DNA of 64,000 bases from Rubripirellula tenax (GTDB taxonomy: Bacteria > Planctomycetota > Planctomycetia > Pirellulales > Pirellulaceae): contig NZ_SJPW01000003.1 in assembly GCF_007860125.1 (NCBI RefSeq), forward strand, positions 248,001-312,000, given 5' to 3'. The translations under genes were made by a program, and so were the position numbers. The notes beneath the pieces are model-generated. The model was given only the letters and a program-made list of their open reading frames with translations. It made no database searches and had not been told where the DNA came from. This document shows positions 1 to 64,000 of the stretch, piece after piece (position 1 is the stretch's first letter; the number at the start of each line of letters is the position of its first letter).

Positions 1-1296
1 CACAATATGCACCGACATCCGGTCGCGGTTTCGTTAGACGGCGACTTCTGTGTCACGCGAATCACGACCGGCACGGTTGACGATGTCAATCGCGAATTGT
101 CGACGCTGGCCCAACGGATCCCACGATACCTGCAACTCGGTCCCGGCGAAAAAGTCACCGGAAGTACGCGTCGTAAAATCGATGCGACGACGGACTATGC
201 CGTCACAGGTGTCGTCAACCGATCGCTCATTCAATTGATCTACGACTCGTTACGCTTGGCCGACATCGAAGTCACATGGGTCGAACCGTCGTTAGTTGGT
301 CTGGCTCGCTTGATCGGACAGCCGACGCTATGGGGCGATCAACCGATCATGATCGCAGACGGTACCGGAAAACGATGGGACGTGGGCATCGCATGTTCCG
401 GTCGTCTGCTGCTGGACTATCGTCCCGCCAACGCCGATAGCGAACAGGGCCTAACCAGAGCACTCGACGGACACATCGCGCGACTGAAACGGTTTTGCCA
501 CAAGCAACTGCGTGGAAATTCCAGCGAACTTGATTCGATGCTGATTTGTGGAAACGGAAACAAACCTGCCCGAGCACTAGCTGCGATCGGCGACAACTTG
601 GGTTTGAAGCCCAACGTACTTCAGGTTCCCCTGCTGCCCGAACTGTACGAGATCGCCGATCATGATCGACGATCACAATGTGTGCCCGCTGTGGCGACAG
701 TTTACCCGTTGCTAACGGGCGTGTCAGCGGCGGACGTTCCCGACTTGCTAGTTCAGGTCCGGCGGGCTCCCGACCTTTCGTGGCCTCAACAAATCATCCG
801 ACAATTCTGGCCCGTCGCCATCGCGGCTTTGGTTCTGATTGTGCCCTACGGCCTGGTGACCAAAGAACGGCGTCGTCACGCAGGTTCAACCGACGGACGC
901 GCATCGCTGGAATCCGAAATCGTTGCCAGCAACATCAAGTTCACCCACCTGGCCAGCCAGCGCGAATTGTTCAATCACTTTCGGGCCATCCGTCAACAAA
1001 CGTGGGAACCGAATTGGTCCGAAATGCTGACGCACATCACCAAGAGCCTTCCCAGCTCGGCAAAGTTAAACGAGTTTCGCGTCGAGTCCAGCGACCAAAT
1101 TTCAATGGATGGAACCGTGATGGAGGAAACCGTGGTCTACGAAGTCGTCAACACGCTTCGACGTCTGCCATCGGTGACGCAGGTTGCTCTGCGTGGAACC
1201 ACACCGGAACGCGACAGTCAATCGACTCGCTTCTCCATCAGCTTGACAACAAAATCCGCCCCAAAATCGACAACGACGGGAGCCGGCGATGAGTAG
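1..1296 (+). CDS. PilM/PilN-like type IV pilus / type II secretion assembly protein (5' partial)
   Basis: The reading frame is open to the left edge of the window, so the N terminus may lie outside; the first in-window ATG is at 7. The visible 429 residues begin with an actin-like, PilM/GspL-type cytoplasmic part (about residues 1-250), followed by one hydrophobic segment near residues 265-282 (FWPVAIAALVLIVPYGLV) and a periplasmic coiled-coil and ferredoxin-like tail resembling PilN. The stop overlaps the start of the next gene by 8 bases, and a secretin follows, which supports a role in the inner-membrane platform of a pilus or type II secretion machine. The family call rests on architecture and neighbours more than on sharp motifs. 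Confidence 0.6.
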   Translation, partial: HNMHRHPVAVSLDGDFCVTRITTGTVDDVNRELSTLAQRIPRYLQLGPGEKVTGSTRRKIDATTDYAVTGVVNRSLIQLIYDSLRLADIEVTWVEPSLVGLARLIGQPTLWGDQPIMIADGTGKRWDVGIACSGRLLLDYRPANADSEQGLTRALDGHIARLKRFCHKQLRGNSSELDSMLICGNGNKPARALAAIGDNLGLKPNVLQVPLLPELYEIADHDRRSQCVPAVATVYPLLTGVSAADVPDLLVQVRRAPDLSWPQQIIRQFWPVAIAALVLIVPYGLVTKERRRHAGSTDGRASLESEIVASNIKFTHLASQRELFNHFRAIRQQTWEPNWSEMLTHITKSLPSSAKLNEFRVESSDQISMDGTVMEETVVYEVVNTLRRLPSVTQVALRGTTPERDSQSTRFSISLTTKSAPKSTTTGAGDE

Positions 1297-1999
1297 TTCG
1301 AAAACGCGCCACTCACCACGTGTGCGGCGCGCCACTCATCATGATCGCGTCGTACGTGCGTTGGTCGCAGCGGTCAGTTTGATCACGGTTGTCACTTTTG
1401 CGATTCCGTGGACCAACGAGTACTTCGACCTGCAGCGTGATGCGGCGGAAATGATCGACTTGGAAACAAAGCTCGCCCAAACCCGCGAACGACAAGACTT
1501 GCTTGAGCGCGTCGAAGAGCAACTCACATCCGATCTAAGCCACTTCGTCGACGTCAACATCTCGCCAACGAACATTGAAACGGTACGGGAAAGACTGATC
1601 CAAATTGTCCGTTCGGCAGAAGCCCGAATCCGGCGACTCGAAATTTCGCCGGGCGATTCTCGCCCTTGGGCGATCGAGTCGGATGACGCACGGTTGGAAG
1701 CGAAACCCATCTACGCCGAGGATTCGCAATTCGCATTGCATATGCACACCATCGAACTTCAGGCGGACGGCCCCCTGAAAGGCGTTGAAAAAATCTTGAC
1801 CGAAGTCGCGAACAACGGATGGATGATGACAACAAAAAATTTGTCCATAGCGCCCACTGGGGCTCGTGAATCGCCCATGAAATTGGAAATTCGCTTTGTG
1901 ATCTATGGATTGAAGCCGATCGCCGTGGACCCCGATTCCGGGGATTCGCAGGTTCCCAATGAGTTCGCTCGCCTGCCCGTTGGGGGCGTCGTGCGCTGA
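1289..1999 (+). CDS. PilO/GspM-like inner-membrane assembly protein
   Basis: This 236-residue protein has a short basic cytoplasmic N terminus, one membrane span near residues 23-42 (LVAAVSLITVVTFAIPW), a charged coiled coil (about 48-85) and a periplasmic alpha/beta domain. That is the layout of PilO and GspM, which bridge the inner-membrane platform and the secretin. Its start overlaps the upstream PilM/PilN-like gene by 8 bases and the secretin gene starts 62 bases downstream, so the three are probably one operon. Sequence similarity in this family is weak, and the assignment relies on topology and context. Confidence 0.5.
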   Translation: MSSSKTRHSPRVRRATHHDRVVRALVAAVSLITVVTFAIPWTNEYFDLQRDAAEMIDLETKLAQTRERQDLLERVEEQLTSDLSHFVDVNISPTNIETVRERLIQIVRSAEARIRRLEISPGDSRPWAIESDDARLEAKPIYAEDSQFALHMHTIELQADGPLKGVEKILTEVANNGWMMTTKNLSIAPTGARESPMKLEIRFVIYGLKPIAVDPDSGDSQVPNEFARLPVGGVVR

Positions 2000-2061
2000 C
2001 CTGACACGCTGGAAACAACGCCTCGCCCCATTCACGCTCGACGTTTGAAAGAAGACTTGCC

Positions 2062-4221
2062 ATGGACGGCAACGACAACCAAAATTCATCGAAACGGTTC
2101 CGCAACGTTGCCGCATGGTGCGCGCACCTTGTCGCTGCGTCTTCGTTCGCGACGATCACGTTCGCACAATCGCCATTGCCGATGGACCCGACGCCTTCAG
2201 CGCGACCGATCTACCAGGCCGAATGGCCCGTCCCCGCGACGACGAAACTCGTGCGTCCGCCGGCTCGTTTGGTGTCGGGAAAGGATTCTCCGTTCACGGC
2301 AACCCTAACCGGAGCCAGTACGGATTCGGCTCGCCAATCGGATCCACAACCGGGAGCGTGGAACCCCGTTGATGAGACGACTGAAAGCGCGTCGACGCAA
2401 AACACGACATCAGACGCGACATCACTTCGCACCGTGGAAGACGCGCTGCAGACCCGCGGTTCGATCACGTTCCGAAAAACACCGCTATCGGAAGTGGTTT
2501 TTCTGTTAAGCGATCTTTGGCGCATCAATATCGTTGCCGGCGCTGACGTCAGCGGCGAAGTCAGCGGTTCATTCCACGACGCCCCGCTTTCCGAAGTACT
2601 CGCCGCGGCGCTGACATCATCGGGCTATAGCTACCGAAAAACCGGCAGCAGTTTGGTTGTATTGCCGGCCGACCAAATCGGCGTGAACGACCCGTCCTTC
2701 GTATCGGAAACTCTTTCGTTGCCACCGTCGCTGCGCGACGACGAGTCGACCATCGAAGCGGCACAGTTGATGCTCAGCGAGCGAGGACAATTGAAGAAAA
2801 TCGGCGCGGATCTGATCCTTGTGATCGACCGTCCCGAACGAATCCAGCGGATCCGTGATTTGTTTCTTAGCCTTTCCAGTGGTAACCCGCTGGGTAACGC
2901 GGCGACGAATCCAGACACCACACGTATTTCGACCAGTGCCCCACAATCAGCGGTCAATCTGGCCGGCATCGCGTACTTCACGCCACAGTTCACCGAAGCG
3001 TCCGAAATGGCGGTACCGCTTCAGATCACTCTTGGGACATCCGTGAATGTGTCCGTGTATCCGCAAGAAAACCGGATCATGGTGAAGGGTTCGCCCTCCG
3101 AACTGCAAATGGCTTCAGAAATCATCGCTCAGCTTGACAAACCGAGGCAACAGGTCCGCATCACAGCGATGATCTATGACGTCGGTTTGACCGAACTTGA
3201 AAAACTAGGCGTTAACTGGTCGCGTGATGTTCGTGCGTTGGCCAATGGTGCGAACGAGTTGCTCGAAGGCGTGACGACTCCCGTCAACGAGTTCTACAAG
3301 TTCACGTCGGATCTGACGACGACGGGTGCGACCAGTCTGGGTATCCGTACCATTACCGGGAACCTCGAAGCGAACGTTTTTCTGGAGGCTTTGGATAGCA
3401 GTTCCGAAGCCAAACTGCTGGCCGACCCATCGATCACCGTCGGCGATCGACGACAGGCGTCGATTCGTATCGTCCGAAAAATTCCGATTGTCGGCGCCAA
3501 CCCCGTTAATGGTTCCAACGCGGTATTCACGCAGACGGAGTTCGAAGAGGCCGGCGTGATTTTGAATGTCGAGCCACGAATCAGCCGCGACGGAACGATC
3601 GAGCTGAAGGTTCAGCCGGAATACAGCGTCGTTGCGGAAATCACCAGCACCGGTCCGGTGATCGACAGCCGCACAGCAGAAACCTATGTACGCGTTGGCG
3701 ACGGTCAAACGTTCGTGCTCGGCGGACTTCGTCAAAAGTCAATCGTCGAATCACAACGAGGTGTCCCGTACCTTCGCGATATCAAGTACATCGGCGGCCT
3801 ATTCCGGAGCCACGATACCGAAGTCCGCGAAAGCGAACTGATCGTCTTTCTAAAACCAGAGATCATCACACCGTACGACAAAGGATCGCCCCGTCAACAG
3901 ATGGCAGCGTGCGTCGCCAATACACAACTCGACCTCATTCCGCACGCCGATGTTTGTCCGCAAACGCCGTGCTGTAAGGATCCTCATTGCCCCAATCACC
4001 ACCCACGCCCACGCATCAATGGGGGTAGCATGGGTCTACCAATGATGATTGGAGGCAGCGGATTCAATGAAGAGGTCTTCCAAGACACGACGCTCGAAAC
4101 GTCCAACACACTTCACATCGAAACGCCGGCCGAAGTGCTTCCGTCCCCGGTAACTCCGCACGCCGTATCGACTGAGGACTTTTACCCGCCTGTGATCGTC
4201 GATCCGCGAATGATGAACTAA
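2062..4221 (+). CDS. Secretin (GspD/PilQ family) outer-membrane channel
   Basis: This 719-residue secretin has a signal-peptide-like N terminus ending near FATITFAQ (about residue 35) and a proline-rich linker. An STN-type domain (about 135-200) contains the SEVVFLLSDLW motif, and an N1-like ring domain ends in IIAQLDKPRQQVRI (about 350-375). The secretin core runs to about residue 610 and shows VGDGQTFVLGGL, RGVPYLRDIKYIGGLF and the typical ending ESELIVFLKPEI. An unusual Cys/His-rich tail (about 625-650, CPQTPCCKDPHCPNHH) follows and could bind metal or form disulfides. It is the outer-membrane pore for the PilM/PilO-like genes just upstream. GspD and PilQ roles cannot be separated from sequence alone. 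Confidence 0.88.
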   Translation: MDGNDNQNSSKRFRNVAAWCAHLVAASSFATITFAQSPLPMDPTPSARPIYQAEWPVPATTKLVRPPARLVSGKDSPFTATLTGASTDSARQSDPQPGAWNPVDETTESASTQNTTSDATSLRTVEDALQTRGSITFRKTPLSEVVFLLSDLWRINIVAGADVSGEVSGSFHDAPLSEVLAAALTSSGYSYRKTGSSLVVLPADQIGVNDPSFVSETLSLPPSLRDDESTIEAAQLMLSERGQLKKIGADLILVIDRPERIQRIRDLFLSLSSGNPLGNAATNPDTTRISTSAPQSAVNLAGIAYFTPQFTEASEMAVPLQITLGTSVNVSVYPQENRIMVKGSPSELQMASEIIAQLDKPRQQVRITAMIYDVGLTELEKLGVNWSRDVRALANGANELLEGVTTPVNEFYKFTSDLTTTGATSLGIRTITGNLEANVFLEALDSSSEAKLLADPSITVGDRRQASIRIVRKIPIVGANPVNGSNAVFTQTEFEEAGVILNVEPRISRDGTIELKVQPEYSVVAEITSTGPVIDSRTAETYVRVGDGQTFVLGGLRQKSIVESQRGVPYLRDIKYIGGLFRSHDTEVRESELIVFLKPEIITPYDKGSPRQQMAACVANTQLDLIPHADVCPQTPCCKDPHCPNHHPRPRINGGSMGLPMMIGGSGFNEEVFQDTTLETSNTLHIETPAEVLPSPVTPHAVSTEDFYPPVIVDPRMMN

Positions 4222-4234
4222 AACGAGCGGACGA

Positions 4235-6421
4235 TCAGTTCGGCTGACTGTTGTCGGTCACCTGATTCCAGAGCGATCGAATCATGAGGCTAAGACGTTC
4301 GTAGGCGGTGTCATCTCGATAGCCGAATGATGCCCATACCCGTGAACCCACGGCAAGCGATTCGTTGGAACGGGTCGGGCCAACGTCGACGCCAAGACGC
4401 GCACGAAAGTAGGGTTCAAGCAGTCTCGCAGAGTTGCGGTCTTCGTCCTTATCGGAAAAACGATCGCGATGAACGGCCATCGGGCCGCCCATCGTTGCCG
4501 CTAACGCGGGGTCAGCCAACTGATCGCTTGCCCGCGGCTCGATGCGATCCAGCGTGGCGCCGATCTGCTGGTTGTCAGCCGCGATCAACGATACGTGTGT
4601 GGCGATCAGCGGCCGAACATCGTCAACCATCTGTTGGGGGACCATCGCAATGACTTCTTTGTCGTCGCCACCGGCGATGACGGCCACCAGATCGCCGGAC
4701 TTCACATGCGTGCCAACACGTTCATCTAAATGGGGCGCAACAACGCGACCCGATCGACTCGCCACGATCGTCAACGCGTCGACCTGTGTCTTGAAATTGG
4801 CGACTTGATCCGCCAGGGAATGGTTCCGTTGTTCCAGGATGATGCGAGCCCCGTCGTCTCGCGATTCAATGGCCTGGCGAATACGAATCGCGTTCTGCTC
4901 CATCGTCAGCTTCAGTGCCGACCAACGATGAACTAAATCACGGTTCTCTAGCTCGATCATGATGTCGCCTCGACGAACATCCTCTCCGTCCCTGACGTGA
5001 ATCTTTGCGACCAAGCCTTCGCTTCGCGTCCGAATCATTGTTTCGGGTCGATACCGCACAACGGCGGCGGCGAAATTCGATGTAGGAATCGGCACCACAA
5101 GAACGGTCGCCAATAGGGTGATGCCCAGGAGTGATCCGATCACGCATCCCCGCACACATCGAATCGGATCGACTCGCTGCCACCGCGCCGCGTGATTCCA
5201 CCATCGCTTCAGCGGCGTCAGGATGGCCAACAAAACGGCGATGACCGCCAACACAACACCCGCGCCGGCGAACATCGATGAGGCGACGATCGAAAGCGAC
5301 ACACAAACGACCACGCGCCAGACCATCGCCAATGCGCCGTACACAAAAACGACCCCGCGGCGCCATCCGCGAAGACCGCCCTGAACCGTTCGTTCACCCC
5401 AAATCAATCGGTTGGCCACGCGAGCGAGCGACTCCGAACCCTCCATCGCAAGATTCGGTACGTCGATCAAATCAGCGAAAATGAAGTAACCATCGAAACG
5501 CATCAAAACGTTTGCGTTGAAAACGATAGTCGAGACGCCTGCCATGACGACGATCTGCGACATCATCGATCGTGTCTGTATCGAATCGGAAACAAATGCC
5601 CATACCATCACTGCCAACGCCGCGACCACCCACTCGACGTACATCCCCGCGGCGGCGACCAGAATACGACTGCGTCGCGAGTTCATACGCCAACAACTCG
5701 ATACATCCACGTAAGCCAACGGAGCGAACAGGACGAACACCAATCCCGATTCGCCGACTTCGCCACCTTGGCGATGGCAAGCTACCGCATGGGCGACTTC
5801 GTGGATCACTTTTAACGCGACCCATACGATCAGCATCCAAAGCCAACTCGATGGCGAAAACACTTCGGACGATGTTTGGACGAACTCACTCCACCGAGTG
5901 AATAAGACAACCCATGCGAGTGCGATGAATAAGATGGATGACACCACCCATGCGGGTGACGCAAGCGGACCAAGCACGGATGCGATCCACGTCAATACGC
6001 GTTCGCTGTGTCGAATGGGGACTTTGATCCAGAACGGGTTCCACCGTGCCCACGACGAAGCCTCGGTCGTCTTGCGCCGCGGAGAAAAATCGCGAGTGGT
6101 GACGTGCGATTGAGATGGCAAACGGGCCAATTCGTTCGCGATCAACCATCGAACGATTGCCGTCGATTGTTCTAACGACAACGCTTGTTTGCCAAGCATT
6201 GACGCCGCCAGTCCGCACGCTTGTGCGATCGTCGTATCGCCATCGATCAACGATACGAAAACGTACTCTTCGTGGCCGATCCGAAAGAACCGGTGTAGCG
6301 ACGGAATCTCGATTCGATAGACACGTTGCCCGCGTTCACGCACCGGCCAGAACCGAATATCGTCCGCCAGCCGCACTTTTTGCTCAGCCAAATCGATCGT
6401 GTTGGGGTCTCGAATTTCCAA
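4235..6421 (-). CDS. M50 site-2-protease-like / HlyD fusion membrane protein
   Basis: This 728-residue protein is the last gene of a five-gene minus-strand operon. The N-terminal 100 residues form a soluble domain. Next comes a polytopic M50 peptidase region with the zinc motif HEVAH at residues 207-211 and the third-ligand motif NANVLMRFDGY with Asp310. After further membrane spans, the last 250 or so residues are a HlyD/biotinyl-lipoyl adaptor domain (SEGLVAKIHVRDGEDV, coiled coil, SGRVVAPHLDERVGTHVKSGD). The zinc ligands look intact, so proteolysis is plausible. Such fusions are known from genomes as peptidase M50/HlyD proteins without a firm function. The start lies 3 bases after the preceding stop. 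It may process or gate the exported giant protein (inference). Confidence 0.82.
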   Translation of the reverse strand: MEIRDPNTIDLAEQKVRLADDIRFWPVRERGQRVYRIEIPSLHRFFRIGHEEYVFVSLIDGDTTIAQACGLAASMLGKQALSLEQSTAIVRWLIANELARLPSQSHVTTRDFSPRRKTTEASSWARWNPFWIKVPIRHSERVLTWIASVLGPLASPAWVVSSILFIALAWVVLFTRWSEFVQTSSEVFSPSSWLWMLIVWVALKVIHEVAHAVACHRQGGEVGESGLVFVLFAPLAYVDVSSCWRMNSRRSRILVAAAGMYVEWVVAALAVMVWAFVSDSIQTRSMMSQIVVMAGVSTIVFNANVLMRFDGYFIFADLIDVPNLAMEGSESLARVANRLIWGERTVQGGLRGWRRGVVFVYGALAMVWRVVVCVSLSIVASSMFAGAGVVLAVIAVLLAILTPLKRWWNHAARWQRVDPIRCVRGCVIGSLLGITLLATVLVVPIPTSNFAAAVVRYRPETMIRTRSEGLVAKIHVRDGEDVRRGDIMIELENRDLVHRWSALKLTMEQNAIRIRQAIESRDDGARIILEQRNHSLADQVANFKTQVDALTIVASRSGRVVAPHLDERVGTHVKSGDLVAVIAGGDDKEVIAMVPQQMVDDVRPLIATHVSLIAADNQQIGATLDRIEPRASDQLADPALAATMGGPMAVHRDRFSDKDEDRNSARLLEPYFRARLGVDVGPTRSNESLAVGSRVWASFGYRDDTAYERLSLMIRSLWNQVTDNSQPN

Positions 6422-6424
6422 CGA

Positions 6425-7924
6425 TCACCACCCCGTCGCGCGGCGAATGGCGAAGAACGACTTGTGAAATAGATTCCACCCCAACGCATGCCGATCACTC
6501 AGGATTACAGCACGCCCTCGCATCCCCGGACGCAGCAAGTGTTCCGGGTCGTCGACCATCACTTCGGCGACAAAGACATTGTCTTGATCGCGAAGTTCCG
6601 CTCGCGGATGAACCATTGCGATCGATCCATCAAACCGTCGATTCGGAAGCGAGTGAACATAAAACTGCACCGGCATCTCACGGCGAACCAACGAGTAGTC
6701 GGATTCGGGTACCGCCAGCTCAACTCGCATCTTGCCCAGTGGCGCGATCTCGAACAACGTTTCTCCTCGCGTCATGGGCATGCCTTCCGACTCTTTCCAA
6801 TCGCCGGTCACAACGATTCCCGTCGTCGGGCTCCGCACTTCCAAGTGTGACCGCTTGTGTTCTAGAAGATCTTTTTGCAGTTGAAGTCGCTCGACTTCCA
6901 ACGCTGCGATCTTGCTGCCTGCAAAGTCATGTTCGACCATCAATCCTTTTCGCTCCTGAGCCGCTTGGTGCAGTTCGGCTTGAACACTTGCGAGCTCATA
7001 ATCAATCTCGCGCGGGTCAATGGTGGCAAGCAAATCGCCTTCGTTGACCTGATCACCCGGTCGAACACTCGACGATTTCAGGAGTCCGTCAAAACCCACC
7101 GCAACGAACCGCCGAAGCACCGGTTGCAACTCGAGGCCGACGTGGATGCGATAGTGCGTCGGAAACAACATTATCATCAATAACGCAGCGATCGCACAAA
7201 CGACTACCGTCTTGCGTGACCGCCTGAACGTATCGATCAATGTCCGCACCCGTCGCTCGACGGGCGAGGGCATGCATCGATGCAGAGCCGATAACTTTGC
7301 ACCAACGAGAGGACCGATCGTATGAAAGAAAGAACGATTTTGGGCGATGCTGTCGACGTCTTGTTTTGACGCGACCAGAACCCCGCAGACGAGTCCGTCG
7401 AAATTGGTCAGCGGAACCGCAATGACCGAAGCAAACGCCTCCGACGATGCTAGTTGACGGAGGGTCAACAATGCGTGCCGATCTTCCGTCCGCTGCGCCG
7501 GCCAATTCGCGATGCTTTCTCGAGTCGCAACTTCTTCGGCGACTGCCTCCAACATACGACCGCGATCACTGCGCCGAAGATCGGCGATCGTTACACCGTC
7601 GTCATTGGCGGACTGACCCACCACACGAAACGCCTCGCTGCCGGGTTGATTCGTCCAGGCGATCCAAACGTGATCCAACTTCAAGTGGACGGCGATCTGC
7701 GTGGCGAGTCCTACCGTTGCCGTATCAAAGTCGTCCGCGCGATCCAATTCGGACTGAATCTCAACGGCCGCTGCTAGCGTTTGCAACCGCCTCTGAATCG
7801 AATCGATCGTGGAATCGCTATCACGGCGTGCGGCACCCGGGACACGATCACCGACGGACGTCGTCGGAAAGGTCGCGTGATTCGGATCTGACATACCGTC
7901 ACGAGATGCCGCAGGAACTGACAT
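6425..7924 (-). CDS. GAF domain-HlyD fusion, inner-membrane adaptor
   Basis: This 499-residue protein has a predicted cytoplasmic GAF-like domain (about 60-215), a single membrane span near 240-258 (TVVVCAIAALLMIMLFPTHY) and a periplasmic HlyD-type membrane-fusion part. The latter shows the lipoyl half-motif VGFDGLLKSSSVRPGDQVNEGDLLATID, a coiled coil (about 305-355), the second lipoyl half and a beta-barrel. HlyD adaptors link inner-membrane exporters to TolC. A GAF domain on the cytoplasmic side would allow small-molecule or partner sensing. It sits between the plain HlyD gene (12-base gap) and the M50-HlyD gene (3-base gap). Met11 is an alternative start. Confidence 0.82.
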   Translation of the reverse strand: MSVPAASRDGMSDPNHATFPTTSVGDRVPGAARRDSDSTIDSIQRRLQTLAAAVEIQSELDRADDFDTATVGLATQIAVHLKLDHVWIAWTNQPGSEAFRVVGQSANDDGVTIADLRRSDRGRMLEAVAEEVATRESIANWPAQRTEDRHALLTLRQLASSEAFASVIAVPLTNFDGLVCGVLVASKQDVDSIAQNRSFFHTIGPLVGAKLSALHRCMPSPVERRVRTLIDTFRRSRKTVVVCAIAALLMIMLFPTHYRIHVGLELQPVLRRFVAVGFDGLLKSSSVRPGDQVNEGDLLATIDPREIDYELASVQAELHQAAQERKGLMVEHDFAGSKIAALEVERLQLQKDLLEHKRSHLEVRSPTTGIVVTGDWKESEGMPMTRGETLFEIAPLGKMRVELAVPESDYSLVRREMPVQFYVHSLPNRRFDGSIAMVHPRAELRDQDNVFVAEVMVDDPEHLLRPGMRGRAVILSDRHALGWNLFHKSFFAIRRATGW

Positions 7925-7936
7925 GAAATACCCGAA

Positions 7937-8848
7937 TTATCGAGTCGATGGTTCAGGCGAAACGACCGGCATCGAACGCGCCGATCGGTTGGCGGGCTCG
8001 CGAACCGTCAAATCCCAACGACAAACGACACCGCTGGGGACCTTTCGGTCTCGGTTGGGGATTCGCACCTTCACCGGTACGGACGCACTTTCGGGATCAG
8101 CCACCGGCGAAACAAATTCGATGATTCCATCGCATGTTTGTTCATCACTAGAAAAGCGAAGCGATACTTCTTGACCTGCGCGAATGCCGCCAATGTTGGC
8201 CATGGGCACGGAAAAGGTTGCTTTCAGTGAATCGAGTTCGACGATCCGCATCACGACGGGATCATGCGGCGAAACGAATTCACCGATTTCTTTGTTGATC
8301 TCGACCACGACACCGTCGATGGGAGATTCGATCCGTCGTTGATTGATTTGCGTTTTGACGCGTTCAAACTCCAACCGCCGAACCTCCAACTCTTCTTGCA
8401 CGTTTTGCATTCGAGCGGCGGCTTGATTGAAGTCGCCTTCCGATCGATCGAGCTCTCGCTGCGATGCGTTTCCCTGCGAATTAAGTTCACGATAGCTTTC
8501 GAGTTGCTTTCGACGGACAGCCAAGTCCGTTTCGGCCGCCATTTTTGAACCGGTGGCGTCTTTCGCGGCGCGGGCGAGTTCCAACGACGCTTGCAAGACA
8601 TGGTCTTCCAATTGGGCCAGCCATTGTCGCTGCGAAACGTCGTCTCCCTCGCGAACGTGAATTTTCTCGATCACACCTACTTCTGCCGCAGGCACGTCGA
8701 CAACACGAAGGGGTTCCGTGAACGCTTCGATTTCGGATCCTGAAGCGTTCCCAACCGTCAAGAGCAGGGCGGCAACGAAGCCCAGACCGACCAACTGCAT
8801 TTCGGTTGCAAAGGTTGGCTTGAATTCGTTTTTCGTCGTGATTCTCAT
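7937..8848 (-). CDS. HlyD/RND-type periplasmic adaptor protein
   Basis: This is a periplasmic adaptor of the membrane-fusion family, 303 residues from the chosen start. ATG at 8848 was chosen because AGGA lies 8 bases before it and the protein then begins just before a hydrophobic signal or anchor segment (LVGLGFVAALLLTVGNASG). The open frame extends to 8911, inside the SecA-like gene. Visible parts are a lipoyl half-motif (EVGVIEKIHVREGDDVSQ), a long coiled-coil hairpin, the second half (RIESPIDGVVVEINKEIGEF) and a beta-barrel/MP domain. It should span the periplasm between an inner-membrane partner and the TolC-like channel encoded two genes upstream. Confidence 0.85.
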   Translation of the reverse strand: MRITTKNEFKPTFATEMQLVGLGFVAALLLTVGNASGSEIEAFTEPLRVVDVPAAEVGVIEKIHVREGDDVSQRQWLAQLEDHVLQASLELARAAKDATGSKMAAETDLAVRRKQLESYRELNSQGNASQRELDRSEGDFNQAAARMQNVQEELEVRRLEFERVKTQINQRRIESPIDGVVVEINKEIGEFVSPHDPVVMRIVELDSLKATFSVPMANIGGIRAGQEVSLRFSSDEQTCDGIIEFVSPVADPESASVPVKVRIPNRDRKVPSGVVCRWDLTVREPANRSARSMPVVSPEPSTR

Positions 8849-8865
8849 TCTAGAAATCCTGAAGG

Positions 8866-10857
8866 TCAAAGTTGGATGCATCCGCGAGGTGAGCTCGCAT
8901 CGACATTCCATAGCTTTTCGTCGTCGTGGTCGGCGCGCAGCAGACGCATTCGCTGACTCGTTTGACGTCGTTGGAATTGGTGTTGAGCCTGGCGAATCGC
9001 TTCGTCAATGGCTTGTCGATCTTGTCGTTCACGGTGAGCGTATCGCTGGATCGATCGCGCGATCCAGGGAGCGTCATTGACGATCAAGTCATCGTCGGCC
9101 GAAACATAGAATCTTGCCGTCCCCGGGTCTCCGCACCGTGCCCCGCGTCCAATCAGTTGGCGGTCGACCCGAGCCAGCGAATGGTGTTCGACGACGATGA
9201 CGTGCAAACCACCGATTGCGACGACGGCAGGATCCACCAGGATGTCCGTTCCACGGCCTGCCATGTTCGTTGCAACCGTGATGCATCCGCGGCGACCGGC
9301 CTTCGCTATGACCGAGGCTTCGTCCTCGTCTTGAACGCCGTTAAGAACCTGACACACGGACCCTCGCTCGACGATCGCGGCGGCGACTTCCCAACTTGCG
9401 GAAATACTGAGCGTCCCGATCAAAACGGCGCGTCCTTGATCGGCCAACTTGATCGCGTCGTGGGCAATCGCGTTGCACTTCTCCGATCGAGTCTTCGACA
9501 GGTGCGTCGGAAGTATCGTCCGCTTCGTCGCGGTTCGCGTGGGCAAGCAAACGACGGGCAAACCGTAGACGGAACCAAGCTCGTGCCGGCACCCATCCGC
9601 CGTGCCCGTCATTCCACCCACGAATGCATAGTTTCGGAAGAATCGCTGACGTGTGATTCTGGCAATGGGTTGCGACTCGGGCTCGACCGTTAACCCCTCA
9701 CGCATCTGAATCGCTTGATGCAAACCTCCCGACCAAGAACGATCGGGATGAATCCGCCCCGTTGACGAATCCAAAAGGTGCAACTGGCCGTCACGAACAA
9801 TGTAATGGACATTGGATCGGTAACAATATTTTGCCCGCAGCGCGAGGACCACATAGTCGTGCCATGGTCGCTTCAACTTCGGATGGACCACCGCCGCGGT
9901 ATTTTCGTAGGCATCGTGATAGCCCACATCGGTAAGGTCGATCGCATTCCCGTTGGAAACGGTGAAATCACGCCCGTTCAAGAGCCGATCGGACCAGCGC
10001 ATCGCTTCGGCATGAATGCACGCGTCCGAAGCCTCGCCCGTTTCGCTACTGCTAAGTAAGAGCGGTGACACCGCGTCATCAATCAACACTTGGTCGATCT
10101 CGTCGACGATGGCAACACTCAATCCCCTTTGCAACCGGCTTTCGCTTCCGTCGTGTCCGCTCAATCGAGCCAGTGTGCGGTCACCCAGTTCAAGATGCAC
10201 CGCATCTCCCAACGCCACTTGGTCACGCAGATAGTCGAAACCGAACACGTGTCCGGCCGCATAGGTGATATCCGCGGCGTACGCGTCGCGACGATCCGCG
10301 GCGGCATCAGCATCGTTGATCACCGATACCGTCGCGCCCAAAGCGGCGAAGACTCTTTCCATTCGGCTCTGGTCGCGGTTCGCCAGGTAGGCGCTCGGCG
10401 TTGCAACGTGGACCCCCTGTCCGTCAATCGACTTTGCGAACGCGGCGGCCGCGGCCGACAACGTCTTTCCCTCGCCCGTTTGCATTTCGACAACGGCACC
10501 TTGGGCGACGCAGATTGCGCCAGAAACTTGCGTATCGAACATCTCCAACGAAAGATGCTGACGAACGGATTCCACCATCCCGGCCAACGCCAACACCAAC
10601 AATGCATCGCGTTGATCGTTTGCCGATGCTTGCTTCGATGTCCGCTCGGCCGTCACCGACATGCGGCGCAACCGGTGGCCGTGGTCCAACAGATCGGCCG
10701 CCGACACACCGCGAAGCGTTCGCGATACATCCTTGACTTGACTCAGCAAGGACGCGATACGATCGGGCGAATCCAATTGACGTTGTTTCTGATGCGCAGC
10801 AACCAAGTGATCCTTCACGGATTTTGTTTCAACGAAGTTCTGCAAGAACCCGATCAT
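8866..10857 (-). CDS. Compact SecA-like translocation ATPase (accessory SecA paralogue)
   Basis: This 663-residue protein is clearly related to SecA. It has Walker A TGEGKT at 127-132, the Walker B-like DEID at 252-255 in a SecA-type context (VDEIDQVLIDDAVSPLLLS), GMTGTA at 415-420, ATNMAGRGTDIL near 529-540, and QLIGRGARCGDPGTARFYVS near 567-586 in place of the canonical RGRSGRQGDPG. It is some 200 residues shorter than housekeeping SecA: after residue 590 only about 70 residues remain, so most of the helical scaffold/wing and the zinc-binding tail are missing. It overlaps the TolC-like gene by 4 bases (ATGA). A substrate-dedicated motor for the divergent giant protein is the simplest inference; it is not the essential SecA. 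Confidence 0.88.
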   Translation of the reverse strand: MIGFLQNFVETKSVKDHLVAAHQKQRQLDSPDRIASLLSQVKDVSRTLRGVSAADLLDHGHRLRRMSVTAERTSKQASANDQRDALLVLALAGMVESVRQHLSLEMFDTQVSGAICVAQGAVVEMQTGEGKTLSAAAAAFAKSIDGQGVHVATPSAYLANRDQSRMERVFAALGATVSVINDADAAADRRDAYAADITYAAGHVFGFDYLRDQVALGDAVHLELGDRTLARLSGHDGSESRLQRGLSVAIVDEIDQVLIDDAVSPLLLSSSETGEASDACIHAEAMRWSDRLLNGRDFTVSNGNAIDLTDVGYHDAYENTAAVVHPKLKRPWHDYVVLALRAKYCYRSNVHYIVRDGQLHLLDSSTGRIHPDRSWSGGLHQAIQMREGLTVEPESQPIARITRQRFFRNYAFVGGMTGTADGCRHELGSVYGLPVVCLPTRTATKRTILPTHLSKTRSEKCNAIAHDAIKLADQGRAVLIGTLSISASWEVAAAIVERGSVCQVLNGVQDEDEASVIAKAGRRGCITVATNMAGRGTDILVDPAVVAIGGLHVIVVEHHSLARVDRQLIGRGARCGDPGTARFYVSADDDLIVNDAPWIARSIQRYAHRERQDRQAIDEAIRQAQHQFQRRQTSQRMRLLRADHDDEKLWNVDASSPRGCIQL

Positions 10858-12749
10858 GGTAGCGGCCCCTGATCGGATTTTGTGCTAGCCACAGGCAACG
10901 AGTCTTCGACTCGAAGCAGGACTCCCATCGTGTGCCGCAACTGGACCCACGACATCGCATACGAAGTCTGCGCTGCGACGAATCCACCTTCTTCATTTGC
11001 AAGACGCTGCTGTGCGTCCAACAAATCCTCGATCAACAAAACCGCCGACTCGTTCGGATCGGGCAACCACTTCCAACGTTCTTTCAGGTACGCCACCTCC
11101 CGTCCAGCCGCGTCGATCGCTTGCTTCTTAGCAATCATTTCTTGAAATGAAGTTCGTGTTTCGCGAACGGCGACTTCCACTTCGGTGAACGCTTCTTCGG
11201 CAACCTGTTGAAACTCGAATACCGATCGAGTCAGTTCCAGTCGATTGCGATCGAGCCTTGCTTCCGCGGCTCGATTCCCGACCGGTCGTTCAAACAACAG
11301 ACCAGCCGCATAGCTTGGTCTGCCGTCGGAGAACTGATTGACGAAAGCCCCGAAAGCGTCGTTGTTGGTATCCAACCCGGCAACATAGGTGCTAAGGATC
11401 AAATCGAGTCGCGGCAAAACTTGATTCTTCGCGACACCCACCCCAGCCGACGTCGCCTGGACCTTCCGAATCGCGCCGGCAATGTCCGAACGGTTGTCGA
11501 GGGCCGTCAGTGTGGCCTGGCGTGTCGACAAAGCAACGGCTTCGGCCAACGGTCGTTCGGCGGGCAGAACTTCCCATCGCGCCGATTGAATCAGTCGCGG
11601 ATCACCGGTCAGCAATCTTAATTCGGCCTGCGCATTTCGAATCGCAGTTTCGCTTCGAACCAGATCCGATCGACGTGACGCCACTGCGGCTTCCGCCCTT
11701 AGAATCTGGCGTTGAAAGGAGTCCACTTCGCCACGAGCACGAAGAATCGTCGCCAACTCGGCCGCGCTATCGAGCAACCGACTACGTTGCAACCAATTCG
11801 CACGCGCTTGATACAAGTTCCAATAGGCCCGCGCGACATCGACCAGGTGGTCTTCTAGATCGCTGCGTGTTTCGGTGGTAGCCAACTTGACATCAATGTC
11901 CGCCAACAGCACGCGAATGTTGTTGACCGCGCGGCCGCGATCTTTCATCAACGGCTGAGTTACGTTCAACTCCATCCGCGTCGTCCCTTGTGGATTTGGG
12001 ACAAGGAACGTCGAGTTGTTGTCTTGAAAGCCGCCACGCTGAACAAGTTCCCATTCTGCGCCGGACCGATTCTTCTTTCGCAAACCGGCCGACGACGAGA
12101 ACTTCTCGTCTCGAAAACGTCCGAACGCCGACCCCGTGGTCAACAGACTTCCGATCGGTTCGTTCGTATCCGCGAATTTTCCTTCCACGAATGCGAGCGA
12201 GTCGAAGTTGGCGTCCGCAATCACCAGATCTCTTCGTCGGATCCCTGGATCGGTCAAGATGCCTCGCACATAGGGTGACGAAGAGATTGCGGTTTGTGCC
12301 AGTGTCGCCACGTCCACGGCAAGGCATTCCGGCGAAAAGCCAAGGGGCTGTGTCAGTAACGCATCCCACCATGCATCCAGATGCACGAATTCCGATGGGG
12401 CGATGGACTCAAACGGTATCGTTGCGTCGGGCGCATCGGGCAATCCGTCCGCTCGGGCAAGGTATGAATTCAATTGCCCTCGAAAGGGCCCCGGCGAAAC
12501 GGCGGGTGGAATATCGGCGAGCGGAACGCCAGAAACCGCCAAACCGGAAGGTGGCATCCTATTTTGAACATCCGTCAGCGGGGCATTCGGAAGCGCGTGC
12601 TGCCAGACTTGTTCGGAAATCGCCGACGGTGTTGAAGTCGAAAGTCGTCCGGAACTATCGAGTGTTTGCGCAGCTGCATTCGTTGCACCCGAGATGGATG
12701 CAATAGCGGTCAGTCCGAGAATCAACTGATGATGAAGCCGCGGTTTCAC
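10854..12749 (-). CDS. TolC-family outer-membrane efflux/secretion channel
   Basis: The chosen start is GTG at 12749 (GGGAA 8 bases before), because it places a good signal peptide (KPRLHHQLILGLTAIASISGATNAAAQ) at the N terminus. The frame also stays open to an ATG at 12902, but that extension has no signal-like sequence. The 631-residue product has the helical outer-membrane efflux protein layout: two helical repeats rich in Ala/Arg/Glu, LNVTQPLMKDRGRAVNN typical of the TolC entry strand, and long coiled-coil stretches (VVDVARAYWNLYQARANW-like and the tail LEDLLDAQQRLANEEGGFVAAQTSYAMSWVQL). It heads the operon with SecA-like, HlyD, GAF-HlyD and M50-HlyD proteins and is divergent from the giant LEPR-XLL gene. 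Confidence 0.85.
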   Translation of the reverse strand: MKPRLHHQLILGLTAIASISGATNAAAQTLDSSGRLSTSTPSAISEQVWQHALPNAPLTDVQNRMPPSGLAVSGVPLADIPPAVSPGPFRGQLNSYLARADGLPDAPDATIPFESIAPSEFVHLDAWWDALLTQPLGFSPECLAVDVATLAQTAISSSPYVRGILTDPGIRRRDLVIADANFDSLAFVEGKFADTNEPIGSLLTTGSAFGRFRDEKFSSSAGLRKKNRSGAEWELVQRGGFQDNNSTFLVPNPQGTTRMELNVTQPLMKDRGRAVNNIRVLLADIDVKLATTETRSDLEDHLVDVARAYWNLYQARANWLQRSRLLDSAAELATILRARGEVDSFQRQILRAEAAVASRRSDLVRSETAIRNAQAELRLLTGDPRLIQSARWEVLPAERPLAEAVALSTRQATLTALDNRSDIAGAIRKVQATSAGVGVAKNQVLPRLDLILSTYVAGLDTNNDAFGAFVNQFSDGRPSYAAGLLFERPVGNRAAEARLDRNRLELTRSVFEFQQVAEEAFTEVEVAVRETRTSFQEMIAKKQAIDAAGREVAYLKERWKWLPDPNESAVLLIEDLLDAQQRLANEEGGFVAAQTSYAMSWVQLRHTMGVLLRVEDSLPVASTKSDQGPLP

Positions 12750-13053
12750 GTACGTTTCCCAATCGAAAGTAGCGGTCAACACTGCGCACAAGTGTTGAGT
12801 CGCCGAGTGCACAGTCGTTTCAATCGGCAAACTCACCTCAGCGTCTTCAATCCGAATATCCGCAAAACTTGCCATCACGACCGGTTCAATCGAAAAAGTC
12901 ACTAGCCATCGCCGTTGGCGACGTTCATTCCTCCACTTTTGCGTGAAACATTCCGTCGTGTGGCTTTGCGTCTCCTAGATTTCCTTCGGACGATCAAGTC
13001 TGGCTCGCGGGGGGCCAACTTCGTTTCAAGTATCCGCTGCCCACCAGACCGAC
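12750..13053. promoter_or_regulatory. Divergent intergenic region between the TolC-like operon and the giant LEPR-XLL gene
   Basis: This 304-base stretch separates two divergent transcription units and must hold promoters for both if the GTG start of the TolC-like gene is right. The one clear element is a 7-bp dyad, CAACACT-7 nt-AGTGTTG, at 12777-12797, just upstream of the TolC-like start. It could be an operator or a leader hairpin. No convincing -35/-10 pair or strong Shine-Dalgarno was found before the giant gene. If the longer TolC-like frame (to 12902) is used, the intergenic gap shrinks to 151 bases. Confidence 0.4.
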
Positions 13054-16000
13054 ATGTCAAACAACCGAAACGACTGGCAGCGACGCCGGATGACCATCGA
13101 CCGATGGATCACCCAGGCGCGTCGTCTGATCGGATCGGGTGACGCCGGGCGGAACGCACGTCCATCAACAAATCTAGGACGCTTGGAACCGCGTATTCTC
13201 TTCAGCGCTACGCCGATCGATGTGGCATCCATGGGAATCGGCGCCGACACCGCCATGGTGATGGAGCTTCAACCGCAGTCGATCGACGCCGAAGTATCTC
13301 AGTCGCAATCAACAACGATCGACCAATTGGCCTCGCCCCAAACGGCAAAGCCCTACGAATTGATTTTCGTGGATTCCAGCGTCACCGACCTCAACCAAGT
13401 ACTCGACGACTTTGCCGCCTCCGATCGAAACTTTGAAGTTTTCGTCTTGGGCGCCGATCGCGACGGGATTGACCAGATCACGGAAATACTTGATTCGCGA
13501 AGCGAAGTCGCCGCGGTGCATTTATTTTCGCACGCCGAAAATGGAAACGTACGTCTCGGGTCCGCCAACCTGGGTGCGACGAATCTCTCGGGTTATGCGT
13601 CGCAAATTGCTTCATGGCAATCCTCGCTGAACACGGGCGCCGACATTCTGATTTACGGTTGCGATTTGGCAGCAACCGATAACGGGCGATATTTGATTGA
13701 AGCGATCGGTTCGTTGACCGAAGCCGACGTCGCCGCCAGCGATGACGACACGGGTCATTCGTCCTTTGGCGGTAATTGGAACCTCGAATTCACAACCGGA
13801 TCCATCGAGACAGAGATCGCGACCAGTGCCCAACTTCAACAAGAGTGGCTCGGAAAACTCAGTACGATTACGGTCACAACCTACAACGACATCATCAATG
13901 CGGGTGACGGATTAACGTCGCTTCGAGAGGCGATCATTGCAGCAAGCAGCGGCGATACGATCATCCTGGGGACCGGAACGTATACCGTTTCAATTTTAGG
14001 CACCGGCGAGAACAACTCGTTAACCGGCGACTTCGACATCAACAAGAGTCTCACTATTTCCGGAAACGGGGCTGGCAATACGATCATCGATGGCGGTGCC
14101 CTCGATCGGGTTTTCCATATCGATAACGCCTCCGCGATCGTTGCGTTCTCGGACGTAACAATCCAAAACGGATTCACAACCGGCAACGGTGGCGGCGTTT
14201 ACATCGAGGGCGGCACTGCGACGCTGGATCGTGTGGTCATCCAGGGCAATCGTGGTGCTTTCGGCGCCGGAATTTATGTCAACAGCAGTGCGACACTGAA
14301 CCTTACCGACGTCATCATCCAAAACAATGGCGACGGCGGAACCACGCGAGGCGGTGGAATTGAATCGGCCGGAACAGCGAATTTGCTGAGAGTGACATTC
14401 AGCGGAAACCAAGCCGGTTCGGGCGGAGGGATCTACACGACCGGAACGCTGGATCTGACCAACGCGACGCTCAGCAACAACAGTGCCAGCTCGTCGGGTG
14501 GCGGTGTCTACAGCACCGGTACGACAACGATCACAAATTCGACGCTCGCCTTCAACAACGCTGGTAATGCCGGCGGCATTCGCCGGCAAGCTGGATCCGT
14601 CAGCATCGTCAACACGATCATCTCAGACAACACTGTGACTTCGGCAAACGCCGACGTTCAGGGATCTTTTAGCAGCCTTGGGAACAACTTAATCCTGGAC
14701 GTTACCGGAGGCAGCGGATTCGGTGGGACCGACGTGGTGGGCTCGAGTGCGAATTTGGGCCTGCTCGCCGACAACGGTGGTTTCGGGAAAACTCACGCGA
14801 TCACGACTTCCAGCCTTGCCTATAACGCGGGAACCGCAACGGGCGCACCTGCCACCGACCAACGCGGCGTCGAACGCACCTCTCTTGTCGATATCGGTGC
14901 ATTCGAACGACGCGAAATGAGTGCAACCTCTGAATTTCGCGTCAACACGACAACCGGATCGGTCCAAGAGACAAGCGGCCAAGATCGCGGAAGCCAACAA
15001 TCGGTCGCGGTGGCAGACGACGGCAGCTATGTCGTCGTTTGGTCAAGTTTGAATCAGGACGGCGACGGTTGGGGCGTCTTCGCAAAACGTTTTGATTCAT
15101 CCGGAACGGCGTTAACAGGCGACATCACCGTCGCCGATCTACCAGCAAACAATCAAAAATGGGCGCGTGTCGGGACGGCTGATGACGGCAGCTTCGTTGT
15201 GACTTGGACGCTGACCAATGCCCTCGATGTGCCGCAAGACGTGTACGCTCGGCGATTTGATGCCAACGGAGACGCGATTGGCACTAATTTTGTGGTGAAC
15301 ACCACGACAGGCGGCATCCAATCCAACTCAAGCATTGCGGTCAACGGTAGCGGCACGTTCATCGTCGCTTGGGAAGGCAACGGCGTAGGTGACAATGATG
15401 GAATTTTCTACCGTCGATTCAATGCGAACGGAACAGCGATCGACGGCACCGAAGTACGCGCCAACTTTGACAATATTGGTGACGAAAACGAAGCGAGCGT
15501 CGCTATCAACGATAGCGGACAATTCGCAATCACGTGGGAATCCGCAGGCGAAATTTATCTACGTCAATTTACCGCTGGTGGAACTCCGATTCCACCGACC
15601 AGTGACATCTTGGTTGACAGTACCGCTGCCGCAGCAATGGGGTCAACCGTAGAGATTGACTCGCTCGGTCGCACCGTGGTCCTGTATCGAACCAACGGAT
15701 TCGCTGGACTTGGCGCTGGTGTCTGGGGGCGGGCTTTTCACGCCGATGGGACCGAGCGATTGGGACTCTTCCAAGTCAGCAATCAATCGTTCAGTTCGGA
15801 CAACACGCAACCTTCGATTGCGATGGCAGACAACGGCGACTTCATCGTCGTATACCACGGCGACGATAACGGAGACGGAAACGGAAGCTCGGTGAAGTTC
15901 CGTCGATACGATGCCGACACCGGCGCAATCGCCACTGCTTCGCAGGTCAACATCAGCACCACAGGCGACCAACAGTTTTCATCCGTTGCCATGCTAGACA

Positions 16001-19000
16001 TGGACAACTTTGTTGTGACATGGAGCGGCAACGGCACACAGTCTGGGAACACAGACACCAGCGGAGTATTCGCACGTCAATTCCATCTCGAAGCACCGAC
16101 CTTGGACCTTGACTCGAATAACAGTTCGGGCGCCACCGGTATCAATTTTTCGAGAACCTTCTTCAATGGTGGCGGAGCAGTCTCGGTGGCCGATACAGAC
16201 GCCACGATCATCGACTCTGACAGTACGCATCTGCAATCGCTAACGATAAGGATCACGGATCGCCAAAACGGTGCCAGCGAAGTGCTTGCGGCCATCACGT
16301 CGGGTACTTCGATCACGGCAAACTATACCGCCGGAACGCTCACGTTATCCGGTTCAGACACGACCGCGAACTACCAACAAGTGCTTCGCACGGTCACCTA
16401 CAACAACAGTAATAATCCGGCGACTGGCACCAGTCGCACCATCACGTTCGTTGCCAGCGACGGGGTTTCGGTAAGCGAAATCGCAACGACCACACTGGCC
16501 ATTTCCATGCCGGTCAACCAGGCTCCCACCGACATTGCGATATCCAATTCGACGGTCAACGAAAACACAAACACAGCAAGCGGATTCAGTGTCGGCGTAC
16601 TCTCGGCGACGGACGCAGACTCAAGTACTCCATTCACCTGGGCAGTCGTCGGTGGTGCCGATCAAGCTCGCTTCTCAATTGGCGGGGCATCCAACAACCA
16701 ATTGATGCTAACCGACGGCGTTCTGGACTACGAAGCAAAAGCTTCCTATGAAGTGGACGTTCGCGTCACCGATTCCAGCGGAAATCCCTTCGTCGAAACG
16801 CTAACCATTTCGGTCATCGACATCAATGAAGCACCCACCGTTTCGCTAAGCGTGGCCACGACACTTTTGGCCGAGGATACCGATACAACTTCCGCCATCG
16901 TCGTTTCGTCGATCACCGTGACGGATGATGCCTTGGGTACCAATACACTGACTCTTTCGGGCGATGATGCGTCGCTGTTCGAAATTGTTGGCTATGAACT
17001 AAGGCTAGTCGCGGGAACCTGGCTAGACTTCGAAACGAACAGTGCACTTGATGTCACCGTGAACGTCAATGACTCGACCATTGGCGGTACCCCAGATGAC
17101 ACTGCCTCACATACGATCACGATCTCTGACGTGAACGAGGCGCCCAGCGTAGCGTTGACGCCCGTCGTCGTGACGTTGAGCGAAGACACCGACACGACTT
17201 CCGCGATCGTGGTTGCGACGATCGTAGTCAGTGATGATGCTCTCGGCAGCGCGACACTTTCGCTGGCCGGATTGGACGCGGCCTTTTTCGAGATCGTTGG
17301 CAGTGACCTGCGTTTGAGGGCTGGCGCGAGCCTGGATTATGAGACGAATCCGACGCTTAACGTAACCGTACAAGTCGACGACGCCACGATCGCTGGATTC
17401 CCCGACGACTCGGCCAGCCATAGCGTGACAACCACCGACGTGGTTGAGATTCCGACGACAACCCTGAATCCGTCGGACGATACCTATCTGGATAAAGACA
17501 ATCCGGACTTCAACTATGGAGTTTCCACAACGCTGATCGTTGATCACTCGGGCGGCAGCATCGGCGATTCGCGAATCTTGCTGAAATTCGATTTCAGCAG
17601 CATCCCGGTGGGTGCCACCATCACCGGCGCCACGTTGACGATGCAGGCAAACGCCGGTGCGGGAACTTTCCGAATCGGCGTCTATGAAGTCACCGAGGCC
17701 TGGGTCGAAGGCAACCAAAACGGGTCAGTTGGCTTCCCAAGCTGGGATGATCGCACGAGCACGAACGCGTGGAACGGCGGAACATTCAATTCGACCGCCG
17801 TGGCAACCTTTGATGCAACGACAACTGGACAACACGCCTGGAACGTCACCTCGCTCGTCCAAAGTTGGATCACGGGATCCACCGTAAACAACGGCGTAAT
17901 CATTGGAAGCGAAGCTGGTGGCGGAAATTCATATACGTATTCCAGTCGCGACGGCGGATCGCCGCCTGAACTACAACTTTTCTATACCGTCACTAACGCA
18001 GCACCAACCGACATCGCACCCAATACGCTCTCGGTTGCCGAGAATACCGACTCGACTCTTGGCGTCAACCTTGGCACTTTAACCGCCACGGATTCGGACG
18101 CCGGCGAGACGTTCACTTGGGCAATTGTCGGCGGCACTGATGAAACGAAGTTTACGATCAACGCGTCCAATGAACTTATCTTAAGTGATGGGATGTTGGA
18201 CTTCGAACGACAAGGTTCGTATTCCGTTGTCGTCCGCGTGATCGACTCGGCAAACAATATCTATGATGAAACGCTTACGGTCAGCATTACCGACCAAAAC
18301 GAAGCTCCATCAGTCTCGTTGACGCCAGTGATCACGAACATTGACGAGGACAGCGACACCACGTCCGCGATTGTCGTAGCCACCATCTCGGTAACCGACG
18401 ATGCCCTAGGAACCGAAACACTGTCGCTGTCGGGCGATGACGCGGCCATGTTCGAAATCGCAGGCAATCAGCTTCGACTTATCGCCGGGGCATCCTTGGA
18501 CTTCGAAACAAACGCTTCGCTTGACGTATCCGTCAATATCGACGACGCGACCATCCCCGGCAATCCCGACAACTCTGCTTTGCACTCGATGACCGTCGGC
18601 GACACGATTGAAACCGACCCGGTCGTTGCAACCAGTGATACATACACTTTCGACGAAGATACGACATTTGATTCGTCGACGCAGTGGTTCGACGCGAACT
18701 GGTCCAATCGACGGACGCTTTCGTTTGACAACCTGAATCAAGCAAGCAACTTGACCGACATGCCGGTCTTGATCCGCATCGACGCGACGCGGATCGACTA
18801 TTCCAAGACACAAAACGCAGGCCAAGACCTTCGATTTGTTGACGGCGACGGTGTACTGCTAGCCCACCAAATCGAATCCTGGAACGAAGCAGGCAGTTCG
18901 TACGTTTGGGTGAAAGTTCCGACCGTCAACCAGAGTTCAAACACAGACTTTGTTTGGATGTACTACGGAAACGCAGGCGCCGCCGACGGCCAAAATACCG

Positions 19001-21375
19001 CGACCGTTTGGTCCGACGGTTATACCGGCGTCTATCACTTTGATTCAACGACGAACGACGCTACGGCGGTCGGTCGACACGGCGTCGATTCGGGCACGAC
19101 GAATGCGACGGGCATCGTTGGGGGATCGCGATCGTTTGATGGCGTTAACGACGTCGTAAACTTGGGATCTTCCGCCGCGTTTGACAACCTTTTCGCGGGC
19201 GGGGCCACCGTATCGGCGTGGATCAACCCGAGCGGTTGGGGTGAAAATGGCTACGGTCGCATTTTCGATAAGAGCAATACCGTCTCACCGACGACGTCCG
19301 GTTGGGACCTTTCACTGGACTCAGCCAATCAGTCGCTGATCTTTGAACACGGGTTCTCTGGTGGCATCGGCCGATGGAGAGTCACACCGAACTCCATCCA
19401 ACTGAACCAATGGCAGTCCGTTTCGGTAACGTTCGATAGTTCGTCCAGTGCCAACAATCCGATCATCTATATCAATGGTATCCAACAAACCGTAACGGAG
19501 AACGTGGCGCCCGTCGGAACCAGCGGTAACGATGCCGCGTTCAATCTTCTGGTCGGAAATCAGGCTGCGAACAATCGCACGTTCGAAGGACGCATCGACG
19601 AAGTACGAATTCAAGACGGCATTCAATCGCCCGACCGAATCGCTGCCGACCATCGATCCACGAACAGTGCGTTTGTCCGATTCGGATACGAACAGGATGC
19701 CGCTGGCGTGCTCGGAAACGACATTGCCGATTCTGACAATACGTTGGTCGCAACGTTGGTCAGTGGACCAAGTTTTGCCAGTTCGTTCTCGCTCAATGCC
19801 GACGGCACGTTCACCTATACGCCCATCGTCAACTTTGTCGGCGGGGATTCGTTCACCTACAGCACGACCGACGGTTTTTCGACCTCCAATACCGTCACCG
19901 TCAGCTTGAACGTTACCGCAATCAATGACACTCCGGTGATCACCGGTATCGCTGACCGAACGACTCAGGACAAAGTCACCGTACAACCATTCTCGACGGT
20001 GACTTTCTCTGAACTGGATGGCGAAGACGTGACCGTTACCATCACCGTGGCAGGCGGTGACATCTACGGCCAGTTCACATCCACGTCTCTTGCGTCATCG
20101 GGATTCACAAAGATCGCGGCCGGCCAATATCGACTTCTCAGCACGACCGAAACGGCTGCAACCGCGGCGATCCGACAACTGGCGTTCGTTCCCATCGAGA
20201 ACCAGTCAGCGCCCGGAAGTTCGACCGTCGCCACCATGACTGTGACATCCGACGACTCGGTCTCACCAACATCACAATCCATGAATCTGTCGATCGTTTC
20301 CGTCAATGATGCACCGACGTCGGTAACGCTCGACGACGTCTTCGTCGATGAAGAAAGCAACGGTGCCATCGTCGGCAACCTATTGGCAACGGACCCCGAC
20401 TTGGGTGACAACCACACGTACTCCGTTGATGACGCTCGGTTTACCGTCGTGTCGGGAGTTCTGAGGTTGAAACCGACCTTTGCGCTCGACTTCGAAACCG
20501 AACCAAGCATCGATGTCATCGTGACAGCAACCGACGACGGCGGCCAAACGACTCAGTCTTCGTTCACTGTCCAGGTCGTCGACCAAGTTGAACCTCCAGC
20601 GGCTTCGACAACAAATCCACCGACTCCCCCGGTGACAGTAATCATACCGTCATTCCAACCGTCGACGGACGATCCAACGACGTCAACCGCCACCGAGAAA
20701 GATTCCGATCGCGACGAAGACTCCAGTTCCGAATCATCCAAAGCAGATACGGCAAAGACGCCTAACGTAGTCGGGGGCGTCAACCCGGCAAACCAACAAT
20801 CTGATGACGACGACGCTGGCGATGATGTACTGAGTTCGTTCGTTGCACCTACGAATGTTCTCGAAGCGGAATTCGAATCGCGAGATGCTGACGAAGCTGT
20901 GGCCTTGTTGGCGAATGAGGCGGACGGGTCGAGCGATGGCAACGACGCGAGTTCTCGATCCGTAACCAACGAAAACACCAATCAAGGCAACCGGGGCTCG
21001 GCACTGAACGTGGCATCATCCTTTACGGCCGCGCAGTTGAACTACATGGTCATGACCAAACCTGGCGCAATGTGGGATCAATTGGATGAGCAGCGAGGCA
21101 AGATTGAATCGCAAATCCAAGGCGACCTGATCGTCGTTGGCGCGACCGGCGCCGCCGCATCCAGCGTGACCGTCGGTATCGTCGCATGGGCGATTCGCAG
21201 CGGCGTTCTTGCATCGGGATTGTTGGCCCAGATGCCAGCTTGGCGAGCCGTTGACCCCTTGCTGATCATGCAAGGCGGCGGCGAAAACTCTGACGACGAG
21301 TCTCTCGAAGAACTGATGTCACGTCGAAGCGAGGCGCTCGACCAACAAGACGTCGACAGCGCAGAACCAACTTAG
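13054..21375 (+). CDS. Giant LEPR-XLL / DUF4347 / cadherin-like exported surface protein
   Basis: This 2773-residue mosaic protein starts with a basic N terminus and the planctomycete LEPR-XLL motif (RLEPRILFSA, residues 43-52). Order: DUF4347 (about 100-265; HLFSHAENGNVRLG, ILIYGCDLAATDNG); a SLREAI-type parallel beta-helix (about 275-620); W/G-rich propeller-like repeats (about 620-1010); cadherin-like repeats (about 1150-1465); a DNRLRE domain (about 1470-1645); more cadherin-like repeats (1650-1850); DUF2341 (about 1875-1975); a LamG/concanavalin domain (about 1995-2200); a VLGNDI..F(T)YTP Ig-like domain and further repeats to about 2515. An acidic Ser/Thr/Asp stretch and a hydrophobic segment with a short acidic tail (about 2690-2773) end it. 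The layout fits adhesion or glycan binding at the cell surface. There is no classical cleavable signal peptide, consistent with the dedicated exporter encoded divergently. Confidence 0.93.
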   Translation: MSNNRNDWQRRRMTIDRWITQARRLIGSGDAGRNARPSTNLGRLEPRILFSATPIDVASMGIGADTAMVMELQPQSIDAEVSQSQSTTIDQLASPQTAKPYELIFVDSSVTDLNQVLDDFAASDRNFEVFVLGADRDGIDQITEILDSRSEVAAVHLFSHAENGNVRLGSANLGATNLSGYASQIASWQSSLNTGADILIYGCDLAATDNGRYLIEAIGSLTEADVAASDDDTGHSSFGGNWNLEFTTGSIETEIATSAQLQQEWLGKLSTITVTTYNDIINAGDGLTSLREAIIAASSGDTIILGTGTYTVSILGTGENNSLTGDFDINKSLTISGNGAGNTIIDGGALDRVFHIDNASAIVAFSDVTIQNGFTTGNGGGVYIEGGTATLDRVVIQGNRGAFGAGIYVNSSATLNLTDVIIQNNGDGGTTRGGGIESAGTANLLRVTFSGNQAGSGGGIYTTGTLDLTNATLSNNSASSSGGGVYSTGTTTITNSTLAFNNAGNAGGIRRQAGSVSIVNTIISDNTVTSANADVQGSFSSLGNNLILDVTGGSGFGGTDVVGSSANLGLLADNGGFGKTHAITTSSLAYNAGTATGAPATDQRGVERTSLVDIGAFERREMSATSEFRVNTTTGSVQETSGQDRGSQQSVAVADDGSYVVVWSSLNQDGDGWGVFAKRFDSSGTALTGDITVADLPANNQKWARVGTADDGSFVVTWTLTNALDVPQDVYARRFDANGDAIGTNFVVNTTTGGIQSNSSIAVNGSGTFIVAWEGNGVGDNDGIFYRRFNANGTAIDGTEVRANFDNIGDENEASVAINDSGQFAITWESAGEIYLRQFTAGGTPIPPTSDILVDSTAAAAMGSTVEIDSLGRTVVLYRTNGFAGLGAGVWGRAFHADGTERLGLFQVSNQSFSSDNTQPSIAMADNGDFIVVYHGDDNGDGNGSSVKFRRYDADTGAIATASQVNISTTGDQQFSSVAMLDMDNFVVTWSGNGTQSGNTDTSGVFARQFHLEAPTLDLDSNNSSGATGINFSRTFFNGGGAVSVADTDATIIDSDSTHLQSLTIRITDRQNGASEVLAAITSGTSITANYTAGTLTLSGSDTTANYQQVLRTVTYNNSNNPATGTSRTITFVASDGVSVSEIATTTLAISMPVNQAPTDIAISNSTVNENTNTASGFSVGVLSATDADSSTPFTWAVVGGADQARFSIGGASNNQLMLTDGVLDYEAKASYEVDVRVTDSSGNPFVETLTISVIDINEAPTVSLSVATTLLAEDTDTTSAIVVSSITVTDDALGTNTLTLSGDDASLFEIVGYELRLVAGTWLDFETNSALDVTVNVNDSTIGGTPDDTASHTITISDVNEAPSVALTPVVVTLSEDTDTTSAIVVATIVVSDDALGSATLSLAGLDAAFFEIVGSDLRLRAGASLDYETNPTLNVTVQVDDATIAGFPDDSASHSVTTTDVVEIPTTTLNPSDDTYLDKDNPDFNYGVSTTLIVDHSGGSIGDSRILLKFDFSSIPVGATITGATLTMQANAGAGTFRIGVYEVTEAWVEGNQNGSVGFPSWDDRTSTNAWNGGTFNSTAVATFDATTTGQHAWNVTSLVQSWITGSTVNNGVIIGSEAGGGNSYTYSSRDGGSPPELQLFYTVTNAAPTDIAPNTLSVAENTDSTLGVNLGTLTATDSDAGETFTWAIVGGTDETKFTINASNELILSDGMLDFERQGSYSVVVRVIDSANNIYDETLTVSITDQNEAPSVSLTPVITNIDEDSDTTSAIVVATISVTDDALGTETLSLSGDDAAMFEIAGNQLRLIAGASLDFETNASLDVSVNIDDATIPGNPDNSALHSMTVGDTIETDPVVATSDTYTFDEDTTFDSSTQWFDANWSNRRTLSFDNLNQASNLTDMPVLIRIDATRIDYSKTQNAGQDLRFVDGDGVLLAHQIESWNEAGSSYVWVKVPTVNQSSNTDFVWMYYGNAGAADGQNTATVWSDGYTGVYHFDSTTNDATAVGRHGVDSGTTNATGIVGGSRSFDGVNDVVNLGSSAAFDNLFAGGATVSAWINPSGWGENGYGRIFDKSNTVSPTTSGWDLSLDSANQSLIFEHGFSGGIGRWRVTPNSIQLNQWQSVSVTFDSSSSANNPIIYINGIQQTVTENVAPVGTSGNDAAFNLLVGNQAANNRTFEGRIDEVRIQDGIQSPDRIAADHRSTNSAFVRFGYEQDAAGVLGNDIADSDNTLVATLVSGPSFASSFSLNADGTFTYTPIVNFVGGDSFTYSTTDGFSTSNTVTVSLNVTAINDTPVITGIADRTTQDKVTVQPFSTVTFSELDGEDVTVTITVAGGDIYGQFTSTSLASSGFTKIAAGQYRLLSTTETAATAAIRQLAFVPIENQSAPGSSTVATMTVTSDDSVSPTSQSMNLSIVSVNDAPTSVTLDDVFVDEESNGAIVGNLLATDPDLGDNHTYSVDDARFTVVSGVLRLKPTFALDFETEPSIDVIVTATDDGGQTTQSSFTVQVVDQVEPPAASTTNPPTPPVTVIIPSFQPSTDDPTTSTATEKDSDRDEDSSSESSKADTAKTPNVVGGVNPANQQSDDDDAGDDVLSSFVAPTNVLEAEFESRDADEAVALLANEADGSSDGNDASSRSVTNENTNQGNRGSALNVASSFTAAQLNYMVMTKPGAMWDQLDEQRGKIESQIQGDLIVVGATGAAASSVTVGIVAWAIRSGVLASGLLAQMPAWRAVDPLLIMQGGGENSDDESLEELMSRRSEALDQQDVDSAEPT

Positions 21376-21444
21376 TCCGCCCCATCCACCCACCTCTGTT
21401 TGCGTCTGATACGACCGCTTACGTCCCACCGCTACTAACGCACT

Positions 21445-23946
21445 ATGAAACGTCTTTACTCTCGCATCCCAGTCCGCGTTCGAATTTCAATCGGACTCGT
21501 CGCGTTGATGGTTGGCACGCTCCTTTGCGCAAGCGCATTCGGATTCTTCCCCAACGAGCAACGCGAACTGCTGCGCGGCCGCGCAAAACTGTGTGAGACC
21601 TTAGCGATCAGCGCGACAGCGATGGTCGCCGAGGAAAAAATTGAATCGCTGGACATAATTTTGCAATCGATCGTGGCGCGTGACGAACAGATCATCAGCA
21701 TTGGCTTTCGAGCCGAAACGGGTGAAATGCTGGTGGCAACGGGAACACACGGTTCGACGTGGACGTTCAATCAAGAGGCCGATATCAACCGCATGTCCGT
21801 GCCCGTCTTTCGGAGTGGAAAACGATTCGGCCAGCTCGAGGTCTCGTTTGAACCCAGCGGCGGATTTCTGGGCCTCAACCATTGGGCGCCCGCTTGGTTG
21901 TTAGTCGTTTTGATCCCGGGCTGTTTGCTTCAGTTTTCGTTCTTTCTTCGGAAGACGCTCGAGAGCCTCGATCCGCACGGGGCGGCTCCAAAACATGTCC
22001 GCGACACCTTTGATCGCCTCGGCGTCGGCGTGCTGCTGATCGACGACCGTGACCGAATCATCTTGATGAACCAAATGCTTGGGGAATGCCTGCGGCGTGA
22101 TGTCAAAGCCACCGAAGGCAAAAAGACGTCGTCGATTCCCTGGGTGTGCGAGGGCGAATTACCCTGGGACGAATCGCTTCGCACTGGCACGATGGTGAAC
22201 GGCCGACTGATGCGAATCGAAGTCGACGGCCACCATCGGACGCTCAACGTGAACAGCACGCCCATCATCGGCTGCGGCACGATGGTGACGCTCGAAGACA
22301 TCACAGTGCTAGAGGAGAACAAAGTTGAGTTGGCGAAGGCTCGTGACGCTGCGGAAGCGGCGAACCAATCCAAGAGCGCATTCCTGGCCAACATGAGTCA
22401 CGAGATACGCACACCCATGAATGCGATCCTCGGGTTCACCGAAGTCTTGCGACGAAACATCGAACACGACGAAAGCAAACGTCGCAAACATCTCAATACG
22501 ATTCACTCCAGCGGCACTCACCTCCTCAATCTGATCAACGACATCCTGGACTTGTCGAAAATCGAGGCCGATCGCTTGGAAGTCGAATCGATTCCGGTCG
22601 AGGCAGATCGAATCGTTGCTGAAGTTGTCACGGTCATGCGAATTCGCGCCGAAGAGAAATCAATTCCGCTGGAATACGAATTCGATGGTCTCATTCCAAC
22701 CGCAGTATTGAGCGATCCGGCACGCATTCGACAAATATTAACCAACCTTGTTGGTAACGCCATCAAGTTCACCGAACAAGGCGGCGTTAAAGTCGTTGTA
22801 CGTTGGGATGACGATCCCACGCAACCGAGAATGATCTTCGACGTTGTCGACTCCGGCATTGGCATGTCGCCCGAAGCAGCAAAGAAAATCTTCGATCCGT
22901 TCTCGCAAGCCGATGCGAGTGTGACGCGACGTTTTGGCGGCACGGGACTTGGACTTTCGATCAGCAAGCGGTTCGCCGAAGCTCTTGGCGGTGGAATCAC
23001 GGTGGCCAGTCGAGCAGGGCACGGTAGCGTTTTTACGGTCACGATCGACGGAAAATGCGCGGACGGCGCGACGCTTCGCCAACCCAACATCGACGAATTG
23101 GAATCTGCATCCGAGATCGAAACCCGTTTGGCGATTCGATTGCCAAACTTGCGAGTCCTGTTGGTCGACGACGGCCAAGAAAACCGGGACTTGATGAGCG
23201 TGATCTTGGAAGAAGCGGGTGCCACGTACGCGACGGCCGAGAACGGGCTGGAAGCGATGGAATTAGCCCACAGTGCCGAGTGGGACGTCATTCTGATGGA
23301 TATGCAAATGCCGGTCATGGACGGCTACACCGCGACACGGAACCTTCGTGCCGAGGGTTACAGCGTCCCCATCATTGCCTTGACCGCCCACGCGATGCAA
23401 CACGCCGAACAAGAATGCCGAGACGCCGGATGTACGGGTTTTCTGACGAAGCCCGTCGACTTTGACAGGCTGATCTCGATGCTAGCCGCGATCGCGGGCA
23501 TTCAGGTTTCTGCCGAAGTCGAACCGGCGACGACCCCGACCGCGCACGATGGCGACGACTTACTCGCTTTGACGGCGCCCGTGATCACCGATGCTCCGAT
23601 TCGTTCCACGCTGCCAATCCACAAAGAACGGTTTCGCGAGATTGTGTCGCAATTCGTCGATCGACTGGATCAACGGTTTGACGCGATCGAAGAAGCGATC
23701 GCAAGCGAAGACCGCAGCGCGCTGACCGAGATGGGTCACTCCCTGAAAGGCTCGAGCGGCAATTGTGGTTTCGCTGATTTGTCCGAACAAGCGGCTCAAC
23801 TGGAAGTGCTTGGAAGGGACGGTGAATGGAATGCGATCATTGAAACGTTGTCCGAACTAAGACGGATGCGAAGCCGCATTGTGGTTCCCGAGGCAATCCA
23901 AGCCGAGAAAACCGAAACATCCGTTACAACCGATTCGCTGTCATAA
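21445..23946 (+). CDS. Hybrid sensor histidine kinase (sensor-PAS-HisKA-HATPase-REC-Hpt)
   Basis: This 833-residue kinase has two membrane spans (about 12-34 and 150-168) flanking a 115-residue periplasmic sensor and a PAS-like domain (about 185-290). The dimerisation domain carries the phospho-His in NMSHEIRTP (His319). The ATPase boxes are NLVGNAIKFT, DSGIGM and FGGTGLGLSI (about 430-510). The receiver domain has Asp619 in ILMDMQMP, and a C-terminal Hpt domain has His765 in GHSLKGSSGNCG. All phosphorelay residues are present. It starts 69 bases after the giant surface-protein gene and precedes a REC-HD-GYP gene on the same strand, a likely output partner. Confidence 0.93.
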   Translation: MKRLYSRIPVRVRISIGLVALMVGTLLCASAFGFFPNEQRELLRGRAKLCETLAISATAMVAEEKIESLDIILQSIVARDEQIISIGFRAETGEMLVATGTHGSTWTFNQEADINRMSVPVFRSGKRFGQLEVSFEPSGGFLGLNHWAPAWLLVVLIPGCLLQFSFFLRKTLESLDPHGAAPKHVRDTFDRLGVGVLLIDDRDRIILMNQMLGECLRRDVKATEGKKTSSIPWVCEGELPWDESLRTGTMVNGRLMRIEVDGHHRTLNVNSTPIIGCGTMVTLEDITVLEENKVELAKARDAAEAANQSKSAFLANMSHEIRTPMNAILGFTEVLRRNIEHDESKRRKHLNTIHSSGTHLLNLINDILDLSKIEADRLEVESIPVEADRIVAEVVTVMRIRAEEKSIPLEYEFDGLIPTAVLSDPARIRQILTNLVGNAIKFTEQGGVKVVVRWDDDPTQPRMIFDVVDSGIGMSPEAAKKIFDPFSQADASVTRRFGGTGLGLSISKRFAEALGGGITVASRAGHGSVFTVTIDGKCADGATLRQPNIDELESASEIETRLAIRLPNLRVLLVDDGQENRDLMSVILEEAGATYATAENGLEAMELAHSAEWDVILMDMQMPVMDGYTATRNLRAEGYSVPIIALTAHAMQHAEQECRDAGCTGFLTKPVDFDRLISMLAAIAGIQVSAEVEPATTPTAHDGDDLLALTAPVITDAPIRSTLPIHKERFREIVSQFVDRLDQRFDAIEEAIASEDRSALTEMGHSLKGSSGNCGFADLSEQAAQLEVLGRDGEWNAIIETLSELRRMRSRIVVPEAIQAEKTETSVTTDSLS

Positions 23947-24043
23947 AATACGCATCCAGCTTTCTTTCCCGAATCAAGCAAGACGCGACTTCAACCTACG
24001 CTTTCGAAGATAGCTTCGTAAACAGGCCTCACCGCTACCGATC

Positions 24044-25306
24044 ATGAACGACACATCCGCCATCGCCGGTCCATCGAGCAACGTGTTCAGCGTTGCTGCC
24101 GACGACCCAACGAAAAGCGCTCTCTTATCGGAGACGACGTTCTCGCCGATGTCGTTAGAACGTGACGGCGCAGCGGTGCGCGAATCGCAGGTACTGATCG
24201 TCGATGACGAAGACACCAACATCGAAATCGTTCGTGCGTACTTGGAAGAAGACGGGTTTTCGAAGTTCATCACCACGACGGATTCGACCAGCGCGATGGA
24301 GTTGATTCAGAATCATCGCCCGGAAATCGTCCTGCTAGATATCAACATGCCTAAGGTGTCTGGTTTGCAGATTCTGGAAGCGTTGAAAGCCGATCCGGAA
24401 CTGAAGCTGATTCCGACCGTCGTGCTGACCGCCAGCACTTCGTCCGACATCAAGCTGCAAGCCCTTCGTTTGGGTGCGGCCGACTTTTTGGCGAAACCGG
24501 TCGACCCGAGTGAGCTGATCCTTCGCGTCGAAAACGTATTGGCAGTCAAGGCGTACCAGGATCACTTGGCTCAGTATTCCGAGCAACTTGAAAAACAGGT
24601 CCGCCTGCGGACTCGCGAACTGATTCGTTCACGACAAGAGGCGATTCACTGCTTAGCGAGAGCCGGCGAATACCGCGACGACGACACCGGGCAACACGTC
24701 TTGCGTGTGGGTCGCTACGCCGCGTTGATCGCGATTGAATTGGGCTTTCCGCGTGCCGCGATTGACTTGATCGAGCAAGCGGCTCAACTGCACGACGTCG
24801 GCAAGATCGGCGTTCCCGATTCGGTTCTGCACAAACCGGGAAAATTGGATCCACACGAATTCGATATCATGCGCGGCCACTGTGGAATCGGACGTAGGAT
24901 CATCAACCCGCTTAGCCACGAAGAATCAATCCGGCTAAAACAGCACACCTCGGTAGGCATGCAGATCATGAGTTCGACGACGTCACCGGTTCTGAAACTA
25001 GCGTCGGTGATTGCCGCGACGCACCACGAAAAGTGGGACGGTTCAGGATACCCCAACGGGCTGGCGGGCAAGAACATTCCTATCGAAGGTCGCATCGTCG
25101 CCGTCGCCGACGTGTTTGACGCGTTGGGATCACAACGACCCTACAAAGCAGCTTTTCCAATCGACAAGTGCTTTGAAATCCTTATCGATGGTCGTGGAAC
25201 GCACTTCGATCCGACGGTTCTTGATGCGTTTTTGAAACGCAAAGAGGATGCCATCTCCATTCGTCAAAGTTTCGTCGATGCCAGCGATGTTTCGCTACCT
25301 GAGTAA
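24044..25306 (+). CDS. Response regulator with HD-GYP domain (c-di-GMP phosphodiesterase, RpfG type)
   Basis: This 420-residue protein has an N-terminal receiver domain (about 48-165) with phospho-acceptor Asp99 in VLLDINMP and Lys151 in LAKPVD, a coiled-coil linker (about 175-200), and an HD-GYP domain. The HD pair is His250-Asp251 (LHDVGKIGVPD); further metal-site motifs are HCGIG, THHEKWDGSGYP with GYP at 335-337, and VADVFDAL. The key residues for hydrolysing cyclic di-GMP are intact. It lies 97 bases downstream of the hybrid histidine kinase and probably receives phosphate from its Hpt domain. Together they could tie c-di-GMP levels to surface-protein display. Confidence 0.93.
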   Translation: MNDTSAIAGPSSNVFSVAADDPTKSALLSETTFSPMSLERDGAAVRESQVLIVDDEDTNIEIVRAYLEEDGFSKFITTTDSTSAMELIQNHRPEIVLLDINMPKVSGLQILEALKADPELKLIPTVVLTASTSSDIKLQALRLGAADFLAKPVDPSELILRVENVLAVKAYQDHLAQYSEQLEKQVRLRTRELIRSRQEAIHCLARAGEYRDDDTGQHVLRVGRYAALIAIELGFPRAAIDLIEQAAQLHDVGKIGVPDSVLHKPGKLDPHEFDIMRGHCGIGRRIINPLSHEESIRLKQHTSVGMQIMSSTTSPVLKLASVIAATHHEKWDGSGYPNGLAGKNIPIEGRIVAVADVFDALGSQRPYKAAFPIDKCFEILIDGRGTHFDPTVLDAFLKRKEDAISIRQSFVDASDVSLPE

Positions 25307-25320
25307 ACTGCGACGGATCC

Positions 25321-26754
25321 CTAACCGATTGACACTTCGGCGGCGGACCAGCGAAGCAGCCAAATCAGTGCCAACAGCACAATCCCCAACAAGCTGGCCA
25401 GAATTCGCAACGACCACCTCGATCGCGAATCAATCTTCGTCTCGCTTCGCATCCCGCGCGCCCACAAGATAAACGACGATCCGATCATGATCGTTAGCAC
25501 GTTGACCGAGACCAAAAGCAGCGGCCCGGCGATCGGAAATCCTTTCTCTGTTGGATGCCAGTTTCCCATCGCAATCTGTAAACCGGCTGTGGAGATCGGT
25601 GGCACCAGAGCCGCCGCAATCGCAGCACCGGCCAGCGCCGATGACAAGTGGGAACGCGTACGGGCGTACGACGCAGCGAGTCCGCCGATCATTCCGACGC
25701 CAAAATCGAGTGGCGACGGTCGACATCGGGCCCACATCTCGTCTGTTGCAACCAACTCTTGAAACAGACCGACCATCCATCCCATCAGAATGCTCGAGAG
25801 TAGCGCGCCGACGAACCCAAGCACGATCGTCAGCAATGACGATTCGAACAACGGTCGATTTCCATGAGCGAGTGCCAAACCGGCGCCCATGATCGGAGTC
25901 ATCAGCGGTGCAATCAACATCGCTCCGATGATGACCGCGGCCGAGTCTTGTACCAATCCGAAGGCCGCCAACATTGCGGCTGCGGAAATCAACGCAAAGA
26001 ATTCCAAATTGGGTCTCGATCCGATTTCAACGTCTTGTGCCAACGCCATCCGCTGCTCGCGATCCATTGGCGGAGCGATGGTCCCGAACCACTTCCGAAT
26101 TCGAGCGGCTGCATTGTCGATCAGCGTGTCGCCATCTCGCAGAATCGCGAAATGGGACGCCGAAGGTTGCGATATCTGCTTCCGCGCCCACTGATAAAGC
26201 GAATCTGAATCACTCAGCGGATCAACACCCACCAAGACTAAATCGCCGTCCACAGCCTCGTTCGCAATATCACTCGATTCATCGCCCATAAAGTTGACAG
26301 ACTCGTCCGACACGATTCCCAACATCGATCGCCCGAGTCGAATCGAGTCTCTGCCGGCATCAACGTCGACTGCGAATAGGCGACCCAGCGAGTTCGAATT
26401 ATCATCGGTTCCAACATGGATCCACATCACGTCGCATGTAGCGCGCTCGAACAAATTCTGCTGCCAACTGTGGTCGTTCGTTTGATAACAAATCAACAGC
26501 TTCTTGCAATTCGATTGGACAAGGACTTCTAGCACCGCGTCGACCGATTCATCGACATTACTCACCGTCACGCGATCCGACGGGGTCTCCAATCGCTCGG
26601 CTGCTGATCGCCGAAGTTGCTCGGTCAGAACTTTTCGATCAAGGCCGCGAATTACGATCTGAATGGGCAGTTCGTTTTGCCGCGCCAGTCGTTGGCACCA
26701 GGGCAACGCCAACCGAAATTCGTCCTCGCAACCGATCACCAATACAACGCTCAT
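25321..26754 (-). CDS. DUF389 family membrane protein with N-terminal stress-like domain
   Basis: This 477-residue protein has an N-terminal soluble region of about 240 residues, resembling a degenerate universal-stress/nucleotide-binding fold (VVLVIGCEDEF). The DUF389 membrane region follows, with signature stretches VIIGAMLIAPLMTPIMGAGLAL and GLAASYARTRSHLSSALAGAAIAAALVPPI and about six or seven membrane spans, ending with a C-terminal helix. The biochemical role of DUF389 is unknown. The gene is convergent with the HD-GYP gene (14-base gap) and divergent from the modABC-like operon; nothing in the context fixes a function. Confidence 0.85.
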   Translation of the reverse strand: MSVVLVIGCEDEFRLALPWCQRLARQNELPIQIVIRGLDRKVLTEQLRRSAAERLETPSDRVTVSNVDESVDAVLEVLVQSNCKKLLICYQTNDHSWQQNLFERATCDVMWIHVGTDDNSNSLGRLFAVDVDAGRDSIRLGRSMLGIVSDESVNFMGDESSDIANEAVDGDLVLVGVDPLSDSDSLYQWARKQISQPSASHFAILRDGDTLIDNAAARIRKWFGTIAPPMDREQRMALAQDVEIGSRPNLEFFALISAAAMLAAFGLVQDSAAVIIGAMLIAPLMTPIMGAGLALAHGNRPLFESSLLTIVLGFVGALLSSILMGWMVGLFQELVATDEMWARCRPSPLDFGVGMIGGLAASYARTRSHLSSALAGAAIAAALVPPISTAGLQIAMGNWHPTEKGFPIAGPLLLVSVNVLTIMIGSSFILWARGMRSETKIDSRSRWSLRILASLLGIVLLALIWLLRWSAAEVSIG

Positions 26755-26935
26755 CCGGTCCAGCTTTCAATATCGTTTGCGAGTTCTCAACGGGTTTCCA
26801 GATCGAAGATCGCAAATGAGACCGTCGGTGCCCGTTTCGTGTGCCCGTTGCTAAGATATGTTTGAAAGCTGGATCATACGGTATTTCCAAGCTGACCTGT
26901 GACGAATCCTCACCCTACCAGGAGCACGCAACATC

Positions 26936-27754
26936 ATGACCGGCAGATCGAAATTGATCGCTGCTATGACCGGCTCCATCCTGATCTGGGGTTGTGCGTT
27001 GGGATTGTTGTGCGGCGCCGACCGTGTTCAACGAAATGCATCATCCGTGTCGGATCAAAGACCGTTAGTGGTTTTGTGTGCCTCCAGCAACCGTGGTGTC
27101 ATCGACGCGTGCTGTCGCGAATATCATCGACGATGCGGTGACGAAGTCGTTGTTCAATACGGCGCATCTCAAACGCTGCTTTCGTCGATCGAAATCACAA
27201 ACGCCGGCGATCTATTTTTACCAGCCGACGACAGTTATCTGTCGCACGCCGCAGCCCAAGGCAGGATAAGCGATTCGTTCGCCCTCGCGTCGATGAACGT
27301 TGTCGCCGTCGTGCGGCGTGACAACCACAAGTCGATCGCCACGTTAGACGACCTGGATCGCCGCGACATTCGATTGTCACAAGCCAACCCCGATACTGCA
27401 GCCGTTGGTCGATTGACTCGCGACCGACTCGCGTCGATCGGCTATTGGGAAAAAATCGACCGGGCCACGGACACCTACCACACTTCGGTGACCGAAGTCG
27501 CCAACGATGTCGTGTTGGGATCGGCCGACGTGGGATTCATCTTCGATGCGATGCTGAAAAGCTACCCCGATCTGCATGCGATACAAATCGAGCAACTCGT
27601 TGACACGACGGCGGAGTTGGGGATCGGCATCCTATCATCCAGCGACCAACGGGAACGGGCAATCAAGTTCGTCGGCTTTCTGTTGAATGACGACGGTGGG
27701 CAAGCAATCTATCGCCAGTTTGGTTTTCATCCGGCCGAGGCGAACGGGACATGA
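26936..27754 (+). CDS. modA: Molybdate/tungstate-type ABC transporter substrate-binding protein
   Basis: This 272-residue secreted binding protein has an N-terminal hydrophobic segment (about 8-28). The mature part starts with the LVVLCASSNRGVID strand, and a ModA-like region follows with GDLFLPADDSYL and LASMNVVAVVRRDN. An AGGAG lies 12 bases before ATG. The stop overlaps the permease start by 4 bases (ATGA), and an ABC ATPase follows in the same way, so this is a modABC-type operon. Oxyanion preference (molybdate, tungstate or another) cannot be decided from sequence; ModA-family proteins with other ligands exist. Confidence 0.8.
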   Translation: MTGRSKLIAAMTGSILIWGCALGLLCGADRVQRNASSVSDQRPLVVLCASSNRGVIDACCREYHRRCGDEVVVQYGASQTLLSSIEITNAGDLFLPADDSYLSHAAAQGRISDSFALASMNVVAVVRRDNHKSIATLDDLDRRDIRLSQANPDTAAVGRLTRDRLASIGYWEKIDRATDTYHTSVTEVANDVVLGSADVGFIFDAMLKSYPDLHAIQIEQLVDTTAELGIGILSSSDQRERAIKFVGFLLNDDGGQAIYRQFGFHPAEANGT

Positions 27755-28560
27755 AACCTCGCTCGGACGTACCGTTCTTTATCGTGATGGCAGGGTTGTC
27801 ATCGTGTTTCGTTGTCCTGATCGCAATGCTGATCGCGGCCGATATTTCTTTCACGTCGTTCCATGAGTTTCGCCACGCAATATCGAAGCCCGAAATCCGA
27901 GCGTCGATTCGATTGACGTTGCTAACGTGTACGGTGTCGGCCATATCGTCCATCTGGGTCGCCACACCACTGGCTTACTTGCTAACACGGTTTCGATTTC
28001 CGGGACGAGCGATTGTCGATCTGATCGTGGATGTGCCGCTGGTCCTTCCCCCATTGGTACTCGGCCTAAGCTTGTTGATCTTATTTCATTTGCCGGTTGG
28101 TGATTGGACGCTGGAATCGTGGCTACGCGACACCACAGGCATTGCGGTGACCCACCATTGGCCGGCGATTGTGATGGCACAATTTTGTGTCGCCTGCGCA
28201 TTTGCAGTTCGGATGATGCGAGGGACATTCCAACAAATGGATCGACGCGCCGAAGACGTCGCCCGTACGCTGGGATGCAATCACGGCCAAGCATTCTTTC
28301 ACGTCGCGCTGCCACAGGCTGGCCCGGGAATGGTTGCCGCGACGACGATCGCCTGGGCCCGATCGCTCGGCGAGTTTGGACCGATCCTGGTCTTCGCCGG
28401 TGCAACGCGAATGAAGACGGAAGTGCTCTCCACCAGCGTCTATTTGGAACTCAGCATCGGCGAACTCGGATCGGCCGTCGCGGTGTCGTTGTTGATGGTG
28501 GGAATCGCCATCGTCGTTTTGGTCACGCTGCGTTGGATCGGCACGGGTATCGCCCGATGA
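27751..28560 (+). CDS. modB: Molybdate-type ABC transporter permease
   Basis: This 269-residue inner-membrane permease has six predicted spans. A conserved BPD permease loop runs from ARTLGCNHGQAFFHVALPQAGPG to AWARSLGEFGPILVFAG; the second part, with EFGP, is typical of ModB/CysT-type permeases. It overlaps the binding-protein gene by 4 bases upstream and the ATPase gene by 4 bases downstream, indicating translational coupling. Confidence 0.88.
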   Translation: MKPRSDVPFFIVMAGLSSCFVVLIAMLIAADISFTSFHEFRHAISKPEIRASIRLTLLTCTVSAISSIWVATPLAYLLTRFRFPGRAIVDLIVDVPLVLPPLVLGLSLLILFHLPVGDWTLESWLRDTTGIAVTHHWPAIVMAQFCVACAFAVRMMRGTFQQMDRRAEDVARTLGCNHGQAFFHVALPQAGPGMVAATTIAWARSLGEFGPILVFAGATRMKTEVLSTSVYLELSIGELGSAVAVSLLMVGIAIVVLVTLRWIGTGIAR

Positions 28561-29204
28561 TCGAACTTAGGGATGTATCCATTTCGGCAGGCGAATTTCA
28601 ACTTTCGCATATTGATTTGCAGATTGCGACCGGCCAGTACGCGGTGATGATGGGTCAAACGGGCGCTGGAAAGACGACGTTGGTGGAAACGATCTGTGGC
28701 TTGCGCAAAATTTCCTCAGGCTGCATCATTGTCGGGGATCGAGATGTCACGAATCTACGACCGGCCGAAAGAAATACGGGCTACGTACCGCAGGACTTGG
28801 CACTGTTTCCAACCATGACGGTCCGAGAACATCTCACCTTCGCACCTCGCATGCGCCGTCCCCGCACCGCTTTGACTACCGCCGAAGTAGAAGCCATCGC
28901 CCAACAACTGGACATCACGCACCTGCTGGATCGAAAGCCGGTAAACCTGAGCGGCGGCGAATCACAACGAGTCGCCTTGGGCCGCGCCTTATCATTTCGG
29001 CCGGAGGCGTTGTTGCTAGACGAACCGCTAAGTGCTCTGGATGAAACCACACGAAAGAGTTTGCAAACGTTGCTGCGAAACATCAATCGCGACACCGGCG
29101 TAACGGTGCTACATGTCACCCACGACAGTGCCGAAGCAACAACGCTTGCCGATCTCGTCGTCCGTTTGCACGACGGAAACTTGCACACGAAACCGACTTC
29201 ATAG
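28557..29204 (+). CDS. modC: Molybdate-type ABC transporter ATP-binding protein (short, no TOBE domain)
   Basis: The start at 28557 (ATGA overlap with the permease stop) gives a 215-residue ATPase beginning MIELRDVSI. The open frame reaches further upstream, but that part lies inside the permease gene. Motifs: Walker A GQTGAGKTT, Q-loop YVPQDLALFP, signature LSGGESQRVALGRAL, Walker B ALLLDEPLSALD, H-loop HVTHD. The C-terminal TOBE/regulatory domain found in longer ModC proteins is absent, so direct oxyanion feedback through that domain is not expected. Confidence 0.88.
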   Translation: MIELRDVSISAGEFQLSHIDLQIATGQYAVMMGQTGAGKTTLVETICGLRKISSGCIIVGDRDVTNLRPAERNTGYVPQDLALFPTMTVREHLTFAPRMRRPRTALTTAEVEAIAQQLDITHLLDRKPVNLSGGESQRVALGRALSFRPEALLLDEPLSALDETTRKSLQTLLRNINRDTGVTVLHVTHDSAEATTLADLVVRLHDGNLHTKPTS

Positions 29205-29259
29205 TGCACGACGGCGACGAGCAGACCCGCTGATCGATCGGAGTCCCGCTACCGCTGCT

Positions 29260-30396
29260 CTAGCGAAACACGATTCTGCTTTTCTCAAACTCATAGGGGC
29301 GTTCAATTGCGCCACTGAACCCTAACTCTCCTGTGGTCCCAGACACCGCACCGTTGTCAAAACAGAAAATAATCTTGAGCGTTCCGGGAGCCGGCATCGG
29401 ATGGGTCACCTCGACTGAAAACGCCCCATCGGGCTGCAACCGAGCGGTGTAATGCTGTTGCCAATACTCACTTGGCGTTTTCGCTGAATGATCGATCACG
29501 ACAACGGAGTGAGCGGTGACGTCACTGCTTAGCCGACCTCGGACAAAGACACTGTCCTTCGCTTGATCGTATTCGCATTCCAAATTCTCAACGACGATCA
29601 TCGGCCGTCGTTGACGTTGCTCGGTAGACCCGCTGAACAGCGGATGTCTCCACAACATCGCGGCGGAAGCTTGGCTGAGGTACGTACGCGGTTCTGGTCG
29701 CCCAACAATTCGCTTCCACTCGAATTGGTTCGGCCCCATCAACGTGTTACCGGCGGCGTCCTGCTTGCGTGGCCCCATGTGCGGCAGACCGAGAGCGTGG
29801 CCGAGTTCGTGAATGATACCTTTGAGCGTATAGGTTTCGTGAAATCCCTCCATCATTGGCTTGGCCAAGTCAATTTTGCCGGGCATGGTTGAATAGCGCG
29901 CGACGCTGCTGCCACCACCGGCCGCGTCGCCCGAACCGCGGTAGTCGGTGTACTCACGATCCGGCCCCAGGTAAACGTGAATCCACCAAACATGCAGGTG
30001 CCTTGGAATCGAGTATTGAGGAATGGCCGTTTGAAATACTTCGTTAACCAAACTCGGGCGATCATAGATTCCGCTTGCCGCGTTCTGCTTTCCACGGAGC
30101 ACCAATACTCTCGCGTCGCCATCATCGTCGTGAGTGAAAAGACTCTTTCGATTCGGTGGATAGCCCTGTCGTGCCATCCAGTTCTGAAAGAACTTGTCCG
30201 TGTAGTTAGCGATCTGCGTCAAGCGTTCTCGATACCCCGGTGGCGGTTCCACGTCGGCCGGTGTCAATAGCACCAACTGGATCTGAGGCAGATCAACGGG
30301 AACATCATCCGCCGCTGCGTCGGCAACACCAAACAACAGCAAAGCCGCCAGAAACCGAACCAGCAAGGGTGAACCATTCTGCGGTGGTGGATTCAT
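29260..30396 (-). CDS. Secreted metzincin-like zinc metalloprotease
   Basis: ATG at 30396 was chosen because it puts a signal peptide at the N terminus (LLVRFLAALLLFGVADAAA); the frame opens at 30447. The 378-residue product carries HELGHALGLPH at about residues 196-206, the extended HExxHxxGxxH zinc site of metzincins, so catalysis is plausible. The C-terminal 120 residues look like a beta-sandwich. It is probably a periplasmic or extracellular protease; the substrate is unknown. The gene is convergent with the modABC-like operon. Confidence 0.75.
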   Translation of the reverse strand: MNPPPQNGSPLLVRFLAALLLFGVADAAADDVPVDLPQIQLVLLTPADVEPPPGYRERLTQIANYTDKFFQNWMARQGYPPNRKSLFTHDDDGDARVLVLRGKQNAASGIYDRPSLVNEVFQTAIPQYSIPRHLHVWWIHVYLGPDREYTDYRGSGDAAGGGSSVARYSTMPGKIDLAKPMMEGFHETYTLKGIIHELGHALGLPHMGPRKQDAAGNTLMGPNQFEWKRIVGRPEPRTYLSQASAAMLWRHPLFSGSTEQRQRRPMIVVENLECEYDQAKDSVFVRGRLSSDVTAHSVVVIDHSAKTPSEYWQQHYTARLQPDGAFSVEVTHPMPAPGTLKIIFCFDNGAVSGTTGELGFSGAIERPYEFEKSRIVFR

Positions 30397-30614
30397 GGAC
30401 GACCGAACTTTCTGGTACAGGAATAAGGGGAGCGAGGGGCGGCCCACATTCTATTTCATCGGCTGTCCCTGCATTTGTTGCGTGCCTTTGCGAACTTGTC
30501 GCCACCCACCCGCGGCAGGAGCGTCCAAGCCCGATCGACGCTTTGACCAGACGTGTCAAAACGGTTCGTCATTGTTGTCGCAGCTTTCCTTTCCCCCGAA
30601 AATGCGAGTACACG

Positions 30615-30908
30615 ATGTACCAGTTTGACGAAGAGAGTTGGGACGAGTGCCCTGAAGACGATGCCGCTTGTTTCGATCAACGGCCTTGGAAATCCGTCGA
30701 TGGCGGGTTTCTGATCCAGCGACTCGACCGAGGCAAGGACGAACAGTTCTGTGCGACGGGGCCATTTTTTCTGCAAATCGGTACCGGACAATGGTGCGAC
30801 GCCCGGTTTGCGACCGTCTTTCCCAAGCGATCGACGGCGGAATTCTATGCTTGGGAGTTCGGACGTATCGTCGGGCGTGACGCTTGCGTGATCCACCGCC
30901 GGTTTTGA
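30615..30908 (+). CDS. Small hypothetical protein
   Basis: This is a 97-residue protein starting MYQFDEESWDECPEDD, acidic at the N terminus, with a mixed alpha/beta-looking remainder (GGFLIQRLDRGKDEQFCATG, WCDARFATVFPKRSTAEFYAWEF). The frame is open upstream to 30240, but that part reads like non-coding sequence. Composition and the ordered hydrophobic pattern suggest a real gene; no family was recognised. It lies on the same strand, 120 bases before the TPR-thioredoxin gene. Confidence 0.5.
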   Translation: MYQFDEESWDECPEDDAACFDQRPWKSVDGGFLIQRLDRGKDEQFCATGPFFLQIGTGQWCDARFATVFPKRSTAEFYAWEFGRIVGRDACVIHRRF

Positions 30909-31028
30909 TCCCGGCGCGGGATCGCTGAACAGAATCCGGGTTCGAGACTACAATCGGAATCATTGGCCGGCGGTCTACGGACCGCACGCCGGTTTCCCAC
31001 CTTGAACGTGCCCGCCTTGGTTCCACCG

Positions 31029-33356
31029 ATGCCGATTCGATACCTGTTCGTCCTGTTTCTGACGTTCCTTTGCTTTGTCCATTTACAAACCTCGGTCGCC
31101 GCCGAAGGCCACGTTTCTGTCGATCCGTCGTCGCCCAACCACGAAGACAAAGACGAAGTCGATCCAGGCCACAGTTTCCACGGCGACGCGTTCAACGAAG
31201 GCCCCCGGCAAGCCGCAACGATCATCGCCGGCATCCCCAAAATTCAGTTTTCGACATCTACCCCGTCAGGCACGGCACAATCGTTCTTCGAACAAGGCGT
31301 CGGCCAACTGCACGGGTTTTGGTACCTAGAAGCGGAACGTTCTTTTCGCCAAGCCGTCGCCGAAGATCCAACGATGGCAATCGCTTACTGGGGCATGGCA
31401 ATGGCAAACGTCAACAATCCATCGCGTGCCCGCGGCATGATTGACGAAGCAGTGAAGCTTCGCGGTAAGAAAACGACGCGGCGTGAAAAAATGTATATCG
31501 AAGCCCTCGACCGATGGATCGAACCGAACGCCAACGAGGGCGAGACGCTTTCCAAAGACGCGAAAAAGGATGCCAAGCGTAAACGCACCGAGCGATACTT
31601 GGCCGACTTGGAAGACATCCTGCACGAGCATCCCGACGACATCGAAGCGAAAGCCTTTTTGGTTTTGGCCCTTTGGTTGGGCGATCGAGACGGCGTCAAA
31701 CTGCACAGCCGATACGCCGTCGAAGCTTTGCTGGAGCAGATCTTTGAAGTCGATCCGATGCATCCCGCGCATCACTACCGCATCCATTTGTGGGACTCAA
31801 AACGCCCACAGAACGCATTGGTTTCGGCGGCCAAGTGCGGGTCGTCCGGCCCCGGCATCGCCCATATGTGGCACATGCCCGGACACATCTATTCCAAGTT
31901 GAAACGGTACAACGATGCGGCTTGGCAACAAGAAGCTTCGGCACGAGTCGATCATGCTCACATGATTGATAAGCGTTTGATGCCCGATCAAATCCATAAC
32001 TTTGCTCACAACAACGAGTGGCTGGTTCGGAATCTCCTGTTCGTGGGCCGAGTCAACGATGCCTTGGACCTGTCTCGCAACTTGATTTCGCTACCGAGAC
32101 ACCCTAAGTACAACACGCTCGAGAAAGGTGGCAGTCATAAGTTCGGCCGACAACGATTGATCCAGACGCTGACCCAATATGGTTTGTGGGACGAGCTGTT
32201 GCGGGAAGCAGGCGGCGACTTTTTGACACCGGGCGATGACGCTGCGGCTCAGGAGGAATGGATGAGCTGGTTGGCGGTCGCTCACTTCAAAGCCCGACTC
32301 GGAAAGCCAGCCGAGGGTGCTCGGACGCTACGATCGTTACAGCGACGGCGACTCGCCCTTCAAGGGCAACTGATCGACTTGGCGGAACCCGAACCGGCAT
32401 TGGACAAGGACGCGAGCGACACCGAAACAAAGTCGCCGCCTTCGCGAGACAAAATCCGGAAGCACATCGACGAACTGCGCAAGCTGATTGCCCGTGTCTC
32501 GGCTGCCGCAGCGAGTCGGCGCAAGGACGTGGATGCGTTCAAGAAACACGCGAAAGTTGCAAAGCTGGATCCGGTCATGGAGTCCCAGTGGCTTGCGCGA
32601 GCGGGAAATCTGGACGAAGCGATCGGTCGAACTCGCAAAGCCGTCAAAGATCATCCGGGCGAAGTGCGTCCCTTGGCGGCGCTGGTCGATCTGTTGTGGG
32701 AAAAGGGCAATCGCGAGGACGCGAAGAAGTCGTTTACCAACCTTCGAAGCGTTGCCGCCGTTGCGGACATCGACACACCGATGCTGGCCCGGCTTCGTCC
32801 GGTCGCTCGAGCAGCGGACGTTCAGGGAGACTGGCGGATCGTCGGTGAACCGGCCAAGGATTTGGGCGAGCGACCGCCACTGGATCAGTTGGGTCCGTTC
32901 CGCTGGCAACCCTATCGCGCCGAACCGTGGGGAGCCAAAGCGAGCGACGGGACCTTGGTCGCGGGCGATGAGTACGACGGCAAACCTCGCATCATCGTGT
33001 TCTATCTCGGTTTCGGATGCTTGCACTGCATGGAACAACTGCACGCAATGACGCCGAAAATGAAAGAATTCGAAGACATGGGAATCGAAGTCGTCGCGAT
33101 CAGCACCGAATCGGTCGACGAACTGAAAACGGGACTCGAAAACTTCGAGAAAGAAATCCCGTTCCCACTGCTATCAGACGAAAAGCAACATGTTTTTCGG
33201 TCGTTCGGCTGCTACGACGATTTCGAGAAGCAACCACTGCACGGCACGTTCTTGATTGATCCGGCCGGCAACGTACGCTGGCAAGACATCGGTTATGAAC
33301 CGTTCATGGATATCGAATTTTTGATCAACGAATCCAAACGTTTGCTGGAACGATAA
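31029..33356 (+). CDS. Exported TPR protein with C-terminal thioredoxin/peroxiredoxin-like domain
   Basis: The start at 31029 gives a signal peptide (MPIRYLFVLFLTFLCFVHL); the frame also opens at 30963. The 775-residue protein has TPR-like helical repeats (about 80-480; ERSFRQAVAEDPTMAIAYWGMAMA), a charged helical middle, and an AhpC/TSA-type thioredoxin fold from about 640. There the likely redox motif is CLHC in FYLGFGCLHCMEQ, followed by ISTESVDELKTGLE and HGTFLIDPAGNVRW. It is probably periplasmic. The redox partner and substrate are unknown. It ends 2 bases from the convergent topoisomerase subunit B gene. Confidence 0.8.
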   Translation: MPIRYLFVLFLTFLCFVHLQTSVAAEGHVSVDPSSPNHEDKDEVDPGHSFHGDAFNEGPRQAATIIAGIPKIQFSTSTPSGTAQSFFEQGVGQLHGFWYLEAERSFRQAVAEDPTMAIAYWGMAMANVNNPSRARGMIDEAVKLRGKKTTRREKMYIEALDRWIEPNANEGETLSKDAKKDAKRKRTERYLADLEDILHEHPDDIEAKAFLVLALWLGDRDGVKLHSRYAVEALLEQIFEVDPMHPAHHYRIHLWDSKRPQNALVSAAKCGSSGPGIAHMWHMPGHIYSKLKRYNDAAWQQEASARVDHAHMIDKRLMPDQIHNFAHNNEWLVRNLLFVGRVNDALDLSRNLISLPRHPKYNTLEKGGSHKFGRQRLIQTLTQYGLWDELLREAGGDFLTPGDDAAAQEEWMSWLAVAHFKARLGKPAEGARTLRSLQRRRLALQGQLIDLAEPEPALDKDASDTETKSPPSRDKIRKHIDELRKLIARVSAAAASRRKDVDAFKKHAKVAKLDPVMESQWLARAGNLDEAIGRTRKAVKDHPGEVRPLAALVDLLWEKGNREDAKKSFTNLRSVAAVADIDTPMLARLRPVARAADVQGDWRIVGEPAKDLGERPPLDQLGPFRWQPYRAEPWGAKASDGTLVAGDEYDGKPRIIVFYLGFGCLHCMEQLHAMTPKMKEFEDMGIEVVAISTESVDELKTGLENFEKEIPFPLLSDEKQHVFRSFGCYDDFEKQPLHGTFLIDPAGNVRWQDIGYEPFMDIEFLINESKRLLER

Positions 33357-33358
33357 CG

Positions 33359-35278
33359 CTACACGTCGATCGCTTCGGCGTCTTCGGCGCGTTCCATGAT
33401 GAAACGGAAACGAGCGGATGCGTCGCGTCCCATCAGATCGCTGATCACGCGGTCCGTTTCCAAGTGGTCATCGATTTCGACCTTGACCATTCGCCGAGTC
33501 TTTGGATTGAGCGTCGTTTCCCACAACGTCTTGGGCATCATCTCGCCGAGACCTTTGAATCGTGTGATTTCGGGCTTCGATCGGCCGCCGTGGTCGGCAA
33601 TGATCCGTTCGCGGTCGGGTTCGTCGGCCGCCCAATAGGTTTCTTTGCCGATGTCGATTCGGTACAGCGGCGGGACGGCGATGTATAAACGACCGGCCGC
33701 GATCAACGACGGCATGTGGCGATAAAAGAAAGTCAACAGCAACGTCGTGATGTGGTGTCCGTCGCTATCGGCATCGGCCAACAGGACGACTCGATCGTAT
33801 CGCAACTGCGACAAATCCATGTTGGGACCGATGCCACACCCAAGTGCGGCAACAAGGTCTTGAATTTCTTTGTTTTCAAGAATTTTCTTCAGCGTCGCGC
33901 TCTCGGTATTGAGCACTTTCCCGCGCAGAGGCAGGATCGCTTGATGGTTCCGATCACGGCCTTGTTTGGCGCTGCCACCGGCCGAGTCACCTTCGACGAT
34001 GAATAGCTCTGAATCGCCTTTACCGCCCGAGACACAGTCCGACAACTTGCCCGGCAACATCGTTCGCTTGCTGCCGCCTTTGCGAGAGATCGCATTGGAT
34101 GCCGCTCGCGATGCTTCACGGGCTCGTGCCGCGGCGATGATCCGTGCGATCACCGAATCGGCGACGCTGCGGTTGTTGTTCATCCACTGTTCCATCGCGG
34201 GACGAACCGTGTTTTCGACGGTTGTTTGCGTTTCGGGGTTGTTCAGTTTGTCTTTCGTTTGCCCTTGAAATTGGGGTTCCGAAATGAACACCGACAAGAT
34301 GCCGACCATGCCTTCGCGAATGTCCTCGGTTGCGATTTTGACACCGCGCGGCGTCAACGAATGCGTGTCGATGTAGTTGCGAACGGCTTTATTGAGTCCG
34401 CTTCGAAAGCCGTTTTCGTGCGTCCCGCCGCTTCCGGTGGGAATCCCGTTGACATAGCTGCGCAGGTGTTCGTCCGTCGACTCGGTCCACTGCACGGCGA
34501 CTTCGACGCGTGCTTCGGAATCGTCTTTGCGAAGGGTGAAGGGCAGTTCGTGGATCGGTCGGGCGTTTCGTTCCTTCAACACTTTGCCCAAATAGTCAAC
34601 GATGCCGTTTTCGTGATGGAACGTGTTTTTGGTCTTGGCGGACTCGTCCACGTAAGTGACTTTCACGCCACGGTGCAGAAAGCTTGCCGTTTCCAATCGC
34701 AATCGTATTAGAGCGGTGTCGAAATCGGTTTTCGGGAAGATCGTCGGGTCGGGTGTGAACGTGATGGTGGTGCCGGTACCACGAACGGCACCCTTGAGTT
34801 TTTGTAGTTTGCTTGTCGGTTGACCTTTGGCAAACGCCATCCGGTACTGAGCACCGTCGCGTTTGATGACCGCGACCAACTCTTTGGATAGCGCATTGAC
34901 CACCGACGCACCGACGCCGTGCAAACCGCCGGCCGTTTTGTAGTTGCCTTCGTCGAACTTTCCGCCCGCGTGCAGGACCGTCAGCACGGTTTCGAGCGCC
35001 GATTTTTTTGTCTTGGTGTTTCGGTCGACCGGAATGCCGCGACCATTGTCCGAGACCGTGACGGTCCGTCCGTCATTGTGAAGCGTCACGGTGATCTCGG
35101 TCGCATGACCGTTCATCGCTTCGTCGACGCTGTTGTCGACGACTTCCCAAATCAAGTGATGCAGCCCCTGCATCCCGACGCCCCCGATGTACATACCCGG
35201 GCGTTTGCGAACGGGCTCGAGTCCTTCGAGGACGGTGATATCGTCGGCGTCGTATCGTTTCGCTGCGGTAGTGGACAT
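33359..35278 (-). CDS. parE: Type IIA topoisomerase subunit B (ParE/GyrB)
   Basis: This 639-residue ATPase subunit has a GHKL ATP site (EVVDNSVDEAMNG, DNGRGIPV, TAGGLHGVGASVVNALS), a transducer domain, and a TOPRIM domain with EGDSAGGSAKQGRD, DADSDGHH and PLRGKVLN. The C terminus ends with FKGLGEMMPKTLWETT and LMGRDASARFRFI. It follows the A subunit by 8 bases in the same operon. Length without the long GyrB insertion fits ParE or a short GyrB. Planctomycetes often carry two such pairs, and the window alone cannot say which this is. Confidence 0.9.
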   Translation of the reverse strand: MSTTAAKRYDADDITVLEGLEPVRKRPGMYIGGVGMQGLHHLIWEVVDNSVDEAMNGHATEITVTLHNDGRTVTVSDNGRGIPVDRNTKTKKSALETVLTVLHAGGKFDEGNYKTAGGLHGVGASVVNALSKELVAVIKRDGAQYRMAFAKGQPTSKLQKLKGAVRGTGTTITFTPDPTIFPKTDFDTALIRLRLETASFLHRGVKVTYVDESAKTKNTFHHENGIVDYLGKVLKERNARPIHELPFTLRKDDSEARVEVAVQWTESTDEHLRSYVNGIPTGSGGTHENGFRSGLNKAVRNYIDTHSLTPRGVKIATEDIREGMVGILSVFISEPQFQGQTKDKLNNPETQTTVENTVRPAMEQWMNNNRSVADSVIARIIAAARAREASRAASNAISRKGGSKRTMLPGKLSDCVSGGKGDSELFIVEGDSAGGSAKQGRDRNHQAILPLRGKVLNTESATLKKILENKEIQDLVAALGCGIGPNMDLSQLRYDRVVLLADADSDGHHITTLLLTFFYRHMPSLIAAGRLYIAVPPLYRIDIGKETYWAADEPDRERIIADHGGRSKPEITRFKGLGEMMPKTLWETTLNPKTRRMVKVEIDDHLETDRVISDLMGRDASARFRFIMERAEDAEAIDV

Positions 35279-35286
35279 GGCCAGAC

Positions 35287-37719
35287 CTATTCTTCTTCTA
35301 GGATGGGTGGTGCGCCGGGCGGCAGCGACAGGATCAGGTCGATCTTTCCGTTCTTCTGGATTTCGTTTCCTCGACCGCCTCGTGACGTGATTCGGTACTT
35401 GGCCGTCGAGATGGTTTTCTTTGCGCCACGGTTGGTAACGACGGTCATCAGATCGCGATCACCCGTGGACGCCTTGAACCCCAGCAGTTGGTCATCGGCC
35501 GCCAAGCGGATCAGCGTGACCCCTTTTCCGGGCCCCGACAGATAGTTGATTTCTTCGGCCGGGCAAACCATCGCGCGACATTCACGCGACACCGCCAAGA
35601 TCGTTTCGCTGCCGTGGATCGCGGCGACGTCGATCACTTTGGCGGCGCCGGCAACGCGGGCATAGCGGCGTCCGCTGCGGGTGGAAGGTTCGGCAAACGA
35701 TTGCAGTCCGAACCGCAACGCAAATCCGTTCGATGTTGCCGCCAAGGCGTGAGTCACGGGGCACAAGTCGGGCTTCTTGGGATCTTCGGAAATGTCACCG
35801 ATCACACGAGGATCGAACGACATTGTGGCAACGATTTTTTCGCCGTCCTTCAACTTGAACAATTTTTGGATCGGTTCGCCAAACCCGGTCGATGCGGGAA
35901 TGTCAATCATTCGTGCCGTGTAGCAAACGCCCAACGATGAAAAGAACCCGATCGTTTCTCGCGTGCTGCCGGCGACACATCCCAACACCGTGTCGCCTTG
36001 TCGAAGCCGACTTTTGGACGGGTCGGCGATTTGTTTTTGACGCTTCACCCAGCCATCGGTCGTGACCAGAATGTGACATTCTTCGGCGACGATGAAGTCT
36101 TCGGCGGTGTATTCTTCTTCTTCGACCGTGTCGATCGTTGATCGACGTTTGCCGGCTTCCGATTTCCCGAAGTCTTCGATCAGTTTTTCGATCTCACCAC
36201 GAACGATTTGCCAACGCCCCGATGCATTTGTGTCGGCAGTATCTTCGGCCAGCAGCTTGCGAATTTCGCTTGCCCGTTTGTTCTTGTTCTTCAGCTCGTC
36301 CAAGATCATATTGATCTCTAGACGGGCCAAACGGTACAGCCGCAATTCCAAGATCGCGTCGGTTTGTTCTTCGTCCAGTCCGCCGCCTTTGGCATCGGCG
36401 GGGAAGCGTTTCATGATTTTGGCTGCCGCGTCGGCCTTTCCGTCGCTTTTGCGAATGATGCGAATGATCTCATCAAGCGCATCGAAAATCAACGCAAAGC
36501 CGTTCAGGATATGAATGCGGCGTTCCAGCGCTCGCAGTTCATTTTCCAATCGCTTGGTGACGACGTCCAATCGGAAGTGCAAGAAGTGCCAGAGGATCTC
36601 TTTCAAACTCAAACGGTTGGGCGCGCCGACTTCGGGATTTTCCGTCGGCACCAAACACGTCAAGTTGACGTTGAAATTGTTCTGCAGTTGCGTGTGCTTG
36701 TACAGATAGGCGAGTACTTTGTTTTCGTCGGCGTCTTTTCTTAGCACCAAGTCGACGCGAATGTCTTCGGTCGAAAGGTCACGAACTTCCGTTACCAACG
36801 GCAGCTTTCCGCTGTAGATGATTTCGGCGATCCGTTCGACCATCAACGCTTTGTTGACGCCAAACGGGATGGAATCGATTTGCAGGACTCGATTGCCGTC
36901 GATCTTGACCAACTTGACGGTGCCGCGCAGTTTGACCGTGCCCGTGCCGGTCGCGTAGATCTCGCGAAGTTCGTCTTTGGTGTTTGTGATTTGGCCGCCG
37001 GTGGGAAAGTCCGGACCCTGGACCGCATCATTGGCGACCAATTGATAGTCTTTGACTTCCGGATCTCGCAACAACTTCAACAGCGCGTTGCAGACCTCGC
37101 GCAAGTTGTGCGGCGGGATGTTCGTCGCCATACCGACGGCGATCCCGGTGGAACCGTTGACCAGCAGGTTGGGCATCCGACTGGGTAAGACGACCGGTTC
37201 TTCGCGGCTGCCGTCGTAGTTGGGTTTGAATGCGACCGTGCGGGTTGCCAAGTCGGCCAGCACTTCGGCGGCGATCGGTGACATCCGGCATTCGGTGTAT
37301 CGCATCGCGGCGGCGTTGTCACCGTCGACGCTGCCGAAGTTGCCGCTGCCGTCGACCAGGGGCATTCGCAAACTGAACGACTGGGCCATCCGGACCATCG
37401 CTTCATAGATCGAACTGTCACCGTGCGGGTGAAAGCGACCCATGACGTCACCGACGACCTTGGCACATTTGACGTGCTTGCTGGTCGCGGACAGATTCTG
37501 GCCGTCCATCGTGTACAGAATCCGTCGCTGGACGGGTTTCAGCCCGTCCCGCACGTCCGGCAACGCACGGCTGGTGATGACCGACAACGAATAGTTGAGA
37601 TACTTCTCCTGGGCCGCTTGGCGCAGGGGTACACCGACCAAATTCTCGCCGACGGCGTCGAAGAGTGAATCGTTGGACTTTTTGGAGCCTTTTGAATTTC
37701 GCGAACGACGCTTTGCCAC
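35287..37719 (-). CDS. parC: Type IIA topoisomerase subunit A (ParC/GyrA)
   Basis: The start is GTG at 37719, preceded by AAGGAAGAG 6 bases upstream, giving [15 protein letters not shown] and 810 residues; the frame runs further upstream without a likely start. Motifs: [38 protein letters not shown], and the catalytic Tyr in AMRYTECRM, followed by the coiled coil and [16 protein letters not shown]. The C-terminal beta-pinwheel starts near [11 protein letters not shown] canonical GyrA box (QRRGGKG) is not seen; only a weak SRGGRGN occurs near the end. ParC is therefore favoured over GyrA, with some doubt. Confidence 0.88.
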
Positions 37720-38091
37720 GCCAAACTCTTCCTTGTCTGTGAATGAAACGGGTTTTCGCGAGACGGCGGTGGGCCAACTCGGGGGCGTGGCCGACGCGAT
37801 CAAACGCGTTTGCTTCGTGCCTGCGCCTCGCACGAGAGAAGTTAGGCAGTTTGTGCCGATCACGCCAGACGAGTCGATTGAGACCGCATTGGGGGTTCTC
37901 GCACACTCGCCGATTGTGCTGGTGGAGCCCGGTGGCGAAGCCGGACGTCATCCCGACGGGGACGAACAGCCGAAACCAATAAAGCCTAGGGTCGCCCGAC
38001 CGTGGGCCGACATCTGAAAACAAGTCCAGCCCAACCGCGCCGCCCCGAATGGGATCCGGCCCGGAATGAGGTTCACGGAGGAACCCCAGCC
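37720..38091. other. Intergenic region between parC-like gene and small secreted protein gene
   Basis: This is 372 bases between divergent genes. Open frames here are short or out of phase with any signal of coding. A GGAGGA at about 38078-38083 serves as ribosome-binding site for the gene at 38092. No further element was recognised. Confidence 0.4.
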
Positions 38092-38721
38092 ATGAAGTAC
38101 CAATCTTTCCCTAACGTGGTTCCCGCTTTGGCGGTTGCGCTGAGCACCCTTTGTGGCGTCTCGGTTGGAACCACCGCGTTGCACGCTCAAGAACACATCC
38201 TTGGCGAACAGATCCTGGGCAGCCCGATCGAAGGCACGCCAATTCTGGGGTCGCCCGTCGACAGCGGCTATATCGGTGGCGACGTCTACTCGGGCAATTC
38301 GTACCCGACTGAGTCGTATCCCGCGGAATCTTACTCCGGCGACTCTTACCCGACCGAAACGGTCGACGGCGGCACCGTGTACGAAGATGGTTCATTCGTC
38401 GGCGACATGTCGGCCGGAGTCATCGGCCGCGCCTATGGCCAGCCCGACCTGTTCTACAACTACTACACCCAGGGCAACGCCAGCGCGGCGAACGCTCAAA
38501 TGTACTTGTCGCCATTACCGGTGCCACCGAACGTCGGGCACACGCACTTTACCTATCAGCCTTTCTATCCCGAAGAAATGCTATATTGGCACAAGAACAA
38601 GTTCCATAACTACTATGACAACGGCCGAGGCATGAACCGCACCCGTGCGACTTATTTCAGCCCGCCGGTTCGTCAAACGGCCAGTAATATCTATTGGAAT
38701 TTCTTGCGAATCCCTCGCTAA
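38092..38721 (+). CDS. Secreted Tyr/Asn-rich protein of unknown function
   Basis: The start at 38092 is set by GGAGGA 8 bases upstream and a good signal peptide (NVVPALAVALSTLCGVSVGTTALHA). The 209-residue product has a repetitive Ser/Tyr/Pro stretch (SYPTESYPAESYSGDSYPTE, about residues 70-90) and a Tyr/His/Pro-rich C-terminal half (FYNYYTQGN, THFTYQPFYP, NKFHNYYDNG). No known domain was recognised. It is followed 40 bases later by a shorter secreted protein of similar composition, and both precede a strong terminator, so they are likely one unit. A wall or envelope structural role is a guess. Confidence 0.75.
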   Translation: MKYQSFPNVVPALAVALSTLCGVSVGTTALHAQEHILGEQILGSPIEGTPILGSPVDSGYIGGDVYSGNSYPTESYPAESYSGDSYPTETVDGGTVYEDGSFVGDMSAGVIGRAYGQPDLFYNYYTQGNASAANAQMYLSPLPVPPNVGHTHFTYQPFYPEEMLYWHKNKFHNYYDNGRGMNRTRATYFSPPVRQTASNIYWNFLRIPR

Positions 38722-38761
38722 GACAAACCATTCCCCCCCTTAGCCCTCGAGAACTGAAACT

Positions 38762-39139
38762 ATGATCAACCGAATCATTCTTGCCGCCGGCTTGGTTGCC
38801 TCGGCGATCGTCGTGGACGGCTCGACCGCCAGCGCCAGCGATCCATTAGCAGTAGCCCAAGTTTGGAACTACAACTACTCGATGAATCGCCCCTGGCACG
38901 GCAACTACTACAACCAGAACTACGGGCAACCGTTGGCATTGGTTGTTCCTCCGACGGCCCACATGCGTCAAACGTATTCGTGGGGCGTTAGCCAGAACAA
39001 AACGTATCCGATCTACCACCAATTCGGTCGCAGCGCGAACTCGCCGGGTGCTGCCAGCCAAGGACAGTTCATGGGAACGCCGAACTGGCCAAGCCACACC
39101 GACCAGTTCGGTACGTACTACGTCCGAGGCCCTTGGTAA
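38762..39139 (+). CDS. Small secreted Tyr/Asn/Gln-rich protein
   Basis: This 125-residue protein has a signal peptide (IILAAGLVASAIVVDGSTASA). The mature part is rich in Tyr, Asn, Trp and Gly (WNYNYSMNRPWHGNYYNQNYG). No family was recognised. Composition and PP-x-x-H spacing resemble the preceding secreted protein, suggesting distant paralogy. A perfect 13-bp terminator hairpin lies 35 bases after the stop. Confidence 0.75.
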   Translation: MINRIILAAGLVASAIVVDGSTASASDPLAVAQVWNYNYSMNRPWHGNYYNQNYGQPLALVVPPTAHMRQTYSWGVSQNKTYPIYHQFGRSANSPGAASQGQFMGTPNWPSHTDQFGTYYVRGPW

Positions 39140-39173
39140 GAATCGCCAGCGACGCTCCAAGTAGCTCGAATGC

Positions 39174-39215
39174 AAGCCGAGCCATCTTTCCAACGAAGGA
39201 TGGCTCGGCTTTTTT
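39174..39215 (+). terminator. Rho-independent terminator
   Basis: A perfect 13-bp stem, AAGCCGAGCCATC / GATGGCTCGGCTT, with a 12-base loop runs directly into TTTTTT (39210-39215). It ends the two-gene secreted-protein unit. Confidence 0.93.
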
Positions 39216-39256
39216 CGTTTGCGAAGTCGAAGTGTCGGCAATGAACCCTGATTGCT

Positions 39257-39285
39257 GACCGCACTCTTTGCCTGTCCCTTTTCAC
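39257..39285 (+). repeat. Dispersed 29-bp repeat, copy 1
   Basis: GACCGCACTCTTTGCCTGTC and the 9 bases after it match 39854-39882 at 23 of 29 positions. The repeat lies just before the HEAT-like gene and argues that this sequence is intergenic rather than coding. Confidence 0.4.
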
Positions 39286-39323
39286 TTTTTCACTCTCTTT
39301 CGGATGATGAGTTTCTGGACATC

Positions 39324-39650
39324 ATGTCGGTGGTGGTCAGTGCATCGGTGACACCTGAGTTGTTGGTTGTGATTGCCGAATCGCTGGTCGATCGCCGACA
39401 TCAGAAAGCGATGTACGACCTGTTGGCAACGAAGTGTGAAGACCCTGTTGCGATAGGTGTCAGGCTGCTTGAATCGACCAACCCAGTGGTGTTGCAGGTT
39501 GCCTGCCAAATTCTCGGGGCCAAGGGCACCGAAGAACACATTGACACTTTGGGTGCCCTAAATGCCAAAGCCAAGAAAGCGAAGGTGCCCGTGATTGTGG
39601 CTGCATCCAAAGAGGCAGCTCAGATGATCCGCGCCCGCACCCGGAAATAG
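39324..39650 (+). CDS. Small HEAT-like hypothetical protein
   Basis: The start ATG at 39324 is preferred; the frame opens upstream with a TTG at 39252, but that part contains a dispersed repeat. The 108-residue product is helical and HEAT-like in pattern (LLVVIAESLVDRR, AIGVRLLESTNPVVLQVACQILG, EEHIDTLGALNAKAK). It may be a small soluble protein or the remains of a longer HEAT-repeat protein. No function can be assigned. Confidence 0.45.
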   Translation: MSVVVSASVTPELLVVIAESLVDRRHQKAMYDLLATKCEDPVAIGVRLLESTNPVVLQVACQILGAKGTEEHIDTLGALNAKAKKAKVPVIVAASKEAAQMIRARTRK

Positions 39651-40006
39651 ACACGTGCAAAAGTCGAACGCCTGCACTGTTCTCTAAAGCAAGTTTCTCC
39701 AATGAACGGCAAGCGACCTCATGCAATGTACTCTTTTGGTATCAGCGTCGGCGTTTCTTCCAGATAGAGAGACAGAGAAAAGCACACGGGACGCGGATCT
39801 AAATCACTTAGATTCACAGGTATACGCCGATAGCGAGTTGAACGCTATGCGCTGGCCGAACTCCTTACCCGTCCCTTTTTACACTTATTCTCTCGGGCTT
39901 GTGTCGGCCCTTTTTCTTTTCACGTATCAACGCACGAAACGACGACCACGACACGCACGGCCACGATGACCGTACGCGTCGAAATCTTCGCTGGGCAAAT
40001 GCCGTT
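39651..40006. other. Intergenic region with second copy of a dispersed repeat
   Basis: This 356-base stretch has no credible gene. It holds the second copy of the 29-bp repeat at 39854-39882 and pyrimidine-rich tracts after it (for example CCCTTTTTCTTTTC near 39908). Confidence 0.4.
39854..39882 (+). repeat. Dispersed 29-bp repeat, copy 2
   Basis: GGCCGAACTCCTTACCCGTC and the following 9 bases match 39257-39285 at 23 of 29 positions; the differences are mostly transitions. Confidence 0.4.
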
Positions 40007-40471
40007 CTACTTCTTTTCTTTCATCGCTTCGAACAACTTCATCAGCATCGAGTGCAATTCCTCGTGCCCCGCTTTGACCTTGTCGTGCTTGGCCGCCATT
40101 TTCTTGTGCTTCGAATTGAAGTCATCGTGTTCCTTTTTCAATTCGTCATGGTCGTGAGCATGGCCGTGTTCTTCGTGAGTCGCGATCTCGTTCGAGTGAT
40201 GCATGGCATGATCGTCGTGGGCACGAATTTCTTCGTCGTGCTCGATCAGTTCCGCTTCGTGCTCATAAATTCGAGCTTGCAGCTTGGCCATGATCGAAAG
40301 TGCTCGCATGTGGTCGGCTCGCCACTTGGCGTGTTCGGCCGCCCATTCGTCGTGCTGGCGGTGCGCCGCTTCGTGTTCGGTCTTCATACCCGCATGATCA
40401 TCCGCCATGGCGAACTGAGATCCAGCGAATGAAACGAACACAAATCCAATGGCAATGGCATACTTCAACAT
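40007..40471 (-). CDS. Histidine-rich periplasmic coiled-coil protein
   Basis: The start at 40471 is supported by AGGA 9 bases upstream and a signal peptide (MLKYAIAIGFVFVSFAGSQFAMA). The remaining 130 or so residues are nearly all helix-forming and contain 22 histidines with many Asp/Glu/Lys (for example HHSNEIATHEEHGHAHDHDE). Such proteins can bind divalent metals such as Zn, Ni, Cu or Co, so metal buffering in the periplasm is plausible but unproven. A Cys/His-rich secreted protein is encoded on the same strand 381 bases upstream. Confidence 0.72.
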   Translation of the reverse strand: MLKYAIAIGFVFVSFAGSQFAMADDHAGMKTEHEAAHRQHDEWAAEHAKWRADHMRALSIMAKLQARIYEHEAELIEHDEEIRAHDDHAMHHSNEIATHEEHGHAHDHDELKKEHDDFNSKHKKMAAKHDKVKAGHEELHSMLMKLFEAMKEKK

Positions 40472-40852
40472 TTCAACAATCCTAGTTAAGGGAAAAAACA
40501 AACGTCTGTATCGCAGTCTTCAAGTCTCGGCTTTCGCGCGACAAACCCAAGGTTGACAATGCAACCGCTGGGATTTGCGGGAACGGCGGCATCGTCACGG
40601 TGACCGCAAGGAATCACGATCGGCGGGCGCTCCAACGGGTGATTTCGATATCTAGTTCCAAAGGAGCACAACTGATCAGGTTTGGTCGGACCGTTGACCG
40701 GTCGCACCCCGCGCGGGACGTTATCGGTCATCGTCCAGATGGAAAGAAAGCGAACGTACGCGTGGCGCCCGCTCAATCCAACGTTGTCAGGGGATGCTTC
40801 AGAAAGATCCATGAGGAACTGAGGCAACAACCACAAATCGCCCGAGAATCCG
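40472..40852. other. Intergenic region between two metal-ligand-rich protein genes
   Basis: These 381 bases hold no ORF with coding character. A minus-strand frame of 124 codons (40486-40860) lacks any start context or recognisable domain. Confidence 0.35.
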
Positions 40853-41260
40853 CTAGGCAAAGACCGGCGGCCCGCGAGAATCCGCCGTTAAAAGAAAAGC
40901 CGACGTCAGAACCGATTGGGCGGGCAAGCGTACTGGCTTCGACGAGTTGCCTTCCACACGCGGAATCTGAATCGGCCAGGCAAGCCCACATGGGCTTGCC
41001 AACGACTGACATATCGGACAGTTATCCGAATCGTGTTCGTCGGACGAATCGCCCGAAGGAAACCCTTTTTGAACCAATGACGCCGACTCTTCACCGCCGT
41101 GGACGTGATGGCAACAAGAGAAGTCGGGAGACTCGGTTAAAGCATGATCCGCGTGTGAATGCTCATCGCAAGTTGCCACGTGCATCCACACAGGTGCCTG
41201 ACCGAAGACAATAGCACAGCACAACATGCCTGATAGAATGGGTCGAACTAGCGAAGTCAT
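40853..41260 (-). CDS. Secreted Cys/His-rich protein (DUF2946-like)
   Basis: The start at 41260 gives a signal-like N terminus (LVRPILSGMLCCAIVFGQAPVW). The frame opens at 41338 without a signal. The 135-residue protein has clusters of potential metal ligands: CDEHSHADH, CCHHVHGG and DNCPICQSLASPCG. DUF2946-type proteins with a C-x2-C segment occur near copper genes, and the pairing with a His-rich protein downstream fits metal handling, but no transporter is adjacent. Assignment is tentative. Confidence 0.55.
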   Translation of the reverse strand: MTSLVRPILSGMLCCAIVFGQAPVWMHVATCDEHSHADHALTESPDFSCCHHVHGGEESASLVQKGFPSGDSSDEHDSDNCPICQSLASPCGLAWPIQIPRVEGNSSKPVRLPAQSVLTSAFLLTADSRGPPVFA

Positions 41261-41923
41261 CGTGGACGTTCGAATTTGAAGACATTGAGTGGCAAAATGG
41301 TCCGACCAAGGATCATCAATCGTACGATGGCGGTCCAAAGTCGGTTCGTCAAGTCGATCAACAGTATTTCAGATCAGGAGACGGGGACATCCGCACCACG
41401 ACGGCTTAGTAGAAACAGAGCGGGTGTGGCTTCAAGTCCGAAGGACTCGATTGACAGGCGATAGCGCGGATAGTCGGCAGCAACGTCAATGTTGACAAGT
41501 ACTGTTTAGGGGACAGCGTAAAAACATTCATCACTCGAATACAGATCACGACGGGATCTTGGGTTGGTGCATCTTCACGATGCTTCCGCCCATCGACGCA
41601 GTGATGAAAAACGAAGCGTCTCATGCGTCCGGCAAAGCCGGACACTTCATAAGTGCTAGTTATTGCCTGTCGCTTTTCTTCTTTGCATTCTCTTTTTCTC
41701 TTCCCGCTGGGTCGTCGTCGCTGCTTCATCGCGGATCCGCGGGCGATGCGATTAACCCGGCGGTGCCTGGAGGGAAACTTGCCCCCGAGTTGGCGAACGA
41801 TTAACCTCATCAGAATGGTCTACGAGTCGGCCGATATGGTCGAAATTGAAGAGCGGCGAAAGTCCCTTTTGCGCCTCTGGAAGACCGTCTTCCAGTGATT
41901 CAACTACGAATGAGGCGTCACCC
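41261..41923. other. Long intergenic region, possibly old mobile-element debris
   Basis: These 663 bases hold no supported gene. A small hairpin, GTCCGGC-AAA-GCCGGAC, lies at 41627-41643, without a T-run. GGGGACAGCG near 41510 resembles GGGACAG motifs seen at 46347 and, inverted, in the 29-bp repeat near 39.3 kb. The kinase promoter should be within the last 200 bases. Confidence 0.35.
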
Positions 41924-44632
41924 ATGAAACACCTTGCGGAATCCAACCAGTGGCAGTTGCCCGGCGTCATCGCAATGAGCAATCATTTCATCGACGGGCC
42001 CCAGTTGGCCGAGGCTGTGGAGAAATGGCGTTCCGAGAAGGGAGGCAGCATTCTGGATGTGTTGGTCAACAAAAAAGCGATCACTGCCCCCGAAAAGAAG
42101 TTGATCGAAGATCTTGTCGCATTTTACGTCAACAAGAATGGTGGCGACGAATTATCGTGCTTCTCGAAACTTTCGAGGGAAGCAAACGACAACGTCGCCC
42201 GAGCCATCGCGTCGATTAAGAATAGCGAACCTGGCAACCAGACCGGCGCGTCTGTGGCAACGATCGACAGTTCACCGGGACAATCGCCACCCGACATGAC
42301 ATTGGACGCGACGATGGAAAGTCAGGTGGCGCCATCGACAAATCGTTTTCAAACACTTCGTCCACATGCTCGCGGAGGCTTGGGCGAAGTCTTCGTTGCC
42401 CACGATCGCGAATTGAACCGACACGTTGCGCTGAAACGAATACGTGGTTCGCACGCGGACAATGTTGACAGCCGAAACCGGTTCGTGTTCGAAGCCGAAA
42501 TCACCGGTTCGCTGGAACACCCCGGCATCGTCCCCGTCTACTCGCTCGGCCACAACTCCGACGGTCGCCCGTATTATGCAATGCGATTTATTCGCGGACA
42601 AAGCTTGAAAGAGGCGACCAGTGACTTCCACAAGTCACAAAACACGCCGACATCCAGCAACACCTCGCTGGACTTCCGTGACCTGATCGGACGAGTGATC
42701 GATATCTGCCAAGCGATCGAGTACGCGCACTGTCGCGGAATTTTGCATCGCGATATCAAGCCGGACAACGTGATGATCGGCCGGCACGGCGAAACCCTGG
42801 TCGTCGATTGGGGCCTGGCCCGAAAGATGGATGCGGTCGAAGAAAACTCGACGAATCTCGAAAGCCTGTTGAAGCCTCGTTCGGGTTCGGATTCCTCGCC
42901 TACGGTCATGGGCGCGGTGGTCGGGACGCCCCAGTACATGAGTCCGGAACAAGCCGAAGGCCGACTGGATTTGCTAGGTCCGCACAGCGACGTCTACAGC
43001 ATCGGTGCGACGTTGTTCTACGTGTTGATGGGCCAATCACCGATCGCCGGCGAACGCGTGCTGGACATGTTGAAGAATGTCAGAGACGGTAAAATCGAAT
43101 TACCGCAAACAATCAATCCATTGGTCGATCCGGCGCTGCACGCGATTTGCATGAAGGCGATGTCGGTCGATATCAAGCAGCGATACCCTCGTGCCGCCGA
43201 CTTTTCCAATGACCTTCAACGTTGGTTGGCGGACGAATCGGTTTCGGCTTTTCCAGATACGTGGATGACTTCGCTGGGTCGATGGACTCGGCGAAATCGT
43301 GGCGTCGTGGCCGTCTCGTCGATATCGACGATGCTAATCATTGCCGGCTTGGCCGTCAGCCTTTGGGTGACCAACGCGGCCAAGAAACGCGAGTCGGTTG
43401 CTCGTGAGAATGCGAGTCAGTCGTTCGAGGCGGCGCGATCGGCCGTCGACAAGTACTTTGTCCGCGTCAGTGAAGCGTCGCTATTGAATCAGCCCGGTTT
43501 GCAGACCCTACGAGTTTCGCTGCTGAAGGACGCGCTGGAATACTACCAAAACTTCTTGGAAGAACATCGCGATGACGAAGCGGTCGAAGCCGACCTGGCA
43601 CGTGCGAGTTTCTACTCTGGAAACATCCAAGAAGAGTTGGGGGATCTGGACGGGGCAACAAAACGTTACGAGTTTTCGATCGGACTGCAGCGTAACATCA
43701 TTGCGGATTCCCCGGATGACCGTATCGCAATCGACTCGCTCGCCGACACGCTGACGGCGACCAGCCGTTTGGCACAAAAGCAACAAAAAGCCGAACGTGG
43801 CGCCGAGTTGAACACAGAAGCAACTCAACTGCGCGCTGAATTGGTAAAGACGGATCCCGACAACGCGGAATACCAACGCAAGCTGGCCAACAGCCACATG
43901 AACACAGGCTTGTTAATGCTGGCCCAGCGTCGATTTGAGGAAGCGGCAAGTGAGTTGCACCTATCTCAACAAATTCGACTGCCGTGGCTCCAGGGCGAAC
44001 AAGCCAATACGCTGCGCCGCGACTATGCCAAGGCCCTGTATAATTTGGGGGTTCTCGAAGCGACTCGCAACAATGTCGCCGCGGCAAGACAGTCGTTTGA
44101 ATCTGCCGTTGTCGCGTTCGAGCATGTCGTCAACGAAGAACCGCAAGACTTGAATTATCAATCCATGCTGGCGACTTGCTATCGGTTGGTCGGCGACTCA
44201 TTCGCAAGTGAGGCAAACGCAACCCTGGCTAGCCGGTTCTACTTAAAGGCGATCAAGTCACTCGGTTCACTGGCCAGCCGCAATCCGGAGGTCGTCGGAT
44301 ACCAGTTCGGCTTGGCCGCTGTTTACATGAATCTTGCCGAGTTAGAGCGGACATCGGATCCGAAAAAGGCTATTGCATCGGTGACCGAAGCAATCAACAT
44401 CATGAACAAAATGGCTCCGGAAAATCTGACGCCCGTCCAGCAACTGGATCAATGCGTCGCACTGCGAACCCGAGCCGAGTTGGTGCAATCGTCGCGACCT
44501 GAACTTTTTGACCGCGACTCTAAACAAGCCGAAAGCTTGTTGAAGCCGCTGTTGGAATCGCAACCCGACGATCCGATTTTGTTGCAAGAATCTGACCAAT
44601 GGAAGAAACTGCGATCGTCGCAAGTCTTTTAG
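41924..44632 (+). CDS. Membrane Ser/Thr protein kinase with TPR sensor region
   Basis: ATG at 41924 was chosen because GAGG lies about 9 bases upstream; the frame opens at 41846. The 902-residue product has an N-terminal helical region (about 1-145) and a Hanks-type kinase domain. The glycine loop is ARGGLGEV (about residue 150), the catalytic loop is HRDIKPDN (about 275), and the metal motif is DWG, common in planctomycete kinases. The P+1 region is GTPQYMSPEQ. One membrane span lies near 463-485 (VVAVSSISTMLIIAGLAVSLWV), and TPR-like repeats run to about residue 880. Catalytic residues are intact. The target is unknown. Confidence 0.92.
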   Translation: MKHLAESNQWQLPGVIAMSNHFIDGPQLAEAVEKWRSEKGGSILDVLVNKKAITAPEKKLIEDLVAFYVNKNGGDELSCFSKLSREANDNVARAIASIKNSEPGNQTGASVATIDSSPGQSPPDMTLDATMESQVAPSTNRFQTLRPHARGGLGEVFVAHDRELNRHVALKRIRGSHADNVDSRNRFVFEAEITGSLEHPGIVPVYSLGHNSDGRPYYAMRFIRGQSLKEATSDFHKSQNTPTSSNTSLDFRDLIGRVIDICQAIEYAHCRGILHRDIKPDNVMIGRHGETLVVDWGLARKMDAVEENSTNLESLLKPRSGSDSSPTVMGAVVGTPQYMSPEQAEGRLDLLGPHSDVYSIGATLFYVLMGQSPIAGERVLDMLKNVRDGKIELPQTINPLVDPALHAICMKAMSVDIKQRYPRAADFSNDLQRWLADESVSAFPDTWMTSLGRWTRRNRGVVAVSSISTMLIIAGLAVSLWVTNAAKKRESVARENASQSFEAARSAVDKYFVRVSEASLLNQPGLQTLRVSLLKDALEYYQNFLEEHRDDEAVEADLARASFYSGNIQEELGDLDGATKRYEFSIGLQRNIIADSPDDRIAIDSLADTLTATSRLAQKQQKAERGAELNTEATQLRAELVKTDPDNAEYQRKLANSHMNTGLLMLAQRRFEEAASELHLSQQIRLPWLQGEQANTLRRDYAKALYNLGVLEATRNNVAAARQSFESAVVAFEHVVNEEPQDLNYQSMLATCYRLVGDSFASEANATLASRFYLKAIKSLGSLASRNPEVVGYQFGLAAVYMNLAELERTSDPKKAIASVTEAINIMNKMAPENLTPVQQLDQCVALRTRAELVQSSRPELFDRDSKQAESLLKPLLESQPDDPILLQESDQWKKLRSSQVF

Positions 44633-46089
44633 AACAGTCGATTGATCGAGAAGTTATATTCGAAATCAAACCCACGGTCGGCGCCGTCTCGGAAGGGCGC
44701 TGCGAAGCCATTCGTGATGATCGTCTTTTGTACTTGAACCTGCGCGCCCAACAATCCATTGAATGTATCGACACGATTTGCAAGATTGCCGTTGGTTACA
44801 GTGGCGGCGCCGTTTCCAAGCGGCGGCCCAATCGTTACTGGGCCCACAAGATCGGCGTCGTTCAGCGTGGTTGTGTAGTGAACTTCGGCCAATAGATTGA
44901 CGGCGTTTACGAATCCACAGGGATTCGGATTGGACCAAATCTGCTTTCCAAGTCCGACGTTCAACCGCATGAGCACCTGCTGCGAGATTCCTTCGGTTTC
45001 ATCGAACCGTGTCGGTGTTGCCCCTTCAACAGAATAGAAACCGCTGGTCCGCACATCGGAATCGTTCACAGGCACGTCAAGCTGTACGAATCCGAGCCCA
45101 TAAAACGAATCCGAAAAATGAAAGACTGATGCAAGGAAAGGTGACAAGTTCACCGTGTCGTTCGCTCGTTGAATTCGAAACTGTGCATCAAATCGAAACG
45201 GAGGAGTCACCGGAGTGCCCGTGATGGGGTCCAAAATGACGTATTGGTCATCCTGGGTGGTTACTTGGATGTTCACGTCAGGCGCGGTGGGAATGTTCGT
45301 TGCCAAACCGGCCGACCAATACACCCGATCGGTGTGAAAGAGTGCGAACTTCAGAATGACGCCGACATTGCCGATTGCCACCTCGGTATCGTTCAGCGGT
45401 AAAGACACGACGGGACCCGTCGTCTGAGAAATTTGAAGGTCCGATGATAGCTGGCTGGTGATGGGCAACCGAATCTCAACGGAACTGTTTTCGGTCAATT
45501 TCCGTTCGAGCCCGAGGGTCAACAGGTTGATGTCCAGCGTATTGCGTCCTCCGATCGGGGCAGTGCTAAAGAGGTCGATTTCGCTGGCGTTATGAAAGTG
45601 TCGATAGCTGGCGTAAAATCGATCGGCCAACACCGGACTATTGTTCTCTGAAATGTTCAGCCTGCTACAACCGTACGTCGGATGCGAAATGGTTGCCGCA
45701 CTCGTTCCGGCAAGTTCAAAACTGCTGCACGCACCCGCTGTGGTATCCCCGATCATGTACGGGACTGCTGACAAGCTGAAGAAGCTGGACGCGCGGCTTG
45801 GCGCATTGAACTCGCCGTTGGCTCGCGACATCAAAAATTGCGATGAATTGTCGCTTGCCGCTGGCTGTGGCAACGTGGAAGGCCTGCTCGAACCGGGTTG
45901 CCGTGGGTCGCTCGGTCTCGCGAACGGATTCTCGTCGCCAGCGACCTCGCTGCGAAAAGCCGAATCGACAGAATCAGACGGGAAGAAAAATTCACCGGCT
46001 CCGCGGTCGCCCTGCTGCGCATGAAGCACAACGTTTGAAAAAAGAACAAACGAAAGCGCTAGTCCATAAGCCGTTGATAAATCCCGCAT
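44629..46089 (-). CDS. Outer-membrane beta-barrel-like protein
   Basis: This 486-residue protein has a signal peptide (YGLALSFVLFSNVVLHA), a low-complexity Ser/Pro segment (about 40-110) and a long beta-rich region with alternating hydrophobic strands. Examples are SSVEIRLPITSQL and EVAIGNVGVILKFALF. It ends in Phe, typical of barrel insertion signals (FEYNFSINRLF). It resembles transporter-like outer-membrane barrel families. Its stop overlaps that of the convergent kinase gene by 4 bases. Substrate and function are unknown. Confidence 0.7.
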   Translation of the reverse strand: MRDLSTAYGLALSFVLFSNVVLHAQQGDRGAGEFFFPSDSVDSAFRSEVAGDENPFARPSDPRQPGSSRPSTLPQPAASDNSSQFLMSRANGEFNAPSRASSFFSLSAVPYMIGDTTAGACSSFELAGTSAATISHPTYGCSRLNISENNSPVLADRFYASYRHFHNASEIDLFSTAPIGGRNTLDINLLTLGLERKLTENSSVEIRLPITSQLSSDLQISQTTGPVVSLPLNDTEVAIGNVGVILKFALFHTDRVYWSAGLATNIPTAPDVNIQVTTQDDQYVILDPITGTPVTPPFRFDAQFRIQRANDTVNLSPFLASVFHFSDSFYGLGFVQLDVPVNDSDVRTSGFYSVEGATPTRFDETEGISQQVLMRLNVGLGKQIWSNPNPCGFVNAVNLLAEVHYTTTLNDADLVGPVTIGPPLGNGAATVTNGNLANRVDTFNGLLGAQVQVQKTIITNGFAAPFRDGADRGFDFEYNFSINRLF

Positions 46090-46703
46090 CGCTTGACCCC
46101 AAAAATAGGTACCGCCGTGAGCTCACCGTTTCCTTATCGGCGGATTGAAACGGTTAGTGCCGCTTTTCCGAATAATCAAGCCAGGTTTTGGGTGGGTACC
46201 TATCCCCGCGGAATCCGTCGCGTGAAACACCGCCGCGGAATCTGCCGCTCGTTCCGTCGCGGATTGATGTGGCCGCCGACGGCGGAGAAAACGAAGATTG
46301 AACAGTGATGCAGCGAGTCGTTGAGCGTGATCGTCTACACGTAAGGGACAGCGGGCACGCAACGTTCGGTCTATTTGATGCAATTGTCCAAGCCAAGAGT
46401 AGCCATGCGTGTCGGCGGCGGGGCGCACTTGATCAGCCACAACGACAACGGGGTTGAGATCCAGGTCGACTGATCGATGATCGCTTGTTTGCCAATCAGC
46501 CTCTGGTCCGGCGGGAAGCCGAACAAACAAACGTTTGAACTGATCCGCTACTACTTTCAAGGCCTCGCAAGCGAGGATGAGTTGCGGTCCACACTGCGAA
46601 TCAGCGTCAAGCTGAGGAAGCGAAGGTGGTTGGGCTTGAGCTTGCAACAAACTCGCTCCTCTCTGACCTTGCGGTAGCCGAGGCAAGACGTGGCGAAGCC
46701 GGT
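46090..46703. other. Non-coding or decayed region beside transposase fragment
   Basis: These 614 bases hold no supported gene. A 231-codon minus-strand frame (46123-46818) runs through it but overlaps the transposase fragment in another frame and has a biased composition. GGGACAGCGGGCACGC occurs near 46347. The stretch may be mobile-element debris. Confidence 0.35.
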
Positions 46704-46946
46704 TCACGCGGGATTGGCCTGTGGTCCTACGAGGGCCGCCATTAGTACGGATTGGGACGACCGGACGGAGATTTGGCGGAAGCCTTTCTCGAATTTTAGT
46801 AACACATACGAAAGCCAACGACTAGCTTGACCGGTCTCAGCCAGAAACAACTTCACCCGACCAAGCTTGCGACGTGCATTTAAGAATGAGTTCTCGATCG
46901 CGCTGGTGTTCAGCAGCGAACGATGCGGCGTGCTGTCGTAAGCCAT
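46704..46946 (-). pseudogene. C-terminal fragment of IS256 (Mutator)-type transposase
   Basis: Eighty residues in frame contain HRSLLNTSAIENSFLNARRK and GRVKLFLAETGQASRWLSYVLLKFEKGFRQI, which match the conserved C-terminal part of IS256/Mutator transposases seen in planctomycetes. The catalytic core upstream is missing: sequence beyond 46946 does not continue the family. It is a remnant of an insertion next to the tad operon. Confidence 0.7.
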
Positions 46947-47240
46947 GCGATGCGACGTATTCGTTTCGTACTAAAACTGACTGACGAAGTGCAGTCTGTT
47001 TCGTTTGTGAATCTGTTCCGTCTGCAAAAACTCTTGCGCAATTCCGGCCTACGCTCGTTTTGCGCTCTATCTTTGCTTGGGTCGTTTCCTAGTTGTTGCT
47101 TTCTCGACACGTTTGATGAGAAAAGTGGCATCTTAAGTGATACGACCCGCATTACCGCTCGCCCTGCCGTCAACGCACTCCGGGGCACGGGCGAACCAAG
47201 TACGGGATCTAACGGTTATCACAACCAAGGAAATACAGCG
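46947..47240. other. Upstream region of the tad operon
   Basis: These 294 bases lie between the transposase remnant and tadA. A plus-strand frame in phase with tadA opens at 46923, but its 106 codons have no family resemblance and the real start has its own ribosome-binding site, so it is regarded as leader/promoter sequence. Confidence 0.4.
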
Positions 47241-48560
47241 ATGCGAACTGGCACCCCACCCGCAAAGCCTGACGCCGGCCGTCAACAACAATTCGAAGAC
47301 ATCAAACGACGCATCCACGGCAAGTTGGTCGACAAGCTTGACCTGTCCCGCGTCGGCGACTTGAAGGGCGATACGCTCAAACGCGAAATCCGCATGGTGG
47401 TCGAACACCTTTGCGATGCCGAAGAGACGCTGCTGAACCGTCAAGAACGCGAGCGTATCGTCGACGAAGTCATCGACGAAGTGCTGGGGCTTGGCCCGCT
47501 CGAACTGATTCTGAAAGACCCGTTGGTCAGCGATATTTTGATCAACGGACCGAAAAACATCTACGTCGAAAAAGGCGGCCAGATGCAGAAGTCGGAAGTC
47601 GAATTCCGAGATAACAAACACTTGCTGCAGATCATCGACCGCATCGTCAGCAAGGTCGGCCGTCGCGTCGACGAAACGTCGCCGATGGTTGACGCTCGCC
47701 TGGAAGACGGTTCGCGGGTCAACGCGATCATCCCACCACTGGCTTTGGACGGAGCGTGCGTTTCGATTCGTCGATTCGGTTCGAACCCGTTGAAGTTGGA
47801 AGACTTGCTCAACTACAAAGCGTTCACGCCAGAGATGGTGATGTTGCTGGAAGGCTGCATCAAAGCCCGACTCAACTGCATCATCGCCGGCGGTACCGGT
47901 TCGGGTAAAACGACGCTGCTGAACACGTTGTCGTCGTTCATCGACCACCATGACCGGATCGTCACAATCGAAGACGCGGCCGAATTGCAATTGCAACAAG
48001 ACCACGTCGTTCGTTTGGAAACTCGCCCCGCCAACATCGAAGGCACCGGCGCCGTCACCGCGACGGACTTGGTCAAGAACGCCCTGCGGATGCGTCCGGA
48101 ACGAATCATCATCGGCGAATGCCGTGGTGGCGAAACATTGGACATGTTGCAGGCCATGAACACCGGCCACGACGGTTCGATGACGACAGTTCACGCCAAT
48201 ACGCCGCGTGACGCGATCGCTCGTTTGGAAACACTGGTGATGATGTCGGGCTTCGACCTGCCCGTCAAAGCAATTCGCCAACAGGTCTCTGGTGCCGTTG
48301 ACGTGCTGATTCAAGCCAACCGTTTGCAAGGCGGACCTCGCCGCGTGACCGCGATCACCGAAGTGGTGGGTATGGAACAAGACACCGTCATCCTGCAAGA
48401 CATTTACCGTTTCGTCCAGAAGGGCGTCAACGAGCAAGGCAAGGCGTTCGGCCACTTCGAATGCACGGGCGTTCGCCCAAGCTTCATGGAAAAACTCGAA
48501 TCCGCCGGTGTGCGTTTGCCCGCCAGCGCATTCCGCGAACGCGTCATGATGCAAGCGTAG
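47241..48560 (+). CDS. tadA: TadA/CpaF-type secretion ATPase (Flp/Tad pilus)
   Basis: ATG at 47241 was chosen, with AAGGAA 9 bases upstream. The 439-residue ATPase has an N-terminal helical domain, the conserved DPLVSDILINGPKNIYVEK, Walker A GGTGSGKTTLLN (about 217-228), Asp-box EDAAELQL, Walker B RMRPERIIIGECRGGE and the His-box GSMTTVHANTPRDA. These are hallmarks of CpaF/TadA hexameric ATPases that power Flp pilus assembly. tadB and tadC follow on the same strand. Confidence 0.95.
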   Translation: MRTGTPPAKPDAGRQQQFEDIKRRIHGKLVDKLDLSRVGDLKGDTLKREIRMVVEHLCDAEETLLNRQERERIVDEVIDEVLGLGPLELILKDPLVSDILINGPKNIYVEKGGQMQKSEVEFRDNKHLLQIIDRIVSKVGRRVDETSPMVDARLEDGSRVNAIIPPLALDGACVSIRRFGSNPLKLEDLLNYKAFTPEMVMLLEGCIKARLNCIIAGGTGSGKTTLLNTLSSFIDHHDRIVTIEDAAELQLQQDHVVRLETRPANIEGTGAVTATDLVKNALRMRPERIIIGECRGGETLDMLQAMNTGHDGSMTTVHANTPRDAIARLETLVMMSGFDLPVKAIRQQVSGAVDVLIQANRLQGGPRRVTAITEVVGMEQDTVILQDIYRFVQKGVNEQGKAFGHFECTGVRPSFMEKLESAGVRLPASAFRERVMMQA

Positions 48561-48585
48561 TGGCGTAGGTCATAGGTGTCCGGGA

Positions 48586-48672
48586 ACAGGTTTCAGGTCT
48601 TTACCGAAACCGAACCATGACACCTTCAACCTTGCCGCTTCGTCTTACCAGAAACCTGTAACCTGAAACCTG
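48586..48672. repeat. Perfect 12-bp inverted repeat between tadA and tadB
   Basis: CAGGTTTCAGGT (48586-48597) is matched by its exact complement ACCTGAAACCTG (48661-48672). Transcribed, it would form a long-loop hairpin whose 3' arm ends 13 bases before the tadB ATG. Confidence 0.7.
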
Positions 48673-48678
48673 AAACCT
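48651..48678 (+). repeat. Four tandem heptamers before tadB
   Basis: GAAACCT, GTAACCT, GAAACCT, GAAACCT run in tandem and end 7 bases before the tadB start. The right arm of the inverted repeat lies within them. Heptamer arrays of this kind can expand or contract by slippage. Confidence 0.7.
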
Positions 48679-48685
48679 ACCTGCC

Positions 48686-49651
48686 ATGTCCGGATTAGTC
48701 ATTGCTTTAGTGATCGGCGTTGTTGTCGCTTCACTGGTTGCATTTGCCGTGAACGTCCTCGCCCCCTCGGACGATTCGACCGCTACCGAAGATCGTCTAG
48801 CGGCGATGGCGTCACGCCGTCGTGGCGGCACGGCGGAAGCAGCGCAAGCATCACTGATGCGATTGGACGGGGATGACGGCACCAGCCTGATGTCGCGTCT
48901 GACCGCTGGCATGCCAGCGATTTCGGACTACTTGGAACAGGCAGATATTCCGTTGACGCCCGCCAAGTTCGGGTTCATCTGCGTCGGCTGTTTCGCGGGT
49001 GGTGTCGTGCTGTGTGCACTGTCACCAGTCCCTGTTCTGCTGGCACCGATCATTGGCGCCTTGTTCATGGGATTGCCGATCGGATGGTTGATGATGAAAC
49101 GAAAGAAGCGATTGTCTCGGTTCGGCAATCAAATGCCCGAAGCTTTGGAACTGCTTAGCCGTTCACTCCGCGCCGGCCACTCGCTCAATGCTGGATTTGG
49201 ATTGGTCGCATCCGAAATGGAAGCACCACTTTCGACCGAGTTTGGGCGTTGCTTCGAGGAACAGAATCTCGGCATTCCGTTAGAAGAAGCGATCGACGAC
49301 ATGGCCAAGCGAATCCCCAACATGGACCTTCGCTTCTTCGCAACCGCGATTGTTCTTCAACGTCAGACCGGTGGCGACCTCTCGGAAATTTTGGACAAGA
49401 TCGGACACCTCGTCCGCGAACGTCTGATGATTCTGGGAACGATCCAAGCATTGACCGGCGAAGGTCGAATGAGTGGTGCGGTACTGCTAGCGTTACCACC
49501 GGTGCTGTTCGTGGTGATGCTGAAGCTCAACTACGAATACATCATGATGCTGTTCACTGACGAAATCGGTCGCTACATGCTGTGTGCCGCCTTGGTCACT
49601 CAGTTGATCGGTGCCCTTGTGATTCGCAAGATCATCACGATCAAAGTCTAA
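48686..49651 (+). CDS. tadB: Flp pilus assembly membrane protein TadB
   Basis: This 321-residue GspF-family membrane protein has an N-terminal span (IALVIGVVVASLVAFAVNVLA), a pair of spans near 95-140, the T2SSF cytoplasmic domain (about 150-275; PEALELLSRSLRAGHSLNAGF, LQRQTGGDLSEILDKIGHLVRER) and C-terminal spans. It sits between tadA and tadC, as in Tad operons. A separate ribosome-binding site is not obvious; heptamer repeats occupy the leader. Confidence 0.92.
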   Translation: MSGLVIALVIGVVVASLVAFAVNVLAPSDDSTATEDRLAAMASRRRGGTAEAAQASLMRLDGDDGTSLMSRLTAGMPAISDYLEQADIPLTPAKFGFICVGCFAGGVVLCALSPVPVLLAPIIGALFMGLPIGWLMMKRKKRLSRFGNQMPEALELLSRSLRAGHSLNAGFGLVASEMEAPLSTEFGRCFEEQNLGIPLEEAIDDMAKRIPNMDLRFFATAIVLQRQTGGDLSEILDKIGHLVRERLMILGTIQALTGEGRMSGAVLLALPPVLFVVMLKLNYEYIMMLFTDEIGRYMLCAALVTQLIGALVIRKIITIKV

Positions 49652-49747
49652 CCGACGCGGCGAAACCGCTTTTACGATCTCATCCAAACTTTAGTGCCCG
49701 CTACTTACGCGTTTGTCGACGAATGACATCTGCAAGGATTCTCTGAA

Positions 49748-50728
49748 ATGATCACATCGTTCATCCTTTTTGCCGCATTGAGCACCGCGACGATTGCGTC
49801 GATCTCGGTCTTCGTCGCCGTTACTGCTGCCGCCTGGTTCGTGATTGGTCGCGTAAGCGGCAACGACCAACCGACCGCAGAAGCGCGTTTGGACGTACTG
49901 CGTCGTGGCCGAGCCGCGACTGACGATACCAGCGATTCGGAAAAGAGTCGAAAGAAATCGGAAGCTTTCACGTCTGCGCTGGAAAAGGCAACGTCGCCGC
50001 TCGAAAAGACAGTGTCGGGCAACGAGAAAGAAATGAGCCAGCTTCGCGAAAAGCTGGTCAATGCCGGCTTCCGACGCGAAACTGCGCCGGTGGTCTTCAA
50101 AGGGATGCAGCTGATCTTAGCCGGTGTGGGCTTGTTCCTCGGCGGTGCGGTGGGATTGTTTACCGACGGTTTCAGCCAAGGCATGCTGATGAAGCTGGCC
50201 GGTGGTGTTGTCGTCGGATTCGGACTGCCGACGGCGATCCTGGGCCACTTGGCGAAAAAGCGTAAGGAGAAGATTTTCCTGGGGCTTCCCGATGCATTGG
50301 ACTTGATGGTCGTCTGCGTCGAAGCCGGCTTGGGCATGGACCAAGCACTTCGCAAAGTCGCGGAAGAAATGATGAAGAGCCACAAAGATATCGGTGAAGA
50401 ATTCGGTATCGCAAACCAACAGCTTCAATTCGGTCGTACTCGTAGCGAAGTGCTGCAAGCACTCGGCTTCCGCAGCGGCGTCGATGACCTGAAACAATTG
50501 GCATCGATCTTGATCCAAGCTGATAAGTTCGGTTCGAGCGTCGCAAACGCACTTCGTGTTCAAAGCGATTCGATGCGAATCAAGCGTCGGCAAATCGCCG
50601 AAGAGAAAGCGGCAAAGACGGCGGTGAAAATGATTTTCCCATTGGTGCTATTCATTTTCCCGGGGATCTTCGTCGTACTCGTGGGACCTGCGGGTATCAA
50701 CATGTATCGCAACATGTTGTCGAAGTAG
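49748..50728 (+). CDS. tadC: Flp pilus assembly membrane protein TadC
   Basis: This 326-residue GspF-family partner of TadB has an N-terminal span, a charged linker (about 45-100), two middle spans, a T2SSF domain (LPDALDLMVVCVEAGLGMDQAL, FGRTRSEVLQALGFRSGVDDLKQLASILIQADKFG) and a C-terminal span (FPLVLFIFPGIFVVLVGP). AAGGA lies 13 bases before the ATG. TadB and TadC together form the inner-membrane platform for the TadA ATPase. It is the last tad gene here; pilin, secretin and prepilin peptidase genes are not adjacent. Confidence 0.92.
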   Translation: MITSFILFAALSTATIASISVFVAVTAAAWFVIGRVSGNDQPTAEARLDVLRRGRAATDDTSDSEKSRKKSEAFTSALEKATSPLEKTVSGNEKEMSQLREKLVNAGFRRETAPVVFKGMQLILAGVGLFLGGAVGLFTDGFSQGMLMKLAGGVVVGFGLPTAILGHLAKKRKEKIFLGLPDALDLMVVCVEAGLGMDQALRKVAEEMMKSHKDIGEEFGIANQQLQFGRTRSEVLQALGFRSGVDDLKQLASILIQADKFGSSVANALRVQSDSMRIKRRQIAEEKAAKTAVKMIFPLVLFIFPGIFVVLVGPAGINMYRNMLSK

Positions 50729-50789
50729 CGATCGATCGCCCCTTCGTTCCCGGGTACTCACTCAGGAAACCCTGGGCGACCGCGGACCG

Positions 50790-51716
50790 TCAAGGCGCAA
50801 ACCGACCGCCGGAAAGTGCCAACGACGTCATCCATTGACCATCACCATGCGCCATGCCACAGTTCATGCCGGGTGTGTTGTGTTGCATCACGATGCGACC
50901 ATGATTGGACACGGCGATTAAACCGCCGACATCCTTTGCTAAGCGGGTGACCATCACTTCGTCGACTGCTTGTTCAAGCGATCGACCGGCGTAGCGCATC
51001 TGGGCAACCAGATCATAAGCGACGCACGCGCGAATGAACTCTTCGCCAAGCCCCGTGCATGAAACCGCACATGCATCGTTGGTCGCATACGTTCCTGCGC
51101 CGATGATCGGTGAATCCCCCACGCGACCCGGCAACTTTTTCGTCGTTCCACCGGTACTGGTACCCGCGGCAACATTTCCGAGTGAATCGTACGCCACACA
51201 TCCGACCGTTCCGAAGTGCGGCGGAGTGTTATCGTCGGTCACTTCGGGCTGTCGCGACATGAAGTAGTCGGGTGTCACCAACGCGGACGATTGATCCTCG
51301 GCAAACTCGTCGGCGCCCTTGCCCACCAACAACACGTGCGGCGTTTGTGTCATGACCAAGCGAGCCAGCGAGATCGGATTCTTCACCTTGGTCACGCTCG
51401 CCACCGCGCCACATGCCGCGGTTCGTCCGTCCATGATCGACGCATCCAGTTCCGCAACGCCGTCTTCGGTCAACACCGCGCCTCGACCAGCATTGAAGTT
51501 CGCGTCGTCTTCGAAAACGACTATCACGGCTTCCACCACATCAATCGCAGCAGCGCCCTGCTTCAGCAGATCGGCCCCCTTTTGCAAGGCCCGCTCGAGC
51601 CCGTCCGATCTTGCCGCTCGTTTCGCTTCGCTCCATGTCGCCGGACCACCACCGGCCCCGCCGTGAATCGCGATCGACCATTTCCGTTTCGTTTCATTCA
51701 TCAAATTGGCTTTCAT
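50790..51716 (-). CDS. Isoaspartyl peptidase / L-asparaginase family Ntn-hydrolase
   Basis: This 308-residue plant-type asparaginase homologue has the N-terminal WSIAIHGGAGG motif, NFNAGRGAVLTEDGVAELDASIMDG, and the autocleavage nucleophile Thr170 in HFGTVGCVAYDS, followed by GNVAAGTSTGGTTKK and VGDSPIIGAGTYA. The precursor is expected to self-cleave before Thr170. The family hydrolyses isoaspartyl dipeptides and asparagine, which helps recycle damaged proteins. Met6 (51701) is an alternative start. It overlaps the MnmE-like gene upstream by 23 bases. Confidence 0.9.
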   Translation of the reverse strand: MKANLMNETKRKWSIAIHGGAGGGPATWSEAKRAARSDGLERALQKGADLLKQGAAAIDVVEAVIVVFEDDANFNAGRGAVLTEDGVAELDASIMDGRTAACGAVASVTKVKNPISLARLVMTQTPHVLLVGKGADEFAEDQSSALVTPDYFMSRQPEVTDDNTPPHFGTVGCVAYDSLGNVAAGTSTGGTTKKLPGRVGDSPIIGAGTYATNDACAVSCTGLGEEFIRACVAYDLVAQMRYAGRSLEQAVDEVMVTRLAKDVGGLIAVSNHGRIVMQHNTPGMNCGMAHGDGQWMTSLALSGGRFAP

Positions 51717-52869
51717 GGTCCGACGTGGGTGTCAAAAGTTCCTGCAACAGCATTGTTTGTGCGACAGCATCGTCGCTCTCTGCGATCGCACGGATCAACC
51801 ACGCTTGACGCCGATTGATTGCTGCGGCGGCACCGGGCGAGGGCATCGCTTGAGTCAGCACCGAGACGATTCGATCCATCAGCAATTCGATTCCTTGGCC
51901 CGTTGTTGCGATGGTTCCGACAACACTTTGGTCGACACAACTGTCTGACGCCAAGGTATCCATCTTGTTCATCACGTCGATCGTGGCGGCATGGACGACG
52001 TCATCGAGGGGGGGGATTCCCGGCTGGACCACGCGGACGACCAAGTCGGCGTCGACCGCGGCGCCGCGAGCTCGCTTGATGCCTTCGCGTTCGATCGGTT
52101 CGTCGCTGACGCGGATGCCCGCGGTATCGCTGATCCGGATCGGCAACCCGTCGATCACCGTATCGGCATGCAGGACGTCGCGCGTTGTACCGGCCACATC
52201 CATCGTGATGCTGCGGTCGTAGCCAACGATCGCGTTGACCAAACTGCTTTTCCCCACATTGGGCGGGCCTACCAACACCACTCGAAACGGCACCGTCAAG
52301 CGAGCAGTGACCACGGCTGACCGCAAAATGTCTGCGGCTTGCAGCCTTACATCGTGTGCTGACACGGGCGACTGTTGCAGGCCATCGAACGACGTGGTTG
52401 CCCAACCCTGCAGTGCACCGCGGACCTGATCCATGGCGATCGCTGCTGTTCTTGCCGTGACACAACCGGCCAAGACCGCGGTCGCCTCGGCGATCAATGG
52501 CGGCATGCGGCCGCAGACCCATTGATTCGGTTCGATCGCCAACGCACCCGCCACAGCCAAGTCGTCCATGATTCGGCGCGTCGCCGCGACGCCGCCGTGA
52601 CAGTGGACTTCGAATGAGCTGTCGTCCAATGGGGTTATTACAACTGACTCCGTCGCCACCGCCGAATCATCCTGTCCAACCCATTGGCCGTATCGAACTT
52701 GTCCGGGTCGAAAGGTCCGGCGAAACGCAGGGTCAAAGTACCGATCCACGATCGCTTTGGCTTTTTCCCCCGCGATGGCCACCACGGCGACGGCACTTCG
52801 ACCACCGCCGGTCAGGACACAGGCGACCGTTTGCGATGCGCGAGGTGTTGCATGATCTCGATCAATCAC
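51694..52869 (-). CDS. mnmE: Divergent MnmE (TrmE)-like tRNA-modification GTPase
   Basis: GTG at 52869 is the likely start (MIDRDHATPRASQTVACVL); the frame opens at 53040. The 391-residue product has an N-terminal TrmE-like folate domain with VHCHGGVAATRRIMDDL, a helical domain, and a G domain with GPPNVGKSSLVN (about 201-212), the TrmE-type TTRDVL, DTAG (248-251) and NKMD (301-304). It ends QELLTPTSDHESQFDE and lacks the C-terminal C-x-G-K motif that classical MnmE uses in tRNA wobble-uridine modification. It is also shorter than the usual 450 residues. It may be a specialised paralogue or work differently. Confidence 0.75.
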   Translation of the reverse strand: MIDRDHATPRASQTVACVLTGGGRSAVAVVAIAGEKAKAIVDRYFDPAFRRTFRPGQVRYGQWVGQDDSAVATESVVITPLDDSSFEVHCHGGVAATRRIMDDLAVAGALAIEPNQWVCGRMPPLIAEATAVLAGCVTARTAAIAMDQVRGALQGWATTSFDGLQQSPVSAHDVRLQAADILRSAVVTARLTVPFRVVLVGPPNVGKSSLVNAIVGYDRSITMDVAGTTRDVLHADTVIDGLPIRISDTAGIRVSDEPIEREGIKRARGAAVDADLVVRVVQPGIPPLDDVVHAATIDVMNKMDTLASDSCVDQSVVGTIATTGQGIELLMDRIVSVLTQAMPSPGAAAAINRRQAWLIRAIAESDDAVAQTMLLQELLTPTSDHESQFDE

Positions 52870-53013
52870 GGTTGAATCGGTCCAGTAAGTTTGGCGACAA
52901 AGAATGGGAATTAGGGTAACGACAAACAGGCGATCTCGAATAGACTGGCGGCCCCCGACGGATCGATCGTTTCGTGTTTGACAACGGGTTAGAAGTTTCG
53001 ACCGCCATACCCA

Positions 53014-54084
53014 ATGGGAACCATGAAGTCTGGCAAGCACCTTCGAAAAACTACTGGCTCATCGAAATCGAATCCTGCCGATCTCGATTCGATGTCCGAC
53101 GAGCAATTGTTGGATCTACGGTTCTGTGACCTGAATTTGACGATCGCAGGCACGCCGTTGGAAAAGCGAATCGCCCAACTGGGTGAAGAGTTAGCCCGAC
53201 GCGGACTGCTTTTCAAGCCTCACTGCTGGCTGAGCGTCGATTGGTTCTCGCCCGACGACATTCCGGGGATCGCGATTCCGTTCTACCTCGCTCATCCGCG
53301 GTTGATGCGATTGGAGCGAAAACAACTGCTGGATGTCGAAGGCGGCACCCAATCGTGGTGCATGAAGATTTTGCGGCACGAGGCGGGGCACGCGATTGAC
53401 AGTGCGTACCGACTGCGTCGAAGGGCCGCTTACCGCGAGATTTTCGGCAAACCGTCCCTGCCGTACCCCGAATATTACAACCCGACGCCGTCCAGCAAAG
53501 ACTTCGTTTTACACCTGGAAATGTGGTACGCTCAGTCACATCCGTTAGAAGATTTCGCGGAAACGTTTGCCGTGTGGTTAAGGCCCGGATCTCGTTGGCG
53601 AACCCGTTATGACGACTGGCCCGCGATCAACAAACTGCATGCGGTGAACGATTTCATGAAATCGATTCAAGGGCAGAAGCCGCGTGTCCAATCGAGGGCG
53701 ACGATCGAACCGATCTCGCGAATCCGCAAAACCCTTCGCAGCCACTACGCGCAGAAACGCGAACACTACGGCGTCGACTACCCCAGCGTGTACGACAACG
53801 ACCTTCGCAAGCTTTTTCACATGGACACCGAAGACAAACGCAATCCCACAGCAGCGGCTTTCTTGACGCGAATTCGCCCCGAACTCAGACTGTCCGTTGC
53901 GAGATGGACCGGCGAATACACCTACACGATCGATCAAGTGATCCAAGAAATGATCGAACGCTGCCGAGAATTGAAACTGCGAATGGGCGGTTCACCCGAC
54001 GAAGTCAAACGCGATGCCATGATCCTTGTCGCGGTTCGAACCACCAACTTTTTGCACGAGGAAGGCCACCGTGTCGCCATTTAG
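53014..54084 (+). CDS. Putative zinc metallopeptidase paired with an ATP-grasp enzyme
   Basis: This 356-residue soluble protein has HEAGH at residues 122-126 and a downstream EDFAETF at 179-185, a likely third zinc ligand region. No signal peptide is seen. The N-terminal Lys/Ser-rich stretch is probably disordered. Met4 may be the real start. It lies 42 bases before a D-Ala-D-Ala-ligase-like gene on the same strand. Peptidase/ATP-grasp pairs are known from genomic surveys of peptide or amino-acid ligase systems, but the substrate here cannot be stated. Confidence 0.75.
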   Translation: MGTMKSGKHLRKTTGSSKSNPADLDSMSDEQLLDLRFCDLNLTIAGTPLEKRIAQLGEELARRGLLFKPHCWLSVDWFSPDDIPGIAIPFYLAHPRLMRLERKQLLDVEGGTQSWCMKILRHEAGHAIDSAYRLRRRAAYREIFGKPSLPYPEYYNPTPSSKDFVLHLEMWYAQSHPLEDFAETFAVWLRPGSRWRTRYDDWPAINKLHAVNDFMKSIQGQKPRVQSRATIEPISRIRKTLRSHYAQKREHYGVDYPSVYDNDLRKLFHMDTEDKRNPTAAAFLTRIRPELRLSVARWTGEYTYTIDQVIQEMIERCRELKLRMGGSPDEVKRDAMILVAVRTTNFLHEEGHRVAI

Positions 54085-54126
54085 AATCAGCACCCAAGAA
54101 TGCGTCCGCCCCTTCCTTAGAAATCG

Positions 54127-55164
54127 ATGTGCCGCATGACGAATCGACGAATCTTGGTCTTGGTTCGCGACGGACACGTGCCGCCGTTGACGCTTGACGG
54201 CGTCACCGAGGACGAGTTGACTCCGTGGAAAGCGGAATTTGATGTATGCGAAACGCTCCGCCGCTTGGGTCACGATGTGCTGCCGGTCGGCGTCTACGAT
54301 GATCTTGCGCCGATTCGCGAAGCGCTGCGTGACTTCCAGCCTGATATCACGTTCATGCTGCTGGAAGAATTCCACGGCGTGGTTACCTACGACTTCGCCG
54401 TCATCAGCTATTTGGAACTGATGCAGCAACCCTATACGGGATGCAATCCGCGCGGGCTGCTGTTGAGCAAAGACAAAGCGTTATCGAAAAAGGTGTTATC
54501 CTATCACCGCATTCCGACGCCACGATTTGCAGTGTTTCCGTATGGTCGCAAAACCCATCGGCCCAAGAAACTGTCGTTTCCGTTGTTCGTCAAGTCGGTG
54601 ATCGAAGACGCGTCGTTTGGAATCGCCCAAGCATCGATCGTTCACACCGATGAAGCGCTAGCCGAACGGGTCGCGTTCTTGCACGACAAGACCAAGGACG
54701 ACGTCATCGCCGAACAGTTCATCGAGGGCCGCGAGTTGTACGTTGGCGTCGTGGGAAACACCCGGTTGACGACATTTCCGGCTTGGGAAATGGACTTTGG
54801 CAAAATGCCCGATGACGTCGCCCGCATCGCAACGCGGACGGTCAAGTTCAATCGCAAGTATCAAGAGAAGCACGACATCACGACTCGCGCAGCCGATGAC
54901 TTGGATGCCGCCACGGCGGACCGCATCTCCAAAATTTGCAAACGGGTGTACCGTGCACTCAGCATGAGTGGCTACGCCCGCATGGATTTGCGAATGACCA
55001 GCGAAGGCGGAATCTTCGTGATCGAAGCCAACGCGAACCCGAACATCGAATACGGGGAAGACTTTTCCGAGTCGGCGGAAGTGGCAGGAATCGACTACGA
55101 ATCGCTGATGCAACGAATCATCAATCTAGGACTCAGCTACAAAGCCGCCTGGATGGCGACTTAA
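54127..55164 (+). CDS. ATP-grasp ligase, D-Ala-D-Ala ligase-like
   Basis: This 345-residue protein has a pre-ATP-grasp domain (about 1-115), the P-loop-like region LSKDKALSKKVLSYHRIPTPRF, FPLFVKSVIEDASFGI, and the ATP-grasp core with IAEQFIEGRELYVGVVGN, YARMDLRM and the metal-binding FVIEANANPNIEYGEDF. Catalytic Glu/Asn residues appear intact. The family joins a carboxylate to an amine using ATP. It differs from typical Ddl enough that cell-wall dipeptide synthesis should not be assumed. ATG at 54136 is an alternative start. It follows the putative metallopeptidase gene. Confidence 0.85.
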   Translation: MCRMTNRRILVLVRDGHVPPLTLDGVTEDELTPWKAEFDVCETLRRLGHDVLPVGVYDDLAPIREALRDFQPDITFMLLEEFHGVVTYDFAVISYLELMQQPYTGCNPRGLLLSKDKALSKKVLSYHRIPTPRFAVFPYGRKTHRPKKLSFPLFVKSVIEDASFGIAQASIVHTDEALAERVAFLHDKTKDDVIAEQFIEGRELYVGVVGNTRLTTFPAWEMDFGKMPDDVARIATRTVKFNRKYQEKHDITTRAADDLDAATADRISKICKRVYRALSMSGYARMDLRMTSEGGIFVIEANANPNIEYGEDFSESAEVAGIDYESLMQRIINLGLSYKAAWMAT

Positions 55165-55197
55165 AAATCGAGTTACCCATTGGCAGTCACCGTGTGA

Positions 55198-57030
55198 CTA
55201 GGTGATATTCAAGTCACGGCAATAACCTTCGATCGATTCGACGAAGGGTTCGCCCAGGTCGGCGAGTTTGCGTTCGCCCACACCTTTGATTTTCGCGAAG
55301 GCGGCCAGCGTCGTGGGTCGTTCTCTGGCGAACTCGCGCAGAGTCGCGTCGCCGAAAATGACGTAGGCGGGAACGCTTCGCTCCGTTGCGATATCACGCC
55401 GCAATTGACGCAGTACATCGAACAGTCCGCGATCAACGCCCTGCCATGCATCGGCGGGCGTGGCGACTCCGGTGCTTCGCACTGCTTTCTTTGATTTCGT
55501 CGCGATCGTCAATTTCGGTTCGCCGTCACGGTGCAACAACCGACGGCCTGATTCGGTCAGCCCCAACGTTTGGTACTCGCCCAATCGACACAGATAACCT
55601 TGTTGAATCAATTGGTCGATCCACATGCGGACGGACGGCAAACCATCGTCCGCCAGCAATCCGTACGTGCTCAATTGGTCGTGCCCGAGTTGGCGGATCC
55701 GCTGTTCGCCGGAACCGCACAGCACCTTGGCCGTATGCGATACGCCGAAACGTTCTCTGAGCCGCACGACGCAAGACAAAATCTTCTGGCTCAGCGTGAT
55801 CGGATCATCGACCAAGTCGATTTCGTCCAAACACACGTCGCAAGCGCCGCAGTTGTTCGTCGCATAGCTTTGGCCAAAGTGCTCCACCAGCGATCGGTGT
55901 CGGCAGACTGCCGAGGCACAAACGCCGAACATTGATTCGAGCGACGCGACCGATGAATCGTACGAAGACGGTTCGCCCGACATGATCTTTTTCCACGTCA
56001 CCACGTCGCCGCCCGAATAGAACAGCACACATTCGGATTCCAGCCCATCACGTCCGGCGCGACCACTTTCTTGCTGATAGTGTTCGATCGATTTGGGCAT
56101 ACCGGCATGAACGACGAAACGCACGTTGGATTTGTCGATTCCCATTCCGAACGCGACGGTGGCGACGATCACGTCGCAGCGATCATTGATGAACGCGTCT
56201 TGATTCTGTTTTCGAGTCTCGTCACTCAGTCCGGCGTGGTACGGCAGCGCTACGATGCCGGCTTGCACCATCGCAGCGGCCGTCTTTTCAACTTCCTTGC
56301 GGCTGATGCAGTACACGACACCCGATTCGCCGGAGTGACGACCGACGACTTCCATGACTTGACCGAGTCGGCCGTCGGTGCGAATCATGCGGTACGTCAA
56401 ATTGGGTCGATCGAAATCGCCGATGATCACTTCGGGTTCTCGCAGCCCAAGCTGTGTGACGATGTCATCGCGCACCGGCCCCGACGCGGTCGCCGTATAG
56501 GCGTGAACCGAAACGCCCGGGAACTGATCCACCAACTGACGCAAGCCTCGATACTCGGGGCGAAAGTCATGCCCCCAATTGCTGATGCAGTGCGCCTCGT
56601 CGATGGCAAAGAACGAGATCGTTTGGCGGCGCAGAAACTCAAAGGTCTTGGGGTTGAGCAACCGTTCGGGAGCTAGATACAGCAGTTTCAATTCGCGACT
56701 GCGAATCAGTTCGGCAACCTCGCGTTTCTCGTCGTCGCTTTGCGTGCTATTGACGAAGGCGGCCGCGACACCACAAGCCCGCAGCGCGTCGACTTGGTCC
56801 TTCATCAACGAAATCAGCGGCGAAATCACAACCGCCAAGGCGTCGATCGCCAGTGCGGGAACCTGAAAACAAAGAGACTTCCCGCCGCCAGTGGGTAGCA
56901 CCGTCAATGAATCGCGGCGCTGGATCACGCATTCAATCGATTCATGCTGGAGAGGCCGAAACGCGTCGTATCCCCAGACTTCTTTCAGGATTCGGTGAAC
57001 GTCGGTGGTGTGAACGGGACTTGCCGACAT
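55198..57030 (-). CDS. recQ: ATP-dependent DNA helicase RecQ
   Basis: The start at 57030 is set by AAGGAG 9 bases upstream; the frame opens at 57171. The 610-residue helicase has FRPLQ near the N terminus, Walker A TGGGKS (47-52), DEAH at 144-147 followed by CISNWGHDFRPEY, ESGRAGRDG, the RQC zinc site (Cys376, Cys394, Cys397, Cys400), a winged helix and a C-terminal HRDC domain (about 530-610). All key motifs are intact. It acts in recombination and fork repair. Confidence 0.95.
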   Translation of the reverse strand: MSASPVHTTDVHRILKEVWGYDAFRPLQHESIECVIQRRDSLTVLPTGGGKSLCFQVPALAIDALAVVISPLISLMKDQVDALRACGVAAAFVNSTQSDDEKREVAELIRSRELKLLYLAPERLLNPKTFEFLRRQTISFFAIDEAHCISNWGHDFRPEYRGLRQLVDQFPGVSVHAYTATASGPVRDDIVTQLGLREPEVIIGDFDRPNLTYRMIRTDGRLGQVMEVVGRHSGESGVVYCISRKEVEKTAAAMVQAGIVALPYHAGLSDETRKQNQDAFINDRCDVIVATVAFGMGIDKSNVRFVVHAGMPKSIEHYQQESGRAGRDGLESECVLFYSGGDVVTWKKIMSGEPSSYDSSVASLESMFGVCASAVCRHRSLVEHFGQSYATNNCGACDVCLDEIDLVDDPITLSQKILSCVVRLRERFGVSHTAKVLCGSGEQRIRQLGHDQLSTYGLLADDGLPSVRMWIDQLIQQGYLCRLGEYQTLGLTESGRRLLHRDGEPKLTIATKSKKAVRSTGVATPADAWQGVDRGLFDVLRQLRRDIATERSVPAYVIFGDATLREFARERPTTLAAFAKIKGVGERKLADLGEPFVESIEGYCRDLNIT

Positions 57031-57139
57031 CGTTTTCGCTCCTTCGCCGAATGGACCCGCACTATGACGACGCATCGGCCGATCGACAAGAACCAGCGTC
57101 GATCCACCCGTGATGGCGAAAAATTGTCCAGAAAAAGCG

Positions 57140-57168
57140 TTGACCCGCCAAATGCCTACACCTATAGT
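57140..57168 (+). promoter_or_regulatory. Sigma-70-type promoter of the blaI/M56 operon
   Basis: TTGACC (57140-57145) and TATAGT (57163-57168) are separated by 17 bases, an almost ideal spacing, upstream of the BlaI-like gene. The left half of a dyad covers the -10 box. Confidence 0.7.
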
Positions 57169-57191
57169 CAACCCAGACTACAGGAGTAGGC
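57154..57191. promoter_or_regulatory. Candidate BlaI-type operator (imperfect palindrome)
   Basis: GCCTACACCTATAGTC (57154-57169) and GACTACAGGAGTAGGC (57176-57191) are inverted copies matching at 14 of 16 positions around a 6-base centre. The dyad overlaps the -10 box and probable transcription start. GACTACA/TGTAGTC half-sites resemble known MecI/BlaI operators, so autoregulation by the adjacent BlaI-like repressor is likely. Confidence 0.7.
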
Positions 57192-57243
57192 AGGCTGTGA
57201 TCTCCACCGCTGCCAGCCGCTCAATTCACGTGCTGGGAATGCC

Positions 57244-57666
57244 ATGACCGATTCAACGCGCAGCCACATCCCGCCCAAACCCATGCCTTCGGTTGGCCCC
57301 GAAGAATTGGCGATCTTTCAGTTTGTCCAAGACAGCGGGCCGGTTACCGTCCGCCAAGCGGCCGAGCATTTCGCGGCGCTAGGGAAAGCCCGAACCACCG
57401 TGTTGACAGTCATGGAACGTCTCCGGTGCAAGGGATTGCTTTCGCGAGAAAAGGTGGGCAGCACGTTTCGATACCAATCGTGTGTCCCGCGAGGCGAAGT
57501 GATGCAGTCGCTCGTTGGCGACTTTGTCCGCCGCGTTCTGGGCGGGTCCGTGACACCGTTCATGGCCTACATGAGCGATTCGGACCAGATCAGTGAAACA
57601 GAACTGGAAGAATTGAAAAAGATTGTCGAAACGATCGAGAAACGGCACAGCGAGGGAAAACAATGA
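57244..57666 (+). CDS. BlaI/MecI family transcriptional repressor
   Basis: This 140-residue winged-helix protein has the BlaI signature (VRQAAEHFAALGKARTTVLTVMERLRCKGLLSREK) and a C-terminal helical dimer arm. It overlaps the M56 peptidase gene by 4 bases (ATGA). BlaI-type repressors dimerise on TACA/TGTA dyads and are inactivated when a partner M56 membrane peptidase signals. The dyad before the gene is the likely target. No beta-lactamase gene is adjacent, so the regulated genes are unknown. Confidence 0.9.
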   Translation: MTDSTRSHIPPKPMPSVGPEELAIFQFVQDSGPVTVRQAAEHFAALGKARTTVLTVMERLRCKGLLSREKVGSTFRYQSCVPRGEVMQSLVGDFVRRVLGGSVTPFMAYMSDSDQISETELEELKKIVETIEKRHSEGKQ

Positions 57667-59807
57667 TGACGGAAGCGTTTCTATCGAGTCTCTATCGAGC
57701 GTCGTGGCAGGGTGGGATCGCATTTGCGATTGTCGGCCTGGTCGCGATCTTGCTATCGCGAATCACGACCGTACCCGCGCGCATCCAACATTGGTGGTGG
57801 CGACTGGTCAGTCTTAAGTTTCTGATCGCGTTGGTCGTCATACCAACGATCGCGATACCGGTTCTGCCGCCGATTTTGGAAGTCACGCCGAGCGCCAATC
57901 CGATGGCTCAGCAGACATCGGTTCTAACCGAATCGAATACGATCCCGTCAGCAGTCCCGGCGACGACCCCGACACGGATCCCGACTTTGGATGCGGCGAC
58001 GACTGAGAGCATCGATACAGAACCTGTTGACGGACGGAACGCTCAAGCCAGTTGGCTGATGGCGATTTGGTGCATCGGATTGCTGACCAGTTTGGTGTGG
58101 CTGGTCATCCAGTGGCGACAGTCTCGTCGCATCGCCATGCAGCCTCTTGATTCCGGTTCGATCACGGACAACTACCGCGGACTCGTCCAGCAATTCAAAT
58201 TGCCAAGGGCTCCCGAATTGATGGTTTCCGATGAAGTTTCTGGCCCCGTTTTGGTCGGCTTCGTCAATCCGAGGATTGTGTTGTCACGACACTTGGTTGC
58301 TCACGCTAGTGACGACGAAGTTCGTTGCGTTTTGGCACACGAATTGGCCCACGCATCTCGGGGCGATCTGGTTTGGAACATCGTGCCGGCGATTGCCCAA
58401 GCAATCTTTTGGTTTCATCCGATGGCTTGGTGGCTGCATCGCCAATGGCGTATCACCGGCGAGATGGCATGCGACGAACTTGCCGTTCGTCGAATGGGTC
58501 GACCGGTTCCCGAATACGCTCGCGGGCTGCTAAGCGTAGCGGTGTTGGTGGCATCCATGCGCCCGATGCCGCATCAAGTCGGTCAAGTGGCGGCGTTCCG
58601 ATCTTCCGAATCCCTTAAACGAAGGCTGATGGCGATGAAAACGAATCCGTTTGGTTCTAAACGACAAGTAACACTTGGCCTGCTATTGACCACAGTAGCG
58701 GCCGTAGGATTTTTCTGCCCCGTCGCGCTGACACAGCGAACGGCCAACGCACAACCCGCACCAAAGGATCCGAAACCGTTGGCCGACGCGGAACAGAAAC
58801 CCGGCGAGGTTTCTGAGTTCGGCGCGAATATGAATTTCGAAGACGTCAGCGACCGTGGCCTGCCCACAGGATGGGGCGGCGGTGGAAAAGGATATGACTT
58901 GAGTGCCGATAAGCAGAACGGGCGCGGCGGCGGCGCGAGCGCGCACTTGGCCAGCAAGGACGGCGGCGTTTTTGGAACCTTCACTCAGTGCATGAGTGTC
59001 GATGGATTGGTGGGAAAACGAATCGAGCTGAGCGGACACATCAAGAGCGATGTTCAGGGCACCGGCGGATTGTGGATGCGCGTCGATGGCGGCAAAGACA
59101 AAGTGCTGGCGTTTGATAACATGGGCGACCGACGTATCCAAGGCAAAACAGACTGGACGCCTCACTCGGTGGTGCTTGATGTGCCCAACACGGCGACTGG
59201 AATCTGCTTCGGATTCTTGATGACCGGTAAAGGTGATCTGTGGGGCGACGACTTTTTGATTCGCGTGGTCGGTGAAGCGGGTAAGGGTCCGAAACTGACC
59301 GGCGGGCCACTTACCAACGCCGGCTTGCCCACCCAACCTTCGAATCTTGATTTTGAAAAAATCTCTCGCAACAACCCCGACTTTGCGGATCAATGGGGCG
59401 GCGGGGGAATGGGATACGAGCTGGTCCGGGACAAAGACGACAAGCACTCCGGCGAAGCGAGCGGCCGAATCGCACGCGTGAAACCATCCGGCAATTTTGG
59501 AACGTTTACCCAAATGTTCCAATCTGACGATTACCGAGGCAAACGAATTCGATTGTCTGGTTTTTTGAAAACCAAAGACGCCAAATCGTCGGGTCTTTGG
59601 ATGCGGATCGACGGACCTGGGGATCAACCATTGGGGTTCGATAACATGCAAGATCGCGGCGTCAAAGGCACGACGGATTGGACCACATACGAGATCGAAT
59701 TGGACGTTCCCGCCGAAGCGACCAACATCGCGATCGGCTTCTTGCTGATTGGCGACGGAACGATTTGGGGCGACGATCTGAAACTGGAAGTCGTCGATGC
59801 GTCCTAA
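57663..59807 (+). CDS. M56 (BlaR1-like) membrane peptidase with duplicated C-terminal jelly-roll-like modules
   Basis: This 714-residue protein has N-terminal spans (about 15-35, 44-65 and 120-137), the M56 zinc motif HELAH at 226-230, and FWFHPMAWW and GEMACDELAVR, as in BlaR1. A further span lies near 335-355. Instead of a penicillin-binding sensor, the exported C terminus carries two similar modules (about 385-540 and 560-714). Both share NFEDVS/DFEKIS, WGGGGKGYDL/WGGGGMGYEL, GTFTQ, GLWMRVDG/GLWMRIDG, FDNM and DLWGDD/TIWGDD. They look like carbohydrate-binding or jelly-roll folds and may sense a ligand. Start ATG at 57663 overlaps the blaI-like stop; Met2 is equally possible. Confidence 0.88.
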   Translation: MMTEAFLSSLYRASWQGGIAFAIVGLVAILLSRITTVPARIQHWWWRLVSLKFLIALVVIPTIAIPVLPPILEVTPSANPMAQQTSVLTESNTIPSAVPATTPTRIPTLDAATTESIDTEPVDGRNAQASWLMAIWCIGLLTSLVWLVIQWRQSRRIAMQPLDSGSITDNYRGLVQQFKLPRAPELMVSDEVSGPVLVGFVNPRIVLSRHLVAHASDDEVRCVLAHELAHASRGDLVWNIVPAIAQAIFWFHPMAWWLHRQWRITGEMACDELAVRRMGRPVPEYARGLLSVAVLVASMRPMPHQVGQVAAFRSSESLKRRLMAMKTNPFGSKRQVTLGLLLTTVAAVGFFCPVALTQRTANAQPAPKDPKPLADAEQKPGEVSEFGANMNFEDVSDRGLPTGWGGGGKGYDLSADKQNGRGGGASAHLASKDGGVFGTFTQCMSVDGLVGKRIELSGHIKSDVQGTGGLWMRVDGGKDKVLAFDNMGDRRIQGKTDWTPHSVVLDVPNTATGICFGFLMTGKGDLWGDDFLIRVVGEAGKGPKLTGGPLTNAGLPTQPSNLDFEKISRNNPDFADQWGGGGMGYELVRDKDDKHSGEASGRIARVKPSGNFGTFTQMFQSDDYRGKRIRLSGFLKTKDAKSSGLWMRIDGPGDQPLGFDNMQDRGVKGTTDWTTYEIELDVPAEATNIAIGFLLIGDGTIWGDDLKLEVVDAS

Positions 59808-59820
59808 GGCTTCACGTCAC

Positions 59821-59852
59821 GCTTCACGAGCGATCAAATTTGCTCGTGAAGC
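59821..59852. terminator. Inverted repeat between convergent genes
   Basis: GCTTCACGAGC (59821-59831) pairs with GCTCGTGAAGC (59842-59852) around a 10-base loop. It lies at the 3' junction of the M56 gene and the convergent kinase gene and overlaps the last kinase codons. No T-run follows on either strand, so its role as terminator is only possible. Confidence 0.4.
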
Positions 59853-61168
59853 ACGAACCCGATGATCGCCCCGATCAACAAGCTGATCGGAACCGCGATG
59901 GCAAGCGCGATGGCGATCGGCATCGCGTGACTGTGGCGTCGCGGAAGTGGTGACTCCAGATCAAAGCCGACGGGTACCGATGACATCGACGTTTCGTGAG
60001 ACGTCATCGAATCGAGCTCGATGCCCGAGACACCGCTGCCTGACAATTGTGGCGTCTCGGGAAGTTCACGAATCTGCGACGGTTCGTGCGGTGGCGGTGG
60101 CGGGGTCCATTGGCGCCGATCGGATGCTTCATCGATACCGTGGTGCGAGATGGCAGATGCGGAACTGGCCCAAGGCTCTAATCGTTGCGCTACTTCGGTG
60201 GCCGATTGGACACGTCGCGTCGGATCCTTCTCCATCATATCGGCAATGGTATCGACGAAGTCTTCGGAAAGATCGGCCGTCAAGTTGCGCGGATGCCATG
60301 GGGTTTCTTCGCAGTGACGCCGACACTTCGATCGCGAATCGCCACCGGGAAAGGGAACTTTGCCCGTGACGGTGTAGTACAACGTGCAACCGAGCGCGTA
60401 GATGTCCGATAGCGGACCGACGGTAAGCGGATCGCGAATCTGTTCGGGCGAGATATAGTCGGCCGTACCGACAATCTTGCCGGCCCGCGGATCGTCCTCT
60501 AGACCCATGCTCCAGGCCGCCAACCCGATGTCCGATAGTTTGGCATGTCCATCGGGCGTGACCAGAATGTTGCCCGGTTTGATATCGCGGTGAATCAGCC
60601 CCACATCGTGAGCGTATTGAAGGCCCATCGCGACTTGCGAGATGATCAACGCGGCATCGCCCATCGACAGCGGACCCTTGCTTCGGACTAGCCTTCGCAG
60701 ATCGGTCCCCGGCACGTACTCGGTCACCAGGTAATGCACCTTTCCGTCTTGCCCGGCATCGAACGCGCGAACAACGTAGGGGCTATCGAGTCCGGCTTGC
60801 AAACGAATTTCACGACGGAAGCTGTCGCGTGATTCGTGCGTCGATTTTTCGCGAGGCAACACCTTCACCGCGCACTCGCGCCCCATCACTTTGTGAACCG
60901 CTTTGAAGACACGGCCCATGCCGCCTTGGCCGATGAAATCGGTGATCAAGTAGGGCCCGAGCGTCAGCTTGGTACGTCCATCGCGAAGTTGGTTGGCCTG
61001 GTACTGGGTAAGGATGCCGCTTCGAACCAAGACCTTTGCGACGGCTTCGGGATCACCGGATCCCGCCAATTCCACGGCTCGGGCATAGCGAGCCTCGTCC
61101 ACCAGCCCGCTGCGTTTGGCGGCTTCTTCGAACGTCGGCGGCGGTGTGGAAGCAGAAGAAGCGGTCAC
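59834..61168 (-). CDS. Membrane Ser/Thr protein kinase
   Basis: This 444-residue kinase has an N-terminal helical region, glycine loop GQGGMG (80-85), Lys102, catalytic loop HRDIKPGN (193-200), and GTADYISPEQ. The metal motif is DIG (213-215) instead of DFG. A planctomycete-type insert (FPGGDSRSKCRRHCEETPWHP) follows. A Pro/Ser-rich linker leads to a C-terminal membrane span (IAIALAIAVPISLLIGAIIGFVL), placing the kinase in the cytoplasm as a tail-anchored protein. Its ATG overlaps the stop of the GH38-like gene (ATGA), so the two are translationally coupled. Confidence 0.92.
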   Translation of the reverse strand: MTASSASTPPPTFEEAAKRSGLVDEARYARAVELAGSGDPEAVAKVLVRSGILTQYQANQLRDGRTKLTLGPYLITDFIGQGGMGRVFKAVHKVMGRECAVKVLPREKSTHESRDSFRREIRLQAGLDSPYVVRAFDAGQDGKVHYLVTEYVPGTDLRRLVRSKGPLSMGDAALIISQVAMGLQYAHDVGLIHRDIKPGNILVTPDGHAKLSDIGLAAWSMGLEDDPRAGKIVGTADYISPEQIRDPLTVGPLSDIYALGCTLYYTVTGKVPFPGGDSRSKCRRHCEETPWHPRNLTADLSEDFVDTIADMMEKDPTRRVQSATEVAQRLEPWASSASAISHHGIDEASDRRQWTPPPPPHEPSQIRELPETPQLSGSGVSGIELDSMTSHETSMSSVPVGFDLESPLPRRHSHAMPIAIALAIAVPISLLIGAIIGFVLHEQI

Positions 61169-64000
61169 GTTGAATCACCGGACGGTTTGAACACAACCAA
61201 TAAATCAGTGACGGCGTGAGCCGCCATCGCAACAGAGACCTGATCATCACGGGCCGCCAGTCGTTCGGACTCGTCGTCACCGGCCAAGCAAGCAAACTCG
61301 ACGTCGCGAAAAAATCGAAGCGTCGCGTTGCATGACTTGGGACGAGTTTGAATGATGCGAACCGTCGCCGCCAGAGCACCATCGTCGCGTCGAAAGACTT
61401 CCATCGCGCTGACGACCAAATCCTTGGGGCTGCTGTGGACGATCCACCCGATATCACTAGCGCGACCGTCGGCGGCAATGTCGACCTCGATCGGCGGTGC
61501 AATGGCTGACTTGGCCGACGTGATCGGGTTGGAAACATCAAAGCCATAGTGAAGCGAAAATTTCGCTTGAGCCTCACCGCGAACGCTTAAGATCGTGTCA
61601 AAGAAACGTTGATCGACACGGCGATGGAATGCCAGACCGGAAGTTCCGACCATCGTTTGCCGGTCGGCTTCGTCGATCAACAAACCCAAGGGTGACACCA
61701 AACGGCGTGCGCCACCACGATGCACCTTGTCTCGCAAAAGCACGCGACAGATCGATGCATCGGAGGCCACCGCAACACGGGCGGCAATATAACTTCGCCA
61801 CGGATCGTCACCCCATGCGGTCGCGGTTGCCGAGGTGGTCGTGGTTGCTGGCGAGACTTCGCCGTCAACGTCGATCACGCGACTGCCGCGGGCGAGAGTG
61901 TATTGCACCTTGAACATTGCCAAGCTGACGTTTTGGTCGTCAATGATCTTGCCAGTCACTTCGATGACGCCTTTGGCCGTGGTGCTCTCGACGACACGTA
62001 TCTTGTCGCACTTCATCGTCGTTTCGGCTTTCTCGCTGTGGCCGTTTAAGCCCACCGCGACCAGCCGCATTGAGAATCGATTTCCACGCGAAGTCCCACT
62101 ATAAACCCCCGAAATGCCACCCGATTCGGGATGAATCGAAGCCTCTAGAAATTCGTTCTGCAACCTGCCGCCTTCAGCGATCGACGTGGGGTTCCCCAGC
62201 CACTTGTTGCGCAGCCAGCCCTTCATCGACGACTGCTTGTTACTTTTCCCCGGCTTCAGCGAGACAAAACCGCACGCCGGCACATCGGCCGTGGCGGCGA
62301 CGCCACCGGACACCGACGATGCCGCGAAAACGTGATCCGCCGCGCCAACGTCCTTCTGCATCAGCGTTTGATGGCGGACGCCGTTGGAATAGGGATTGAT
62401 GATCAATTTGGATTGGCCAGTCGCGTCGGACGGTTTGGCTCCGACGGCGGTGGCGAACGATTCCGCCGCATCGATCGCGTTATCGTCAGACGCCGTTCCC
62501 CGAACCAAGGCGGCCATGCCACGAATCATCGCGTCACGTTCGGCGACGATCCCGGCGCGATAATGGGCGGCGATGCTGGACACCGGATCAGCCGTTTCGG
62601 CCTCGACCAGATCGTTCAAAAGGACCGCGGAATCGTTGGTCGTTGCCGACGTATTGGCGTGATGATAGGGGTGTTCGCCTTCGGTAAAGTAGCGATCGAT
62701 ACGCCAGAAACGGCCGAGCGAAACGCCCCACGACGCCGACCGTCGTAGGTCATGAAAACTTTCACAACCTTGGCCGGGCCAGTGCACCAACAGGGCCGTC
62801 GCAATCTCGCCGCTGTCGATCGCTTCGCCCAGTTTTGCGCCGATGGCTAGAAACGACGCATCGCTTGCCGCATCGATGGGTTTCGCCGTCAACGCTTCGA
62901 TTTCGGCGCCACCGGCCTGCAAAATGACCTTGGCCTCGTCGCCGAATCCGCTTCCGCCGGCGAAATCGATCGGGATCATTCCTTGATATCCCAGTTTTGT
63001 AATCGTCGCGGTCATGTCCGAGGGCGTCGCGCCCGTCAAACGCCCGTACACCAGTGGCGCAATGCCGATCGCTTCGGTCGCCTGTTGATGCGCGGCAACG
63101 AATGCGTCTTGTGACTGCACAAGTGTCATCGCATCCAAATGGCGATCCGAATCGGGTCCCCCCCCGGCCCATCCGATCTCGCCGCCGCGAAGCCGGCCCA
63201 GCAGATCCACCGACGGCGCGTCCGTTCGCGTCGATAGGGCGATGGCTGCCCGCCCATCAAACAGCAGATTGCCGGGGGTCGCCAGTTGCGGCGAATCGGA
63301 ATTCGGAACCGACTGCAGCGACATAGGACGCGCGGCCCACGCATCGATCAGGGCGTCGACCGTCGAATCGGTGACCAACGTCAGATCGATCAGATGGGGA
63401 TCCGACGTGAAATAGTGGTCTCTTTCTTCGGCCAGCGCGTCGAAAACCTCATGCAGGGCAGCCGTCGCGGCTGGTCCGTCACCCTGCAAAAACGCCTTCG
63501 CCGCGGTTACTAAGCGAGTTTGCAGGAAAATTTCGTCCAGATTGCTTGTGTAGCGAAGCCGGCGGGTCATGATCTGGATCTGTAGGGCGACGAACCCTGC
63601 CGCATAGAAGTCCTCGACACCGATTTTCCGGCCTGAACCATCCACCACCGAGGGATCAGCATCGCAAGGGTCGCACGGATCCAGCCCCAGCGCAGCCTCC
63701 ATCTCGGCCCGATTTGCCCCTGTGATCCAGCGGCAATCGGCGTCGGCGATGGCGCGCTGGGCGTATGCCTGGGGCAGTTTCGCCAGACTGGGCGCCGGCG
63801 CGACGATCATCCGTTTAGCGGGAGGTTCGGGCGGGGCATCGGCGCGGTACCATGCGGGCGTTTGCTCGGTTTGAGCCAATAAACGCGGGTGCCAAAGCAC
63901 GGTCCAGCCCGCCAGCAGGCTGCGGGCATCGTCGTCGGACAACTTGGTCGGAAAGTCCTCCAGCGTCGACGCCGGAATCAATACACAACACTCGTCAAAG
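61165..64000 (-). CDS. GH38-like (alpha-mannosidase-related) protein, 5' partial
   Basis: The frame remains open to the right edge, so the true start lies outside; a TTG at 63981 is the first possible internal start. More than 940 residues are visible. The N-terminal half is an alpha/beta region (IDLTLVTDSTVDALIDAW) and the C-terminal half is beta-sandwich-like, with a stretch typical of GH38 C-terminal domains (LQNEFLEASIHPESGGISGVYSG, VIDVDGEVSP). A clear GH38 catalytic Asp motif was not identified, so enzymatic activity is uncertain. No membrane span is seen. It is coupled to the downstream Ser/Thr kinase by a 4-base overlap. Confidence 0.65.
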   Translation of the reverse strand, partial: FDECCVLIPASTLEDFPTKLSDDDARSLLAGWTVLWHPRLLAQTEQTPAWYRADAPPEPPAKRMIVAPAPSLAKLPQAYAQRAIADADCRWITGANRAEMEAALGLDPCDPCDADPSVVDGSGRKIGVEDFYAAGFVALQIQIMTRRLRYTSNLDEIFLQTRLVTAAKAFLQGDGPAATAALHEVFDALAEERDHYFTSDPHLIDLTLVTDSTVDALIDAWAARPMSLQSVPNSDSPQLATPGNLLFDGRAAIALSTRTDAPSVDLLGRLRGGEIGWAGGGPDSDRHLDAMTLVQSQDAFVAAHQQATEAIGIAPLVYGRLTGATPSDMTATITKLGYQGMIPIDFAGGSGFGDEAKVILQAGGAEIEALTAKPIDAASDASFLAIGAKLGEAIDSGEIATALLVHWPGQGCESFHDLRRSASWGVSLGRFWRIDRYFTEGEHPYHHANTSATTNDSAVLLNDLVEAETADPVSSIAAHYRAGIVAERDAMIRGMAALVRGTASDDNAIDAAESFATAVGAKPSDATGQSKLIINPYSNGVRHQTLMQKDVGAADHVFAASSVSGGVAATADVPACGFVSLKPGKSNKQSSMKGWLRNKWLGNPTSIAEGGRLQNEFLEASIHPESGGISGVYSGTSRGNRFSMRLVAVGLNGHSEKAETTMKCDKIRVVESTTAKGVIEVTGKIIDDQNVSLAMFKVQYTLARGSRVIDVDGEVSPATTTTSATATAWGDDPWRSYIAARVAVASDASICRVLLRDKVHRGGARRLVSPLGLLIDEADRQTMVGTSGLAFHRRVDQRFFDTILSVRGEAQAKFSLHYGFDVSNPITSAKSAIAPPIEVDIAADGRASDIGWIVHSSPKDLVVSAMEVFRRDDGALAATVRIIQTRPKSCNATLRFFRDVEFACLAGDDESERLAARDDQVSVAMAAHAVTDLLVVFKPSGDST

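Follow-up and report, generated by a model that had tools for sequence, protein, structure and literature searches.

Giant proteins carrying an N-terminal LEPR-XLL tag are, judging from gene content, very probably the cargo of a module that encodes a compact SecA-like ATPase, a membrane protease fused to a HlyD domain, two further HlyD-type adaptors and a TolC-like channel. The module as a whole would act as a trans-envelope exporter for such giants, among them the 2773-residue protein of the locus described here, a reading to which we give a probability of roughly 0.55. The link to the cargo appears strong as far as genomics goes, and the export mechanism would be the most economical reading of the parts; we infer both the export and the anchoring of the giant. 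New in this work are the cargo proposed for a module published in 2015 and the pairing of a C-terminal hairpin in some giants with an adjoining sensor gene.

The module in the window and in its source genome

The window, i.e. the whole stretch of 64,000 nucleotides that was analysed, holds the features listed in Table 1. The original prediction had placed five tightly packed minus-strand genes beside a divergent giant gene, and all six open reading frames were found where it had put them; with the HlyD/MFP adaptor starting at position 8848, the 17-base gap given there is recovered. Searches against Pfam and NCBIfam identified SecA_DEAD (3e-73), the SecA P-loop (1e-38) and SecA_PP_bind (8e-19) in the SecA-like protein, OEP (2e-22) in the TolC-like protein and HlyD domains in three of the operon proteins. 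The giant yielded DUF4347 (1.5e-51), a laminin-G fold and repeats of the cadherin type. The claim that a SecA-like ATPase takes the place of an ABC ATPase in the operon was confirmed in both its parts, by these SecA domains and by the lack of any ABC protein among the five operon products in Pfam. The names M50 and GAF are upheld by family members and by an intact HExxH motif, and not by the Pfam scores of the window proteins themselves: the M50 match reached 26.2 bits against a cut-off of 27.2, and no GAF domain was found at E ≤ 0.1 in the GAF-type adaptor of the window, GAF being matched by 12 of 16 members of its family. The LEPR-XLL tag of the giant scored 15.9 bits (cut-off 17) in the domain search and 21.8 bits, above the cut-off, in the genome scan. 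In the window, the TolC and HlyD proteins begin with what looks, by eye, like a signal peptide. Also by eye, from translations, PilM/PilN/PilO-like genes and a secretin-like protein were recognized on the plus strand at positions 7-4221; they end 13 bases from the convergent M50-HlyD gene and lie outside the module as far as could be seen.

Table 1. Features of the locus (positions are those of the window unless a locus is named).
Feature	Position	Strand	Basis and remarks
M50-HlyD fusion, 728 aa	4235..6421	-	PqqD-like N terminus (from family), HExxH protease domain in the membrane, HlyD domain in the periplasm
GAF-type HlyD adaptor, 499 aa	6425..7924	-	Pfam; GAF from family, not own match
HlyD/MFP adaptor, 324 aa in longest ORF	7937..8911	-	Pfam/NCBIfam; likely start 8848 (22nd codon)
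Compact SecA-like ATPase, 663 aa	8866..10857	-	No counterpart to B. subtilis SecA beyond residue 613 or so
TolC/OEP-type outer membrane channel, 682 aa	10854..12902	-	Pfam
Giant LEPR-XLL/DUF4347 protein, 2773 aa, proposed cargo	13054..21375	+	Pfam/NCBIfam, genome scan
LEPR motif, giant residues 44-52, proposed N-terminal export signal	13183..13209	+	Motif
DUF4347 domain, giant residues 103-267	13360..13854	+	Pfam
C-terminal hydrophobic hairpin, giant residues 2690-2739	21121..21270	+	Sequence comparison
Hairpin-subtype sensor, 833 aa	21445..23946	+	Conserved N-terminal part; HisKA-HATPase-REC-Hpt output; 69 bases past giant
Response regulator, HD-type (HD_5) output	24044..25306	+	Next gene after sensor; possible partner of sensor
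Walker A-less SecA-like proteins at motor gene position	L080:16157-18109; L148:12131; L171:12049

The system had been called undescribed, a label that has to be given up because Kamneva, Poudel and Ward reported the gene set in 2015 (Kamneva et al., 2015, PMC4452313). The sections of that paper considered here describe a secondary SecA lacking all or most of the wing-scaffold domain, encoded together with an M50-type protein with HlyD, a GAF-HlyD protein, a HlyD protein and sometimes an OEP, with no ABC transporter; SecA as the ATPase and the M50 protein as a possible membrane pore were already proposed by the authors, who regarded the broader role of the module as unknown. None of the terms LEPR, DUF4347, cadherin, giant and cargo is used in its main text, where no cargo is named, and the PqqD-like domain, the cargo hairpin and the hairpin-linked sensor are absent from its examined sections. 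In the literature searched, from which subscription papers and preprints fell outside, no export route for LEPR giants was found.

The source genome (7.99 Mb) contains three copies of the module, and the gene set is more than a chance arrangement, because a second full copy and a third copy without SecA accompany the one in the window. In copy B (C1:315.7-335.4 kb) the genes for the giant, TolC, SecA, HlyD, GAF-HlyD and M50-HlyD are consecutive on one strand, and in copy C, which has no SecA, those for TolC, HlyD, GAF-HlyD and M50-HlyD diverge from that of a 9541-residue LEPR giant. Two more compact SecAs are encoded away from any module, one of them a single gene apart from a divergent 1382-residue protein with a LEPR-like start, and further M50-HlyD relatives without SecA are present on C2, C4 and C12. 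The canonical SecA is encoded separately from the module copies. The strict LEPR motif was present in seven of the eight DUF4347 proteins of this genome, the eighth carrying a variant.

Tag, protease hub and motor of the proposed exporter

The features of the tag were derived from 47 distinct N termini in the fetched loci, selected by the strict motif itself. They follow the pattern L/M-E-x-R-x-L/M-hydrophobic-S/D/A/N-A/G. It lies some 41 residues into the protein and is preceded by a stretch in which Lys+Arg make up 19%; in 46 of the 47 the best 15-residue hydropathy in the first part was at most 1.74. With this low hydropathy, these N termini look unlike those of ordinary Sec signal-peptide proteins. 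The basic N terminus with its LEPR-XLL motif may be a targeting signal that stands in for a Sec signal peptide, and it would amount to a new N-terminal export signal.

Recognition of such a signal would take place in the cytoplasm, and a candidate for it is the PqqD-like domain, a type known from RiPP recognition, in the M50-HlyD protein. That protein would serve as the inner-membrane hub and process the cargo, either by removal of the leader or by later release. PqqD was matched at the N terminus of 8 of 18 M50-HlyD family members (E ≤ 0.1, best 1e-7), with no match in the window member, whose residues 32-401 scored 146 bits against a daptide-type membrane protease family (cut-off 300). HExxH and the distal Asp ligand are invariant in the 18-row alignment, and among 133 M50-HlyD proteins HExxH[AG] is kept in 132 and accompanied by the distal motif in 130. 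The HlyD part matches the folds of MexA and MacA. The three HlyD-type adaptors would then form a periplasmic tunnel to TolC, through which the giant would leave with its N terminus first.

The compact SecA, which retains the motor and preprotein-binding domains and lacks the part past the start of the scaffold helix, would push the unfolded chain. Its predicted structure, with a mean pLDDT of 87.5, superposes on the substrate-engaged SecA of B. subtilis (6itc) over 585 residues at 2.5 Å, and the aligned ranges of profile and model stop at residue 606-613 of the B. subtilis protein. The region past residue 613 or thereabouts holds the helical wing and the two-helix finger that engage SecY. How a SecA without the SecY-engaging part could drive a polypeptide is a question that the module raises. 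In the tree, the window SecA groups with the SecAs of similar planctomycete loci, the closest among the rows compared being a Rubripirellula SecA (49%), and the compact SecAs from loci that were not picked via M50 sit nearer the canonical SecAs; the deep branching order is unsure because of long branches, and the rows L070 and L074, labelled canonical, are compact SecAs in extended frames. Two plasmid proteins named prepilin peptidase in RefSeq (L232:23038-25062 and L234:22105-24102) are compact SecAs, with 752 and 753 bits in the SecA-like profile.

The motor could also work along a more conventional path. In a route like that of SecA2, which we consider rather unlikely, the compact SecA and ordinary SecYEG would carry the giant across the inner membrane, HlyD and TolC would serve only for passage through the outer membrane or for retention, and M50 would act as a maturation protease. 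The SecA homology is clear and includes the preprotein-binding domain, models and structures of SecA and SecA2 score closely, and the genome gave a single match to SecY and no second one, a single SecYEG that the compact SecA could use. Against this path stand the absence of the SecY-engaging region and the tagged N termini themselves, 46 of 47 of which lack a hydrophobic core like that of a signal peptide.

The motor is not universal. A SecA gene was seen beside 38 of the best 80 of 593 M50-HlyD loci, a lower bound, and the SecA-like copies of L080, L148 and L171 are strongly diverged, score low and have no Walker A; L079, a weak match, L185 and L224 likewise fail the strict Walker pattern. 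The many loci in which no SecA was seen, including one Azospirillum and one Thalassospira locus, both on plasmids, together with the three degenerate copies, would suit a scheme in which the giants are exported by different machinery, such as a type I system with an ABC protein. M50-HlyD and GAF-HlyD would then anchor or process them, with SecA in the role of chaperone or unfoldase. A LEPR-XLL giant published from Vibrio, described in the part of the source considered here as having C-terminal RTX and serralysin domains, could for that reason fit an ordinary type I route (PMC10868602). We find this scheme doubtful, since none of the five operon proteins of the window is an ABC protein and, among 83 compact SecAs, Walker A is kept in 77 and both Walker motifs, by the strict pattern, in 75.

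Association of the module with LEPR-XLL proteins

The original prediction had staked itself on the gene set recurring near giant proteins in other genomes, and a strong link with LEPR-XLL proteins was found across several phyla. Among 148 genomes of the phylum of the window, LEPR was above the cut-off in 24, M50-HlyD (up to seven candidates scored per genome) was present in 40, and 23 had both (Fisher, 3.5e-15; 2.7e-7 when collapsed to families). The sole LEPR genome without M50-HlyD, G087, has a match that is internal and not N-terminal, its position having been worked out by hand and those in the other 23 partly checked. One genome of this sample, G137, contains 23 LEPR-XLL matches, one of them in a frame of 10,951 residues, so that the module may serve many unlinked proteins. 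In the class of the Halomonas genome G163 (276 genomes, LEPR threshold E ≤ 0.001), LEPR was found in 22 genomes, M50-HlyD in 39 and both in 20 (Fisher, 1e-17); for G235 and G358, two LEPR genomes of this class, a repeat search gave partial HlyD-type matches and no full-length M50-HlyD. No LEPR match at threshold was found in 17 of the 40 module genomes of the phylum and 19 of the 39 of the class, which the low sensitivity of the 24-position LEPR model may or may not explain. In the control set, LEPR was above the cut-off in one of 14 genomes, that of Deinobacterium chartae, and in none at the stricter limit of the class sample.

Compact SecA was present in at least 31 genomes of the phylum sample, all 31 also positive for M50-HlyD; 30 of them were called by frame length alone, and the SecA of G003 (880 residues) owes its place in the compact count to its M50 neighbour alone. 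Nine of the 40 M50-HlyD genomes had no compact SecA by the criteria used, among the matches listed. The sole matches of G097 (a 695-residue frame at a contig edge) and G026 (769 residues) were treated as canonical SecA, the 831-residue SecA of G013 was left out of the compact count, and the frame of G057 holds one TGA.

The two partners are also neighbours. Of the 28 LEPR matches in the 20 double-positive genomes of the class sample, 13 are on the same contig as M50-HlyD, and all but one of them (12, in 11 genomes) lie within 15 kb of it. In 36 stretches of phylum genomes, mostly taken around M50-HlyD, nine had a large ORF with a LEPR-like start by a loose pattern. Alignment of M50-HlyD against species genomes gave 593 stretches, of which the best 80 were kept, so that this set is biased towards close relatives. 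Within it, GAF-HlyD was seen beside M50-HlyD in 75 loci, HlyD in 50 and TolC in 19, and a strict LEPR ORF flanked 24, all of them figures that are lower bounds because contigs end. Counting unassigned ORFs with a visible N terminus in these 80 loci, the strict motif occurred in 16 of 32 with at least 1000 residues, 4 of 97 with 600-999 and 2 of 357 with 300-599; it was also found in 3 of 2210 unassigned ORFs of 100-299 residues and in none of 278 module ORFs with a visible N terminus.

Many giants in the 80 loci are cut by the flank, and 22 of these genomes, hand-picked among non-planctomycete and non-verrucomicrobial loci, were searched whole. LEPR was above the cut-off in 19 of them, and by hand arithmetic on the coordinates the matching giant adjoins the module in 14, with frames of up to 14,390 residues. 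Among 22 compact-SecA loci chosen from SecA matches, a strict LEPR ORF was present in eight and a looser one in two. A further choice made by hand concerned 20 new loci, and L227, L228 and L230, which repeat loci of the source genome or of G144, did not enter the counts a second time.

M50-HlyD was present in 18 plasmid records, and in four of the seven examined a LEPR protein lies beside the module: the neighbour is named LEPR-XLL by RefSeq in the Pseudosulfitobacter and Thalassospira loci, and the motif was read in those of Methylosinus and Azospirillum. The Alisedimentitalea giant showed no LEPR at its annotated start, the frame of the Ensifer giant is cut before its start, and no giant was seen in the Rhizobium stretch. 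A SecA-like gene was found in five of the seven, split over two frames in Rhizobium.

Several other features of these loci were recorded. An open frame of at least 6633 residues fills L226:1-19900 (G022), and the module downstream of it has a degenerate SecA. Between the giant and GAF-HlyD, a small DUF3467 gene lies at L240:17324-17620 in Thalassospira and at L234:17708-18028 in Methylosinus, and may encode an accessory factor. SapC-family genes are present in the Pseudosulfitobacter module (L232:22224-23045) and divergent from the Alisedimentitalea giant (L236:2058-2501). The giants of L083, L086 and L095, beside modules where no SecA was seen, end in another short motif, read by eye as approximately W with A/G, a hydrophobic pair and R.

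A co-occurrence without any functional tie, arising from genome types or mobile islands common to LEPR giants and the module, would agree with phylogenetic non-independence, with the existence of plasmid-borne copies and with co-occurrence figures that compare LEPR and module genes only, yet it is very improbable given that the two are neighbours in more than one gene order and in several phyla, and given the closeness of 12 of the 13 same-contig matches and the significance that survives collapsing to families. Linking the module with LEPR giants, whose lengths run from some 1,000 residues to over 14,000, gives each of them a testable partner.

The hairpin subtype and comparison with known systems

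The 'special C-terminal module' attributed to the giant turned out to be a real hydrophobic hairpin, restricted to one subtype and found in three of the 148 phylum genomes, one of them borderline. It is common to the window giant, that of copy C, the relative G144, a Blastopirellula MAG and two Marinobacter. Profiles were built from five hairpins and five sensors, and the hairpin profile recovered three others from the fetched loci at adequate scores, namely the second Marinobacter, L221 and L176; in L176 the LEPR start and the hairpin end are carried by two separate, adjacent short ORFs. In all eight clear, non-redundant cases a sensor gene follows directly on the same strand, at distances from a one-base overlap to 258 bases; the three further hairpins constitute an independent test, and all three have the sensor. 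The borderline hairpin of G110 (L229; 0.003, with a stop in frame, and 0.0016), with no sensor match in its locus, was left out of the eight. The sensors share a homologous N-terminal part that looks membrane-bound, and their outputs vary: Pfam assigned HisKA-HATPase-REC-Hpt to the sensors of the window and of L139, GGDEF to that of L065 and GGDEF-HD to that of L100, and a GGDEF output was read by eye in L104. The sensor family has its ninth member in L100, located beyond the M50 gene, where the end of the giant is off the contig. Apart from the two genomes that served as profile sources, only the borderline match of G110 was found in the 148 phylum genomes, a rarity that rules out the hairpin as a general feature of LEPR giants. 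One Marinobacter hairpin had no match in plasmid or phage records, the hairpin alignment had none in viral contigs, and P0004 had no relative in viral contigs.

In the subtype of the window, the hairpin would leave last and may hold the giant in the inner membrane beside its dedicated sensor. A bolder reading, advanced only tentatively, is that of a distinct class of secretion system, a SecA-powered exporter ending in TolC through which LEPR-tagged giants would pass N terminus first, with the M50-HlyD protein as both channel and leader peptidase. For the subtype of the window it includes a speculative but specific and testable model in which the hairpin would stay parked in the inner membrane by the sensor, whose kinase, GGDEF or GGDEF-HD outputs would be interchangeable, making the giant a tethered antenna and the mirror image of LapA. 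Through the pairing of hairpin and sensor genes, a tie between signaling and a giant surface protein becomes open to testing.

Set against known systems, the window conforms to the module of Kamneva et al. (2015): its SecA_DEAD protein likewise lacks a full SecA_SW domain, an M50-type HlyD, a GAF-HlyD (GAF by family only), a HlyD and an OEP are present, and no ABC transporter was found with Pfam among six window proteins. The NCBIfam family LEPR-XLL (NF012209) corresponds to the N-terminal motif of the giant, which scored below its cut-off in one search and above it in another, and its listing names no export system. Type I secretion (HlyB-HlyD-TolC) has HlyD-type adaptors and a TolC-type channel in common with the window; it differs in coupling an ABC ATPase to the adaptor and in having a C-terminal signal, whereas the one proposed for LEPR giants is N-terminal. 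Accessory Sec systems (SecA2 and SecA2-SecY2) also have a second SecA with motor and preprotein-binding domains. SecA2 possesses a scaffold/wing region, which varies among SecA2s, whereas the window SecA ends near the scaffold helix; SecA2-SecY2 includes a second SecY, lacking in this genome; and, unlike in these systems, the window SecA is coupled to HlyD and TolC parts. By analogy, LapA-type adhesins, which are under cyclic-di-GMP control and have an N-terminal retention module cleaved by a LapG-type protease, would resemble the present locus in combining a giant repetitive surface protein, a tripartite exporter and an adjoining signaling gene. In contrast to them, the window operon includes no ABC protein, the leading end proposed here would be the N terminus and the putative hold the C-terminal hairpin.
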